Shown: piece by piece, positions 1 to 59,611 of the stretch
Layout: every line of letters starts with the position of its first letter
Numbering within the stretch: the first letter of the stretch is position 1
IMG/VR virus record: IMGVR_UViG_3300047557_002845
Coordinates: 1 to 59,611 of that record
Reading direction: 5' to 3' (one strand)
DNA length: 59,611 bases
Origin: a virus
The notes under the pieces: model-generated
The model's input: only the letters and a program-made list of their open reading frames with translations
The model's database searches: none
Told to the model about the DNA's origin: nothing
Translations under genes and position numbers: made by a program

Positions 1-1050
1 GTAGAAAGAAATATTTGGACAACGCTACAAGCAGCGCGCAGGCTACGCAGCGAGTACCGGAGCGCGGCTTAACCTCCGTCCAAAAATAGTATATATAAAG
101 TAGAAAGAAATATTTGGACAACGCTACCCGCTGCGCGCAGCTAGTAGCAAGTACCGGAGCGTGGCTTAACCTCCGTCCAAAAATAGTATATATAAAGTAG
201 AAAGAAATATTTGGACAACGCTACAAGCAGCGCGCAGGCTACGCAGCGAGTACCGGAGCGCGGCTTAACCTCCGTCCAAAAATAGTATATATAAAGTAGA
301 AAGAAATATTTGGACAACGCTACAAGCAGCGCGCAGGCTACGCAGCGAGTACCGGAGCGTGGCTTACCCTCCGTCCAAAAATAGTATATATAAAGTAGAA
401 AGAAAGATTTGGACAACGCTACAGCAGAGCGCAGGCTACGTAGCGAGTACCGGAGCGCGGCTTAACCTCCGTCCAAAAATAGTATATATAAAGTAGAAAG
501 AAATATTTGGACAACCTCTTAGCAGCAGCGCGCAGGCTACGTAGCGAGTACCAGAGCGCAGCTTAACCTCCGTCTAAAATAGTATATATAAAGAGTTACA
601 AGCAGCGCGCAGGCTACGCAGCGAGTACCGGAGCGCGGCTTAACCTCCGTCCAAAAATAGTATATATAAAGTAGAAAGAAATATTTGGACAACGCTACAA
701 GCAGCGCGCAGGCTACGCAGCGAGTACCGGAGCGTGGCTTACCCTCCGTCCAAAAATAGTATATATAAAGTAGAAAGAAAGATTTGGACAACGCTACAGC
801 AGAGCGCAGGCTACGTAGCGAGTACCGGAGCGCGGCTTAACCTCCGTCCAAAAATAGTATATATAAAGTAGAAAGAAATATTTGGACAACCTCTTAGCAG
901 CAGCGCGCAGGCTACGTAGCGAGTACCAGAGCGCAGCTTAACCTCCGTCTAAAATAGTATATATAAAGAGTTACAAGCAGCGCGCAGGCTACGCGCAGCT
1001 GCTAAGAGTTTGTCCAAAAGTAGTATATATAAAGAGCTACAAGCAGCGCG
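1..1050. repeat. Tandem array of about 99-bp GC-rich hairpin units
   Basis: About eleven head-to-tail units begin at 1, 100, 197, 296, 395, 493, 593 (shortened), 671, 770, 868 and 968, with a remnant at 1034. Each unit has an AT-rich part (GTAGAAAGAAATATTTGGAC at the start, AGTATATATAAA at the end) around a GC-rich core with GCAGCGCGCAGGCTACGC. The segments TTTGGAC and GTCCAAA near the two ends can pair, so each unit could form a long stem. Units at 593 and 968 lack the left arm. The array stops about 10 bases from the stop codon of the 5171-codon gene. I see no convincing gene in it. Its role is unknown; replication, packaging, 3' end formation or a neutral repeat are all possible. Confidence 0.9.
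222..994. repeat. 375-bp higher-order duplication inside the array
   Basis: The stretch 222-619 recurs at 597-994 with a shift of 375 bases. The copies share unit-specific variants, such as GCGTGGCTTACCCTCC at about 356 and 731, and the same shortened unit (593 and 968). A block of four units was therefore duplicated after the units had diverged. The match ends after GGCTACGC at 619 and 994. Confidence 0.85.
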
Positions 1051-1058
1051 CGCTATAG

Positions 1059-4000
1059 TTAAACAATGTCAGCATAGTCAGCGGACATAAAGTAATTAAT
1101 ATCAGAGAGAAAAACCTGTCTATCAACAAAGGATAAATAAGCAAGAGGGTCAGAGGAGAGATGAAGATTATTTGTATCATCCTCTGACACTTTTAAAGAA
1201 ATAGAAGGGATAGGAGAGTCAGGGTTAGGGGTAAGGACGGCTACAGCAGTGGTAGGGCGGCTAGAATAAGGATTAGATTGAGGATGCTGAGGGTGTTTAG
1301 GAGATTGACCGCCTTGAGCAGAGGATAACATAACACGAGCGTTTATTTTAGAGATTTTACGTTTAGAAGATTGAAGGTAGGATATACCTAAGTCTAGTTC
1401 CCTGTTAATTGCTTCAAGTTCAGAAAAAGAAAGACCAGAGTTAGCTGAGATAATATCCTGTTGTTGTTGGGGGGAAAGAGAGTAAGGAGAAGAAGGTTTA
1501 GGAGAAAAAACAGCGCGCGGCTGTATATTAGCAGTGTCCTTAGGTGTTTTTGCTTGAGTATTAGTAGAGTTCTTAGGTGTTTTTGCTTGTGTATTAGTAT
1601 TTGGTGTTTTAGACCTAAGCTGTTCTGCTTGACGAATTCTGTATCTGTCCATTAAGAACCTAATGAAATTATTTTTCCTACCTTCAGGAGTTCCATGCCC
1701 CCCATAATTTCTAGTAATAGTAATACTAGTATATTCTCTGGATAGTTTATCAAGAACAGCCTCTGAGAAGTTTCCATCAATTACATCCTGTAGTATACCC
1801 CGCTTTTCAAGAGAGTAAATAAACATTAAATCTTGGACACCTGGAGAAAAAGAGTTTATAGGTATGCGGCGGTCTACACCTTCAAACATTTTAGCTAAGT
1901 CTGGGGCATTATGGTTCATACTTGCTACTCTTGCATAAACAAAATCTAAAGCTTGATATCTACCCGATGCCGTAGACAGGTGGTCCGCTCTACGTCGTAA
2001 AGGAGTATGCCCAGCTGGAGCTACAAAAGGGTGTTGTATATTATTAAGTTTAGATAGTTCAATGTTAGAGCCCCCAATAATATATCCATATCCAAAATTT
2101 ACAGAGTTATTCCTAAAATCGGTCCCCTCCGCGCGCGCTACAGCATCTGCAAGGGCAAGTATAGCCGGATTAGTTCTAAGATTGTCGTAATACAGCTTAC
2201 CTTTAGGTGTAAGCCTATTATATAGTTCTGGTGTTAAAAGGTTACGTCCTTGAGTAACAGTTGAAGTAGATTGGTTTTGAGGTTGTGCAGAAGGTGGTGG
2301 AATTAGAGCGGGGGGTAAGTTATTACCCCAATTTCCAGTTTTTAAAGCCTTAAAATAGCGGTCATAAGTTTCTGGTAAAAGAGTTAAGTCAGTATGAGTG
2401 TTATCCCCATCTGGATATTGTGTACCTATTATCTGCCCAAAGAAAACCTTTTGCCCTGTACGTACTGTAGCTCGTATATGTATCGCCCTACCTAGAAATT
2501 TTGTCATCTCCCGATCTTTATATATACTCACATAAGAGTTTTTACCCGCACTGACTACTTTTGCATAACCAGTAGCAAAGCTAGGCAATTCAACACCTAT
2601 CATACGGCCGCCCTTACGAAGAGTAATATCTAGCTTTACAAATTCGCGTGTAGTACCGTCTGGTCCTATATGTTCTTGTACTTCATGAGGTACTTTTTCA
2701 CCTCGGCTGTTTACATAAAAAAGAGATTGACTGCGCTTTCTTCTAAATACAGCATGGTGGGGATAAGCTTCTGCAAAAGAGCTTATGTTGTATTGCTGAT
2801 CCTTATTACCTCCGGACGGATCCTTATGTCCATAATTAGAAAAAGAGATACTACCCGGATAGAATTGGGGGTCTAAACCTTGATTATCGTAGATATCTGA
2901 ACTAGAAGCGGAATTAGAGGCGTAGGAGCTAGCGATAGCGTTTTGAATAGCATAAGATCTAAGTCTGGAAATGCGTCGTTGTTGGCTATAGCGATTAGTG
3001 CCAGCATGGAAGTTAATTAGAAAACCACTACCGGCGCCTACAGCAGTGCTACCACCAACAATACCTAACATAACAGGGACAGTAGCAGGAAGAGCAGTAC
3101 CGCCGGACAAAGCACTAGCGGCGCCTAGTCCAAGAAGAGCTAAAACACTAGCGGCGGCCCCTATAGCGCCACCTGCCATTGCGCCCTCACCGGCTTCTTT
3201 GGATAAATTAGCAAGGGCTCGGGGGGTAGCGTTGTACATACCATGTTTAAGCATTTCACTTTCTAGGTAATCTCCTACTAAAGCTTTTACAGGTCCACTA
3301 AAATAAGAAGTTAATGAAGATACAGCTATACCTAGAAAAAAGTTAGCTGGGTAGAATATAGAGTCTATACCTCTAGCCATAATATCTACTAAAGTAGACC
3401 CCATTCTTCTAGAAGCTGATTTGATATCATAATAATAAGAATCATTGTGTGGGTCTAATAAACCCAAACGGCGATAAGTTGAAACAAGAGGGTTATCATT
3501 TTTTAAGGAGACTTCTCTATTAAGAGTAAGAACAGAAGAGATAGTTTGAAGAGTGTTATGAACAAAGAAAAGATAGCCTACAGAGTCTAAAGACCGTTGC
3601 ACATACTTATTTTGCAAAAGCGGAGCTAAAAGAGAAGTAACAGCTAACATGCCGCCACCTATTTGAAGGGTTGTTCTAAGAGCTTGAGAGTTTTGGTCTT
3701 TGTCGTTTATAAGAAGGGTACTAAGAGCAAAAATACTTAGCCCAGTTAATACACCACCTTTTTGAATACTAATATTAGAGTTAGGAGTAGGAGGAGCTTT
3801 AGGGACGGAAGGAGTAGGTCTATAGAATCGTCTAAATAAGTTATGAGAGCGAGAGCGAAGAACACCAAAAGGTTTGGGTCTATAAGTTGGAGAAGGACGA
3901 GGTGCAGTGTAAGAAACAGAAAGACGAGGACTTGGTTTAAAGATAGAAGAGACTTTATTAGAGGCAGCACGGATTGAGCTAAAAGAAGATTTAGATAGGT

Positions 4001-7000
4001 CAGAGAAGAAAGAGTAAGCAGAAGAAGAGACTGAAATAATGCCAGGAGCTATCTTTTGTTTTCCAAAACTTAATAGCGACCTAAATTGTTTATTAAAATA
4101 CTGAAAATCAAAAGGTATTAGCGTTGCGTGTATAGACCTACTATCATCGTAGTTATCTAGCCAAGACAACGTAGGATCTTGTTCAGCACCAAACTCGCCT
4201 GTAAATGTACTACTACTAGGACCGCCGCCGCCGCCGCTAAATTTATTGTATGTATCTTGCCACGTTTTCATAGCGCGCGCGTTGTCTTTAGCTTCTTTAG
4301 ATAAACCTCCAGCATTCTGGTTAGCTTTTGTAACGTAGTCAGAATAAGAATCCTTAAATTCAGTTTCTGAAGTAATCTCGTTATAGAAAGATAGTAAATT
4401 AATATGCTTTGTACTAAAAGCCAATTGGCTTTTAACAGTAGTTTTTTTAAACTCCTTCTTAATTTGGTCTAGTCCCTGATCTTCAAGTAGTGGTAAGATG
4501 TCTTGTTTTAAGTTTGGATTCTTAGCAATTTCGGACTTGAAAAATGTAATGTCTTGCTCTTTAGGAATTGCTCTGTTTAAAATAGCATTTAAGCTAGTCT
4601 TAATTTCTGTGAAGTTTTTGTAGTAATGTATAGGTTTTACTTTTTTTTGGTCCTTACTTATAATCAGATATGATTTCGTGTTTATTGGTTGTATAAATTG
4701 AGCTTTGGCTATTCTTGATAAACTTAAAGGTGCAGCGTTATACTCAAAAGAAGCTAAATTACCCGTACTCTCTGCTAGTAAAAAACTCTCACTTGCAGCT
4801 TGTTTTACTGTAAGAGTACCCGGGTTTAAAAGATTACTATTAGGGACTGAAGAGTACGAAACTAAATCTAAAGATACAGTAGTATTGTAAAAAACAGGTT
4901 GTGGTGCTCTACTAGGGTTCATTTCAAAAGATGGATTTCCGTGTTCTTCCCAATAGTTTACTAAAGCTAATAAAGACTCATTACCACCTTTTGCAGTAAA
5001 TATTCTAGCCCCAGCGCTTGATCTACCCGATTCGTCTTTAAAGGCAGAAGAAACAGATAGAAAAGCTCGTTGTTCTCCATCTATTTCTACAACTGTGCCT
5101 GTAAGTATAGGGCTAACTTTGTCTTCTGATGAAATTCCTAACTGGTTTACCGCGTCGGGTTTAACGGTTAAAATTGACTCATTAAATTTACTACCTTGTC
5201 CTAGTATTTTTGAATGATCTTCCGGTGTTAGAGTTGACTTTTCAAATTCCCCTGTAAAACCCGCAGATACAAACTCTGTTTCTTTACCTCCTACAAACCC
5301 TTTACCCGGGACAAGCTTTATTCCAGTACTAAACTCATCGATACGAAGGTTATCTATGTTAATAGAAGCGCCGGGCTGCAGTTTGCTAGCACTTTGTATG
5401 GTTTTTACTTCTTGTGGAGGTGGTTCCGGTATAAGTGTTTTACTGGTTGTAGCTGGCGCCCGTTTTGGGGGTGGAGGTGGTTCCGGTATACCTGTTTTAC
5501 TGGCTGTAGCTGGCGCCCCCGATTTTGGGGGGTGTGGTCCCGTGTTAGGTGTGTTAGGTATACTAAAAGGTTTGTAAAAGCTATCTAGATGAAGAGTTTG
5601 ATGTATAAGTAAGCTAAGCTGTTGACCAAACCCTTTTAAAGGAGAAAAAACAGCCCCGGCGGATTTTTTTTCTATATCCAAATTTATATTATTTCTAGAT
5701 AGGTTATGAATCCAATGAACATAACCAAGTTTTAGGTTACTACTATGTTGGAAAGCCTTATTATTAAGTTCTTGTATACCTTTACCTTCTTCTAATACTA
5801 GGATACTACGGGTAGGAGGTTGTGCACTAGAAGGTTGAAGAGGGGAAGAGGGGGTAAAATCAACGGTTTTAAAATCTGGGGATGTGTGAGTAAAAGACCG
5901 CCAGTCTTTTTTAGTATCTACGCCGCTTTCTTTTATAAGAGAATCCATAACGGATTTATCTGTACCTTCAGCGTAAAAGATTTTGGTTACAATTCTGCCA
6001 CTCTTAGTATCTTGATATGAGACAGAAAGCGCGCTGTAATTACCAGTTGTATCTACATACCCCATAGTAACAAATTCATTACCCCCATGAATAACACTAG
6101 GGGTCAGTTTTTCTTTAACTATATCAGATAGCTTGTCATATTGTTTGCCATCCAAACTAGAACTGTATTTAGTAGTTAGTTTATTATAAACTTCATCGGC
6201 AGAATTAACAGTTTGAGACGCAATAGTTGTACCTTTAAGTCTATCTGTTTCTAAATATTTAATCTTTAATTTACTATTAGGAGTAGAGGAAGTAAAAGAC
6301 TCAAGGTCTTCGACCTTGGGGGCAACGCCAACGTCGAACCCAGGGAAAGATCCACCGCCGCTACTAGGGCGACTACTGGCTCTTTTAAAGAAGCTAGCAC
6401 CGCTGCTACTAGAGGCGCTACGGGGGCCGTAGCGGCGGCGGCGGTAGCGTCTACGGGAGCTATCAGCGTCATCACCGGGGACAGGGCCGGAGCCACCGCT
6501 GCTACTAGGGCGACTACTGGCTCTTTTAAAGAAGCTAGCACCGCTGCTACTAGAGGCGCTACGGGGGCCGTAGCGGCGGCGGTGGTAGCGTCTACGGGAG
6601 CTATCAGCGGCGTCACCGGGGCCCGTAGGAGGAGTAGAGCTACCTGGGATATCTCCGTCGTCACCGGGGCCCGTAGGAGGAGTAGAGCTACCTGGGATAT
6701 CTCCGTCGTCACCGGGGACAGGGCCGGGGGTAGAGCCAAGTGTAGAAGAGGCTTTAGCTACAGATTTCCAATTTCTAACTCCCATCCATAAATTAAAAAG
6801 ATTATTAATAACAAATGTAGTTAAAAGAATATTATTAACCGCGTCTTTAGTATAGGAAGAAGGGGATGCAAGATTATTATCGTTAGCATTAGCTTTAGAG
6901 GATGGGAAAATAAACTTAGAGAAGTTATACGCCCAATTATTAGAATATTTATCTTGCATTCCTCTTGATTCGTAGTAAGCTGCGTCGCCGAATTGTTTAC

Positions 7001-10000
7001 CTAAGTGAGAAGCAAAAAGACCAACAATACTTGAAATAATAAATGAAGCAAAAAGAGTTTTATAATTAGAGCCGCCGAACTTAGAGATAGCAGAATAGGA
7101 AGCAGTAAATGCCAAAGAGCTTGCTGCAGCGCCGATAGCGGTAGAGTACTCGGAGCGGTAGTTTACTCTATCTCGTTTATGTTTTTCAAGATTATTAAGA
7201 CGTTCAATATTACCAAAAGTTATTTGAAAGTCAATAAGAGTGAGTAAAGCGGGGTTACCTAAAAAGCGGATAAAGTTACTAAAAAACCCAGCGGCGCGAC
7301 GACCAAAAGTGAGTGCTGGCTTAACAACCTTTTTTAAGGTATCAATAAAAATAGAAGACCTAGAAGTGCTGGTGCTAGAAGGAGCTAAGCTTGGAGAAGA
7401 AGAAGAAGAGAACTTAGAGAAAAGGCCCATCAAACGGGGTAAAGCTAAATTACCTACAGCAGTAATACCTACCCCCACAGCTAAAGAGGTTATAATTTGC
7501 TCATTTTCGCTTGATTGTGGTTTAAATCTGTTTACAGCAAGGCGTGCTACGCCAGTAAATAGGCCTGTGCTAAGAAGAGAAAGACCAATACGTGGATTAT
7601 TTTTAAAAAGTTTAAGAATAGAAGGACTAAAAACAGAAGACGCTAAACCTATACTACCTGAAGCTAATATATTAAACTGTTGGTCCTCTTGCTTAGGATT
7701 AATACTATTAAACCCTTTATAGGCAAAATATCCAACACCCAAGCCAAAAAGGGTTCGGGGTGCTAACCTAAGAATATTAGGGGGCAAAGACTTAAAAGGA
7801 AGAGATTTAAACAGGCGTATACTAAGAGGTACAGCAGAAGCGGCAGTAAGAATACCCCCAGAGATTTGAAGGGTATTTTTTAGAGTTTGAGCGTTTTTAT
7901 CATTTTTATTTTGAGGGGTTGTAAACAAACCAAGAGCTAAAAGAGAAGCACCTAAACCTAAACCGAAAACTTGTGTTATGGGTCTTTTTAAAAAGCTAAA
8001 AGTAGAACCAAAAAAGGAAGAAGAGGATACAGTATTAGGAGTTAAAGCCTTAGAACGAAGATGTTTTTGGAGTCGGTCAGCAATAACAGTAAAAGCGGTG
8101 CTGCCAAGAACACCAATGCCAATTTGGGATAAAGGGTCAGTATTAGGGTTATAAAATTCAATACCACTTATAATGAGAGTTGCTAAAGAGGACCCTTTAA
8201 TAGCCGGTGACAAGTGGTTGTTAAAAAAAGTAGCGCCGCGTTGAGTGTAAAGGTTTTTATAAAGAGAAGCAAAAAAAGAGCCAGCCGGTTCAACGAGATG
8301 TTTGGATATAAAGCTAGAAGCTTTAGAAATAGTTTCGGTAGAGAAGCTAAAGATATTGTTATTAAGAAAAAACCCAGCGCGCGCTGCGTTAAGAAAGGCG
8401 GACTGACCAAAACCTATAAGAGGGTTTTTAGGTTTATTATAAGAGCGGTAAATAGATGCGCCATAAGTGTCAAAGTCTGATTGAGAGGATCGAAGTCCAA
8501 TAGCAATACGAAGGATATTAGAGATAGCTGGGGGGTTAGCAAATTTAGATAAAAGACGAGAGCGCCCACCTCCCCGAGAGGGGGAGAGGTAGGGTTCATC
8601 TACAAATGGATTACCTGTATAAACGGATCCTTGAAGGTAAGGATGAACAAGAGGGTCTATATTAGGTTTGTATGAAGCTGCGCGTTGTACATTTTGTTGA
8701 TAGTTACTAGCAATAGTTTTAAGGTATTCATCGTAAGAGAGGATTTCTTGTCTAGGGCCTGCAAAGGTATAAGAGTTAGGGACTTTACTCATTCTAAAGA
8801 GGTCATACCGTTGAGGTGTTTCTGGCAAAATGAAAGATAAACCCATTTGAACGTTAGGGTTTTCGGATACAAAAGAAGAGGAGTAAATGTTATTAAGAAA
8901 AGAGTCAAACAGAGAGAAGGGAAAGTGAGAAATGGGGCCTAAAAAAGGTATAGTAGGGAGATTATATAAAAGGTTAGCCGTGCCGTAGCGAACAGGGTCA
9001 AATACTGCTTTATCTATAGCAAGCATAGTAGATAAAGCTGATCTAGTAAAGCGTTTATTATTAAAAGTAGAATCCCAAGAAGTAAAGCCCCAAACACCAA
9101 GGCCCATAGCAATCATAAGAGGAAGGGCGCTAACACCAAAGCTGTTAATAGCCAACATAGCCGCAAAAGCGGCGGCTGTAGTTATTAAGCCAGAAGAAGC
9201 AGCGTAAGCACCCTGATATTTTTGAAGACGGTTAGTAGAGGAGATAGCTAAAGTTAAGCCAGAGAGGACTTCATAAGGGCCATGTAAATCTTGGAATTTA
9301 GAAGCTAGACTAAAAGCGCCTTGAGAGGATTGTAAAACAAGGCCAGTAATACCGCGTTGTTGAATAATAGAGTTAAGATTTTTGACAGGAATAGAAGCAG
9401 TTTTATCAGCGCGGGCTACAGTTGAAGACAAGCTACTAGTTTGAGGATTAGGTTTTTGTACAGGAGGTAAATTAGCTTGACTATATATATCCTTTTGTAG
9501 TTGTAATAAGGCAGAACCTAAAGCCTTTTTTATGCGAGGGTCCAAAACCTCATCTAACTGAGTACTATCTATAATAGAGGTTAGTTCAGTCAGAATACTA
9601 TCAACTTTGTTTTCTAATAAATTTCTCATATCATCAGTTATATCTAGTAACTCATAAACTTTTTTTGTCTGAGTAGTAGAGATAGTAACGTCTGTGTCTA
9701 AGAAATCAGTCAGTTTGGTTTTTAACTTATCAGTTAACTGTTTTGCTTTTGTATTAATATCGTCTGTTAGAGTTTGTTTTAAAGCCAAGTCAGAAGTTGT
9801 ATTTAGCTGGTTTTTAAGTCTAGAAACATCACGTATATCTGATTGTATCTCTTTATCAATAAAGTCAATATTGAATAGAGAATTGTGAGCATTTTGTATA
9901 CCTGAAGTAAGATGAGTTTCATTAAGAACATCAGTAATAGAATTGTTTATAACAGTATTATTAAGTTTTAACTTTTGAGATGAACTGTCAAAGGAGAATT

Positions 10001-13000
10001 TTATCTTTGAAACTTGCTCTAAGTTAGTTCTAACAGTGTTAAGTTCATTAGTAGTAGATTTAAGGACATTACCTGTTTGAATAGCATAGAGAGAAGTTAG
10101 AGTTTGAGAGCCGACAGCAATAATACCGCCAAGTGTAAAAGTAGCAAGGGGAATAGATTGAACAGCCAAAGCCAAGCCGCTAGAGATAGAGGAGTTACCA
10201 GATAGAGAACTAGCAACGTCTTTAAAAGTATCAAAAAAGTAACCTAAAAAAGGTATTTGGCTGGTTGTTTCTTTGTATTGTTTCGCAGCAATATCTTCTA
10301 AACCAATAGGGGTTTGTGAGTTAGAAGTAAAGCCTTTAAGAAGTGAAGTGACTCTGCTAATTAAGTTTAAAGAAGAATTAGAGTAGTTAGTACCTACAGT
10401 AGCATACATTTTAGGGAGAGAATCCAGAGGAGTATAGCTAAAAGGTATACGTGTATTAGCCTGGTCAATTCTTCCGGAGGCGTAGAGCTCTTTTAGTAAG
10501 GTATAAGCTAGTTCAATAGGTCTTTGATGTTTAAGATGTTGTAGTTGATATTCGCGTATAGTAATAGCAGTTTGGAAAGCGTGGCTGCTGTTTCTAATTA
10601 ATCCATATTCACTTTGAGAGATATAACGGCTAAGTTTAGCGGGCTCTTTTCTAGGATAAGCAAAAAGACGGTGAAAGAGTTGTGTAGTAGTTTCGTCTTT
10701 AGAGCTAGCTTCTGATAGCATAGCTTTAAGTTGCATAGAGAAATCGGAGCTAGCAAGTTGAGCGGCAAGAGTAACCTTAGAGCCACTGATATCAGCAGAA
10801 GAGCTTTGAGCCTGAGTATAGCCGCGAAGTTTATTTGGTTGAGTTTCACTAATACCAAAAGGACCTGCAAGAGAAAGGAAAGCGTTAGGGTCATCTCTAT
10901 AAAACAGGTTTTGTACACCAAAGATACCTAGAAGAGAGCGGGTAAGGTAATCAGCGTAAGAAGAAAAAGCTTCGCTAGAAGAGGAGGGGTTATAGCGCGC
11001 AGAAGAATAGTTAGATTGTAGAATGCGTTCTGTAGGGCTAAGCTGTTTAATTTGAGAATCAGAAATAATATCAAGGAATCCAAATCTAAAATTTTGTGAG
11101 TTAGTAGAGTTTACCAAAAGACCAACCGCGCCGAGTATAGCACTAATAGAGAAAATACGGCGAGCAGCAATATTAAGGCGTAAATTAGCTGTTCTTATTA
11201 GAGGTAGCTCGTAGTTTTTAAGTAAAGAAGGGTCAAGAGACTTTGTAGCTTGCTCATAGATCTTTTTAATTTCTTTTTGTTTGGTAGATATAAAATCAGT
11301 AGCTGTATCAGAGGGGTTAATATCTTGAGCGCGGCTAAAGACTTTAGCGTGGTGTAAACCAAAACCGTAAATTAATGTTATTGGGGCTACTGCTGTAAAA
11401 AATCTGTGTATCTCGCTAACTACAGGGTTTATAAATTGGGAACCTACGTTAGAAAAAGAACCTTCAGGTGCAGTAATACCGGAAGCATACATATAAGAAA
11501 GGATAAAAGGAGAAAATTTACGTGCTTTAGGGCCAATAGCTTTTATATAAGAGTCGCCTAATAAAGAAGTGCCAGCTTTAAGAAAAGCATTGGGCAGGGC
11601 TACCGTTAAAGATTGGCTATAGCCTACAAGATTACGGATAGTGTCAAAAGAAAAAGCAGTAAGATATCTAAAAGTTCTGTCTGAGGAGCTTATAGATTTA
11701 GGTAGTTTAGAAGCAAGAGTAGAAATATAAGAAGTAGCACCTAAAAAGTTTATAGCAGAACCTAAAGTAGTATCTTTATCAACAGATAAAAATTGTCCAG
11801 GAAAAGACAACAAAGAGAAAAACCCAGCAATTTGCATTTGTTGTTCATACTGCTGTTTAAGTTGGTCAACAGAGGTAGATGAAGGTGAAGCTAAGGATAA
11901 GAGAGACTTTTTATATAGTTCCCGTTTAGCCTCTACAGTATTGCGTAAAGGTCTTACACTAATACTAAAAGGAGCAGTAGGAATAGAGCCTGAACCGAGA
12001 ATAGGAACAAACTGAAAACCCAAGCCATAAGTAAGAGCACTACCTTGTTTATCAAATTTACTAACTAAAGTAGCTTGAAATAACGGTGTTGGGATTTGAC
12101 TAGAGAAGGTATAGATATAAGATGGGCGTTTATCCCTTCCGTAAGTCAGGTTAAGAGCTCCTAAACGCAAGACTTCCCTTGAAGCAATTTCATCAACAGT
12201 AGCTTTATTTGAGGTTTTTTGTGTAGTTAAAGACCTTTTAATAATGCTCATAACTTTTAGGCCTGCTGCCATCTCTTCAGAACTAGGCTTTTGGCCTTCT
12301 CCTCTATCAACGGATTTTATAAAGTTTAGAGTAGCTGCAGTGAGATTAAATACTGTTTGTGTAGCGATAAGTGCTGCGGAGCCTCCTAAAAAAGCGCCCA
12401 TATAGCCGAACTTTAACCTTAGTCTATCTCCTCGGTCGCTAAATAAATATTTAGCTATGTTACTATCAAGATCTGGAGTTGAAGAAGAAGCAGCAGAAGC
12501 AGCGGCACGTAGTTCTTTTTCTGCAGTTCTTAATAGAGAGTCTGTAACACCTAAAGTAGAGAGGTCAACATTTTGGTAACGTGCTTGTAAAGTAGCGTTT
12601 AATCGAGAGACAGCGCTATAAGTAGATTTACGAGAAGGTAAAGCGTAGCCGCCGGTAATAAAACCAGATAGAATGATAGGGTATTTCAAGTAGAAAGGTA
12701 TACCGCCAGTAAACTCTATTTGGCTTACACGGTTTTCGTCCTTAGTGCGGGTGAGGTTAAAATCAGCAAAGATTTGAGATATTAAATCGCCGCTGTTTTG
12801 CATTACATGAGGGTCTAACAACTTATCTAAGATAAGAATAGGACCAGCCGAAAAAAGTACAGAACGTAAAGTCTTATTTAAACCTTTATTGCTATTATCT
12901 TTAATTTTATCTATAGAGTCATTACTATAAAACTTTGTTGTTGTCGAAAACTTCTCATAATCTATAAGGTATTGGTCAACTAAGCTTTGTAATTTTGGGT

Positions 13001-16000
13001 CATCTAGCAAGTCCGCAATATCTGCTCCTAGCTGATTTTTTAGATTATCTGAAAGGTCTTTTAGAGGACTTGATAAAGTTCCCTTACTTAAGTCAGTTAA
13101 ATCTTGTAATAGACCTGGGTCTACATTTCTTAAGAGTTTATCTATTCTCCTAGCGATTTTGACTTCATTTTTAATAAGTTTGTTCTGTAGGGTAAAAGCA
13201 TTATAGCTTTCTGATATAAACTTATCTAATTTAACTTCTTTTACTTGTTGTAGAACTTGATTAGTAAAGGAAGTCAAGCCAGAGAAGCCGGGACCGATTA
13301 GGCTTTTAAGGGATATACTATCTTGAATAATCTGGCCGCTTGGGGTAATATTTTGTTGTTTAAGGGTAGTTACACCCCGAGCTTGTCTATAAGGTTTGTA
13401 GTATAGAAAAGGATTAGCAGGGATAAAACTGGCTAACGTGTCTAGTTGACTGGCTATTTCTTCCAGACGTTTATAACCAAAGTTATGTACATTAAGAATG
13501 TCATTATAGATGTCGTTGCTTTTAAAGATTAAACTGATACCCCCAGATATATTTTGTTTTAATTTACTTAAAGTATTTTCAAACAGGGTTTTGTCAACGT
13601 CTTCGTATACAGCTATATCTCGTATAATAGGTTCAATGATGTTAGTAAAATGGGAGCTATCAATATTTCTTAGAAAGCTAACAGTATTAAAAAGGGCGGG
13701 GCGATTACTCAAGGTATTAAAAGTAATTTGAGTGCTATCCACCCCAAAAGTTGATTTTTTAAAAGTAGCAATGGAGTTTAAATCAGAGGGGTCTAAGGAG
13801 CCGGTAGATATTGCATTTCTTACTAGATTAATATCTTTATCTATAATGTCACTTGATACTTTGAATGTATCAAACTGAGATTTAATTTCAGAGTCTAAAG
13901 AAAGGGGCGTCGAAGCTGCTTCATTAATAATATAGTTATAGTACTCATCTAGGACTTTACCTAATTGTGCAGGATTAGGAGAGGTTTTTAAGGCCTGAGT
14001 TACATCATTTATTACATTCAAGCGACTTATAGTAGTATCATCAAAGTATACTTTTTGTATAAACTTAGGAGTTTTTTGAAAGTCAAGTTGAGATATATAA
14101 TCAGTACCTATATCTTCAAATTTAGCGCGGGCAATAGCGATACTATGAGTTATCCCAAAGTAAAAAGCAAGGGAATAAGCAGTGCTAGACATAGCAGAGC
14201 TAAAAGTATATAAAGTACTTTCAAAGAAACCGCGCCTGTCATCTTTACGATAAGCAGCTTTATGAAAGTCTTTCATATTACCATAAACTAGACCAGCTCT
14301 TAGGTCTTTGTAATACATGTTAGTATAATGACCAGTTAGAGTATCTAAGAATCGGCCTACGCCTTTGCTAATAGTAGAGAATAAACCATCATTAGGTTTA
14401 TAGAGGTTAGGAAATCCAGCATTAATATAAGCACCAAGACCAATAGAAAAAGGGTGTTGTAAAGCAAAATCAGCATAGAAAGCTGAGAATTTTTCCAATG
14501 AAGATTGTTTATCCAACCCGTACCTTAGATGTTGGTAGATATCAGGCGTATTATTAAGGTTAAACCCATGACGAGAGTAGTACTCAGTAGGAATAGAAGT
14601 AGGAAGAAAGACAGCGCTGGAGTTAAGCTTATTATTTAATACGCCACCAATAGACAACATATCTGGCATAAGAAACTGAACTAAATCATTCTTTGTCGAT
14701 ATTCTTGTTTGAGCTTCTTTTATATCCCCCTCTGGATACATAGCTTTGTATAAGCGAAGCGCTGAGTAATCTTTATTTAATGCGGCTTGGTTAATTAAAG
14801 TTTCTAGTTTAGTTTTATTTAGGGTGATTGCCTTGTCGTCCTTTATATCCTGTTTTATAGCATCTATAACGGGTATACCAATACCTGAAGATCTAAACTG
14901 TAAACTAACTTCAGCAACATGTCGTGATGAGTTTTTACTGAAGTTATGACTACCAAGGTGAAGAGTATCTTTAGAAGCAATAACTTTAGCGTGGGGAAAA
15001 GCCTTAGAATTTTCTGGAACTATTAGTACATCAACACCACCTTCTAGTAAAATTCTAGCAAAGTTAGAGCTTTGTTGTTGGCCATCTACACCGAGGGGGT
15101 TTTTAATAAAAATAGAGACTTTTTTACCCTGTTTTTGAGCTGTAACAAAAGCGTTAGCTATGTCTGAGTCCGTTGCATAGGGCATAACCCCGTATATTTC
15201 GCCTTTAGATTCCTGTATCAAGTTAATAATTTCTTGTGTAGAATTACTGCCCATACCTCCAATACTTACTTTCTTAGAAGTAAGTTTTTCCTGTAAAGGT
15301 AAAAAGGTATCAGAAGGTTGTGCGGTAGCTAAAAAAGTAGCTACCTCTCTAAGGTCTTTTGCGATTTGGGGGTCATTACCGGAGATAGCATAGTTAATTT
15401 GTTTATGTCGTTTATCGGCCGGGGTATTATAGACTTCAACTAAAGTATTAAGATTACCTGTGGACACAAAATAACGGTCTGAGCGACCTTCTTCTTCTAC
15501 AAAGAATTTAGAGTGAACAATATAATTACTAACCTGATTTTGGTTAGAAGAGTTCTTACTATATTCTACAGCATAAGGTATAGTTTTATTAGTAACATCA
15601 ACACCACCTAAAAGAAAAGTTCTAGAGAACATAGCAACTGCGTGATGAAACCAATTGCCTCTTGAAGGTTGTGGAGTATCAGAATCCGTGCCAACAGTTA
15701 AACCATAAGCTTTTAAAGCTGAATTAGGTATAAAGCGCATACGAGCTGTATTTAGCTCAGAAAGATGTGTAGAGTCTATAGTAGTAGGAGAAAACACATA
15801 GCCAAGACTACCAACAAAGAGAGAGACTAAAGCCTTTCTACCAAAACTACCTGGTTTAAAAGAACCTGACTTAGGGGTAGTAGAGAAAAGGTTTATAGAA
15901 TTAGAAACAACAGGTTCTGCTAAGTATCCTAATAAACCATATTGCAAAGAATTAACAAATCGAGCGGTGTTGACGCTTTCTGTACTTTGTTTCTGCTCTT

Positions 16001-16574
16001 CAGAGGTTTTATATATAGGGTTACCGGTAAGTTTTTCAGATGCATAGTTTATTATTTCTCCTACGCCGGAATTAAAAGCACCTATAATTTTAAGACTCAG
16101 AATAGAGTTTAGTGCTATAGATGAACTTTCTACCATACTCTCGGTTAAAGAGACATTACCGGGTCCCATAGAAACAACAATTCCATCGTCTTTAGCTTTT
16201 TCAGAAAAGACTTTAAGAAACTGTGGGTTTGAGGATAGTTCGTAAAAAGCACCTTTTAAACTATTAGGTTTAGACTCTTCTAAAAATCCCATTAAGCCTT
16301 TACCTATGTCCCGTGAATTATAAAATGTATGTTTTTTATCTAAGAGAGTGCCGAAAGGTTTAGGTGTAGTATTAGTAGAAGTAGAAGCTAAAGAGGTATT
16401 TGAAGCTAGTAATATAGAGGAATTATTAAAAAGAGAAAGTTGAGGGTTATTAGAGGTAAAAGAGGAGAAAGAACTTAAAGAAGAAGGATTACTAATAGAA
16501 GGGTAAAGTGTTTGAGCTGTATCAGCTAAACTAAATGAAGACCTTCTATTCTGTTCTAAAGACTCTAACTCCAT
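1059..16574 (-). CDS. Giant virion/tail protein: PLD-type domain, M23-like and GH104-like murein hydrolase domains (candidate tape measure)
   Basis: Single frame of 5171 codons, last gene of the minus-strand block. A phospholipase-D-type domain spans about residues 320-600: first lobe with H354-S-K356 followed by a STGNLN segment, second lobe with H528-A-K530 followed by GSHNFS. The middle is long, Ser/Ala-rich and punctuated by hydrophobic Gly-rich segments, as in tape-measure proteins. Residues about 3270-3415 hold a duplicated Pro- and Arg-rich linker. Residues about 4640-4735 look like a LytM/M23 fold with altered metal ligands. Residues about 4790-4960 match the lambda R/GH104 muramidase pattern, with catalytic-type E4816 in AEGT and a downstream SGRYQ. 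Domain order suggests a tail or ejected protein that opens peptidoglycan. Tape measure is an inference: none is found between tube and hub. The start follows no clear Shine-Dalgarno. Confidence 0.8.
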   Translation of the reverse strand: MELESLEQNRRSSFSLADTAQTLYPSISNPSSLSSFSSFTSNNPQLSLFNNSSILLASNTSLASTSTNTTPKPFGTLLDKKHTFYNSRDIGKGLMGFLEESKPNSLKGAFYELSSNPQFLKVFSEKAKDDGIVVSMGPGNVSLTESMVESSSIALNSILSLKIIGAFNSGVGEIINYASEKLTGNPIYKTSEEQKQSTESVNTARFVNSLQYGLLGYLAEPVVSNSINLFSTTPKSGSFKPGSFGRKALVSLFVGSLGYVFSPTTIDSTHLSELNTARMRFIPNSALKAYGLTVGTDSDTPQPSRGNWFHHAVAMFSRTFLLGGVDVTNKTIPYAVEYSKNSSNQNQVSNYIVHSKFFVEEEGRSDRYFVSTGNLNTLVEVYNTPADKRHKQINYAISGNDPQIAKDLREVATFLATAQPSDTFLPLQEKLTSKKVSIGGMGSNSTQEIINLIQESKGEIYGVMPYATDSDIANAFVTAQKQGKKVSIFIKNPLGVDGQQQSSNFARILLEGGVDVLIVPENSKAFPHAKVIASKDTLHLGSHNFSKNSSRHVAEVSLQFRSSGIGIPVIDAIKQDIKDDKAITLNKTKLETLINQAALNKDYSALRLYKAMYPEGDIKEAQTRISTKNDLVQFLMPDMLSIGGVLNNKLNSSAVFLPTSIPTEYYSRHGFNLNNTPDIYQHLRYGLDKQSSLEKFSAFYADFALQHPFSIGLGAYINAGFPNLYKPNDGLFSTISKGVGRFLDTLTGHYTNMYYKDLRAGLVYGNMKDFHKAAYRKDDRRGFFESTLYTFSSAMSSTAYSLAFYFGITHSIAIARAKFEDIGTDYISQLDFQKTPKFIQKVYFDDTTISRLNVINDVTQALKTSPNPAQLGKVLDEYYNYIINEAASTPLSLDSEIKSQFDTFKVSSDIIDKDINLVRNAISTGSLDPSDLNSIATFKKSTFGVDSTQITFNTLSNRPALFNTVSFLRNIDSSHFTNIIEPIIRDIAVYEDVDKTLFENTLSKLKQNISGGISLIFKSNDIYNDILNVHNFGYKRLEEIASQLDTLASFIPANPFLYYKPYRQARGVTTLKQQNITPSGQIIQDSISLKSLIGPGFSGLTSFTNQVLQQVKEVKLDKFISESYNAFTLQNKLIKNEVKIARRIDKLLRNVDPGLLQDLTDLSKGTLSSPLKDLSDNLKNQLGADIADLLDDPKLQSLVDQYLIDYEKFSTTTKFYSNDSIDKIKDNSNKGLNKTLRSVLFSAGPILILDKLLDPHVMQNSGDLISQIFADFNLTRTKDENRVSQIEFTGGIPFYLKYPIILSGFITGGYALPSRKSTYSAVSRLNATLQARYQNVDLSTLGVTDSLLRTAEKELRAAASAASSSTPDLDSNIAKYLFSDRGDRLRLKFGYMGAFLGGSAALIATQTVFNLTAATLNFIKSVDRGEGQKPSSEEMAAGLKVMSIIKRSLTTQKTSNKATVDEIASREVLRLGALNLTYGRDKRPSYIYTFSSQIPTPLFQATLVSKFDKQGSALTYGLGFQFVPILGSGSIPTAPFSISVRPLRNTVEAKRELYKKSLLSLASPSSTSVDQLKQQYEQQMQIAGFFSLLSFPGQFLSVDKDTTLGSAINFLGATSYISTLASKLPKSISSSDRTFRYLTAFSFDTIRNLVGYSQSLTVALPNAFLKAGTSLLGDSYIKAIGPKARKFSPFILSYMYASGITAPEGSFSNVGSQFINPVVSEIHRFFTAVAPITLIYGFGLHHAKVFSRAQDINPSDTATDFISTKQKEIKKIYEQATKSLDPSLLKNYELPLIRTANLRLNIAARRIFSISAILGAVGLLVNSTNSQNFRFGFLDIISDSQIKQLSPTERILQSNYSSARYNPSSSSEAFSSYADYLTRSLLGIFGVQNLFYRDDPNAFLSLAGPFGISETQPNKLRGYTQAQSSSADISGSKVTLAAQLASSDFSMQLKAMLSEASSKDETTTQLFHRLFAYPRKEPAKLSRYISQSEYGLIRNSSHAFQTAITIREYQLQHLKHQRPIELAYTLLKELYASGRIDQANTRIPFSYTPLDSLPKMYATVGTNYSNSSLNLISRVTSLLKGFTSNSQTPIGLEDIAAKQYKETTSQIPFLGYFFDTFKDVASSLSGNSSISSGLALAVQSIPLATFTLGGIIAVGSQTLTSLYAIQTGNVLKSTTNELNTVRTNLEQVSKIKFSFDSSSQKLKLNNTVINNSITDVLNETHLTSGIQNAHNSLFNIDFIDKEIQSDIRDVSRLKNQLNTTSDLALKQTLTDDINTKAKQLTDKLKTKLTDFLDTDVTISTTQTKKVYELLDITDDMRNLLENKVDSILTELTSIIDSTQLDEVLDPRIKKALGSALLQLQKDIYSQANLPPVQKPNPQTSSLSSTVARADKTASIPVKNLNSIIQQRGITGLVLQSSQGAFSLASKFQDLHGPYEVLSGLTLAISSTNRLQKYQGAYAASSGLITTAAAFAAMLAINSFGVSALPLMIAMGLGVWGFTSWDSTFNNKRFTRSALSTMLAIDKAVFDPVRYGTANLLYNLPTIPFLGPISHFPFSLFDSFLNNIYSSSFVSENPNVQMGLSFILPETPQRYDLFRMSKVPNSYTFAGPRQEILSYDEYLKTIASNYQQNVQRAASYKPNIDPLVHPYLQGSVYTGNPFVDEPYLSPSRGGGRSRLLSKFANPPAISNILRIAIGLRSSQSDFDTYGASIYRSYNKPKNPLIGFGQSAFLNAARAGFFLNNNIFSFSTETISKASSFISKHLVEPAGSFFASLYKNLYTQRGATFFNNHLSPAIKGSSLATLIISGIEFYNPNTDPLSQIGIGVLGSTAFTVIADRLQKHLRSKALTPNTVSSSSFFGSTFSFLKRPITQVFGLGLGASLLALGLFTTPQNKNDKNAQTLKNTLQISGGILTAASAVPLSIRLFKSLPFKSLPPNILRLAPRTLFGLGVGYFAYKGFNSINPKQEDQQFNILASGSIGLASSVFSPSILKLFKNNPRIGLSLLSTGLFTGVARLAVNRFKPQSSENEQIITSLAVGVGITAVGNLALPRLMGLFSKFSSSSSPSLAPSSTSTSRSSIFIDTLKKVVKPALTFGRRAAGFFSNFIRFLGNPALLTLIDFQITFGNIERLNNLEKHKRDRVNYRSEYSTAIGAAASSLAFTASYSAISKFGGSNYKTLFASFIISSIVGLFASHLGKQFGDAAYYESRGMQDKYSNNWAYNFSKFIFPSSKANANDNNLASPSSYTKDAVNNILLTTFVINNLFNLWMGVRNWKSVAKASSTLGSTPGPVPGDDGDIPGSSTPPTGPGDDGDIPGSSTPPTGPGDAADSSRRRYHRRRYGPRSASSSSGASFFKRASSRPSSSGGSGPVPGDDADSSRRRYRRRRYGPRSASSSSGASFFKRASSRPSSGGGSFPGFDVGVAPKVEDLESFTSSTPNSKLKIKYLETDRLKGTTIASQTVNSADEVYNKLTTKYSSSLDGKQYDKLSDIVKEKLTPSVIHGGNEFVTMGYVDTTGNYSALSVSYQDTKSGRIVTKIFYAEGTDKSVMDSLIKESGVDTKKDWRSFTHTSPDFKTVDFTPSSPLQPSSAQPPTRSILVLEEGKGIQELNNKAFQHSSNLKLGYVHWIHNLSRNNINLDIEKKSAGAVFSPLKGFGQQLSLLIHQTLHLDSFYKPFSIPNTPNTGPHPPKSGAPATASKTGIPEPPPPPKRAPATTSKTLIPEPPPQEVKTIQSASKLQPGASINIDNLRIDEFSTGIKLVPGKGFVGGKETEFVSAGFTGEFEKSTLTPEDHSKILGQGSKFNESILTVKPDAVNQLGISSEDKVSPILTGTVVEIDGEQRAFLSVSSAFKDESGRSSAGARIFTAKGGNESLLALVNYWEEHGNPSFEMNPSRAPQPVFYNTTVSLDLVSYSSVPNSNLLNPGTLTVKQAASESFLLAESTGNLASFEYNAAPLSLSRIAKAQFIQPINTKSYLIISKDQKKVKPIHYYKNFTEIKTSLNAILNRAIPKEQDITFFKSEIAKNPNLKQDILPLLEDQGLDQIKKEFKKTTVKSQLAFSTKHINLLSFYNEITSETEFKDSYSDYVTKANQNAGGLSKEAKDNARAMKTWQDTYNKFSGGGGGPSSSTFTGEFGAEQDPTLSWLDNYDDSRSIHATLIPFDFQYFNKQFRSLLSFGKQKIAPGIISVSSSAYSFFSDLSKSSFSSIRAASNKVSSIFKPSPRLSVSYTAPRPSPTYRPKPFGVLRSRSHNLFRRFYRPTPSVPKAPPTPNSNISIQKGGVLTGLSIFALSTLLINDKDQNSQALRTTLQIGGGMLAVTSLLAPLLQNKYVQRSLDSVGYLFFVHNTLQTISSVLTLNREVSLKNDNPLVSTYRRLGLLDPHNDSYYYDIKSASRRMGSTLVDIMARGIDSIFYPANFFLGIAVSSLTSYFSGPVKALVGDYLESEMLKHGMYNATPRALANLSKEAGEGAMAGGAIGAAASVLALLGLGAASALSGGTALPATVPVMLGIVGGSTAVGAGSGFLINFHAGTNRYSQQRRISRLRSYAIQNAIASSYASNSASSSDIYDNQGLDPQFYPGSISFSNYGHKDPSGGNKDQQYNISSFAEAYPHHAVFRRKRSQSLFYVNSRGEKVPHEVQEHIGPDGTTREFVKLDITLRKGGRMIGVELPSFATGYAKVVSAGKNSYVSIYKDREMTKFLGRAIHIRATVRTGQKVFFGQIIGTQYPDGDNTHTDLTLLPETYDRYFKALKTGNWGNNLPPALIPPPSAQPQNQSTSTVTQGRNLLTPELYNRLTPKGKLYYDNLRTNPAILALADAVARAEGTDFRNNSVNFGYGYIIGGSNIELSKLNNIQHPFVAPAGHTPLRRRADHLSTASGRYQALDFVYARVASMNHNAPDLAKMFEGVDRRIPINSFSPGVQDLMFIYSLEKRGILQDVIDGNFSEAVLDKLSREYTSITITRNYGGHGTPEGRKNNFIRFLMDRYRIRQAEQLRSKTPNTNTQAKTPKNSTNTQAKTPKDTANIQPRAVFSPKPSSPYSLSPQQQQDIISANSGLSFSELEAINRELDLGISYLQSSKRKISKINARVMLSSAQGGQSPKHPQHPQSNPYSSRPTTAVAVLTPNPDSPIPSISLKVSEDDTNNLHLSSDPLAYLSFVDRQVFLSDINYFMSADYADIV
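5415..5530 (-). repeat. 57-bp tandem repeat coding a Pro-rich linker
   Basis: Two in-frame copies, shifted by 57 bases (19 residues), encode APAT-SKT-IPEPPP-type linker sequence between globular parts of the giant minus-strand protein. Confidence 0.8.
6361..6715 (-). repeat. GC-rich coding duplications (141-bp and 48-bp units) encoding Arg- and Pro-rich linkers
   Basis: The stretch from 6361 recurs from 6502 (141 bases, 47 codons), and a 48-base unit at 6611 recurs at 6659. The longer unit encodes Ser- and Arg-rich sequence with SSRRRYHRRRYGPRS in one copy and SSRRRYRRRRYGPRS in the other. The shorter unit encodes GDDGDIPGSSTPPTGP. The region is much more GC-rich than the rest of the gene and differs in base composition from its neighbours. 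All units keep the reading frame. Confidence 0.9.
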
Positions 16575-16630
16575 ACCTTTAAGACCTTTTTATATTGTGT
16601 ATTTTAACGTAAGAATAACAAGAGAGATAG

Positions 16631-17197
16631 TTAATTATTTGGTAGTGTATTTATGTTATATTCAACCAACTGGTCGACAGTTAGAGCTGGTTGAAATGTG
16701 ATATTGATGATAGTATTAAGAAGGTTGTCAGAGAAGACATTAAGCATATTATTCTCATAAGAGAAAGAGGAAGAGGAGTTAACTGAGAGAACGTCCCAGA
16801 AAGTGAGGGGAAGGGAGTAGGGGTTAGTATTAAGCAAGAAAGAATAGGAAGAGATAAGAGGGCGGCTACGAACAATCCAAACTTGTTTATCAAGTGGTTT
16901 AGAGACATCTTCTTTATAGTAAGAGACATGGTAGCGCCCAATAGGAAGGTAAATATCAGAGGGGACAAGTTCTAGTTTAAGAATACCGTTTGAAGGGAAT
17001 TGAATGCGAAAAGGTTGAGGGAGGTAGTGTTGAATAGAAGGGCGAGAAGAACGAGGTGGTTGGATATAAAGAGAATACTTAGTAAAGTCAATAGTCGGGG
17101 TTACCTCGTTAAGTTTATAAGCAGAGACTAGTTCTAAAGCAATAGGGCTATAAGTTAAAGGTAGGACAGGATTATAAAAAAGATTAGTATTAGACAT
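16631..17197 (-). CDS. Hypothetical protein, 188 aa
   Basis: I do not recognise this protein. It has a beta-rich composition with many Ser, Pro, Tyr and Asn, no obvious signal peptide and no membrane segment. It lies between the terminator at 17330 and the giant gene, 56 bases upstream of the latter. It is therefore probably transcribed with the giant gene from a promoter within 17198-17329. The structural context suggests a virion or assembly protein, but nothing in the sequence proves it. Confidence 0.6.
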   Translation of the reverse strand: MSNTNLFYNPVLPLTYSPIALELVSAYKLNEVTPTIDFTKYSLYIQPPRSSRPSIQHYLPQPFRIQFPSNGILKLELVPSDIYLPIGRYHVSYYKEDVSKPLDKQVWIVRSRPLISSYSFLLNTNPYSLPLTFWDVLSVNSSSSFSYENNMLNVFSDNLLNTIINITFQPALTVDQLVEYNINTLPNN

Positions 17198-17329
17198 AGA
17201 GGGAAGAAAGTATTAGAGGGTAGAAGAAAAGATAGTATTAGAGGTTAAAAGAGATGGAAGGAGAGAGGGAGGAGAGGGGCTAGAAAGTAATAGCTAAACT
17301 AACGTATAGGAAAAAGTAAGAGAAATTAA

Positions 17330-17353
17330 AAAGGTAGCCGCGCGGCTACCTTT
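17330..17353 (-). terminator. Perfect 24-nt palindrome, probable intrinsic terminator
   Basis: AAAGGTAGCCGC followed by its exact reverse complement. Read on the minus strand the stem is followed by TTTTTAATTT. It lies 31 bases past the stop codon of the ATPase gene. The core GTAGCCGCGCGGCTAC is identical to that of the palindrome at 45627. Confidence 0.75.
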
Positions 17354-17383
17354 AAAACACACAAGATAAAAAATGTTTAGTTA

Positions 17384-18247
17384 CTACTCTGGCTTTTTAG
17401 TACTTTCTAATTGTTTTAGAATATTAGCTTGGAGTATAGCATCTAAATCTTCTATCTCTATTGCTGTAGAGGAATCTCCTAGTATATCGTCCCAGTTACT
17501 TATATTTCCTTCCTCATCTACAAGTGCTGTAGTTAGCTTAGTTTTGTAATTATTGTCTAAGTAAACGTTATATACTTTAAACTTAGTGTTATAGTAGGAG
17601 CCTTCTGCTATCCTTCGTTGAAATCTTCTAAGAAAGTTAATGCTGTTAGTTTCCACTAAAAACTGTAAGTTTTTAGTTTTATAGTAATCTATTAATATAT
17701 CAGCTAGAGCTACTTGTAATTGAGGGTCTAAGCCAGCATCAGGGTTATCAAGAGCCAAAGTAGTATCGTTACTAACAAATTCTAATAAGATTAGTAATTG
17801 TAGAATGGAGTTAACAGAAGTACCAAGTTTATTAACCTCAACTTTAAAGCCATCAAACGTTTTAGCAATAATCTTATACTTATTAGGTTTAGTAGTAGAT
17901 TGTTTTAACGATATAGATTGAACAAGATTAAGATCAGAGAGAGTTTTAGAGAGAGTAGCTTCAAAGTTAGGGACACTTTTTTTAAGAGCTATAAAGAAAG
18001 GATAGATATACTGACCATTAATGCCGGCTAAGAAAGTGATAGGGTCTTTAAGGTAGTAATAGTTAGGAATAATAGCGCGGCGGGAGTTAAGATAAAGAAC
18101 ATGTTCTGCGTTACGTTTATAATAAATATGTCTAAGGATAGATGATTTACCTGTGTTGTTATGCCCCATAAAAAGGGTAATAGGGGAGAGAGAGAAATGT
18201 AGGCTATGGCAGGAGTTAAACCTATCAATCTGGTGTTTTGTTAACAT
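17384..18247 (-). CDS. AAA-type (OLD/AAA_21-like) ATPase with degenerate active-site motifs
   Basis: 287 residues. An ABC/SMC-type P-loop, GHNNTGKSS, is at about residues 28-36. The segment LALDNPDAGLDP at about 164-175 occupies the place of the usual LLDEPEAGLHP Walker B/D-loop, and FLVETNS near 197 that of the usual T-H-S switch. The catalytic Glu is thus Asn and the switch His is Asn, so hydrolysis may be weak or regulated. In the family such proteins are small stand-alone ATPases, sometimes paired with nucleases. No nuclease domain is visible here. The gene follows the terminase by 113 bases and ends at a strong hairpin. A role in packaging, anti-defence or host takeover cannot be chosen from sequence alone. 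Confidence 0.7.
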   Translation of the reverse strand: MLTKHQIDRFNSCHSLHFSLSPITLFMGHNNTGKSSILRHIYYKRNAEHVLYLNSRRAIIPNYYYLKDPITFLAGINGQYIYPFFIALKKSVPNFEATLSKTLSDLNLVQSISLKQSTTKPNKYKIIAKTFDGFKVEVNKLGTSVNSILQLLILLEFVSNDTTLALDNPDAGLDPQLQVALADILIDYYKTKNLQFLVETNSINFLRRFQRRIAEGSYYNTKFKVYNVYLDNNYKTKLTTALVDEEGNISNWDDILGDSSTAIEIEDLDAILQANILKQLESTKKPE

Positions 18248-18360
18248 AATAAAGAACAGTAACTATAGAGCTAAAAACACTGTAACCAAGAACAAAATAA
18301 GTTAGAAAAATAGGCACTATGCTGTAATAACAGCCTAAAAGAAGCAGAGTTTAAAAAGAG

Positions 18361-20157
18361 CTAAATATCATCAGAGAGCCAGGAAGGTTCGCTAAGATAT
18401 TTAGAATCCCATTTAGAATAAGATCTTTTAACTTGAGTTACTAACTCTTTAGCTGAAGAGAATCCTAAATCTGCTAAATCATCTTTAAAAGGTATAGGTT
18501 GAGTAGGTTTTACGGAGTTACTAACAGGAGTTGCTGTTAAATTAAAGTCTGACATTAGATGCCACACTACGGCTACACAAGCATCTGCGATGTCTTTAGA
18601 ACCGTCTCGCCTATGATCAATCTTTTTACCCTTTATTAATTGTATACCAAAAAGCTCATCTTTTAGCTTAGAAGACCAAGGGGAGTTATTAGGTAGAATA
18701 ACACGCTCCTCATGAAGCATTTTTCTAAAGAAGTCGTACAATTCAAGTTGTTTACCTTGAGAGAAAGTAATAACGGAAGCGTTTAGGCCATTATTTCTAA
18801 GATGTTGAACGGTTTCGGGGTTATAGTGGTCAGAAGTTATTTTAGATAGAGGGCGGCGGTTATGTATTTCATAAATGCATTTATAAATATTAGTTATACC
18901 AACTTGTTGGTTAACATCAGGTTCCCAGACAAGAAGACCATCAATAATAGCAAACCTATCACCTTTAATAGTTTCTCTATGACCAAATGCGATGGCATAG
19001 CTATCACGAACGAAAGCTGGGTCTAAGTGCATAACGCTACCGTTAATAGTAGGTAGAATATCATCAATTTGAAGGCGAACAATAGAATCAGGAGATTTTA
19101 ATTTAGAGACAGAGATAGAAGTAGAGCCTCTAAAAGCTTTTTGTATATCATCATCAGTAAAGAAAGAGTAAGCTTTATTAAAGCGAATACCTTCAAATTC
19201 AAGAGCAGCTTTTCTAGGGTCTAACAAATATTCAGATTGAACTACAGGATTGTCTCTAGCGGCGTGTACGGGGTTTAAATCCCAAGAACGTAACCTAAAG
19301 CCTAAAGTACCGGGAGACTCTTTAGTAAGACTGTACAGCTTTTGTATAGCATCGCCATCACACCAAGCGGAACTAATAGCGATGCGTTTAGCATCTTTAC
19401 CAAAAGTTACACCAGAGATACCAATATTTGACCATAATTGGAGAGCATTGCTTTCATCATTATCTTTACCTTCGTCATCAAATCTAGCCACTTCATCCAT
19501 AACTAAGCAAATAACAGAAGAGCCGACCTGAGAAGCTGAATTTGAGTTACCGCTGTATATATATAACAACTTATCAGGGTACTTTATTTCTTCTTCGCCT
19601 ATAATTACTTTCTTTCTATCAACTAACCTTTTTATAGCAGGTATGTGCTCAAGTAAAGCTTTTGCTTGAGCGAATATAGTACGTTTAGTTTGAGTAGCAC
19701 TAGTAGCGATACAGTAGATAGAAATAGGGGTAGAGGTAGCAATACCGTAGTAGAGTTGGGGAGATTTCATAAGACAGAGTCTACAGAACTCAAAGGCGAC
19801 AATAATAGAAGCGGTAAAGCTTTTACTACCTCTACGACCAGCTTCAACAATAAGAGCTTGGAAAGGTTGTTGAGGGGGGTAATTAGAAATAGGGTTAAGG
19901 GAGGTACGGTCAAGAGCGTACCAAGCCTCGAGTATAGAGATTTCGTCGTCAGATAAAGGGAGGCTATAAAAAGTTTTAAGAAGAACCCATTGACGGGGGT
20001 TTAATTCTTTAACGCCCCAGCTAACTTTATCTATTTGATTCTCTACAAAGTCTACAATATTAAACTCTTCAGTTGCGGCACCAAACTCATCTTGGATACT
20101 ATCAGCTAAATCATCAAGAAATCCATCAAGGTCAAACCCTTTATTCTTAATAGACAT
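18361..20157 (-). CDS. terL: Terminase large subunit
   Basis: 598 residues, typical of large terminase subunits. The N-terminal ATPase domain has a Walker A variant EAGRRGSKS at about 105-113 and a Walker B CLVMDEVARF at about 217-226. The C-terminal part contains MHLDPAFVRDSYAIAF at about 370, which fits the first acidic strand of the RNase H-like nuclease, and a DIADACVAVVWHL helix near the end that carries a late Asp. It packages DNA into the prohead through the portal. The gene sits about 25 kb downstream of the portal gene, at the far end of the tail genes, whereas in most phages terminase genes lie just before the portal. No small subunit is recognised nearby. Confidence 0.9.
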   Translation of the reverse strand: MSIKNKGFDLDGFLDDLADSIQDEFGAATEEFNIVDFVENQIDKVSWGVKELNPRQWVLLKTFYSLPLSDDEISILEAWYALDRTSLNPISNYPPQQPFQALIVEAGRRGSKSFTASIIVAFEFCRLCLMKSPQLYYGIATSTPISIYCIATSATQTKRTIFAQAKALLEHIPAIKRLVDRKKVIIGEEEIKYPDKLLYIYSGNSNSASQVGSSVICLVMDEVARFDDEGKDNDESNALQLWSNIGISGVTFGKDAKRIAISSAWCDGDAIQKLYSLTKESPGTLGFRLRSWDLNPVHAARDNPVVQSEYLLDPRKAALEFEGIRFNKAYSFFTDDDIQKAFRGSTSISVSKLKSPDSIVRLQIDDILPTINGSVMHLDPAFVRDSYAIAFGHRETIKGDRFAIIDGLLVWEPDVNQQVGITNIYKCIYEIHNRRPLSKITSDHYNPETVQHLRNNGLNASVITFSQGKQLELYDFFRKMLHEERVILPNNSPWSSKLKDELFGIQLIKGKKIDHRRDGSKDIADACVAVVWHLMSDFNLTATPVSNSVKPTQPIPFKDDLADLGFSSAKELVTQVKRSYSKWDSKYLSEPSWLSDDI

Positions 20158-20198
20158 AAATATAGTTAGTAAACTGTTAAAACTAGGTAAATGTACTC

Positions 20199-20588
20199 TT
20201 AAAGGTTAATAAAAGAGACAGCAAATTCATTAGGTTGAATAGAGAGTTGTTGCCCAGCGACAACAGTGAGGGGGGTAGACAGTTTAGATGCCAGTAGAAT
20301 AGTGGTATCAGCAGCTAAAAGACCAGCATAGTAAAGAGTATTATTGGATATAATATTTACTTGAATAGTATTAGTATTGTAGATATATAGATTATCAACA
20401 GAAATAGCGGGAGTAAAGATAGCGGAGATAGTACCGGTAGTAGGGTTTAGGAAAGGGTTAGAGGTATAGAAGCGTATAGAGGTTACAGGAGTAAAAGAAG
20501 TAGGGAGAGAGGGGGTAGAGTTACTAGAGATAGTACCGCCATAGACAATAGACTTAAGTATAGAGGAAGAGATAGAAGAATTAAGCAT
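20199..20588 (-). CDS. Small hypothetical virion protein, 129 aa
   Basis: I do not recognise this protein. It is almost entirely Ser/Thr/Asn-rich and beta-prone, ending in a segment with VAGQQLSIQPNEFAVSF. It resembles short decoration or fibre-tip proteins in composition only. It lies 41 bases upstream of the terminase gene and 46 bases downstream of the 744-aa gene, and is probably co-transcribed with both. Confidence 0.6.
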   Translation of the reverse strand: MLNSSISSSILKSIVYGGTISSNSTPSLPTSFTPVTSIRFYTSNPFLNPTTGTISAIFTPAISVDNLYIYNTNTIQVNIISNNTLYYAGLLAADTTILLASKLSTPLTVVAGQQLSIQPNEFAVSFINL

Positions 20589-20634
20589 AAAAGATTAGTA
20601 AAGGTATAAAGGAAAGAAATAATAAGACAAAAAA

Positions 20635-22869
20635 TCAGACAATAAAAACAGTAGAACCTACAGATATTTTAGCGCCTATAGAGACAGTAGTAGAGAAAGA
20701 GGAGATAACGTAGTTAGTAGCAACGGTATTAAAATAATGAAAAGAGTATTTATATATAACACCAGCGGGGGCAACAAGAGTAGTAATGTGGTGGAGATTA
20801 TTAGGAGCGGGTATATTATCTGTAAGATTAACCAAACCGGTTAAGTTAGAGAGGGGAAGGATATGAGTATTAGATTCATTAGGGGAGGGGGAAGTACCGG
20901 GAGCGGGGCTAGTTTTAGGAGAAGAATAAGGTAATCCTGGAGTAGTTCTTAAAGCGAGAGCATTAGAAGCTTGAGTGTTAATTTCTCTTGATACAGGGTA
21001 GAAGACAATAGATTGATATTGTGGGCCCGTAAGGAATTCATGGTTATATACTGTTATATCTGTAGTATAAGTTTTAGTTTGTCTATCTAAAAGAATTTTA
21101 TAGTTAGGTACAGTATCAAAATAGCGTGTGAAGTTAGATTTAAAGAATAGGTTTAGTTTTTCTATAGGGTTTAAAGTGGCATCTAACAAGATAGAGATAT
21201 AACTTTTTATAAGAGGTTCTGCTAGGTATACAGAAGGTTTTAAGATAAAACTAGCCAGGCGGCGCAGTATGTAGGAACTAGAAGAGAATAAAGGCTGTTT
21301 TAGTAAGAAGAGGTGTAAAGTAATATAAAAAAAAGCAGATGAATACGCGTGGATAAGTGAGCCTATAGTAGTATAAGAGTTTTCTTCGTTAGTGCGAGAA
21401 GACCAGAAGGGGCCTTCTGGGAGAGATAGGATAAAGAGATTTTTAATATAAGAGGAATAAGCGCGGCAGCTAGTAGCACCCGTATCAAAAACGTAGTTAG
21501 ATATAAGTTTAAACTTAAAGGAGTAGCATACAATAGGAGTTAAGGAGTTAATATTAAGGGTTGAAACAGATTTAAGTTGAGAATCCAGTTTAAACTGTTC
21601 AAATAGCCAAAATACCCAAGTAGGCCTGAAGTCAAAAAGATAGAGATTTGTAAGAGAAGCGACTAAGAAATCTAGTTCTGTATAAGTTGAGTTAGTACCT
21701 TCTAAAGTAGAGAGACGAGAGGAGTTATAGCTAGTCAAAAGCAAAGGAGCTCTAGGAAGGTCAAATTCGCAGTGCCACCAAAGTTTATAGGCGATAGTAC
21801 TTAAAGTAGAAGAGTCAGAAAAGATAGAATATTGAAGGATATCGGGTACAACTGGAAGTTCAAGAATAGCCAGATAGAGTTTAGCTGCTTTATAATGGAT
21901 AATAGAGTCATAATCAATAGAGAGAAAAGAGTTAAAGAAGAGAGAAGTAACGCAAGAGGTTATAAAAGAGAGGTCTTCGGTATTAATACCCTCATCAGAA
22001 AAAGAGCCATAAACAAAGTTATTAACGGGGTTAACATATTGAGAGGAGATAAAAGAGAGTAAACGAGCTAATTGAATACAATCTTCATAGAAGTTATTAA
22101 TAGCAAGATGAAGGTTAGACTTAGAAGTTAGATATTGAAGTGATAAGCAGACGGAGAGACCAAGAAGGGAGTTATCGTATATAGAATTAGAGAGAGGGGT
22201 CAAAAAGGAGTTAATAACAACCCCGCCGTCAGTTTGAGAAAGGCTTTGATTATCTATAAAGGAGTTAATAAGTCCATTAAGAGTAGAGATAACTAAAGAG
22301 TCGGAGTCAGTTGCGGCGGCTAGTATTAAACCCCAAGCTATAGAAGATATAGATTTAGTAGTATCTGTTACTGATACTGAACACTTACAGCCAGTTTTAT
22401 AGTTTGGTAAAGTATAAGTAACTGGTGTGTTATTAGAGTCAAAACCCGAAGTAACTACAACAGATTCATTAGGGAATTTTAGTATATTAGAACCATCAAA
22501 AGGAAAAACAATTTGGTATGTATAAGAGTTACCTATATAAGGCTTTAGTTTAGGTTGATTAGTATTTAGGAATGTTATAAGTCTAGTTTCCTGACTAGGA
22601 GTAATGGTACTAGTAACAGAAGAAATAGTTAAAGTAGAGTTAATAGCTGATTTGCTACTAAGAAGTACAGGATGGGAACAGGTAATAGGAGTAGAATGGA
22701 GAGGGGCAGTAAGAGTAAAAGGGGAAAAGGAGGGGGAGAGAGGAGAAATATAAAGAGAGCGGGAATAAAGAGAGGGGTCAGAGCTAAGGTTAGAATAAGA
22801 TAATTCTAAGTCAGAAAAACTAGAAGAGCCTTGGGATTTAAAGAAAAGAGAAGATAAAGTTTGATGCAT
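20635..22869 (-). CDS. Probable baseplate/tail structural protein, 744 aa
   Basis: No family is recognised with confidence. The N-terminal 120 residues are Ser-rich and beta-prone. A central helical part (about 180-560) has repeated Trp- and Tyr-rich helices that suggest an alpha-helical repeat or barrel fold. The C-terminal 150 residues are beta-prone with a Pro-rich linker. The gene starts 3 bases from the end of the J-like baseplate gene, so translation is probably coupled. In myoviruses the position after J is often held by gpI or tail fibre proteins, which is an inference from position only. Confidence 0.55.
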   Translation of the reverse strand: MHQTLSSLFFKSQGSSSFSDLELSYSNLSSDPSLYSRSLYISPLSPSFSPFTLTAPLHSTPITCSHPVLLSSKSAINSTLTISSVTSTITPSQETRLITFLNTNQPKLKPYIGNSYTYQIVFPFDGSNILKFPNESVVVTSGFDSNNTPVTYTLPNYKTGCKCSVSVTDTTKSISSIAWGLILAAATDSDSLVISTLNGLINSFIDNQSLSQTDGGVVINSFLTPLSNSIYDNSLLGLSVCLSLQYLTSKSNLHLAINNFYEDCIQLARLLSFISSQYVNPVNNFVYGSFSDEGINTEDLSFITSCVTSLFFNSFLSIDYDSIIHYKAAKLYLAILELPVVPDILQYSIFSDSSTLSTIAYKLWWHCEFDLPRAPLLLTSYNSSRLSTLEGTNSTYTELDFLVASLTNLYLFDFRPTWVFWLFEQFKLDSQLKSVSTLNINSLTPIVCYSFKFKLISNYVFDTGATSCRAYSSYIKNLFILSLPEGPFWSSRTNEENSYTTIGSLIHAYSSAFFYITLHLFLLKQPLFSSSSYILRRLASFILKPSVYLAEPLIKSYISILLDATLNPIEKLNLFFKSNFTRYFDTVPNYKILLDRQTKTYTTDITVYNHEFLTGPQYQSIVFYPVSREINTQASNALALRTTPGLPYSSPKTSPAPGTSPSPNESNTHILPLSNLTGLVNLTDNIPAPNNLHHITTLVAPAGVIYKYSFHYFNTVATNYVISSFSTTVSIGAKISVGSTVFIV

Positions 22870-22871
22870 AG

Positions 22872-23972
22872 TTATAATTGATAAGTAGGAAGAGTTAGTT
22901 TAATTGAAGAGACAACAACAACTTGATCCATATCAGGGACAATATCTGTAGTAGGTTCTGTAATAACTACTTTAGATACAAAAGGGAGTATAGCAGTAGT
23001 AATAGAAGATAGAAATAAAGTTTGTCCCAAATCTAAGGTAGCTACGAGGTCTTCAATAGCAAAAGAGATTTGAGAGTTTATAGTTGTAAAATCTGAGGAA
23101 GACGAGTAAGGTACAACAGATATAGCTAGTTGAACATATTTTATTTTTGCTTCATTAATAGAGATACTTATACCAGCGGGTATATAAGGTAGTAAAGAGG
23201 ATTTTAATTCATCTACTTCCGTATCAGAATAAAAAGTAGTACCATCAAGGGAAGAGAAGCGAACCCAAAGTTCAATGATACCGGGAAGGCGATTTTTTAC
23301 AAAAGATTTAGAGACATTAGGTTGTAATTGAACAGCGTTTTTAATAAAAGGAAGAGAGGAAGTGCGGTCAAGAGTGGTAATAAAATTTAAGAACCTACTT
23401 CTAAGAGAATCATCGTCTTCTTCATCAGCGCCGCCGGTAAAGTCGCCAAAGAAAATATTGTTAGAGGAGATAGAAGAGCCAACAAAAAAGTCAATAGTAG
23501 GAAAATCGGGTGTGAAAAGAACTGTCCCTGCGGGTAAATTATTAGAGAAGCCAGTTGTAAGGGAAGAAACAGGGATAATAGTGTTAGTAAATGTTGTAGT
23601 TACAGCTGACTGAGATGTAGCAAATTGAAGGCCGTTATCTAGGTCTGTAAGAATAGTATTATTAGGGATAGAGAGAGAAGTAGGAGTAGGTTTAACGATA
23701 ACGGAACCAAAAGACAAGGAAGCAGGAAAGCGTTTTATAGAGGGTGTATATATAAGATTATCAAGGTCTAAGCCTGTAGCTGTAAGAGGGGAAGAGGAGG
23801 TAAAAACATTAACAAGTTGAGATTCAAGGTCAGCTATAACAGTAGAATTAGCGCGGGCGAGAACATAGAGAGGGGAAGAGGGGTTAAGTTGGAGGTCTAA
23901 GCCGGAGCCAGCTTGTTCAATTGAGTTTAAATAGTCATCAAAGATATCTTGAAAAAGTCTAGGATAGTACAT
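22872..23972 (-). CDS. Baseplate J-like protein (wedge)
   Basis: 366 residues. The pattern fits the Mu gp47/P2 J/T4 gp6-like baseplate family: an N-terminal helix followed by a segment in which the protein learns its size (GLDLDNLIYTPSIKR, about 67-81), a beta domain, then the hallmark GGADEEDDDSLRSR at about 180-193, and a C-terminal alternating alpha/beta part. These proteins form the wedge ring around the tail hub. It follows the gp25/W-like gene by 25 bases, the usual W-J order, which strengthens both calls. Confidence 0.85.
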   Translation of the reverse strand: MYYPRLFQDIFDDYLNSIEQAGSGLDLQLNPSSPLYVLARANSTVIADLESQLVNVFTSSSPLTATGLDLDNLIYTPSIKRFPASLSFGSVIVKPTPTSLSIPNNTILTDLDNGLQFATSQSAVTTTFTNTIIPVSSLTTGFSNNLPAGTVLFTPDFPTIDFFVGSSISSNNIFFGDFTGGADEEDDDSLRSRFLNFITTLDRTSSLPFIKNAVQLQPNVSKSFVKNRLPGIIELWVRFSSLDGTTFYSDTEVDELKSSLLPYIPAGISISINEAKIKYVQLAISVVPYSSSSDFTTINSQISFAIEDLVATLDLGQTLFLSSITTAILPFVSKVVITEPTTDIVPDMDQVVVVSSIKLTLPTYQL

Positions 23973-23997
23973 ATAAGTAAGAATAGAAGAGAAAGAG

Positions 23998-24408
23998 CTA
24001 AGAGTTATTAACTATAGTAGAAGTAAAAGAGTTAGAGTCAGATGGGTCAAAGGAGTCAGAGGGTTTATATGTAACAGAGATATTACCATTACCAATATAA
24101 TCAGAGGAGATAAAAGTAACTCTAGGGTCTAGAGAGAGAGAGGATTGGATAGTATCTTGAATTTCGGAGTCATTGAGTTCTGATTCAGGGACAGAGAGGA
24201 AAGAACTGAGATAGCAGCCGTAGTTTTCGTCGAGAGGGGAGATATTATAAGAGGGTTGGTCATTGTCGTCGACAGTAGTTAGAAGGCAGTATCTGGAGTA
24301 GGAAGAGGGATTAGTAGAAAGACGGGTAGAGACTTCGTGTTGAAAGATTTGGGGGTAGTATACCCAATCAAGGGACAAATCACCTTGTGTAAAGATTAAG
24401 CCGCGCAT
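23998..24408 (-). CDS. gp25/W-like baseplate wedge protein
   Basis: 136 residues. The middle holds SPLDENYGCYLSSFLSVP, in the place of the usual glycine-rich turn before the long helix of gp25/W proteins. Then comes an amphipathic helix and SLDPRVTFISSDYIGNG, the typical A-L-dPRV strand of the family. The size and the position directly before the J-like gene agree. The N terminus is longer and more acidic than in T4 gp25, and the match is by pattern only. Confidence 0.65.
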   Translation of the reverse strand: MRGLIFTQGDLSLDWVYYPQIFQHEVSTRLSTNPSSYSRYCLLTTVDDNDQPSYNISPLDENYGCYLSSFLSVPESELNDSEIQDTIQSSLSLDPRVTFISSDYIGNGNISVTYKPSDSFDPSDSNSFTSTIVNNS

Positions 24409-24439
24409 AAAGGAATTAAGAGGTTAAGAGGTTAAGAGG

Positions 24440-25078
24440 TTATAGGTCTATAGGTTTATGGAGGGAATAAGGAGTGCCGATATCAAAGGAAGCAGCGGGG
24501 GCTGTAATTTCAATTTCTTTATCAGCTATATTTAATAGTCCCTTAGTGTATTGGTCATAAGCTGATACTACTATTCTATATAAACCAGGCTCCCATACTG
24601 AAGAACCATAAAACTCTATATAGCCTTTAGAATTAAGATCATTTCCTACTAATAGCACGCTGTCATATAAATATAGTGTCCATCCTAAGTAACCATCCTT
24701 ATGATGCACAGGAGTATTTACCTTTACCTTTAACGCTCCCAGCTTTGCAGTTTTGTTTATAATTTTATATCTTATATCTTGTGGTTTATATATATTTTGT
24801 ATTGTACCTAAATCTTTTTCTTTTAGCTGTGCAGTATCTCCACTGACATATACAGCTTTAACACCGGAAGAAATAGAATCTATATAGAAAGTACAAGTAC
24901 CGTTAAGAAAAGAGACTAGCTGACCAGGTTTTGGGATAACAAAAGTAGAGGTAGGGGAGAGGACAGCTAGAGGTTTAGAGGGGTTAGAGAGGTCAAGACT
25001 AGTAATAGAGTAGTGTTCGGTAGGGTTATATTTATTAGCAATAAAACTAGAAGCGGGTTCAAAAATAGAGTTATCCAT
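24440..25078 (-). CDS. Hypothetical beta-rich tail protein with Ig-like C-terminal part, 212 aa
   Basis: No recognised family. Two beta-rich halves can be seen; the second (about 120-200) ends in an Ig-like strand pattern, with WEPGLYRIVVSAYDQY followed by KEIEITAP. It sits in the baseplate cluster between the Cys-rich spike candidate and the wedge gene. A baseplate, fibre or adhesion role is inferred from position. Spacing to both neighbours is about 30-40 bases with no strong Shine-Dalgarno. Confidence 0.6.
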   Translation of the reverse strand: MDNSIFEPASSFIANKYNPTEHYSITSLDLSNPSKPLAVLSPTSTFVIPKPGQLVSFLNGTCTFYIDSISSGVKAVYVSGDTAQLKEKDLGTIQNIYKPQDIRYKIINKTAKLGALKVKVNTPVHHKDGYLGWTLYLYDSVLLVGNDLNSKGYIEFYGSSVWEPGLYRIVVSAYDQYTKGLLNIADKEIEITAPAASFDIGTPYSLHKPIDL

Positions 25079-25119
25079 TATACAAGAAGGTTTCTGTTAC
25101 ATAAAGGTTAGTAAAAAAG

Positions 25120-26925
25120 TTAGACTAATGTAGTAGGTTTAACCGGAGGAGGAGTAGAGACAGACGGGGGGTTAGGTGGAGATGAAGGTTTAGGTTTATC
25201 TGTTTTAGAGAATAGCTTAGAGATAGTACTAGAGGCCATAGAAAGACCTTTACTGCTAAGTTCTGAGACTGCTGTACTAGTATTACCGCTAGCTGCGTCT
25301 GCAGCGGCTTTAGGGCTTATAACATCTTCTATAGAAGATTTTACTTCTTGGTCCTTAACAGAGTTTGTATTAGTAGAAGGGCTAGTAGGAACGATAGAGG
25401 GGGGGACATTAGAATCAGAGGAAGCGACAGTACTAGCGGATTGAGCGGGGCTAGTATTAGTAGGAGGTAAACCAGTTGCCTCAGAGGTTGACTCAAATTT
25501 ATTAGTATCTAAATTATAAGTAACTTTACGAGAAGCGCCCATACCAATACGAACTGTACTCCCATCTAAAGCTAAAATATTAGTAGCAGATACTTGTATA
25601 TCCTTATAGGATGTTATATAGGTTTCTCCGCCAGAAACAATAGTAGTAGACTCCTTACTAGAGTAGATAGATTCTCCGCCGGATATATACTTAGAGTCTT
25701 TCTTAGAGATAGAATACAAGTCTTTATAGGATTGATGGTAGACTAACTGATGGGCTCTTACGGTATAGTCTTTAAGACAAGTAGTAGTAGAGCTTAGTGC
25801 TTCTAAGGAAGAAGTTGTTAGTATTTCTTCAGATTTAGAGTAAGAAGATAGAACTACTTCCCCATCACATTTTACATAATGTTTATTTAGATACTGATAT
25901 AGTCCTTCACTGCAGTAATCTATTTTAGTAGATGTTCGTGTAGTGTATAAAGAGTCTACTGAATCCCACTTATATTGTGCATTTAGTCTATTAATATCGC
26001 TAATGATAGTAAAACAAGAGCTTTTAAAGGTAGTAGTACTGCTGTTAACATAAAATAAAGGAGTATTAATAGAAAAGTCTCTATCACAATTAAAAAGAGT
26101 AGTGTATGTTTTACAGAAATAGGACTGATAGGTTTGGATATGCCTGTCTTTGGAATATAGATTTTTAGAGTCTTGAACCCATACATTCCATTTATTATTA
26201 GAAGAATCTAGTTGAGTCTTATATCCTTTTAGATAATCGACACTGTTTTTATGTCTGTTTGTAGGGTTAAGACTTTTAATCCAGTTAGTAATAGCTTGTA
26301 AGTCATTATCAACGTGATTATCTTTAACATTAAAAGAAACACCTGCGAGGCTATATAAGTTATTAACTTGTTTAGATACGCAATGGTCTTCTTCATAATA
26401 AGCGGCTTTGATGTAGTTATGGTCAGGCTTTTGATTAAATTTAGGCTTAGTATTAGGGAAGCACTTGCTGAGGTTATTAGCAGTTTTTAAATCGTTATTG
26501 ACAGAAAAAGTAGAAGAGTTAAAAGAGGTAGAGGAGTTAGAGAGGGAGGAAGATGGTTTAGAGCAAGAGATAGAGACAGAGCGGCTGTAGTTATTAATAG
26601 AAGAAAGCTGAGAGAAGAGAGCATAGTCTTTAGGGTAATCAGAGGGGACAGCATAGACTTGGACTTGACCTTCTGAATCAAATTCAATGTTGTGGAGAGA
26701 ACTATTAGCCGAGCTGTTGTTAGTAGTAATAGTAACCTGTGGTGTTATATCTCCGGTATAGACAGGAATCAACTTATAAACTTCTGGATTAGCGCCAGAC
26801 ACGCGTATAACAGTAGATTTAGTGCAGATAGGGTTATCACAGGTTATGTTTATAGTTTTTAAGCTTCCTATCCCAGGAATAGTTTTTGTACTCTCTACGG
26901 TATTACCAGAAAATTGTTTTGCCAT
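25120..26925 (-). CDS. Candidate tail spike / needle-associated protein, 601 aa
   Basis: Not assigned to a named family. The N-terminal 100 residues are beta-rich. The middle is Ser/Tyr/Lys-rich with about a dozen Cys scattered between residues about 30 and 375. At about 410-460 there is a run of short beta strands with repeated SGGE steps ending in LALDGSTVRIGMG, a pattern seen in the beta-prism stalks of gp5/VgrG spikes. The last 60 residues are Pro-rich. The gene stands among the hub, wedge and J genes, so a central spike or spike-tip carrier is plausible. The Cys content is unusual for a phage tail protein. Confidence 0.55.
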   Translation of the reverse strand: MAKQFSGNTVESTKTIPGIGSLKTINITCDNPICTKSTVIRVSGANPEVYKLIPVYTGDITPQVTITTNNSSANSSLHNIEFDSEGQVQVYAVPSDYPKDYALFSQLSSINNYSRSVSISCSKPSSSLSNSSTSFNSSTFSVNNDLKTANNLSKCFPNTKPKFNQKPDHNYIKAAYYEEDHCVSKQVNNLYSLAGVSFNVKDNHVDNDLQAITNWIKSLNPTNRHKNSVDYLKGYKTQLDSSNNKWNVWVQDSKNLYSKDRHIQTYQSYFCKTYTTLFNCDRDFSINTPLFYVNSSTTTFKSSCFTIISDINRLNAQYKWDSVDSLYTTRTSTKIDYCSEGLYQYLNKHYVKCDGEVVLSSYSKSEEILTTSSLEALSSTTTCLKDYTVRAHQLVYHQSYKDLYSISKKDSKYISGGESIYSSKESTTIVSGGETYITSYKDIQVSATNILALDGSTVRIGMGASRKVTYNLDTNKFESTSEATGLPPTNTSPAQSASTVASSDSNVPPSIVPTSPSTNTNSVKDQEVKSSIEDVISPKAAADAASGNTSTAVSELSSKGLSMASSTISKLFSKTDKPKPSSPPNPPSVSTPPPVKPTTLV

Positions 26926-26954
26926 AAAATAAGCCTTTTAGTAACTAATAATTC

Positions 26955-28067
26955 TTATACAAAAGAGTACAACCTGTAATCATCTTTATCAGAGATAGTA
27001 GATTTAGACAAAGCGAGCCAAGCAGTTATATCTTTTTGGATAGAAGAGAGTTCAGAATCAGTTTGAGTAAAAGTAGAGAAAGCGGATAAAGCGGATAAAG
27101 AATCAAAAGCGAGACAGAGTAGACGAGAGATTTGAAGGGTAATAAAGTTAAACTCTTTAGAAGATTCAATTTGTGCAAGGGAAAGGGAGTAGAAAGAGGG
27201 GTCGAGGTAAGTTATAAACAAAGCGCAGCGTATATAAGATTCACAGATAAGGGATTGAAAGAGGAGAATAAAGCCAGAAGGAGGGAGTAAGCGAGAGACA
27301 TTATAGAGAGCATTTTGAGTCTTATCTTGTTGTATAACAGGAACTAAAGGGAGGACAGAGCTAAAGATTTCAGGTTGGTATTCGTGGAAAAGAACGCGAA
27401 GTAAAAGATTAGAGAAAGAGGAAGGAATTACAGCGCGCGTTCTGGCGTAGACTAAAAGGAAATATTCTTTTGAAGTAGGTTGTAAATCAAAGAGGTCTTT
27501 GCTGTAGGTTTCTATCAGATTAACAATTTCAGGAGTAAAGCCACAATCATTAATAATATCTAGCAAGCGTTGGTTAGGTAATTTATCATAGTTTGAGCCA
27601 CAGATAGACCATATAAATTTTAGAGTTTCTTCTATAACTAGAGGAAAAGGCAGCTCGCTATCAACGTACTGGCTGTAATAAGCTAAAGAGCCGAGCTCCC
27701 CACCATAAGTAGGGGGGTCTTTTAACTCTGCTATACTAGGGCCAGTATAGGGCCATATATCATCAAAAGAGAGAGTTTGCCATGTTTGTACAGCCTTATT
27801 AGTTAAAGAAGTTTCTTGTGTATCTGAGTACTGAGTATTTCTTATAAAATGCTCATAGGCTTTATATACAAAATAATCTCTATAGTTAAGAAGAGTAGGA
27901 GATTTTAGGTTAAAGGAGTTGTATTTAGATGCTTGTTCTTGTAAATTAGCCTGAGCTAAAGTTATATCAATACTGCGCCATTGTTCTGTAGAAAGGCGCT
28001 CAGGTATTTCATAGCCAAATTTCTGGCTGTACGGAGATAAAGGTAAACCAACTTTATACTGTACCAT
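26955..28067 (-). CDS. Hypothetical baseplate-region protein, 370 aa
   Basis: I do not recognise it. It is mostly helical, rich in Tyr, Leu and Phe, with no signal peptide or membrane segment. Its first codons overlap the end of the upstream 209-aa gene by 14 bases, so the two are probably translationally coupled and function together. Position between hub and wedge genes suggests a baseplate or tail-assembly role. Confidence 0.6.
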   Translation of the reverse strand: MVQYKVGLPLSPYSQKFGYEIPERLSTEQWRSIDITLAQANLQEQASKYNSFNLKSPTLLNYRDYFVYKAYEHFIRNTQYSDTQETSLTNKAVQTWQTLSFDDIWPYTGPSIAELKDPPTYGGELGSLAYYSQYVDSELPFPLVIEETLKFIWSICGSNYDKLPNQRLLDIINDCGFTPEIVNLIETYSKDLFDLQPTSKEYFLLVYARTRAVIPSSFSNLLLRVLFHEYQPEIFSSVLPLVPVIQQDKTQNALYNVSRLLPPSGFILLFQSLICESYIRCALFITYLDPSFYSLSLAQIESSKEFNFITLQISRLLCLAFDSLSALSAFSTFTQTDSELSSIQKDITAWLALSKSTISDKDDYRLYSFV

Positions 28068-28683
28068 GAACTGGTATTGCTCCTAAAACGTAATTAAAAT
28101 AATATCGTTGGATGTTTTCTAGCAAGTCAGATAGAGGTTTGATATGTATAGTAATATAGCAGTTACTAGATTTATTTACTAGTTCTATAAAGAACTTATT
28201 AATATCTCTATCTTTAATAGGTTGTAAGATACTAGTATAAGAAGGGTCAACAAGCAAACACCAGTCGATAAGGTACATAGGGTCTTTAAGAAAAGAATCA
28301 ATACTAAAAGGTTTAAGTAGAAGAAAAGTTTCAAGATACTGTTGAAGTAAAGATTGTGAAGTTAAAGACTTAATAGTTTGTTCGATGTAGGAGCTGCTAT
28401 ACTTAAAAGATTGAATAAAAGTAGAGTTAAGAGATTTAGTAATAAAAAACTGAAGAGAACAGACAGGGATACCAAAAAGGGAATCAGGACAAGAAAAAAG
28501 AACAAGATCAAAGAGATCATAGAAAGAGGAATAAGTAATAAGATTGCTATATGCTTTAACTACTTCAGTCGGAAATCTAACAGAATAAAGGTAAAGTTTG
28601 TCTACTAAGAGAGTATCAGTATCTTCGTCCTCATCTAAGAAAGCTGGTGGGGGTGTAATAGTATTAGTATATGATTTAAACAT
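28054..28683 (-). CDS. Hypothetical baseplate-region protein, 209 aa
   Basis: I do not recognise it. It is helical, with many Leu, Ser, Tyr and Phe, and an acidic DEDEDTDT stretch near the N terminus. It overlaps the start of the 370-aa gene by 14 bases. It follows the 738-aa gene after an 84-base AT-rich gap, the largest gap in the baseplate cluster, where a weak promoter could lie. Confidence 0.6.
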   Translation of the reverse strand: MFKSYTNTITPPPAFLDEDEDTDTLLVDKLYLYSVRFPTEVVKAYSNLITYSSFYDLFDLVLFSCPDSLFGIPVCSLQFFITKSLNSTFIQSFKYSSSYIEQTIKSLTSQSLLQQYLETFLLLKPFSIDSFLKDPMYLIDWCLLVDPSYTSILQPIKDRDINKFFIELVNKSSNCYITIHIKPLSDLLENIQRYYFNYVLGAIPVHGTV

Positions 28684-28767
28684 AAAAGTAATAGAGTTAG
28701 TGGTTATAAACTTTATAAGTATTTAACGTATAAAGTAAACTTAGTTTAGTAAAATACTAAGAGTTTG

Positions 28768-30984
28768 TTAAGGGGTAGAAGCAAGTTGGGAGGAGGCAGG
28801 GTTACCCGGGCTTAAACGAGGTGCACTAGGGGACTGCCCTGGGGGAGCTAAAGGTGCGCCAACACCTATACCTGCTATAGATTTAGTTTTTGGGGTATCA
28901 CTTTTAAGGGTAGCGACGCAGGCATCATAGCGCGCGGCTACAGTTGAAGCTTCTTCTTGTTGAGCTTGTGCAATTAACTCAGGAGAGATATCTGGCTCAA
29001 TCTTAGCTAGTCTCTGTTCCTCTGTCTGAATACTAAGTTTTTCTTCTGGTATTCTTTTTTCTTCAGCCTCTATTTTTTTTGTAAGCCGATCTATTTCTTT
29101 TTGTGTTTTATCTATACTATCTTGACTATAAAGATACGATTCTTCTTTTTTATCTTTTAGAATTTGCTTATTGATTTCTAATAACTCTTTATCTACTAGT
29201 AAACTTTGTTCAGCACGCTCAAGGGCTTGCTTTCTCTTTAGAAGGTTGTTTTGCTTTTTAACAAAGGTTGTAGCCTTTTCTTTTTCTTTTCGTTCTCGTT
29301 CTCGTTTAGCTTCGGTTGCTTTGCTATATAAAATATCATCTACTATATATTTACTAGCTTGACTCCATAAAGCTCTAGCGGTACCTTGTAGGGGAGCTGG
29401 GACCTGATTTAATAGTTCATTAGGTAGCTGCTCTATAGTTTGTGTTAGTTTTTCTTGGTCAACGGATAGCCCGGCGTTCTTACCGCTTGCCTTTATAGTA
29501 AAGGGACCGGATTCAAAAACTCTAGAATCATCATCTGGGTCTCTGCTAACAGACACGTGAAATAAGTCTGGTAGGTTTTTGTTAAGCTCGTCTAAGCCGT
29601 AACTTATTGTTCTATCGACATATATATCTGATGCTCTACCTAAGTTAAACTTCTGTCCGCGCATTTGTATATAAGTAGTCGCGTTACCATTAACTACTAT
29701 AATATCATCTCTAACTCTATATTCTTTTTGAGTATCTTGTTCTAGCTCATTTTTTCTTATTACAATATCGCCGACTTCTAAGCCTAATTCTGATGCGCTT
29801 ACTTGAAGAAAGGGGGGTAATAACTTATTAACCTCATCTACACCAGAGGTTATAAAAGGGTTAAAGATGTCGCCGCCTACAGTTACAGTATCTTCCCTAA
29901 CGTCATACACTATTTGCCCAATAGAAAAGTTTTTTACAAAAACATCACCATTCTCATCTCTTTCTATAACTATATTTACTTTAAGATAGTCCGGTAATAC
30001 ACTGTTTAAAGCAGTTAATGCAAACTCTTTAGCTACTCCTAATAGTACTTGATTAACAAGTTCATCTCCAACCTGTTCTAGAAAAGTCTTAGTCTTTTTT
30101 TTAGACTGTTTAGCAGTCTCCTCCATACACTTAGTTACTTCTCTAAGCCTTTTTAGATATGCTTGTAACTCTTTATTTTCACTAGCTGATTTGGTTGTAT
30201 ATATTTTTGCAAAGGCTTGTGTTACTTCAGTATCTGTGTATAGAGTATAATTATCATCTTTCTTAAATACTTCAATGTTAATAGTCCCGTCGTCTTTTAT
30301 TAAACGGTTAACATAGTTTGCCTGCTGGAAGTTTAAAGCTGTCTGTAGATTCTTTATATCTTCTTCCTGCTTTCTTATCCTAGCTTCTTTCTGAGTTGGA
30401 GTTTCATATTTGTCTTTTAAACTAAGAGCAATATCTCCATCCTCTGTCTGTGCGTGAACCAGGTCTCCATTTAGTTTAAACTCTTTGTTACCAGGTGCAA
30501 AAACCTTTATACCTTCTTTAGTGTCTGCTTCAAATGTAAGTTTTAATATATCATTTTTATTCTTTGACCTCCTAAACCCTACGTTTGGGAGAGAATAGCC
30601 CGCAGTAGACAATTCTGTCGGATTATATATCTTAGCGGGTAGTAAAAGCTCGTCACTTTTACCATCTTTAATATCTTTAAATGCGGAATCTCTTAGTCTT
30701 TTTTCATCATTAACATTGTATGAGTTTATAATTAAAGGATTTAGGCCTTGGTCCGCCGCAGAGAAAAGTATAGCTACTAAATCTCCTGGTTTTGGCTTTT
30801 GATCTGCAACCGCCGCTGATAATTCTACTTCAATTTTAGAACCATCGGCTATTAAATATACAATAGCTGTGGTAAGTTTAAGTTCAGTTGGCCCCTTTAT
30901 AACCCTACCAAAAACTATCTTGTCTGGAACTTTATTGTGCCTAAGGCTTTGTGTTACTAAAGGAGATATATTTAAGGCTGCCAT
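28768..30984 (-). CDS. Baseplate-associated protein with OB-like N-terminal domain and long coiled coil, 738 aa
   Basis: The first 100 residues contain KPGDLVAILFSAADQG followed by PLIINSY, the pattern of gpV/gp5-type OB domains that cap tail spikes. A charged part with short coils follows. From about residue 560 to 690 a highly charged Lys/Glu helix is a strong coiled-coil candidate. The last 40 residues are Pro/Ser-rich. The gene begins 1 base after the hub gene ends, so coupling is likely and an interaction with the hub is inferred. The function is a suggestion; a fibre or chaperone would also fit. Confidence 0.55.
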   Translation of the reverse strand: MAALNISPLVTQSLRHNKVPDKIVFGRVIKGPTELKLTTAIVYLIADGSKIEVELSAAVADQKPKPGDLVAILFSAADQGLNPLIINSYNVNDEKRLRDSAFKDIKDGKSDELLLPAKIYNPTELSTAGYSLPNVGFRRSKNKNDILKLTFEADTKEGIKVFAPGNKEFKLNGDLVHAQTEDGDIALSLKDKYETPTQKEARIRKQEEDIKNLQTALNFQQANYVNRLIKDDGTINIEVFKKDDNYTLYTDTEVTQAFAKIYTTKSASENKELQAYLKRLREVTKCMEETAKQSKKKTKTFLEQVGDELVNQVLLGVAKEFALTALNSVLPDYLKVNIVIERDENGDVFVKNFSIGQIVYDVREDTVTVGGDIFNPFITSGVDEVNKLLPPFLQVSASELGLEVGDIVIRKNELEQDTQKEYRVRDDIIVVNGNATTYIQMRGQKFNLGRASDIYVDRTISYGLDELNKNLPDLFHVSVSRDPDDDSRVFESGPFTIKASGKNAGLSVDQEKLTQTIEQLPNELLNQVPAPLQGTARALWSQASKYIVDDILYSKATEAKRERERKEKEKATTFVKKQNNLLKRKQALERAEQSLLVDKELLEINKQILKDKKEESYLYSQDSIDKTQKEIDRLTKKIEAEEKRIPEEKLSIQTEEQRLAKIEPDISPELIAQAQQEEASTVAARYDACVATLKSDTPKTKSIAGIGVGAPLAPPGQSPSAPRLSPGNPASSQLASTP

Positions 30985-30985
30985 A

Positions 30986-32920
30986 TCAATAAGGATTTGT
31001 TAATGCTAATATACTGTAAAAACCGGGTTTGCCGTCATTAAATTGGTGTTGAACATTCTCTATTCTCCACATACTATCTATATCCTCTAGTACAGTTATA
31101 TCAGCTATGTTAGAGCTCTCACTAGTAGCAGAGGATGGGTTCGGCTCGGGTGTGCTAGCAGGGTCGTCTGAGTTCTCAGAGGAAGGGTCAGTAGTAGCAG
31201 AGTCAGTAATAGCAGAGCAATAAATATTTGTACCTTCAGTTAGAGATTGTACTGTCAAGTCACCTGTTTTTTTTATACCATGAACAGAAACAGGGGTAGA
31301 CTCAGAAGATGAACTTTCAGTTACAGATACATCTCTGTCAATAGCGCTTACTATGTCTTTAATCTCTTGTTTGTAAAGATTGGCATAAGACATAGCATTT
31401 TGTCTTTGTTTAAAAGATTCTTCTAAAAGAGTTTTTTGGTTTTGAGGGGTAGTGGTATTTTTAGGCATAGAGCCAATAACCTGAATAAGTTCTCCAGGGG
31501 ATAAACTAGGGTCTCCTAGTAAATGTAGCTCAGCCGCTCTAACAGGCTTACCAACACGGCGTATATAAGCAATAGCAGTTGCAGCATACTCAGCTGGTTT
31601 ATTTAAAGTAGAATCGGTGATAAAAACATAGCTACAGGGAAAACCTCTCTTCTCAAATCTTACAGGGGTACTTTTAACATGAAGAAAGTTAGATGAGGGG
31701 TTTTGACCAGTACCATCATTTTTAATAATTACATTTGATCTCCATGATATTAAACTGTTTTCTTCTTGATAAGCTATTGCTATTTGACTGGGATGTAAAT
31801 TGTCTATAGAATTATCTTTATTGTATAGCTTGCCTAAACCGGGAGGAGTTATCCTATTAAAATAAGTTCTATATAAGAGTTTAGGATTGCCTAAGCCTTC
31901 TGTACTAACAAATCTGGCAGAATAGTAATAATCTCCAGTAACGTTATGAGCGAATACTTCAGTGTAATAGACCTCTTGCAGAGACATATACTTTAAATAA
32001 TCAATAGGTAATCTATCAACAACCATATGAAAACTGACTTGATCTTGCTCCCCATAATCCTGTCTAGTACTTTGAATATAGAATGTAGGCATTATAGAAA
32101 CAGGTAATTGTTTCTTAGACCCATCTTTAACAGCTAAACTTCCTACCGCACTAGGAGTATAAAAATAATCTATGTCTGTATAATTCTCACCGCTATCAGT
32201 ATGTTGGAGTATTTTATACCCACACCCGTTAGTAGTACAACTAGTGCTCTCAGTAAAGTCTCCTACAGCGGATCTAGCAATTTCTAGAATTACTTGGCTT
32301 CTGGCCTTACTGCGTTCACTTTCTGCAAGTTGAGGTTTAGAAGTATCAGCAGGGTTATAATTAGAAATAGAATCCATTAAATATTTCATTCTATCCCTGC
32401 ATTCTATAGCTATGGTAACGCCCTCATTAAAGTTACTAGCTTCTGTAATAGTGTCAATACCCCCTATAAAAACTCTTCTAAATTTAGCCCCTATGTCCTC
32501 CTTTTTTATATCTTCAGAAATGTTATTTAAATAACCAAAATAAACACAGATTTCATCTCCTATACCTAATGGGTAAGGAGTACTAGCGTCCTCTGAAATT
32601 ATGTCACTAGAGTCTCTCTGTTGAGGTTTTGGTCTGAATACGGGTGTATTTGTTAAAGGGGGAGTAGGGACATCATTATCCGGTATAGCGCAAACACACT
32701 TTATAAAAGCTGTAGAGCAAGCCCATAGCCTAGTAATATTTATTCTTGATCTTGATACAACCCACTCACTTGTCTCTGTTGGTTTATGCTGTATAAGTAT
32801 TTTGTTCTTTATATCGGTAATAAAACAGACAGGAACTTGACCATCTGCTTGTTGATGAAAAGAGCTTCCTAAAACAGGTTTTTGGGGGTTGGCACTAAAC
32901 CTAGCTTGTACGTTTGGCAT
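30986..32920 (-). CDS. Baseplate hub protein (gpD/gp27-like)
   Basis: 644 residues. The N-terminal part carries LGIGDEICVYFGYLN, then FIGGIDTITEASNFNEGVT and IAIECRDRMKYL, the typical order in tail hub proteins of the P2 gpD/T4 gp27 group. Later LHLLGDPSLSPGELIQVIG matches the family's fourth domain, and the C terminus ends in a short strand pair with NVQHQFNDGKPGFYSILAL. A long Ser/Glu-rich insertion at about 530-610 is unusual. The protein forms the trimeric ring beneath the tail tube. Spacing to the tube gene is 83 bases, holding a terminator, so it is expressed below the tube. Confidence 0.75.
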   Translation of the reverse strand: MPNVQARFSANPQKPVLGSSFHQQADGQVPVCFITDIKNKILIQHKPTETSEWVVSRSRINITRLWACSTAFIKCVCAIPDNDVPTPPLTNTPVFRPKPQQRDSSDIISEDASTPYPLGIGDEICVYFGYLNNISEDIKKEDIGAKFRRVFIGGIDTITEASNFNEGVTIAIECRDRMKYLMDSISNYNPADTSKPQLAESERSKARSQVILEIARSAVGDFTESTSCTTNGCGYKILQHTDSGENYTDIDYFYTPSAVGSLAVKDGSKKQLPVSIMPTFYIQSTRQDYGEQDQVSFHMVVDRLPIDYLKYMSLQEVYYTEVFAHNVTGDYYYSARFVSTEGLGNPKLLYRTYFNRITPPGLGKLYNKDNSIDNLHPSQIAIAYQEENSLISWRSNVIIKNDGTGQNPSSNFLHVKSTPVRFEKRGFPCSYVFITDSTLNKPAEYAATAIAYIRRVGKPVRAAELHLLGDPSLSPGELIQVIGSMPKNTTTPQNQKTLLEESFKQRQNAMSYANLYKQEIKDIVSAIDRDVSVTESSSSESTPVSVHGIKKTGDLTVQSLTEGTNIYCSAITDSATTDPSSENSDDPASTPEPNPSSATSESSNIADITVLEDIDSMWRIENVQHQFNDGKPGFYSILALTNPY

Positions 32921-32933
32921 AAAAACTAAATAA

Positions 32934-32963
32934 AAATAAAAAAGGGGGTAGGTATACCCCCTT
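32934..32963 (-). terminator. Strong intrinsic terminator after tail tube gene
   Basis: Stem AAGGGGGTA / TACCCCCTT at 32942-32950 and 32955-32963 with a 4-base loop. On the minus strand it is followed directly by TTTTTTTATTTTTA. It separates the abundant tube and sheath genes from the hub gene. Confidence 0.85.
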
Positions 32964-33003
32964 AATACTATTATACTATAACAAAAAATAAAAGCATAGA
33001 TAA

Positions 33004-33675
33004 TTAGCTAAAAAGGTAGGTATCGCCGCCTACTGTAATTTGGCTAGGTGCCCCAGATAAAGCTCCCCTTCCGTTACCTGTACTAGACTGCAACCGGTTA
33101 CTACTAGTTTGCAATAGGTTGCCGTCGGGTGTAAACTTAATGGTTTCGCACATGCCTTCAAATCTAGTAGCTACTACTGAACGTCCTGCCATAGCTCCTA
33201 AAGTAACAGAATCAATTTTTGCAAAAATAAGTTGGTATTTACCTCTAGCTGATCTTTTTCTGTTACCGGTACCAAAAAGACTGTTAGTATTGGTCGACAC
33301 GGTAGGAAAGTTGACACCTTTTTCGTGTAGTTCAGGAGCATTAATTTCAACAGTAATAACAAATCTAGGAGTAGGGTCAGCTTTAAACTCAGCTCCTACC
33401 TCATCTAGACCAAATACATCCTTTAAGATAGCTATATCTAATAATCCGCGTTCAAGGACCCAACCATACTGAAACTCCCCGTCTAAAAGGCGAGGGGTTT
33501 TACGACCAAAGGGCATATAAGCTTCTGTAGCGTTACGCATAGTTTGTTGGAAAGAGGTAAATCCTCCAATTAAAACTGGGATACCGCTTGCTTGGTCATT
33601 CATGTAAACATTTAAATGAAAACCCTGTATAGGATCAAGAGTAGCGTTATTAGTTATAATTCTTGTGTTTGTCAT
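33004..33675 (-). CDS. Tail tube protein
   Basis: 223 residues, within the size range of contractile-tail tube proteins. It follows the sheath gene by 39 bases, the invariable order in myoviruses. The segment GEFQYGWVLERGLLDI followed by LKDVFGLDEVG fits the tube strand-helix-strand core that resembles T4 gp19 and Mu gpM. A possible Shine-Dalgarno GGAGG lies about 13 bases before the start on the minus strand. It would polymerise into the inner tube of the tail. Confidence 0.75.
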   Translation of the reverse strand: MTNTRIITNNATLDPIQGFHLNVYMNDQASGIPVLIGGFTSFQQTMRNATEAYMPFGRKTPRLLDGEFQYGWVLERGLLDIAILKDVFGLDEVGAEFKADPTPRFVITVEINAPELHEKGVNFPTVSTNTNSLFGTGNRKRSARGKYQLIFAKIDSVTLGAMAGRSVVATRFEGMCETIKFTPDGNLLQTSSNRLQSSTGNGRGALSGAPSQITVGGDTYLFS

Positions 33676-33714
33676 AGTTTTATGTATTGCCTCCAGGTTA
33701 GTTTATATGTTTAG

Positions 33715-36700
33715 TTAAACAGTAGTTTGAATAGTAAAGTCGTCACTAATATCAAGAATAGAAGAGACTATAATAGTATCTGCGGGGAAAGAAGGGGTAA
33801 ATCTTATACGCACATTAAGACGACCTTCAAGCTGGTCCCGGACCGTATTATTAGCTTCTGAGCAGATAGTAGGTTCAAGGTTAGTAAACCAACCATCGCG
33901 GAGTTTAGAGTAAAGATAAGTATCACAAGTAGAGGCCACTTCAGATTGTAGAGCTGGGGTATTAGGTCTAGAGCGGCACCACTGAAGAGAGAGATACAAA
34001 TCAGTTTTAATTTGGTCTAAGATACGACTTACAGAGCGGTAACGTTTAGCGAGTTGACGGCTAGTAGTTAAGCCATTACAGAAACGGTAGCCGCCGAGAT
34101 TAGAATCAAAAAGTAAAACTTCAACACCCGCATCAGACATTCTGTCTAAATAGCTAGTTATAGTAGGAGTGTCAACAGAAACAACACTTCTTACTAATGC
34201 TGTAGGATAAGAGGCGGCGGGAGAGAGGTTAGGAGCGCGGGATAAATCGTAGCCGATATAAGAACCAGAAGAGCCCACATTAGGTACTAGCAAGCCGTTA
34301 TAACCGCGAAGTAATTGAGAGCCAGCAAGTAATACAATACGCTCATTATCTAATCTATCAGCTAAGAGTTTAGCACTATCAGGGTAAATACCGGGTGGCA
34401 ACTCAAAAACAGCGGAGCGAAGGCCGCTTTCAGGAGTTGATTTATTGACACTATCAATTGCTTTACTAAATACAGCATCAAAATCTGGGTCTCCATAATA
34501 GATACCAGGGATAGCTAAAGCAGCGATATTAAAACTGTCTAAAGAGCTAAGACCTTTAATTAAACCTTGAGCCAAAGATTGTTTAGTAGGTATTTGTTGA
34601 GAAGTATCGCTACCGTTACTTAAATAGAACAAAGATAAGACACTAGAACCTTGGCGAGAGAAACCGGTTTCGCCGCCGGAGAAAGCAGTGCTTATACGTT
34701 CTAGAGGTGGGGCTAATCTTTGAGGGATTTGTTTAAAGACTTTATGGTTACTATCTAAAGATATATTTCTAGCAATAGAACTGACAATAGGCATAAAGTA
34801 GATTTGAACAAGACTAGTGCTGCTAAAAGCTAAACTACGACCGGTTGTATAATCTATATTACCAGTAGAGACAGTAGTAATAAATTTAGAATCAGAAGCT
34901 ATAACTTGAGAGTTAAGGTCTTGTACTTCTATTTCAAAAGAGCTATTTTTAGTAGAAGAGCGTTGGTTACGAACAGAGCAGGAGATATTATTACCATAAA
35001 CGCCGGGGGTAATAGCTTCTATGCGCCATAAGAGGGTACCATCAGCGGCATAAAGGTCTTTAAAGGCAGCGCGCGCGCCATCATAACCGCCTTGAAAATA
35101 GTTTATTTTATCAAATTTACCTACTGCGCCGTCTAGTAGAACATCTTTTACTTTATCTGCTTCAGGTACAGTACTTGCATCAGTTGTATATCTAGTTAGT
35201 TTCCAGTTAATTCTATTAGCCTGGTCGCCGCTATAAGTAGAAGTAAAAGAGATTGTTGGTTTAAACTGTACATTACCATTAACTAAAACGGACTCCTCAA
35301 TAGTAATATCACTTATTAAGGATGAGACTATATTATTAGAGCGTAGTGCTAGTTCTATATCTTTAACAATTTCGGTAAACATATCCCCATCTTTAAATGA
35401 GGTAGCTAGAGCACTGCTAGGAGCGCCTACAGAAACAGAAGTTTTAGCGAAAGGAACAGCAAAGGAGCCGCCTTCAGCCAAAGGTAAAGAAGTAATAGAG
35501 TTAGATTGAGGGCCAAAAAGAAGTTCAATACCAAAACTTCTAGTTTGAAGAGGAAAAGCTTTTACATCAAAACTAGATTCAAAGGAGGGACGGGTATAAT
35601 AACCAAAAGAAAAATAACGACCGGCAGCCTTTTCTGTTAACAAGAAAGTATTATCTAAAGGTATAATAGATGTGCCATTATTGTAATCTTGTCTTAAAGT
35701 AAAATAATCGTTTCCAATAGTACCAGACTGGCTATCAAAAGAATACCCCATGACATATTGAGCTACTTTAGGGGCTCTTATCTGAAAAGATTGATCTGCA
35801 GTAGAGGGCTCATAGTATATATAAACGGCTTTACCAGAAATATTAGATACTTGACCGTTAACAGTTATATTAAGTTTATGGCTAGCCCCAGTTATTGGAG
35901 CGACACCAGTTATAGAATATTTTATCCCGTCTATAACTATATAGTAGTTAGCTATAGTAGAGGTTTGAAGTCGCTTAGCATCAGTACTACTAGTTAACTC
36001 AGAAGAGAACAAACCAGTAACTGTTATAGAAGTAGAAGAGGAAGAGCTAGTAAAAGTTTCTACAACAGGGAGGAAGCTAACAGAGCTACCTCCTTGTATA
36101 GAGGGTAAAGAACCAGTTAGAGTAAATTCAAAGCTAGTGCCTTCAATATTATCTAGATTAGTAGCTTCACTGATACTTTCTTCAATAATATCGTCAAAGC
36201 TAAAAGGTAAGTCTTGGCCGGTAGAATTTTCGGTAGCAACAGTAGTATTAATAGGAAATACACTTTGGCTTAAAGCAACAGGGTCAGATGCTTGAGTATA
36301 CTCTTTACCGTCAATTAAGAGTATCATCTGTTTAAGAGCTTTAAAAGTAGCGGTTTCTTCAGCGGGATTTCCAGTACTAATAAGGTTGCTGTAGTTACCT
36401 AATAAGGTACGAATTTTACCTACTTTTAGTTTAGTAGTAGAAGGGACAGAAACAGAATTAGAATTAGAGGGAAGTTCATATCCAGAAGCTAGTCCCCAAA
36501 CAATATGGCTATGTTTTTTATCCGACCGTAATAAGATAGCATCGTAGTCTAAAGAGTAATTTTCAATGATGCTAGAGGCAATTATCAAGTCATCAGATGG
36601 TGTCTCAGCGACTAGAGTTAGAGAGTATCCAGGGCGGATATACTCTTTTAATAGGGTATAATTTTGGGCATCTTTTTTGATTAACCCAACAAAATAACCG

Positions 36701-37293
36701 GGAGAAGGGGATAAGACAGTATCAACTTCAACAGTTAAACTATTAAGACTTGATTCTGAGTGAAGGATATTAGAAGAGCTACGACCTTCTACAGCTTTAG
36801 TAACAAAGAAATTAAATCTAGCAATACCTTGAAACTGTGGCAGGTTAACTTGACCCCGGCGGCTGTCAACAGTTGTATAGATTGAATTAGTAACAATAGG
36901 TTTACCTATATAATTAAAATCCAATTTAAAACCAGTAGTTCTTTGACTAGAAGGTTCTAAAGAGTTACCAACTTTTACAAACCCAACAATAGGGCTTATT
37001 TGAGGGCTTTCTGACGAGAAAGTAATTTTAGTAGATGCTGGGTTAGAGCTAGCAGAGGCCCGTACTACAACAAAACGGTTTAACCCGTTAGCCATAGCTT
37101 GTTGAACAAAAAGAGAGCCGGTAGTAGAATCAATGCCGTAAGTGCTAGCAAAGGTTTTTATATCCTCTACCTGAATAGGAACTTCAGGACCTCTGCTAAA
37201 GGTACCTACGACCCCAACTAAGTCTCTCCACTGTTTAGCAACAGGGGAAGGTCCTACCAAACTGTCTATAAATTTAATACTTGGTGCAGGCAT
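33715..37293 (-). CDS. Contractile tail sheath protein, enlarged (1192 aa)
   Basis: The N terminus has the sheath hallmark GVVGTFSRGPEVPIQVED, and the later part has GVYGNNISCSV near residue 768 and a C-terminal domain with GGYRFCNGLTTSRQ near 1066, then a long helix and the terminal strand of the sheath mesh. Typical sheaths have about 400-700 residues. Here about 600 extra residues lie between the N-terminal arm and the conserved core, with two or more beta-rich domains that would decorate the outside of the tail. It forms the contractile outer cylinder and is followed by the tube gene. Confidence 0.9.
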   Translation of the reverse strand: MPAPSIKFIDSLVGPSPVAKQWRDLVGVVGTFSRGPEVPIQVEDIKTFASTYGIDSTTGSLFVQQAMANGLNRFVVVRASASSNPASTKITFSSESPQISPIVGFVKVGNSLEPSSQRTTGFKLDFNYIGKPIVTNSIYTTVDSRRGQVNLPQFQGIARFNFFVTKAVEGRSSSNILHSESSLNSLTVEVDTVLSPSPGYFVGLIKKDAQNYTLLKEYIRPGYSLTLVAETPSDDLIIASSIIENYSLDYDAILLRSDKKHSHIVWGLASGYELPSNSNSVSVPSTTKLKVGKIRTLLGNYSNLISTGNPAEETATFKALKQMILLIDGKEYTQASDPVALSQSVFPINTTVATENSTGQDLPFSFDDIIEESISEATNLDNIEGTSFEFTLTGSLPSIQGGSSVSFLPVVETFTSSSSSTSITVTGLFSSELTSSTDAKRLQTSTIANYYIVIDGIKYSITGVAPITGASHKLNITVNGQVSNISGKAVYIYYEPSTADQSFQIRAPKVAQYVMGYSFDSQSGTIGNDYFTLRQDYNNGTSIIPLDNTFLLTEKAAGRYFSFGYYTRPSFESSFDVKAFPLQTRSFGIELLFGPQSNSITSLPLAEGGSFAVPFAKTSVSVGAPSSALATSFKDGDMFTEIVKDIELALRSNNIVSSLISDITIEESVLVNGNVQFKPTISFTSTYSGDQANRINWKLTRYTTDASTVPEADKVKDVLLDGAVGKFDKINYFQGGYDGARAAFKDLYAADGTLLWRIEAITPGVYGNNISCSVRNQRSSTKNSSFEIEVQDLNSQVIASDSKFITTVSTGNIDYTTGRSLAFSSTSLVQIYFMPIVSSIARNISLDSNHKVFKQIPQRLAPPLERISTAFSGGETGFSRQGSSVLSLFYLSNGSDTSQQIPTKQSLAQGLIKGLSSLDSFNIAALAIPGIYYGDPDFDAVFSKAIDSVNKSTPESGLRSAVFELPPGIYPDSAKLLADRLDNERIVLLAGSQLLRGYNGLLVPNVGSSGSYIGYDLSRAPNLSPAASYPTALVRSVVSVDTPTITSYLDRMSDAGVEVLLFDSNLGGYRFCNGLTTSRQLAKRYRSVSRILDQIKTDLYLSLQWCRSRPNTPALQSEVASTCDTYLYSKLRDGWFTNLEPTICSEANNTVRDQLEGRLNVRIRFTPSFPADTIIVSSILDISDDFTIQTTV

Positions 37294-37319
37294 ATAAGTT
37301 TAAATAATAATAATTGATT

Positions 37320-37499
37320 TTAAATAGTAAGATTGATTACAGACCAAGAAGAGCCGTCCCAAATAGGTTGTTGGCTATCAAAGTCGTAAAAAGGGTAAGG
37401 TATTGAAGTAACACTGAAAATTGCGTCATCTACTGGCTCGTTGGTTTCTCCGGCAAAGCAGCCAGTTTGTTTCTCAAAACGGTAGTACACACTGTTCAT
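37320..37499 (-). CDS. Small hypothetical protein, about 59 aa
   Basis: I chose the second Met (MNSVYYRF) at 37499. The upstream alternative at 37547 would add 16 residues and overlap the preceding gene by 17 bases. The protein ends in a segment with PIWDGSSWSVINLTI, reminiscent of short phage connector or fibre accessory proteins, but I do not assign it. It lies just before the sheath gene. Confidence 0.5.
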   Translation of the reverse strand: MNSVYYRFEKQTGCFAGETNEPVDDAIFSVTSIPYPFYDFDSQQPIWDGSSWSVINLTI

Positions 37500-37530
37500 A
37501 CTAAAAGTTATATAAAGGGTGTATATATAG

Positions 37531-38724
37531 TTAAAAAAATCCACCATCTACAACAAGTTCGTTAAACATATTTCTTATTTGGGATAATTTAACTTCATTA
37601 TCAGGCTCCACATAAACAATTCTTTCAGTGTTTAGTTCAGGAGTAGAAGGTTGTTGTTGTTGTTGTTGTTGTTCTAAGGGTAAAACGCTTACAGTTACAG
37701 GTTTTTGGTCATCATCAATAACAATTTCTTTAACTTTAGGAAAGGGAGGAGAAGGGGAAGGTGGGGGGTTTAAAGGATCAGAAGAGGTTGGAGGTTGAGG
37801 AAAAGAGTATACAGTATACTGGTCTGCTTCTATTAAGTCATAGCTAACCAAACAGTAACCGGTATGAAATACTAAGTTTTCAGAGTTTCTATACCAATTA
37901 GTAGAAGGATAATCAACCATACTAATAGTAGGGTTTCTTAGAGCAAAGGGTTTAAGGTAGACTAAAGACCGTATAACTTTAACTAATAAAGACATCCAAG
38001 ATCTTATAATACGTTCTCCGGGCAGAGTAGTTACAGAGACGGAGCTATCTAAACCACCTAATCTAGATTCTTTAGAGAGAGTTTGAGGATCCGAGCGTAA
38101 CTTAGTAGGTTTTTTTAGAGTTGTACCTGGTACATTAGGGTTTTCAGAGAAAGGGAATTCAAAGAGAGAAGATTGAAGACGTTCTTGAAGGCTAAGAATG
38201 TTAGGGGGGAGTAATCTATCTTTATATTGAATAGAGTCAACGGCGGGGATAGTTAAGGGGTAAAAACCGGGGGTTTCGCTGTCAAAGTTTACGACATCGG
38301 ATAAAAGCTCTACAGGGGCGTTAAAAATAGAATCTTGATAATAGAGTTGGACTACAAAGTTAAAAGTGCATTTAACGCCATAGTTATAAGTAGAGCTTCT
38401 GCCGAGATACTGGTCGTCATATATAACAGACTTAGTAGACTTACGGGCTGTAAAAGTAGAAGACTTTTGGTCGTAATCATCATGTAAGGGGAAAACAGCT
38501 AAAGTTAGCCCCGGCTCTATTAATTCGATACCGCTAAAATCTCTAGCGCTTGTTATTGTAATACGCTCGGTTACTGAGGACTCTCCTAATAACACAGGAT
38601 AATATATTTGACTATTTTTTATCTCAGGGTGATTTAGAATAGCACTAAGTAGTGCTAATACTGCTTGGTCATGAGTAGGAAATACATTATCTAATGCTTG
38701 AGTATCTACAGTATTTGTGGCCAT
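37531..38724 (-). CDS. Neck/tail-completion candidate with polyglutamine tract, 397 aa
   Basis: I do not recognise the family. Residues 1-180 are mixed alpha/beta. Near residue 350 there is a run of seven Gln encoded by a CAA repeat, followed by a Pro-rich and acidic C terminus. The gene overlaps the upstream 546-aa gene by 19 bases, so coupling is likely. In many myoviruses the genes between capsid and sheath encode neck, tail terminator and connector proteins, which is the basis for the guess. Confidence 0.55.
   Translation of the reverse strand: MATNTVDTQALDNVFPTHDQAVLALLSAILNHPEIKNSQIYYPVLLGESSVTERITITSARDFSGIELIEPGLTLAVFPLHDDYDQKSSTFTARKSTKSVIYDDQYLGRSSTYNYGVKCTFNFVVQLYYQDSIFNAPVELLSDVVNFDSETPGFYPLTIPAVDSIQYKDRLLPPNILSLQERLQSSLFEFPFSENPNVPGTTLKKPTKLRSDPQTLSKESRLGGLDSSVSVTTLPGERIIRSWMSLLVKVIRSLVYLKPFALRNPTISMVDYPSTNWYRNSENLVFHTGYCLVSYDLIEADQYTVYSFPQPPTSSDPLNPPPSPSPPFPKVKEIVIDDDQKPVTVSVLPLEQQQQQQQPSTPELNTERIVYVEPDNEVKLSQIRNMFNELVVDGGFF
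37651..37673. repeat. TTG/CAA microsatellite coding polyglutamine
   Basis: A (TTG)n tract of about 23 bases encodes the Gln run of the 397-aa protein on the minus strand. It could vary in length by slippage without breaking the frame. Confidence 0.85.
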
Positions 38725-40346
38725 TGACCGTATCCTAAATTCTTCACTTCGTCTTCTATGTTACGCAGTATATTACTACGTTTAGGTTGGGTTGATAATA
38801 GAGGGGGTTGTGTATAAGAGGTATTGTTAATTATAGCCCCGCCGGCTAACGTTCTTGCTTGTACTCTCACAGATTTTGGATTACTACTATATAAACTATA
38901 CGCGCTCATAAGATTACCTGTAGCTATATCAATATCTATAGGAACCTCTAATATATCTAATACTACATACACATTTAATCTAGAAAGAGTCCAAGCAATT
39001 AGTTCAATAGCAGCTTCTGGGGGGTAAGCAGTTAAAGGATCATTTTTTATTAACGCTCCGGTCATGCCAGAATAATTTCTTTCAACAGTAATAGCTTCCA
39101 TTAAACTAACAGCTACCTGTGAGTACCTTAAATTATCTAAGTCTTTTTGTACCTCAGCGTTACTATCTATTCTTCTTGTTATTGTTATCTCTTGAAAGTC
39201 TGTACTTGATATTATTTCAGTAGGGGACCAAAACTGCAATCTATACTTTACTTTAGCTGTAGTTGGAGGTGTTGGACCTCCTACACTATACTGTACTTTG
39301 TTTCTTATATATAATACCTGGGGCTCTATCTCTACATCTTTATTTATAGTAGATGTCTTACTATCTTTTATAACTAGAATTAAACCATTAAGGATATTAC
39401 TAGTTAATGAATTCATATTAATACCCCATACAAACGGGGAAACATTAGTAGAAGTAGTACCGGTGTATTTTTCTATCTTTATATTTAAAGAGTATGTTGT
39501 TAATCCTGAGTTTGTATTCCGGGCATAAAACCTAAGGATATGAGTATTTGAATAAAATTCATTCTTCTTACCTGCTAACTGTACTGATGCTACTAAGCCT
39601 ATGCCTTCATATAAGACACTTACAGCATTAATAGAGTCAGCTAAATCTGATACTATACGCCATACAGGCAATGAAGAAGTATAAGGAGGTAAATTAATCC
39701 AAGAGTTAGTTAAATGGGTAGCATACCAACTAACCCTAACAGATTCAGAGGTATTTAATACTATATTAGTAGAGTTAAAGATAAAACCGGGCTGCTCTTC
39801 AATCTCAGCTAAATGACCACTAGAAGTGCTGCTGGATAATTCATAGGTTAAGCAAATTCTATCTAAATCTTCAAGAGCTTGCTTTTCAAGAACTTTAGAA
39901 TGTTCAGCTTGCTCTGTTACTTGAGCTAACTGTCCTATTAAGACAGAAGCAGTTAGTATAGCAGAGACACGTTTTATGCCATCAGAGAAGAGATTTCGGT
40001 TAGTTTGACCAGAGACCCCTCGTTGAGTAGAGGCAAACATAACTTCTTGTACTTGAGTAAGACCCTGGAATAGGTAAGTACTATCAGAGCGACGTTTAGC
40101 AGAAGCTAGAATAAGAGCGATACGGGGGTCCGATTCAAAGGTAATTATTTTAAAGATTTCTAGAGCGGATTTACGTCTCAAAAGGACAGAAGCCCGTCTA
40201 ACAATGTCTACCATACTAGACAGTTCAGACGAGGCTTCTAATATTTGAGCCTCAGTTAAACTATCCATACTATCAGAGGGATATCCGGGGATGCCGTTTG
40301 GCGCGGGATAGCTAAATCTATCTGAAAAGTTTAACTGAATGCTCAT
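38706..40346 (-). CDS. Hypothetical virion/neck-region protein, 546 aa
   Basis: No family recognised. A helical N terminus (about 25-170) precedes a beta-rich middle part (about 190-390) and a helical region, ending in a basic segment. It overlaps the next gene by 19 bases and follows the 196-aa gene by one base, so the three are a tightly coupled unit. Head-tail connector or neck is inferred from position between capsid and sheath genes. Confidence 0.6.
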   Translation of the reverse strand: MSIQLNFSDRFSYPAPNGIPGYPSDSMDSLTEAQILEASSELSSMVDIVRRASVLLRRKSALEIFKIITFESDPRIALILASAKRRSDSTYLFQGLTQVQEVMFASTQRGVSGQTNRNLFSDGIKRVSAILTASVLIGQLAQVTEQAEHSKVLEKQALEDLDRICLTYELSSSTSSGHLAEIEEQPGFIFNSTNIVLNTSESVRVSWYATHLTNSWINLPPYTSSLPVWRIVSDLADSINAVSVLYEGIGLVASVQLAGKKNEFYSNTHILRFYARNTNSGLTTYSLNIKIEKYTGTTSTNVSPFVWGINMNSLTSNILNGLILVIKDSKTSTINKDVEIEPQVLYIRNKVQYSVGGPTPPTTAKVKYRLQFWSPTEIISSTDFQEITITRRIDSNAEVQKDLDNLRYSQVAVSLMEAITVERNYSGMTGALIKNDPLTAYPPEAAIELIAWTLSRLNVYVVLDILEVPIDIDIATGNLMSAYSLYSSNPKSVRVQARTLAGGAIINNTSYTQPPLLSTQPKRSNILRNIEDEVKNLGYGQWPQIL

Positions 40347-40347
40347 A

Positions 40348-40938
40348 TTAGTTTTCTTCTATCTGTTTTTCTTGAATAGTGGTAATAACGCGTTTGCACT
40401 CATTAACTACAGATCCCATAGAAGAATACTTTTGCTGGATATAGTTTATAAGTTCAAGGTTAGGAAGGGATTGGGTACCGAGTTCTCTAACATAATTAAC
40501 TAAGCTTTTCCAGTTAGGAGTTTCACCTAAAACTCGAATAATTTCGGAGTCAAAGCCGGTTATAGGGGAAGGGTCTAGAGAGGGCTCAGTAGAAGGTAAA
40601 GATTGGGGGTTCTGTAGAGAAGCAAAGAGAGGTTCGCCATCTTGTTTGTACTCCCCATAAACTTCCTCCAAAGGGTCAGTTACAGCAGATCCCAAAACAG
40701 AGTTTTCTTGAGGAGGGGCTACAGTTTCAGTAGCGGACCCTTCAGTAAAGCTAGATAATTGTGTAACGTCTTGGGGGTCATCACTAGCAATAACAACAAA
40801 AGAAGAACTAATAGGTGAGGCTAATAAAGCTTGAGCGTCTACATTACTTAGATGTAGACAGTCTCCGGCTGTTACTGTTTGACCTTTCCCATTTATATAT
40901 AATATTTCCGGTTTTACAGCTAATAGTCTATAACTCAT
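40348..40938 (-). CDS. Hypothetical protein, 196 aa
   Basis: Not recognised. The N terminus is a compact alpha/beta piece (about 1-55), the middle is Ser/Pro/Glu-rich and probably disordered, and the C-terminal 60 residues are helical. It lies between the 262-aa gene (31 bases away) and the 546-aa gene (1 base away). A head-completion or connector role is suggested by position only. Confidence 0.55.
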   Translation of the reverse strand: MSYRLLAVKPEILYINGKGQTVTAGDCLHLSNVDAQALLASPISSSFVVIASDDPQDVTQLSSFTEGSATETVAPPQENSVLGSAVTDPLEEVYGEYKQDGEPLFASLQNPQSLPSTEPSLDPSPITGFDSEIIRVLGETPNWKSLVNYVRELGTQSLPNLELINYIQQKYSSMGSVVNECKRVITTIQEKQIEEN

Positions 40939-40969
40939 ACAAACCTTTTACTTTTAACTACTATTGGTT

Positions 40970-41758
40970 CTAAGGGTTCTTAACGTTATTTACTACTGTC
41001 AAATAGCTTTTATCAGTATTTAAGGTTCTAGCAGTACCAGTGCCCTCATTAAAGTTAATAACCAGAGTAGCAATATGAAGGGAAGCGCAATCGCGTAAGA
41101 GAGCCAAAGAGTTAGAGTTAACATATGGGGGGTAAACGCTGCCGATATAAACACGTTTTTCAACAATATTTACTTGGAAGTTAGAAGCAGTAACCTTAGA
41201 AGCTACTTGGTTACCCCAATGACGGTTTTTACCTTTTTGGGAAGGGACAATAGGGGCTTGGAAGATAAGATCGTTAATAGGGTCGTTAGAGATAGATTGT
41301 TGCCAAGAAGAGCCTACTCTTTTAAAGAAAGAATTAGCGATCAGGTATTCATCTAAATCAGCGCATTGAACTGCCCAATCTCCTTCAGTAACACTATCAC
41401 CATTTAATAGAGTAGAAGGTTTAGTAGAGCCAACATAAGGGACAACGCGGCGGCTAGGGTTAAGAATAATATAATAATAGTTATCGCCAACTGCTGCGGA
41501 AGTTGTAGGTACTGTTATATCTACAGAACTAGCTAGAGTAGACAATTGGCTATCTAAATAAGCTGAACCTGCACTAATAGATACAGTTTGAGCTGGGGGA
41601 GTAGACAAATTACCAGCTGTTGCAGTCCAACTAGGAACTAAACCAGAGTAGATAGAGGAGTAGGGATAATAGCTAAGCCCCATGCCTCTAGATTCAGGAT
41701 ATAAATCTTTTAAAAAACGGAAACCAGGTGCTACCTGTAATTCAATAGGAGTGGTCAT
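40970..41758 (-). CDS. Hypothetical head/decoration candidate, 262 aa
   Basis: Not recognised. The sequence is beta-rich with a Ser/Thr-rich N-terminal half containing SISAGSAYLDSQLSTL and a C-terminal part with VSVEKR-type strands. It lies 77 bases after the capsid gene, beyond a hairpin. Genes in this place often encode head fibres, decoration or tail proteins; the function here is unknown. Confidence 0.55.
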   Translation of the reverse strand: MTTPIELQVAPGFRFLKDLYPESRGMGLSYYPYSSIYSGLVPSWTATAGNLSTPPAQTVSISAGSAYLDSQLSTLASSVDITVPTTSAAVGDNYYYIILNPSRRVVPYVGSTKPSTLLNGDSVTEGDWAVQCADLDEYLIANSFFKRVGSSWQQSISNDPINDLIFQAPIVPSQKGKNRHWGNQVASKVTASNFQVNIVEKRVYIGSVYPPYVNSNSLALLRDCASLHIATLVINFNEGTGTARTLNTDKSYLTVVNNVKNP

Positions 41759-41803
41759 TTAAACCTCTTAATAATATGTTTATGATGTTTATAAGTATGT
41801 GTA

Positions 41804-41829
41804 TACTCCTAGAAAAAAGACTAGGAGTA
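41804..41829 (-). terminator. Hairpin after the major capsid gene
   Basis: TACTCCTAG and CTAGGAGTA pair around an 8-base loop just past the capsid stop codon. No clear T run follows on the minus strand, so it may be a weak terminator or a 3' stabilising structure that favours capsid mRNA. Confidence 0.6.
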
Positions 41830-41835
41830 AAAGAA

Positions 41836-43152
41836 TTAGAAAGTACCGTAGCTGAGGTTGGATTGAATAATGAACTTATTGGATAGTTCATTAGGTTCGC
41901 ACACATCAAGGATAGAAATCCAGTGAGGGTAAATAACAACAGGGAGGAAAGCGTCACCGAGCTGCATTACACGACCTGGAGGTGCGGGGGGTTCAGACAT
42001 AGCGGAGGTGCGCATGTACATTCCGGGCTGACCATCTGGGGCTTCACCGCTACAGTGGTAAGTAAAGCCTAGAGTAGAGGAGGGGTCACCAGAAGCGGAC
42101 CGGGAGACGATAGCGACTTTATGAGCAGGCCAATAGGTTTTAATAACATTATCTACAGGGTCGCGGTATAGACCATCTACGCCAATAATGCGAAGGCCTG
42201 CGATAGAAGAGATTTCGCCACCTGCACCCATTGTGATATAGCTTGCTGGGGTATTAGAGGTAGAAGCAATATTAGCATTACCAGCAACTGAGGTGGTTGG
42301 TTGGTTAAGAATTACAACGCCAGGTACATTGCTTAGAGCTTTAATGTACTCATTTTCCATTAAGATAGTGAGTAAATCGGAGCTCATTATGATATCAGTA
42401 GGGCGGTTTTTGTTAGTTTTATAAAGATATTCTTTAATAAGACGTAAGCAGTAAATAATATCTGCTTTATTATCAGTCCAAGGCACAGCGCAGCGACCAT
42501 CAGTAGATTTAAACATAAGAGCTTCAGGTCTGCCCTTAGTGTTACTTAGAGCTTTATTAGCTTTTAATCCAGAGCCAGCGACATTCAAATCACCGGAAGC
42601 AGCGGTACTGTTATAACCGTCGTACTTAAATAAGTTATGAGCAGGAATATTAGAAGATACATCTATACTAACGCCAGTACGAGGGTCAGTATACTTTATA
42701 CCACCGAGAAGAGCTTTAGTAATAAAAAGGTCTTTAGTACGAGAATGGCGAGCAACAAGTTGTTGAACGCGGCGTTGGATAAATTCTTCAGGGCGGTAAG
42801 CTTCATTAAAAGTACCGACACGGCGTACTTGGTTAATAAAATGTTGTTCAATAAAATCATCTTCACGAACAACAGCGGGGCGGGCGGTCATTGAGCGGAC
42901 GCGGTTTTGTTCTAAATAACCGCCGCTAGGAACACCAAAGCGAACGATAGGCATAATACCTACGCCTTCAATAATTTGTTCAACAACAATAGTCCGCTCA
43001 TTAATTAATCTTGAGGGGAAAAACTCTTGTAACGAAGTTACTGCTAACTGTTCAAATGACCTTGCTAACATTGTTAGCTGTAACGAACCAAAAGTGTATT
43101 CATCCCCTATATACTTATAAGGGCTTACTTCAGCATCAAATGGGATTGTCAT
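41836..43152 (-). CDS. Major capsid protein
   Basis: 438 residues. The N-terminal arm is followed by a long segment with Arg-rich helices, TFNEAYRPEEFIQRRVQQL and TKDLFITKALLGG, and a C-terminal part with YWPAHKVAIVSRSASG. This is consistent with HK97-fold capsid proteins of the lambda gpE-like group. It follows the protease/scaffold gene by 51 bases, as in Mu and many other phages. A weak Shine-Dalgarno AGGA is 8 bases from the start. The hairpin after the gene fits high expression. Confidence 0.85.
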   Translation of the reverse strand: MTIPFDAEVSPYKYIGDEYTFGSLQLTMLARSFEQLAVTSLQEFFPSRLINERTIVVEQIIEGVGIMPIVRFGVPSGGYLEQNRVRSMTARPAVVREDDFIEQHFINQVRRVGTFNEAYRPEEFIQRRVQQLVARHSRTKDLFITKALLGGIKYTDPRTGVSIDVSSNIPAHNLFKYDGYNSTAASGDLNVAGSGLKANKALSNTKGRPEALMFKSTDGRCAVPWTDNKADIIYCLRLIKEYLYKTNKNRPTDIIMSSDLLTILMENEYIKALSNVPGVVILNQPTTSVAGNANIASTSNTPASYITMGAGGEISSIAGLRIIGVDGLYRDPVDNVIKTYWPAHKVAIVSRSASGDPSSTLGFTYHCSGEAPDGQPGMYMRTSAMSEPPAPPGRVMQLGDAFLPVVIYPHWISILDVCEPNELSNKFIIQSNLSYGTF

Positions 43153-43203
43153 AATAAATTCCTATAAAGTTTAAAACTAAGAATATTTTCTATATGGGTA
43201 TAA

Positions 43204-44190
43204 TTAGTAGAGTTTAGCCTTCTGAAGGTCAGCAAAGACTTGTTGATTACGTTTAATGATATCTTCGTAAGGGTTAGAAGGTTGGTCAGAGGTATCTGGT
43301 TTAGATTGACCTTGAGGCTCATTAAACTTTAGGGAGTTACCTTCAGAGAGTTTAATAAGTTTTTCTAATTGTTCTTGACGTTGTTGTTTGCTGAGGGAAG
43401 GTAATAGTTCAGAGAAGACCTGTTTAGTATCAGAGGAGATATTTAGAAGAGAAACTTGTTTAAGAGTTGACTCTGAAGTCAGGCGGTCGATTTCGGTGTT
43501 AGCTTCGGAGAGTTTAAGTTCAGTAGCTTCTAGTTTTTTGCTGAGTTCTTCAAGTTTAAGAGTTAAATCAGCAGCGACTTCGGCTAATTTTTGTTCAGAG
43601 ACAGATACAGATGGAGCTGCAGCTGTAGTTTCAAAAGAGTTTGACATAGTATTTAAATGAAATAAAAAGGTTAAATTTGATTCAGGTTGTTGTTCACTAA
43701 ACTGTTGGTAAACAGCTTCTACACGAGGTAAGCCCGTTAGAAAAGGTCTGTTAGTAAGTGCAGCCCCGCGCAGTAAAGTTCCTATAGACTCACCAGTTTC
43801 TTTGCTTAAAGCGTTTCTGGATAACTCTGCACTTGAGTATCTGTATGACCCTTTAGCAACGTCGTTAAAGACTTTATCGTCTACGGGGTCAAATAAACCA
43901 TATAATACAGAACCCTCTTGGTATAGTTTCTCTAAAAAACCTACTGAAGGAGCTCCTTCTACACTATTTATATCTGTAGGATGACCTAAAAATAAAGGAG
44001 GTTCGTACCCTGCTATATTATTACTCCAATTACCTACTATCTGGCTAAAATCCTCTTGAGAAAACTTTACCTCACCGTACTCAGGGTGTACCCAACTTCC
44101 TATTGTTGCTATAGGTACTTTTAATAGCTTTTTTACTGAATTTGATACTTCAGCTAGTTCTTGCTTTTGTATCTCTATAAACTTGGTCAT
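43204..44190 (-). CDS. Prohead maturation protease with scaffold-like C-terminal domain (Mu gpI-like)
   Basis: 328 residues. The first 155 residues follow the Mu gpI-type head protease pattern: IGSWVHPEYGEVKFSQEDF near 30-48, LGHPTDIN at 68-75, GSYRYSSAELS near 114-124 and GAALTNRPFLTG near 142-153. After residue 180 the chain becomes Glu/Lys/Leu-rich with a coiled-coil pattern, as in scaffold domains. An in-frame Met at 182 (position 43647) would make the scaffold alone, like the I/Z arrangement of Mu. I see no strong ribosome binding site before it. The gene lies just upstream of the capsid gene. Confidence 0.8.
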   Translation of the reverse strand: MTKFIEIQKQELAEVSNSVKKLLKVPIATIGSWVHPEYGEVKFSQEDFSQIVGNWSNNIAGYEPPLFLGHPTDINSVEGAPSVGFLEKLYQEGSVLYGLFDPVDDKVFNDVAKGSYRYSSAELSRNALSKETGESIGTLLRGAALTNRPFLTGLPRVEAVYQQFSEQQPESNLTFLFHLNTMSNSFETTAAAPSVSVSEQKLAEVAADLTLKLEELSKKLEATELKLSEANTEIDRLTSESTLKQVSLLNISSDTKQVFSELLPSLSKQQRQEQLEKLIKLSEGNSLKFNEPQGQSKPDTSDQPSNPYEDIIKRNQQVFADLQKAKLY

Positions 44191-44219
44191 ATTAACTGTA
44201 ATGTTAAAAGTATATAAAA

Positions 44220-45014
44220 CTAAATAACAGCCCCTTCAAAAGAACCATACTTTTCTTTATAGAGCTGTAAATACTTCTTCTTAATATAAGCTTGTTTGTA
44301 TACCTCAGGTTCAATAACAGGGACATTAGTAGTTGCGGCTAGGAATAGCTCTTGGTCTTTATAGTGGTTAGATATTAGTTGTAAAGGGGTGTCAGTTGAA
44401 GGTATAGAGGTTGTATGCTGGGGAGAATCTAAAGAGGGTATAGAGTCGTCTAGAGGGGTTATAGAGTCTTCTTGAGGTGTTGTAGAGTCTTGAGTAAATG
44501 TAGCCGCGCGGGGCTGCTGTTCACTTAATACTTCTAAGCCTATCTCTTCTTTATACTCTTCCTCTTCTCTCTCCTCTGTTTCTTCTACATTATCCTCTTT
44601 ACTTATTAAACTTCTGGGGTCTTTATGTTCATCACAATAATATACAGGTACTATACAACAATCCCACTTAACACAGCGCGCGCTATTTAATACGGGGTCG
44701 TATACAGAAAAGGCGCAGTTAGCGCAGCATTGCGCTAGTCTATAATTAGGTATACCACAGTTTTCTAGCATACCTAAATCCCCTGCAGGCATAGAATATA
44801 CATAATCAGATAACTTTATTAAGTCTTTAGTACCTAAAGTTTTACTTTCTATAGGACTTTCTACGGGACTTTCTGCGGGACTTTCTACCACTTTTTGTAC
44901 ATCTTTTCTAAGGAGTGCTTCTGATTGAGCTACAATAGGCTCCACATCTATTTTAGCTACTTCTTGTAAGTCTGTACCGTTCATTAGCATTGATATTAAT
45001 TGGTTGTCATTCAT
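44220..45014 (-). CDS. Cys-rich protein of unknown function, 264 aa
   Basis: Not recognised. A compact Cys cluster, LENCG then CCANCAFS, CVKWDCC and YYCDEH, at about residues 80-130 suggests a zinc-binding fold. Before it is a Pro/Glu/Ser repeat (VESPAESPVESPIES), and after it a low-complexity acidic stretch and Thr/Ser-rich tail. It sits between portal and protease genes in position but starts 2 bases from the start of a plus-strand gene. Adaptor or DNA-binding are possible, and neither is proven. Confidence 0.6.
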   Translation of the reverse strand: MNDNQLISMLMNGTDLQEVAKIDVEPIVAQSEALLRKDVQKVVESPAESPVESPIESKTLGTKDLIKLSDYVYSMPAGDLGMLENCGIPNYRLAQCCANCAFSVYDPVLNSARCVKWDCCIVPVYYCDEHKDPRSLISKEDNVEETEEREEEEYKEEIGLEVLSEQQPRAATFTQDSTTPQEDSITPLDDSIPSLDSPQHTTSIPSTDTPLQLISNHYKDQELFLAATTNVPVIEPEVYKQAYIKKKYLQLYKEKYGSFEGAVI

Positions 45015-45016
45015 AT

Positions 45017-45628
45017 ATGGAATCTAAATCTTTTTTGTTGTCGTTCTTTGATATCTATAAAGACCTAAGTATTAAAGAAGCAAAAGTGCTGTCAAACTGT
45101 ATAGAAGTTCAGATCTATAATACAATGCTTAACAGCAAAGAACAAAGTTTAGAAATAAACTTCGAGTCAATACCTGGTTTCTACCAATACGCTAAAAACA
45201 TAGTACAAGTACAGTCGCAAGTCCTAAATTTAAAAATGGACTATTCAACTCTAGAGTTATCTATAGCTAACTTATATATACAAGAGATAATAAAAAGAAG
45301 TATAAAATACTCAGCTATAAAAAATGGAAAACTGCTTTATATTCTTAACTCCTCGGATATAGAGATAGATTTACCTTCAAAGCCTATAGTAGAGACGAGC
45401 TATAACGATTTACTGCTATGTAGTATTTTAAGTAGAGGGTATTATATAAAAGAAGTAAAGGGAAGCCACTTTATAATTACAGGAGAGGATTCAGTACCAA
45501 ATATGGTTACAAGGTACAATTGTACATGTGATGACTTTAGTCTGTATAGAGACTGTGAGCATAATAGAGCTGCTAAAGCAATAATAAGTAATAGAAGTAA
45601 GGTAAGCTCTATAATACAGATTGAGTAA
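45017..45628 (+). CDS. SWIM zinc-finger protein, 203 aa (plus-strand island)
   Basis: The C terminus has C169-x-C171, then C180-x-H182, the SWIM zinc-finger pattern (CxC...CxH). The rest is helical and not recognised. SWIM domains bind DNA or protein. I prefer the start at 45017 over 44990, because it avoids overlap with the divergent Cys-rich gene (start at 45014); the gap is then 2 bases. The gene is the only plus-strand one inside 47 kb of minus-strand structural genes and ends in a bidirectional terminator, so it is probably a separately controlled moron-like insertion. A regulator or anti-host role is an inference. Confidence 0.75.
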   Translation: MESKSFLLSFFDIYKDLSIKEAKVLSNCIEVQIYNTMLNSKEQSLEINFESIPGFYQYAKNIVQVQSQVLNLKMDYSTLELSIANLYIQEIIKRSIKYSAIKNGKLLYILNSSDIEIDLPSKPIVETSYNDLLLCSILSRGYYIKEVKGSHFIITGEDSVPNMVTRYNCTCDDFSLYRDCEHNRAAKAIISNRSKVSSIIQIE

Positions 45629-45652
45629 ACAGTAGCCGCGCGGCTACTGTTT
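45627..45652. terminator. Perfect 26-nt palindrome, bidirectional terminator
   Basis: AAACAGTAGCCGC and its exact reverse complement span the 3' ends of the convergent SWIM and portal genes, which overlap it by 2 and 9 bases. The core GTAGCCGCGCGGCTAC is identical to the one at 17330. Short T-rich tails (GTTTATCTC / GTTTACTC) are present on both strands. Confidence 0.75.
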
Positions 45653-47068
45653 ATCTCTAGCTTTAATCTGTTTAGTAGTAGATCCAGTAGACCTACCAGG
45701 TTTACCAGCGCCATTAGGGCCTACATCTGACAATTGGGTTTTCTGTCTAGGTTCAATAACAACTTGCTGTATAAACTTCAAATCATCAGGCTCAATTTGT
45801 CTTCCACCTAATCTTACCATTTGACGTATCATCTTCCAGTCTTCGTCATTCCGAGGGTTTAAACAGCCAATTTCTGTTAAACCCTTAATTACCTGCATAG
45901 TTGCTACTCTGTCTTCAGAGCGGTCGGAGTATATTCTAGTAAATCTGGGAGGAGTTTTAGCGGACTCACGGTTAAAATTCCATTGAATTAACAATGTAAA
46001 TACTTGCTTAATTAAAGCTGAAGTTAACTGCTCGCGTTTAGCTTCTAAAGACTCATAAAATACCTCCATCCTTCGTTCTACAGACTCAGGATTTAATCCT
46101 AAACTCCTGTCAGAAATAAGAAAATAAGGTATTATATGCCTTATGCATTCTTGGTCAGCATACCATATAGCGTCTAAATATGTGTTTCCTATTATGTCCG
46201 CTTGAGCTATAGAACCAACTTCTGGTCTAGCGCCGTCTATATTAAAAGGGAGCATTAACGTATTTTTTATTCCCTCATCAGCGTCAATCTGCTCTTTTAG
46301 TAAGTCAAAGGTAGTTATAGGTTCCTCTTCTCCTGTAGACGGATTTACTCTAGATTGATTTGTAGGTGAACTAGTAGAGGCTATCCATGTTAACCTATGA
46401 CCAGCTTTCTCCATATAAATCATCATCAAATCAATTAAAGCATTTTTTAACCGTTCCCATTTATAACAAGGGGCTACTAGAGATTGACCATAATAGTTAC
46501 CAAAGTCTTGTTCATTACATAAATAAAGAACTTTCCAAAGGTCTAACTTCTTTTCTGCAGTTGTTGAGCCTACAACAGTTTGGTATACGCCAGACTTTCT
46601 ATGACCATCCCAGGTTGCTTCTCCATCTACTAATCGTCCTTTTTTATTTGTGTATATAAAAATAGTAGAGGGGTGATAGGTTATAATATCAGCTAATGTA
46701 AGAGTACCAAATTCCAGATTAAACATTAGTTCAGAGACAGAAGAGCCGGCCCAAGACTTAGTAAATTCAGCTACACGAAGGCAGTTTTTCCAGCTTACGC
46801 CGAGAGTATCTTCCATTCTTCTAAGATTAGTGTTAAGAAAATCAGCTATTTCTGGATCAGGATGTGTTACATCTCCTATAGTTGATATTACATAATCTAT
46901 TAGTGTGTTTAAAGCAGTTTTTATAGTTAAGTCTTGTTTAGCTAATCGTTCGTACAATCTAATTCTAACATGAGGTAATCTACGAGCATAAGTCAAAGAA
47001 CTATGCATGCCCAGTTGTGTAAATTTGCCCCGTGCGGACCGTTTATCTGGATAATCTATATCAGTCAT
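45644..47068 (-). CDS. Portal protein (Mu gp29/DUF935-like)
   Basis: 474 residues, the usual portal size. The first third contains KTALNTLIDYVISTIGDV and the middle contains GNYYGQSLVAPCYKWERLK followed by LIDLMMIYMEKAGHR, a typical portal wing/stem sequence. The C terminus is basic. The DUF935-like portal, the Mu gpI-type protease and the capsid gene in this order resemble the Mu head module. The portal forms the dodecameric vertex through which the terminase packages DNA. Confidence 0.8.
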   Translation of the reverse strand: MTDIDYPDKRSARGKFTQLGMHSSLTYARRLPHVRIRLYERLAKQDLTIKTALNTLIDYVISTIGDVTHPDPEIADFLNTNLRRMEDTLGVSWKNCLRVAEFTKSWAGSSVSELMFNLEFGTLTLADIITYHPSTIFIYTNKKGRLVDGEATWDGHRKSGVYQTVVGSTTAEKKLDLWKVLYLCNEQDFGNYYGQSLVAPCYKWERLKNALIDLMMIYMEKAGHRLTWIASTSSPTNQSRVNPSTGEEEPITTFDLLKEQIDADEGIKNTLMLPFNIDGARPEVGSIAQADIIGNTYLDAIWYADQECIRHIIPYFLISDRSLGLNPESVERRMEVFYESLEAKREQLTSALIKQVFTLLIQWNFNRESAKTPPRFTRIYSDRSEDRVATMQVIKGLTEIGCLNPRNDEDWKMIRQMVRLGGRQIEPDDLKFIQQVVIEPRQKTQLSDVGPNGAGKPGRSTGSTTKQIKARDKQ

Positions 47069-47135
47069 AAGCCTATGCAGCGCAACACCTAAAAGGTACC
47101 AAAGATATTAAAAGGAAGTATAAAAAGGTAAAAAG

Positions 47136-47564
47136 TTAATTATATACCTTACCAAAAGAAGTGTTATTAGAGCCGAATTTAAGTTGGCTGGAGTACTCCA
47201 TACTCTTCATTTCAAGTTGGCGTTCTTGTTCGCGGCGTTTACTTTCTTGCTCGCGGGCTATATTTGCAACCTCAAATGCTAAAGCTTTTTTAATACAATC
47301 TGGTATTCCATAATGCTTAACAAAAGGAGATTCCCTCAGTCCTAACCAATCAGTTATATCTAACTTAATATATTGGTTTATAGCAATAAAACTACCTAAA
47401 TCATATCTTTTAGAAAAGTACTCAGATTCAGCATCCAATCTTAAACTCTCAGATATGGTAAAATTATCTGCCTCTTGCTGTGTGTTAAACATTAACCCTC
47501 TTGGTACCGGGTACCAACTTGGATATATACATAATCTACCTGATATTAGTATATTAGCAGCCAT
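47136..47564 (-). CDS. Hypothetical protein upstream of portal, 142 aa
   Basis: Not recognised. The N-terminal part is mixed, with KLDITDWLGLRESPF at 68-82, and the C terminus is a Glu/Arg-rich helix that may be a coiled coil (REQESKRREQERQLEMKS). It lies 51 bases after the 260-aa gene and 68 before the portal. A small packaging or head-assembly protein is possible from position. Confidence 0.55.
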   Translation of the reverse strand: MAANILISGRLCIYPSWYPVPRGLMFNTQQEADNFTISESLRLDAESEYFSKRYDLGSFIAINQYIKLDITDWLGLRESPFVKHYGIPDCIKKALAFEVANIAREQESKRREQERQLEMKSMEYSSQLKFGSNNTSFGKVYN

Positions 47565-47614
47565 AGGCTTTGCTGGAACATAATAGCAATAAGGTAGATT
47601 ACCTTTTCCTATAC

Positions 47615-48397
47615 TTAAACTTGTGCAGCTGATGTCGGTGTAGTATCTACTGTTCGGTGTGTAGCAGACTTGCTGTTCCCAAATGCGGCTCTCAATTTCT
47701 GCTTGTTCAGTTTTCCCCTCTTTTTTGCTTCTTCAGCCGCCTTGTCGTCTAATAAGAAGGCGTTAACAAAAATCATAGCTAGAAACTGTACTAACTCTAT
47801 ACTCTCTCCTGTAAAAACCTCAATAGGGTCTTTTTGAGGTTCTATCTCTTTACCGTCTACATGTGTTAAACACATTGCTAGTAAATATTCATCTAAAGTA
47901 CAGCCGTTCTCCGAAGCACTCTTCCAACTGTTGTCCGCTTTCCATTGAGCCCCTGTATTGGGTCTTACAAAAGTGTAGCTACGTCCACTAGGAGTAATTA
48001 AAGCTGGCACAACTATAGAGGGTTTAGGTTCTCCTTTTCGTTGCTCCAACGCAAAGTTTCTAGCCGTTTTTTGTTGCTCATCGTCTGGAAAACAAGTAGC
48101 TATAAACTCCTGCATGATAGCTTGACGATCATCTATAGGAAAAGGTTCTAGTCTAGAAGGTAAGTCTTGAGGGTCTATAGGTAAGGCTTTTCCCTTTTTC
48201 TTTATCTCAGCAATAAGATAAGCAAATAATAGTTCCTCAACACTATAGGGGGGTCTTTGCTCTCCATCCCTGGTAGGATAAGGATATAACCTCTTTACCT
48301 TTACGTAATCACCATAATCCGGTACGTAAAAACTTACTGTTAATACCTGGTTAGGTGTTGAAGATGCATCAATTGTTAAAACCTGTTTACCAGTCAT
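47615..48397 (-). CDS. First gene of the minus-strand block, 260 aa
   Basis: Not assigned. It is helical, with an acidic N-terminal half and a Lys-rich C terminus (AKKRGKLNKQKLRAAFG). The combination is reminiscent of small phage assembly chaperones but no family is claimed. Together with the following 142-aa gene it forms the head of the minus-strand block. It shares a 58-base divergent intergenic region with the plus-strand giant gene. Confidence 0.6.
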   Translation of the reverse strand: MTGKQVLTIDASSTPNQVLTVSFYVPDYGDYVKVKRLYPYPTRDGEQRPPYSVEELLFAYLIAEIKKKGKALPIDPQDLPSRLEPFPIDDRQAIMQEFIATCFPDDEQQKTARNFALEQRKGEPKPSIVVPALITPSGRSYTFVRPNTGAQWKADNSWKSASENGCTLDEYLLAMCLTHVDGKEIEPQKDPIEVFTGESIELVQFLAMIFVNAFLLDDKAAEEAKKRGKLNKQKLRAAFGNSKSATHRTVDTTPTSAAQV

Positions 48398-48455
48398 ATA
48401 TTATTAGCTGTTTGCCTGTTTAAAAAGTTCTGTACACTTAATATAACTATAAAAA
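48398..48455. promoter_or_regulatory. Divergent intergenic region, likely promoters for both strands
   Basis: Only 58 AT-rich bases separate the starts of the 260-aa gene (minus) and the giant plus-strand gene. Both directions must begin transcription here or just inside a gene. I could not fix a clean -10/-35 pair or a T4-like late promoter. Confidence 0.4.
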
Positions 48456-51400
48456 ATGGACGAAGAAGAAAAAACTACATCGGGATTGTCCGATGATGGG
48501 TCAGATATTTCTGATGATGAATCCTCTTTAAAGGGCAGACCCCACCCTAAAGATGATGTTTTCCAAAGCCTTGTAGAATACAATATGAACGCGGGTAGCC
48601 CTATTACCCAGTTTTTCTCAAGCTTTGATGAAAATGCTAATGACCCTTTTGTTGCTGCTAAAAAACACAGCAACGACTTTTTTAATAAAATGACTCAATC
48701 GTCATTTAATTACGACCAAGCTGAACTTCGCCTGCGTACTGAACTTTTAGTTAACTATCAAGCAAATAGGCTTCAAAACTCCATTGGCTCTTATCTTAGT
48801 CAAATGGAGCAAGCTACTCTTTACACTATTAATAATACTCAAACTGTTAATCCATCCACACTTCATAGAGACCTATATTCCGCAGATGGCTTTGTTTCTC
48901 GACCTACACACTACGACCTATTCTCTCTCTTTAATAGTAAAGAAACTCAAGACCTTACTCTTCGTACCTCCTTGTACCAAGTACAAGAAAACAGTGTCTT
49001 CTCTGCTTTAAGCCAACGCCCTGGCTCTGTTGAGTTAGTTACTCAGTCTTATCTTAAAAGTCCTCTTCCCGACATTAGCAATGAAGCAGAACTTATAAAA
49101 AATCAAAATAAAACTGCAATGAACGTCCTTTTAGGCAACGATATTGCTACTAAAGTTCTTACAGAACAAGGTAAAACTGTCGCTACTGTGGGATTTAATA
49201 ACTTTAGCTTGCACGCTAAAGTTGGTTACCTTTATAATACTCCTGATACCGCTTCTATAGCTTTTATTAGTACTCAAAATATTACAGATACTCTAAGCCG
49301 TGCTCATACTACTGAGGAAATGCTTATTTTAAGGTCGCATAACTTCTCAGACAGTAAAAGAACTTTTATTAGAAATAACTTAATACAAGAAATAAAAGAT
49401 ATAACGGATAGTATATATACCGTAGCTTCTGACCCTAAATACAATTTGGCTTCCTTAGAAGTGTCAGAAGTTATAAATAGCCTATCTCTAGTAAACCCTA
49501 AAGAGTTTGTCGAAGATATTAAACGTAGTTTTCAATCTAAAAGAAGCGGAGTAGGTCCTAATAGAACTGTATTTATTAGAGATGAAATACAAACTGAACT
49601 GCTAAATAAATTAAGAAAATTAAGTAAAGACGGGGAGAAATCTAAAGTAGTTATCTCTATGCAATATGTAGAGAGCCTATTTATCCAATCAAAATCAGGC
49701 TTTGGGGGCAAGAAAGATGGGCCTAAAGATGCCGCATACTCAGAGTATAACAAGAATATAAGAAAAGAAATGCTTAAGGTCTTTAGAAGACTAGCAGAGC
49801 AAGATAGGTTAAGTATAGGAGTAGCGGGTAAAAGTTATGGAGATAGCCAAGGTTTATTCCCTTTGTTAGATAGGTACTACAATGAAGATTTAGCTAGAAC
49901 AAAAGCAGATGGTGATGATTTATATCACTTAGCTAAGAATACTATGAAGGTATTGTTAGAACATAAATCCTTTTCTATTTTGCCTACTAGATTTGCGCAT
50001 AGTAAAAGCTTTGCAGTTATAGATGATAGTAATGCGCAAGACCTAAAACTTTTACAATATGGTATTGGTTCTAGCAACTTAAGCTATAAAGCTTATAAAG
50101 ATAACCTTGAAGTGTTTATGATGTTAGACAAAAACACAGTAGGGGGCTTAACAGATAAAGAACAACAAGAAATAGCAGACTATTACTACTACGGTGTGAG
50201 TAACTTTTCTAAGTTAAACAGAGGAGCTAATCTTAGTTCTCCTACACAGAGAAGAGGAAGTCAACAACAAACAGATGAACTAATTAGTATTCTAAAAAAA
50301 ATGGGGGGAGTATACTCTACTGAAGGTACTCCTAAAGGTAAAGAGTTTTCTTACACAATAATCTACGACCCAAATACTTATAAACGTATAGGTGTAGATA
50401 TAAGTATAGGGTCATTAAATGGGGAGTTACCGGGGTATAGTTTTTCGGTAACATTAGGAGAAGAGAGAGGGATAAGTGGACAAGTAGAGCCGGTAGCGTA
50501 CTTATCAAAAACAGGAAGAGTAATAAACGGCATGACATTTGTGAATAACAGTAGCCGCGCGCTGAAAGTGTTAGGAGATAAAACAATAAACCCAAGAGGA
50601 CAACAAACCTTTAATGCTCTTGAGGTAGTAGGAGGCTTGGTTAACACTATGAGACATATGTTGACTTTTGAAGCTACGCGGGGATCTATAAACCAAGCGC
50701 TTAATATTATGACTGCTGCAGATAAAACAACTGCACTACAAAAAATATTAGGGACAATTCTTAGTCTTGAAATGAATAAGCATTTTCCTTCTCTTACATC
50801 AAGAGAGAAGAATTTTAGCGCTCTTCTTATGCAATTACAATCTCAATCTATTAATAATAACCTAAAACAAAAAATACTTACAGACACTCTTAATAGGCTA
50901 AAAACGTATGATAAAGTATATGCTGTCCCTGGTATGAATCCTTCTCATCTAAAAGCTAGAGGAGACCTTATAAGTAATTTGTACAAGGATAAAACAGCAG
51001 CGGACTTCTTTAAAAAACCGTTAGATGCTAGAAATCAAGGAGATGCAATAGTAGCAGAGCTATTAGATATTATAGAAAATACTAGGTCTAATAAAGAAAC
51101 CGCTACTATGTTTTCTGATATACAGAGGTTAATGGTAAAAAGTGACAGAAGGGCGCAAGTCTTTTACGACAATAGAATAAGAAGAATCAAAACAGAAATG
51201 TTTAACCAAATAACAAGTCCTTTTATGCAGCCGCATGAGTTAAGATACTCTATGGGCCAAGCTATGTTTAAAAGACCTGTATATGGTATAAACGATGATA
51301 TATATGACTTAGCTGAAGAACAAGGTACCCTAGACTTACTATTAAGCCCTCATCCTTTAAGACACGGAGAGACTCTTGAAGTAGATGGGAAAGGATTTAT

Positions 51401-54400
51401 AAGAGGAAAAGCTGACCACAAGAGGTTTATAAAACCTGAGTTATACGATAACTTAGGTGGGATATATAACGTAGCGGAGGGGGCAGTAACTATAAGACAG
51501 ACGCATTTAATGATGCAGACTATGAGAGGGTTGTCGGTTATAAACAAGAAAGAGTACAAAAACCAAGTAAGAAAAAGCCTAAAGAACCAAGGCTATACAA
51601 AAGAAGAAATAACCCGCATAGTAGATGCAATGACTAATGAGTTATTCAGTATAAATAAAAATGTATCTGGGGATATAGATAATGAGACTGTTATGTACTT
51701 TCCATATAGAGTAACAGAACAGATTCCAGAACGGATGAGAAACTTACAGAGTACAAGACCGGTAGAATCAGCGTCGTATAAATTTGGATTAGCAGCAGAT
51801 ACTTTAGGGGCAGACAGCGCCATAGGAGATGTGTTAAGTAATCCTGAGACGCTAATTGATAATACGTTTCTTACGAGCTTAGCGCCGCACCAATTTAGAA
51901 TTATACAGGATAGGTTAAACACAGGAGAGGATGCTGTTACTATACTACAGAAGCTAAAGGTAGATTACGCTAACTCCCAACTACTAGTTAGAGGGTTTCT
52001 TGGAGGTAAAGCCCCCAAGCGCGTTCTACAGTCCATCGGCATATCAACTATGTCTGACTTTTCGTATGTTAATGAAGGGTTTAGATACGAAGCAGGAAAT
52101 AATAAGACAAGACCAGAATATGTACAATATCATGTGACTAACATTAGTCTAGACAGCGCTAATTTATTAGGAAACACTAGTTTTAAAGCAGACATTGAAA
52201 AGCATTTAAAGCAAGGAACAAGCTTTATACATAAAGACCAGCTAATAGTAAATGAAAACGTAAAAACAGCTCTAAAACAAGAGACTGTAAATGTAGCTAA
52301 TTTATTAATAAGCAATATAAGTGCGGATGATATTGCTAGTAGATTAGGTTTAGAAAGTAGTAAATTATCAAACACGCTAAGAAACTTAATAGCAAAGTTT
52401 GGAGAGTACGGAGATGCGACGACTATTACTAGGTTTGAAGATGTAAGAAACCTGGACAGAAGACAGCTTAACGTAATAAATAAGTTGTTAGGACTTACTT
52501 ACGAAAGTGTAAACTTTAGAGGAGATACTAATAGTTTTTACTATAAAGGAGGTGTTTACTCACCTGTTAGTAGTAGTAGTAATAATATATTAGATAGGTT
52601 AAAGAGTGTAAGGCGCATAGGAGATATAGATATAAACGCCGGGTATTTTACAATAAATGCGTTTAGCCAGTATACAAAACAAGATGGGCAGAGAAGAAGA
52701 CAAGAGTATATAAAATTTAAGTTACCAGCAACATCAGCAAGGGAATATAGAGGGGTAAGCTTTTTAGTAGAGAATCCATATATATATCACTCAGGGGCAT
52801 CGAGTATACAATTAGAGTTAACAACAGCCACGCGGCGCGATATGGTATCAAACTTACGTCCTGGGAGTGATACAAGTAAAGGTCCAGCGTACTTATTAGA
52901 AAGCAGAATATTCGAGCAACTTAAAAAAGAACAAGAAGAAAGAAAACTAGATACATTACTACCACAAAGAATAAGAAAGCAAGACATATACGCTATTCTC
53001 TCCCCGTCACAAATAAAAGGGTTTAACTTTGAGCAGGGGTTAATGCTTATAGAGGATAAAGACTCATCTTTCCTGAAAGAAATAAAAAAAACAGATGGGT
53101 CCAAAGCATTAGCAGAAGGCTTAGCTTTAATGATGCTGGGTGAAAAAGCGGGGAGTGATACTATAATGCAATTACTTGCTACATCTTTAAATCAGCAGGA
53201 TAGTAAGACTCAAGCTGCAAAAGCACTTGATATATTAGCAAAGCACGACTATGCTAAAAAAATGAAATTACCTAAACGTAAACTGGGAGATACAGCTACT
53301 AAAACTGATAATCTTGAACCTACGTTTACAGTATTTGGAGAACTTTCTAGTTTAGCTCTACCTGCATATGTAAAACAAGAACTAGCTAAAGATACACCAG
53401 ATATATCTCAGGCTCTAATAAAAACTGTAGCGGACGCTTTACGCGGTGATACGGCAGCACTTTCTCATATAAAAACACAGTCAATTAAACTTTTTGAAAC
53501 CGCTAGAAGTAACCCTAACAGCTTTAACTATAACAACAGGTTTATATTTAATGATGAATCTACTAGAACAGCTAGTGTATTAGCCTTCTTTACTAAAGCC
53601 TCTCAAGACTTGTTTAGAAACATAAATATAAAAAACAGATTAACAGGTAAATCAATAAGTGAGATAAACGCGGGGTACTTCCTACAAGGGGATAACATAG
53701 AACATTACTACTCAAATAATAATTTAGAAAGTAAAAATAAAGCTGCAGTATTAGCTTTAATACAATCTGTACAGGTAATAGGTTCAGTGTTAAATATACA
53801 CTTACCTACTCCAGAAGAGATACAAAAATTAGAAGAAGACAAAAGAAAAACAAAGATAAGAGAGTTACAGTTAGGACTTCAGCAGCTTGATACAATCTTA
53901 CGTTTAAACCGCTTTTTGGAGTTTGGTGTAGAGCAAATGCCTAGCCGTATTGCAGTGGCTATTGGTATGCAAAATATGACCAAAATGGAAGGTCAGTATA
54001 TGTACGAACTGACTAAAAACCAAATGGGTTTGTACACCGATAGACATAAAGAAAGCGAAGACATTCTTAATATACAACAAGCTGTACTCATGCTTGGTAG
54101 TATTGTAGAAGGAGAACTTATTGACCCTACAAAAGCTAAAACTAAATACAAAATACAAGCCAATAACTTAGCCCTTATTGGCCATACTGGTAGTCCTTTA
54201 GAATTTATATCTAAATTTACAACAGCTTATACAGAACAAGCAGATAAAGGTTTACCTACAATTGTTAATACAGATAACAAAACTACTAGCTTAGCAAAAG
54301 AGGCTATCCTAAATTATGTTCTGGGGGACAACGAAAAATCAAACGTGGCTTTATCAGAACTAAGCAACACTAAAAATATATTACTAGGACTATTAAGTAA

Positions 54401-57400
54401 CAGAGCAAGTGAGGCACAAGAAGACAGCACAAGCCTTAGATTAAGCAAGATAGAAGATATAATGCTCGATACCTTGTTATCAGATAATGCGCAAAAAAAC
54501 AAGATTCGAGATACACTTCAATTAATTACCTTATTTAGAACCAGGTTACCAAGTACTGATACAAATACATTGGTCAGGTTTGCTCTGCAGTATCAAAAAC
54601 TAAAAGGAACTGTATCTGTACCTGAAGAATATTATGTAAGTCTTTTTACATCCTTATATGATAGTGGAGCAACTGCTGCTGATATAGATACGTTTTTAAC
54701 TAAAGAGCGTCTAGAAGACGCGGGAGTATTTACAGTATATAGAGAACAATTAAGAAGTAGAATAGAAAGTGCTAAAGGTACATCAATAGGGACAGAATAT
54801 GTAAATCAAAGTCTTGAAAGTCTTAGGTCATATAGTAAACTACTAAAGAATATAAGTAGCACAAGCTCATTAAATACAGAACAACGAGAAAGAGCAGAAT
54901 CGCTATATAAGAGTGTGACTAGTACACAGTTGGTAACATTACCCGCGCTTTATATAGGTTTGAGTACAACAGAATCTGGTAAATATGATGTGTTTTATTC
55001 ACCAGATAGCAAACAAACAGGTACACATGGGATTTTACTGGGATTAGACCTCCTGGAAAAATTATCTTTAGTATTTCAAGGTCAAAGCCATGATGCACTA
55101 GTAGCACAAATCAGACTAAGATACGCGCTAGAAGAAACAGCACCTCTACTAAAAAGAATAGCAGACCATCAACTATTAAATCCGGCTAGCTTAGATAATC
55201 TGCCTACTATAAGTGCTGAAGAGAAAAAGCAATATGAGAATCTTCAAACGCTTTTGCTGCAGACTCAAGCTACAACAATGGACCTAATAAATAACCAAGA
55301 AACAATACGGCAGGCGGGTTCAGATAGACTAAAACTGGTAGGGTTTAGCTCTATTGCTATGAGTTCTTTTCTTCTAAGTAGCCATGAAATAGCCGCTGGG
55401 TCTAAATTTGAGGAAATTTCACAGGATACTAATACACCTGAAATATTAACTAAAAACATCTCAGATGTGTCCTTTAAACTTAATAAAAAGTTTAAGGAAG
55501 CTAAAGGGAGTGTAGAAAGAAGACTAAGAGGTAAAAACTATGACCTTGATGCATTAAATACTCTTATTGACTCAAATGATGCACTAAAGTCATTTGTTTA
55601 TGGAAGTTCAGCTTACTCTGATAATAACTACGTAATAATTGATAAAGATGACCGGAATAATGTAAGACTAAAACGTATTACTACAACAGGAGAAGAAAGA
55701 ACAGAAACTATACTATTAGAAGCAAAGAAACAACCAGGGTCTTCTATTGCTAATAACTCTATAAGATATTATACTGGGGATGATACAAAAACAGCACAAC
55801 AATATAGAGAAGAGTTAAGTAGTATAGAACAACAAATTACAGATAATACAGAAAGACTAAACACAGGCATAGCTAATAGAGACCAGCGTAACCTAGAAAT
55901 ACAAACAAGACAGGATAATGTTAACGTCTACTCTAATTCTCTAACCGTTATACGTAATCTAAGAAATACACGCTCGCAACCTAGTATACTTAATCCAAGA
56001 TTAAGACAAGAAAGAAGAGAACAGCAGCTAGCTGATATTTTAAGTTATGCTGCATCACAATCTCCAATAATCTCACAGTTACATACTAATGCAGAACTGG
56101 TAAGGCAAAGAGAATTATTAGAGATAGCAAGAAGAAATTATGCTCAATTAACTGCTGAGCAACAAACTAATAGTTTTATAGAAACACCTTCTGGGCGCTT
56201 TCCGAGTAGACTACCAAACGCTGCTCAAAGTTATATATACCTTATAGAAGAAATACAGGGTAATATAAGACAACTTGAGTCAAGAACTCGAGAGCTACCT
56301 TCGTATAACGTTATTATATCAAATATAGAACAGATAACAAACCTTGATAGTACACTACAACAAGAACTGCTAACGCAAAGGGGATTATTAGAGATAGCAA
56401 GAAGAAATTATGCTCAATTAAGTGCTGAGCAACAAACTAATAGTTTTATAGAAACACCTTCTGGACGCGTTCCAAGTAGACTACCAAACGCTGCTCAAAG
56501 TCAAATATACCTCATAGAAGAAATAGAGGGTAATATAAGAAGATTAGAATCACAACTAAATTTAAATACTAACACAGATATCTTAGCCCTTTATATAGGA
56601 AATATAGAAGATAAGCTACAAAAGTCGGCCAATATAAGGTCTTTGATTACAAGATCTCAAAATACGATATCTACCTTAGAGCGCGATATGTCTACAAGAC
56701 ATAGAAGGCAAACAACAGACTTAAACAATCAAATAAGACAAGATAGAAAATCTTTATTAAGAAGTATAGAGCAAGAAAATACAATATTAAGGGCTAGCTT
56801 AATCCAAGAAGGAACCTATAATGACCAACAGATTAGACAACGTCTACTTGACAATCGTCAAGCTAGAATAAATGACTTTACTTTAACTGCTGATACTAGA
56901 AGATCAAATCTGTTACTAGCTCAACAACAAGAAGAACAAAGTTATAGAGAACGTATAAATAGAAGGCAAGCAGTTATTAATAGGTATGAGCAACAAATTG
57001 CTCAACTCAACCAAACTATTACTAGATTAGAAAGCGCTATGGAGCGCAGGATAGAAGCACTTAATATTCAGTTAGATTCTGAAAGGAGCGAGATTGCAGA
57101 TGAGACAGAAAGAATAAATGATATTAGAAGTCAGTTAAGTACCCTAAGAAGTTCTAAGAGAGACCTTAAAAGCTTATACAGAAAAGAAGTAAGATACAGT
57201 AACTACAAAGAGTATAAAAGATTAAGTAAAGAAATAAGAGATAAAGAGAGAGAAATAGCCAGGTTAGAGGAGGGTAGAGATGCTGAAAGAGCTAGGCTAG
57301 AGCAGCAAAAAGCGGAGTTAAAAGTACAAAGAGAAGGATATAAAGAAACGACTTACACAAAATATAAGAAGTATAGCGAGCTGACAAATGAAGAAAAAGC

Positions 57401-59611
57401 AGTAGCGCGTATGCTGACTAGCAGCATAGATACAACAATAGACAGAGGGGTTATAAATAGTGAAACATTATTTAGAAGGGAAGTAGGAGAAGAAATTTTA
57501 AACAAAGGGGTTGAGGAATACAATCTAATAAAGAGAGAATATTATTTGAGAGGAGGAGAAACGGCAGCAATGCCAGTAGACTTAGAGATAACAAAGAGTC
57601 ATATAGATCAGATAGCAAGGTATACAAATAACAAATACCTATCTGTAGACCAGATAAATGATTTTATATTAAAGTTAGTCTTAGCTACAGACGCAGAGGG
57701 CATGAACGCTGCAAGAGTAGCAGAGACACAAGAGGAAGCTAAAAGAAGTTATGAACAGAACAAGAACAAAATAAAAGGAAGCATAACGTTTGCTACAACG
57801 CTGAGGGCTGGGTCTCCTAGCGGTACTAGTTTATTGTCCGAGACAGGAACCTTGTTAAATGAGACACGCACAGTAGAAGAGTTAAGAGAGAGGGCAGATA
57901 TATTAAATACTAATATTAGCCCGGCGGAGGAGGGCAGTAACACTTTAGTTTTAATGTCGGCTTTAGGTACGCATTATACCCAACTAGGAGATAACGACGG
58001 GGATAGTTTCCAGAGCGCTGTAACGCAAATGGCGGTACTAACCCGAAGAATAAAAGAACAAAGTCAAAAGATAAAAGAACTACAAGATAGAATTAGTCTA
58101 AAGCATCAGCCAAGAATAGAAAATAATGATACAGCTAAAGAGTTGGCTCAAGAAGTTAGAAGACAAGATATACAAGAAGAAGAACATAAATTAGAAAACC
58201 TAACGCGTCAGCATAATGAAGCTCTAAAACAGTTTGAGCTTATTAGAAATAACGCAGTTAGCAGAGCTAAAAAAGGTATTAGAACTTTTGCTAGAGTTTA
58301 CTCAGCATTACCTGAAGAACTAATAGGAGATAGCAAATTTATAAAAGATATACATCTTCAAACGTTTGTAAAACAGTTTAGAGACACTATAGGAGCTGCT
58401 GACCATGTAGGTTCAGTAATGACTGCCACTCAACAATTATCTCCAAAATTCCTTTCTAGTTTAAGATTTTTAACCGAGGGTACTACAGAAGCACAACAAC
58501 AAGCTAGACTAAACTCTATTCATTCAAATGATATAAGGCGTAGGTTACTCTCTGGGTTTGAAGGTGTATCTCGTGATAGCGAAGAGTTTAGAACCCTACA
58601 GCAATATCTAACTTTCTTAGGTAAAGAGGAAAGTGATCTTACTGCGGAAGAGCAAAACTTACTAGAAGACTTAACAAGACAACAGCGTACTATAATACAA
58701 GCAAAAAGCAATAAAGCTACTCAGGAAGACTTAATGGCTCCCTTAGTTAAATATGTACAAACTGAAATAGCTACTGTAGCGCAATTAGGAGCTGCTACTA
58801 GTACAATTACAAGTAAAATACTAAAATCAGCCCAGGGAAGCATAATTAACGACCAAACACTACAAGAGCTGCAAGCTATTATAGGAACGTCAACCGGGGG
58901 ATTACTAGGAACTACGTATAACACAGTAGTACCTCTAATAGCATTGCAAATGGCTAATATTGGAGCTTTAAAAGCTTTAAGCAGCAAAGAAGATAAATCT
59001 TACAGGTTAGCTTTAGCTGCTGGAATTATGGCTCAAACAAGTGCTTCTTCAACTTTAAGTATACCTTCTGTACCTATAGCAGAGCTGAATAACTTAAAAG
59101 AACAGTTACTAACTGGGCAGTATTCAGCAAAAGCAAAGATAGCCCAGCTGCAAGCTGAAAAAGACATCGAAGTAGCTATGCGGTTTGTAACTACAACACA
59201 ACAGTTTATTAGAGACGCAGGATTAAAACCTAAGGAAAGAAAAGGAGACACTTCTGGAAAAAGTGGGCCTAAGTCTCTCTTAGAAGCAGTTGATACATAT
59301 ACAATTGACCCGAAAATAGCCTCGGAATACAATATAGATAAAGAAAAAGCAGAAAAGCTCCAAGGGTTAACAAGTATTATTAGAGCAATAGAAGAAGCAA
59401 ACGACCCTAAGAATGCTAATAAATTCAGAGAAGAGCTATTAAACAGATTTCTCTCCACAAAAGTAGGAGAACCTCTAATAGCAGCTCAAATGTATAAAGA
59501 TGATGAAGCGCTATCAACTTTAAGGTCCTTTGCAGCTTTACAGATAGTAACTGATTACTTATCAGGTAAATATAAGACAGCAGATGACCTTATAAATAAT
59601 AGCCCCTTATC
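48456..59611 (+). CDS. Giant multidomain protein, partial (at least 3718 codons): PLD-type domain, coiled coils, DxDGD motif
   Basis: The frame opens just after a stop at 48450 and stays open to the window edge, so the C terminus is missing. Residues about 220-560 form a PLD-type domain: first lobe H253-A-K255 with ISTQNIT, second lobe H515-S-K517 with GSSNLS. The segment 600-2400 is long, mixed alpha/beta and not recognised. Residues about 2450-2980 are highly charged coiled coil with a duplicated 90-residue step. D3179-N-D3181-G-D3183 lies in LGDNDGDSFQSAV, the core pattern of polymerase catalytic barrels. After it comes another long helical part. The domain order suggests a virion-packaged enzyme co-ejected with DNA. 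No Shine-Dalgarno is seen before the ATG. Confidence 0.8.
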   Translation, partial: MDEEEKTTSGLSDDGSDISDDESSLKGRPHPKDDVFQSLVEYNMNAGSPITQFFSSFDENANDPFVAAKKHSNDFFNKMTQSSFNYDQAELRLRTELLVNYQANRLQNSIGSYLSQMEQATLYTINNTQTVNPSTLHRDLYSADGFVSRPTHYDLFSLFNSKETQDLTLRTSLYQVQENSVFSALSQRPGSVELVTQSYLKSPLPDISNEAELIKNQNKTAMNVLLGNDIATKVLTEQGKTVATVGFNNFSLHAKVGYLYNTPDTASIAFISTQNITDTLSRAHTTEEMLILRSHNFSDSKRTFIRNNLIQEIKDITDSIYTVASDPKYNLASLEVSEVINSLSLVNPKEFVEDIKRSFQSKRSGVGPNRTVFIRDEIQTELLNKLRKLSKDGEKSKVVISMQYVESLFIQSKSGFGGKKDGPKDAAYSEYNKNIRKEMLKVFRRLAEQDRLSIGVAGKSYGDSQGLFPLLDRYYNEDLARTKADGDDLYHLAKNTMKVLLEHKSFSILPTRFAHSKSFAVIDDSNAQDLKLLQYGIGSSNLSYKAYKDNLEVFMMLDKNTVGGLTDKEQQEIADYYYYGVSNFSKLNRGANLSSPTQRRGSQQQTDELISILKKMGGVYSTEGTPKGKEFSYTIIYDPNTYKRIGVDISIGSLNGELPGYSFSVTLGEERGISGQVEPVAYLSKTGRVINGMTFVNNSSRALKVLGDKTINPRGQQTFNALEVVGGLVNTMRHMLTFEATRGSINQALNIMTAADKTTALQKILGTILSLEMNKHFPSLTSREKNFSALLMQLQSQSINNNLKQKILTDTLNRLKTYDKVYAVPGMNPSHLKARGDLISNLYKDKTAADFFKKPLDARNQGDAIVAELLDIIENTRSNKETATMFSDIQRLMVKSDRRAQVFYDNRIRRIKTEMFNQITSPFMQPHELRYSMGQAMFKRPVYGINDDIYDLAEEQGTLDLLLSPHPLRHGETLEVDGKGFIRGKADHKRFIKPELYDNLGGIYNVAEGAVTIRQTHLMMQTMRGLSVINKKEYKNQVRKSLKNQGYTKEEITRIVDAMTNELFSINKNVSGDIDNETVMYFPYRVTEQIPERMRNLQSTRPVESASYKFGLAADTLGADSAIGDVLSNPETLIDNTFLTSLAPHQFRIIQDRLNTGEDAVTILQKLKVDYANSQLLVRGFLGGKAPKRVLQSIGISTMSDFSYVNEGFRYEAGNNKTRPEYVQYHVTNISLDSANLLGNTSFKADIEKHLKQGTSFIHKDQLIVNENVKTALKQETVNVANLLISNISADDIASRLGLESSKLSNTLRNLIAKFGEYGDATTITRFEDVRNLDRRQLNVINKLLGLTYESVNFRGDTNSFYYKGGVYSPVSSSSNNILDRLKSVRRIGDIDINAGYFTINAFSQYTKQDGQRRRQEYIKFKLPATSAREYRGVSFLVENPYIYHSGASSIQLELTTATRRDMVSNLRPGSDTSKGPAYLLESRIFEQLKKEQEERKLDTLLPQRIRKQDIYAILSPSQIKGFNFEQGLMLIEDKDSSFLKEIKKTDGSKALAEGLALMMLGEKAGSDTIMQLLATSLNQQDSKTQAAKALDILAKHDYAKKMKLPKRKLGDTATKTDNLEPTFTVFGELSSLALPAYVKQELAKDTPDISQALIKTVADALRGDTAALSHIKTQSIKLFETARSNPNSFNYNNRFIFNDESTRTASVLAFFTKASQDLFRNINIKNRLTGKSISEINAGYFLQGDNIEHYYSNNNLESKNKAAVLALIQSVQVIGSVLNIHLPTPEEIQKLEEDKRKTKIRELQLGLQQLDTILRLNRFLEFGVEQMPSRIAVAIGMQNMTKMEGQYMYELTKNQMGLYTDRHKESEDILNIQQAVLMLGSIVEGELIDPTKAKTKYKIQANNLALIGHTGSPLEFISKFTTAYTEQADKGLPTIVNTDNKTTSLAKEAILNYVLGDNEKSNVALSELSNTKNILLGLLSNRASEAQEDSTSLRLSKIEDIMLDTLLSDNAQKNKIRDTLQLITLFRTRLPSTDTNTLVRFALQYQKLKGTVSVPEEYYVSLFTSLYDSGATAADIDTFLTKERLEDAGVFTVYREQLRSRIESAKGTSIGTEYVNQSLESLRSYSKLLKNISSTSSLNTEQRERAESLYKSVTSTQLVTLPALYIGLSTTESGKYDVFYSPDSKQTGTHGILLGLDLLEKLSLVFQGQSHDALVAQIRLRYALEETAPLLKRIADHQLLNPASLDNLPTISAEEKKQYENLQTLLLQTQATTMDLINNQETIRQAGSDRLKLVGFSSIAMSSFLLSSHEIAAGSKFEEISQDTNTPEILTKNISDVSFKLNKKFKEAKGSVERRLRGKNYDLDALNTLIDSNDALKSFVYGSSAYSDNNYVIIDKDDRNNVRLKRITTTGEERTETILLEAKKQPGSSIANNSIRYYTGDDTKTAQQYREELSSIEQQITDNTERLNTGIANRDQRNLEIQTRQDNVNVYSNSLTVIRNLRNTRSQPSILNPRLRQERREQQLADILSYAASQSPIISQLHTNAELVRQRELLEIARRNYAQLTAEQQTNSFIETPSGRFPSRLPNAAQSYIYLIEEIQGNIRQLESRTRELPSYNVIISNIEQITNLDSTLQQELLTQRGLLEIARRNYAQLSAEQQTNSFIETPSGRVPSRLPNAAQSQIYLIEEIEGNIRRLESQLNLNTNTDILALYIGNIEDKLQKSANIRSLITRSQNTISTLERDMSTRHRRQTTDLNNQIRQDRKSLLRSIEQENTILRASLIQEGTYNDQQIRQRLLDNRQARINDFTLTADTRRSNLLLAQQQEEQSYRERINRRQAVINRYEQQIAQLNQTITRLESAMERRIEALNIQLDSERSEIADETERINDIRSQLSTLRSSKRDLKSLYRKEVRYSNYKEYKRLSKEIRDKEREIARLEEGRDAERARLEQQKAELKVQREGYKETTYTKYKKYSELTNEEKAVARMLTSSIDTTIDRGVINSETLFRREVGEEILNKGVEEYNLIKREYYLRGGETAAMPVDLEITKSHIDQIARYTNNKYLSVDQINDFILKLVLATDAEGMNAARVAETQEEAKRSYEQNKNKIKGSITFATTLRAGSPSGTSLLSETGTLLNETRTVEELRERADILNTNISPAEEGSNTLVLMSALGTHYTQLGDNDGDSFQSAVTQMAVLTRRIKEQSQKIKELQDRISLKHQPRIENNDTAKELAQEVRRQDIQEEEHKLENLTRQHNEALKQFELIRNNAVSRAKKGIRTFARVYSALPEELIGDSKFIKDIHLQTFVKQFRDTIGAADHVGSVMTATQQLSPKFLSSLRFLTEGTTEAQQQARLNSIHSNDIRRRLLSGFEGVSRDSEEFRTLQQYLTFLGKEESDLTAEEQNLLEDLTRQQRTIIQAKSNKATQEDLMAPLVKYVQTEIATVAQLGAATSTITSKILKSAQGSIINDQTLQELQAIIGTSTGGLLGTTYNTVVPLIALQMANIGALKALSSKEDKSYRLALAAGIMAQTSASSTLSIPSVPIAELNNLKEQLLTGQYSAKAKIAQLQAEKDIEVAMRFVTTTQQFIRDAGLKPKERKGDTSGKSGPKSLLEAVDTYTIDPKIASEYNIDKEKAEKLQGLTSIIRAIEEANDPKNANKFREELLNRFLSTKVGEPLIAAQMYKDDEALSTLRSFAALQIVTDYLSGKYKTADDLINNSPL
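56105..56553 (+). repeat. In-frame duplication with 270-bp spacing in the plus-strand giant gene
   Basis: About 179 bases at 56105-56283 recur at 56375-56553 (shift 270 bases, 90 codons) with few differences. Both copies encode RRNYAQL-SAEQQTNSFIETPSGR-type sequence at residues about 2550-2610 and 2640-2700. The identity at DNA level suggests a recent duplication within the coiled-coil part. Confidence 0.9.
57990..58004 (+). other. DxDGD motif (DNDGD), candidate polymerase active-site motif
   Basis: Encodes D3179-N-D-G-D3183 in the plus-strand giant frame, flanked by hydrophobic sequence (NTLVLMSALG before, SFQSAV after). In multisubunit-type RNA polymerases and their single-chain relatives a D-x-D-G-D loop binds the catalytic magnesium. 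A chance match in a chain this long is possible, so this is a lead only. Confidence 0.4.

Follow-up and report, generated by a model that had tools for sequence, protein, structure and literature searches.

The window analysed here, a linear virus record of 59,611 bases, carries a gene whose predicted product, P0001, joins several enzyme-like domains in one chain of 5171 residues, and the question that it raises is what such a protein does in a phage. The first-pass annotation left three options open, namely that P0001 is the tape measure of the tail, that the tape measure lies outside the window, or that P0001 is an ejected internal protein. The tape measure is now the best supported of the three, favoured but unproven, and on balance P0001 is probably a tape-measure-type protein that is ejected into the host.

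Both Microcystis phage Ma-LMM01 and Microcoleus phage My-WqHQDG have homologues, at about 20-39% identity, of the window's terminase, capsid, protease, portal, tube, sheath, hub-like protein and baseplate wedge. Judged by these identities, the window virus is a distant relative of Ma-LMM01, a phage of bloom cyanobacteria, and with a terminase at ~34% and a capsid at ~30% identity it belongs to the same broader lineage, outside the genus Fukuivirus (the Ma-LMM01 group). In both named relatives a giant gene homologous to that of P0001 occupies the same place after the terminase (Ma-LMM01 gp120, 2898 aa; My-WqHQDG WOL31340, 4151 aa). A second giant, P0002, lies at the other end of the virion block in divergent orientation, with gp080 (3562 aa) as its Ma-LMM01 counterpart. 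Public annotation and PHROGs attribute no function to either giant, gp120 being listed as 'hypothetical' (phrog_29513). The other genes referred to below are as follows, G001 being a record of the same species as the window.

33715 to 37293, minus strand: tail sheath, 1192 aa (phrog_30392, E=2.3e-32); divergent allele relative to G001
33004 to 33675, minus strand: tail tube, homologue of Ma-LMM01 gp092, adjoining the sheath; divergent allele relative to G001
30986 to 32920, minus strand: hub-like protein directly after the tube, homologue of Ma-LMM01 gp093, named 'hub' by position
16631 to 17197, minus strand: small conserved gene, 188 aa, directly upstream of P0001, present in 10 genomes
48456 to 59609, plus strand: second giant P0002, >3718 aa, running off the window; RNA-polymerase-like signature and N-terminal PLD-like motifs

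The 188-aa product, for which Pfam gives no match, is a possible partner of P0001. An AAA_15/AAA_21 ATPase is encoded at 17384-18247 on the minus strand and adjoins the terminase. The protease and the portal (43204-44190 and 45644-47068, minus strand) are Mu-like (PF10123 and PF06074), in a phage group that the literature calls T4-like. Within the virion block, a 212-aa reading frame at 44990-45628 lies on the opposite (plus) strand; it is conserved in nine genomes and has no Pfam match.

P0001 is encoded in a single frame that opens with ATG and is laid out as follows.

1059 to 16574, minus strand: giant protein P0001, 5171 aa, putative tape-measure-type ejected protein, with homologues in 11 other records
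9501 to 16500, minus strand: divergent allele tract, aa ~1-2380, with 66-80% DNA identity to G001 where alignable
14775 to 15617, minus strand: PLD-like domain, aa ~320-600 (PLDc_2), with HKD motifs at 15453-15515 and 14943-14993
8457 to 14699, minus strand: conserved core, aa 626-2706
9087 to 9224, minus strand: Gly/Ala-rich uncharged segment, aa 2451-2496 (composition scan)
~6900 to 8300, minus strand: second divergent piece, aa ~2780-3270 (DNA comparison with G001)
6321 to 6740, minus strand: repetitive Pro/Ser/Arg linker, aa ~3279-3418, with 48- and 141-bp tandem repeats (translation)
3015 to 3194, minus strand: Gly/Ala-rich uncharged hairpin-like segment, aa 4461-4520 (composition scan)
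2325 to 2792, minus strand: degenerate LytM/M23-like domain, aa 4595-4750 (homology to the M23 region of relative L098 and to the 8kea hub)
1605 to 2207, minus strand: GH104-like (lambda-lysozyme-type) domain, aa ~4790-4990 (phrog_90; 3d3d and 1am7)

The frame is not a chance ORF, since an intact orthologue of 5810 aa exists in assembly L003, the diverged parts have a dN/dS of ~0.2-0.5, as under purifying selection, and homologues occur in 11 other records; the single 5171-residue protein first annotated at 1059-16574 therefore stands. Directly past its stop codon, positions 1-968 hold an array of ~99-bp tandem repeats, which is also the contig end. The hydrophobic, Gly/Ala-rich segments ascribed to the chain hold only in places. 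Two hydrophobic Gly/Ala clusters (2451-2496 and 4461-4520; 0.08 expected in shuffled sequences) and nine charge-free runs of 17 or more residues (0.9 expected) exceed chance, but the chain as a whole is not Gly/Ala-rich (13.7%), and the eight TM-like segments given by a plain hydropathy count lie inside the shuffled range (mean 4.7, maximum 10).

Near the start of P0001, where a PLD domain of nucleic acid- or lipid-cleaving type had been proposed, both hallmarks of the superfamily are present. The Pfam profile PLDc_2 matches residues 449-563 (43.7 bits against a cut-off of 27; E=3.1e-11), and the two HKD motifs are found at residues 354 and 528, where the acidic position is either displaced or replaced by another residue. 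The closest NCBIfam models are NucT (7e-4) and DrmC (2e-3), both far below cut-off. Because a staphylococcal nuclease (SNase) occupies the same slot in relatives, the domain is probably a nuclease rather than a phospholipase; the weak similarity to NucT also counts toward this, and the SNase replacement disfavours the lipid-cleaving half of the proposal.

The GH104-like domain near the other end was confirmed by its similarity to the endolysin family phrog_90 (E=1e-11), by weak phmmer matches to the lambda-type lysozymes 3d3d and 1am7 (E~0.01) and by the motifs RAEGTDF at residue 4814 (the AEGT motif) and TASGRYQ at 4868. Pfam has no match to the region. Profile similarity and a catalytic Glu motif, the marks of a GH104 lytic transglycosylase, are both present, and the family name rests on the lambda-type similarity. 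For the LytM-like domain only the homology survived. Residues 4645-4747 align with L098 (E=1.8e-8), in which the corresponding region matches M23 with an E of 1.6e-5, a score that falls short of the curated cut-off, and the region also matches the C-terminus of the solved phage 'hub' 8kea (whole-sequence E=8.8e-5). Pfam M23 itself has no match in P0001 at E<=1 and the zinc ligands, read by eye, are incomplete (HxH reads HTD), so that both the profile and the complete ligand set of a LytM or M23 peptidase are missing. By its residues the domain is a degenerate homologue only, and it may be inactive, since part of the zinc-ligand set is lacking.

A terminase-profile scan yielded 35 loci, and scans with the core added two further large contigs. 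The giant is placed after the terminase in related phages and ranges from 2898 to 5810 aa (homologues of 5810, 5263, 4459, 4390, 4239, 4148, 4073 and 2961 aa, plus truncated ones). The part common to the family corresponds to P0001 residues ~626-2706 (~2,080 residues), with 23-34% identity to the more distant contigs. Immediately ahead of it lies PLDc_2 in the window, L099, G007, G008, G011 and the Microcoleus phage, a staphylococcal nuclease (PF00565, E 2e-14 to 2e-17) in L098, G002 and G010, and no domain match in G006 and G009. The C-termini carry M23 in L099 and G008, an M23-like region with Beta-lactamase2 in L098, a deacetylase in G006, and in G002 a GH104-like domain together with polysaccharide deacetylase, amidase_2, phage lysozyme and Endonuclease_NS. 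The simplest reading of these domain contents would be that the N-terminal slot calls for a nuclease, and the terminal enzymes look like interchangeable cargo mounted on a fixed core.

The named relatives show the same variability. WOL31340 has a PLD domain, as does P0001, and differs in length, whereas in the shorter gp120 the PLD-like motifs are, by eye, degenerate, and the M23 enzyme of Ma-LMM01 is encoded by a separate gene (gp095) instead of forming part of the giant. The 8kea hub likewise has both in one chain, an M23-like segment at the C-terminus and a short match of GH104 type elsewhere, but it has 899 aa, its GH104-like match lies N-terminal of the M23-like segment, and it resembles P0001 in the terminal enzymes only. 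A search of cellular genomes for a P0001-type giant had one match, L167, a fragment of a further allele of the family (80% to L003, 62% to the window) on a contig binned in an Actinomycetales MAG; this placement is likely a binning error.

The place in which a tape measure is usually found, between tail tube and hub, is empty, as the first-pass annotation had pointed out: the tube adjoins the hub-like gene in the window and in 12 related genomes (13/13). P0001 sits ~16 kb from this pair, after the terminase, which counts against its being the tape measure. Gene content nevertheless leaves few candidates. Among the proteins conserved across the 13 genomes, only P0001 and P0002 exceed ~1,250 aa. 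The complete Ma-LMM01 genome has only five proteins >1,000 aa (gp064, gp080, gp098, gp108 and gp120), of which gp064 and gp080 carry RNA-polymerase-like DxDGD signatures, and the other long proteins of the near-complete contig G015 are only fibre-like and RNAP-like. By elimination among long conserved proteins, gp120/P0001 would be the likeliest ruler and P0002 the second. We rejected the 738-aa gene at 28768-30984, which varies in length, is split in G007-G009 and is too short for a 230 nm tail, gp098, which is the positional equivalent of a 601-aa spike-like gene, gp108, which is not conserved in the window lineage, and gp064, which carries the RNAP signature.

The profile search proposed in the first-pass annotation gave no support, as the middle of P0001 matches no tape-measure family in Pfam, PHROGs or NCBIfam; PF10145 was not found in nine related records. 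Charged residues make up 18.6% of P0001 versus 27.5% of the tape region of Thermus phage P23-45, no clear 11-residue hydrophobic period is seen, and hhalign finds no similarity between the P0001 core and that tape region. An AF2 model of residues 626-1800 is mostly helical but too poor to use (pLDDT 48), and a Foldseek viral search with this core model gave no match at E<=0.001.

Comparison of the window with G001 provides evidence of another kind. Most proteins of the two are 97-100% identical; strongly diverged are the tube (71%), the sheath (81%) and P0001 (64% over residues 78-3273), and mildly so the hub (89%) and the genes at 37531 (89.5%) and 44220 (94%). P0001 residues 3418-5171 are 96% identical. 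The DNA divergence falls into two separate tracts, one at ~33.0-38.0 kb and the other in the N-terminal and middle parts of P0001, and the flanks of the divergent P0001 tracts have 97-100% DNA identity. High dS values are found for the tube (1.09), the sheath (1.00) and P0001 (1.01-1.11 for residues 330-2380 and 2780-3270, 1.28 for residues 80-330), and low ones for P0002 (0.03), the baseplate (0.05), the hub (0.09), the 37531 gene (0.15) and the C-terminal part of P0001 (0.02-0.07). The other allele of P0001 has 5810 aa versus 5171, with about 635 more N-terminal residues. An assembly chimera behind the two tracts is unlikely, though possible for the window itself, given that the G001 allele recurs identically in the independent assembly L003, the tracts are in frame and there are several breakpoints.

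In this one pair, in which capsid and portal share none, tube/sheath and P0001 both have alternative alleles, of similar age, and such sharing would fit a P0001 that lies in the tube. Only this pair links P0001 to the tube, because in G002/G003 it is the baseplate (39-57%) that has diverged along with the giant (40%), the tube being at 75%; moreover, P0001 makes up a quarter of the window, and the second tract would land in it by chance about 1 time in 4.

P0002 encodes GDNDGD at residues 3178-3183 (DNDGD at 57990-58004). The motif [LI]GDxDGD is conserved in all its homologues, including gp080, with an upstream R..P.G motif, and the family thus shows the conserved DxDGD of two-barrel RNA polymerases. 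PLDc_2 matches P0002 at E=4.6e-4, below cut-off. A profile search against the PDB gave coiled-coil chance matches only and no RNAP, hhalign aligns just 15 columns around DFDGD with the P23-45 virion RNA polymerase, and the AF2 model of the region is too poor to use (pLDDT 44). P0002 carries, on this evidence, a putative RNA-polymerase-like signature. A 1673-aa protein encoded beside early genes, gp064 of Ma-LMM01 (L165:38812-43833), also found at G010:41819-46660, has RTPMG...EGDADGDQ. This is the second RNAP-like signature in these phages, a group that has been described as having no enzymes for RNA synthesis. A further giant family of 2319-4182 aa, unlike P0002, has RAP...GDxDGD (G007:129720-136679, G009:75453-88001, G015:62070-73826 and G016:124613-136921).

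The tail length can be set against chain length in MaMV-DH01, whose tail is reported as 260 nm (abstract) or 230 nm (text) (PMC9927357) and whose P0001 homologue has 2,899 aa. The 1.5 angstrom per residue assumed in the first-pass annotation would give 435 nm for the whole chain, and the reported tail corresponds to about 0.8-0.9 angstrom per residue, so that the assumption lacks support in its present form. Either the tube is spanned by only part of the homologue chain, or the protein is not a ruler. For 5171 residues the tail would measure about 410-465 nm by naive scaling from MaMV-DH01 and about 780 nm by the 1.5-angstrom rule, a forecast made unsafe by this overshoot.

These data also suit a P0001 that is ejected without measuring length, as capsid-borne or minor tail cargo delivering a nuclease and wall enzymes, with P0002 or a shorter protein as the tape measure. 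T7-type internal proteins deliver enzymes as ejected virion proteins in this manner. The low charge of P0001, its lack of a tape-measure profile, its position after the terminase, the overshoot in MaMV-DH01 and a length that differs so widely in the family, and even between near-identical phages, all agree with such cargo. We nonetheless regard it as rather unlikely, since alternative alleles are shared with tube and sheath and not with capsid or portal in the window/G001 pair, and the conserved proteins offer no good alternative ruler.

It is less probable still that the P0002/gp080 family is a tape measure fused to a virion RNA polymerase and P0001 a companion ejected protein. P23-45 provides the precedent, the charge content of P0002 (25%) is nearer to that of a tape measure and all homologues have the DxDGD signature, but P0002 is 98% identical (dS 0.03) in a phage pair with a tube dS of 1.09, it lies on the opposite strand outside the tail block, and its hhalign similarity to P23-45 gp96 is limited to the DFDGD residues. 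That P0001 is no virion protein at all, acting for example as an intracellular effector or lysis factor, would agree with the 'hypothetical' label in Ma-LMM01 and appears very improbable: throughout the family the gene comes right after the virion/terminase block and is read in its direction, wall enzymes and a PLD or SNase in one chain of >4,000 residues make little sense intracellularly, and Ma-LMM01 has separate endolysins (gp068/gp069).

If P0001 is the tape measure, its chain would fill the tail tube during assembly and be ejected into the host at infection, in an order of action modelled on P23-45 (PMC10770324). The C-terminus, located at the tail tip, would come out first and open the peptidoglycan, the hydrophobic segments would contribute to a channel, and last to leave would be the N-terminal PLD, which would reach the cytoplasm side and, as a nuclease, attack nucleic acid of the host or of an incoming competitor. 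An RNAP-like function would reside on P0002. We tentatively propose, as a whole scheme that is doubtful in its full extent, that phages of the Ma-LMM01 lineage inject two giants, a tape measure with a swappable nuclease (PLD or SNase) and wall enzymes and a separate two-barrel virion RNA polymerase, that tube, sheath and tape are exchanged together as one allelic unit, and that phages differing only there have unlike tail lengths.

Wall enzymes are already known from tape measures and, in one case (P23-45), so is an RNA polymerase; the new points are the nuclease-type swap (PLD/SNase) and the allele linkage to tube and sheath. If true, the tape measure would be a general cargo carrier, with a PLD/SNase switch at its N-terminus and many wall enzymes at its C-terminus, and the two largest unannotated virion-block genes of Ma-LMM01 would gain testable functions. 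Near-identical phages that differ in tube, sheath and giant, the last by about 640 residues, provide a natural experiment on tail length, and the RNAP-like signature bears on the published view of these phages as being without their own RNA synthesis enzymes.

Comparable arrangements exist in other systems. Sle1 belongs to the tape-measure-related effectors of contractile injection systems (CIS) with reconfigurable C-termini (PMC13277306), and shares with the P0001 family a fixed body and an exchangeable functional end; Sle1-type proteins are small bacterial CIS effectors, with homology to P0001 not demonstrated. Tape measures with peptidoglycan hydrolase motifs, such as that of mycobacteriophage TM4 (PMC1796659), resemble the candidate tape measure P0001 in having a wall-cutting domain and, as far as the available part of that source goes, differ from its family, in which the swappable enzymes are of several kinds and a nuclease-type domain is present as well. 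The closest parallel in architecture is gp96 of Thermus phage P23-45, a proven tape measure of 5,002 residues with an N-terminal enzyme (the virion RNA polymerase), membrane segments and a metallopeptidase (PMC10770324). No sequence relation was found between gp96 and P0001; both combine ~5,000 residues, an N-terminal nucleic-acid enzyme, membrane segments and a wall enzyme. The enzyme is an RNA polymerase in gp96 and a PLD/SNase nuclease-type domain in P0001, whose lineage bears the RNAP-like signature on a separate giant, and the tail is long and flexible in P23-45 and contractile in the window lineage.
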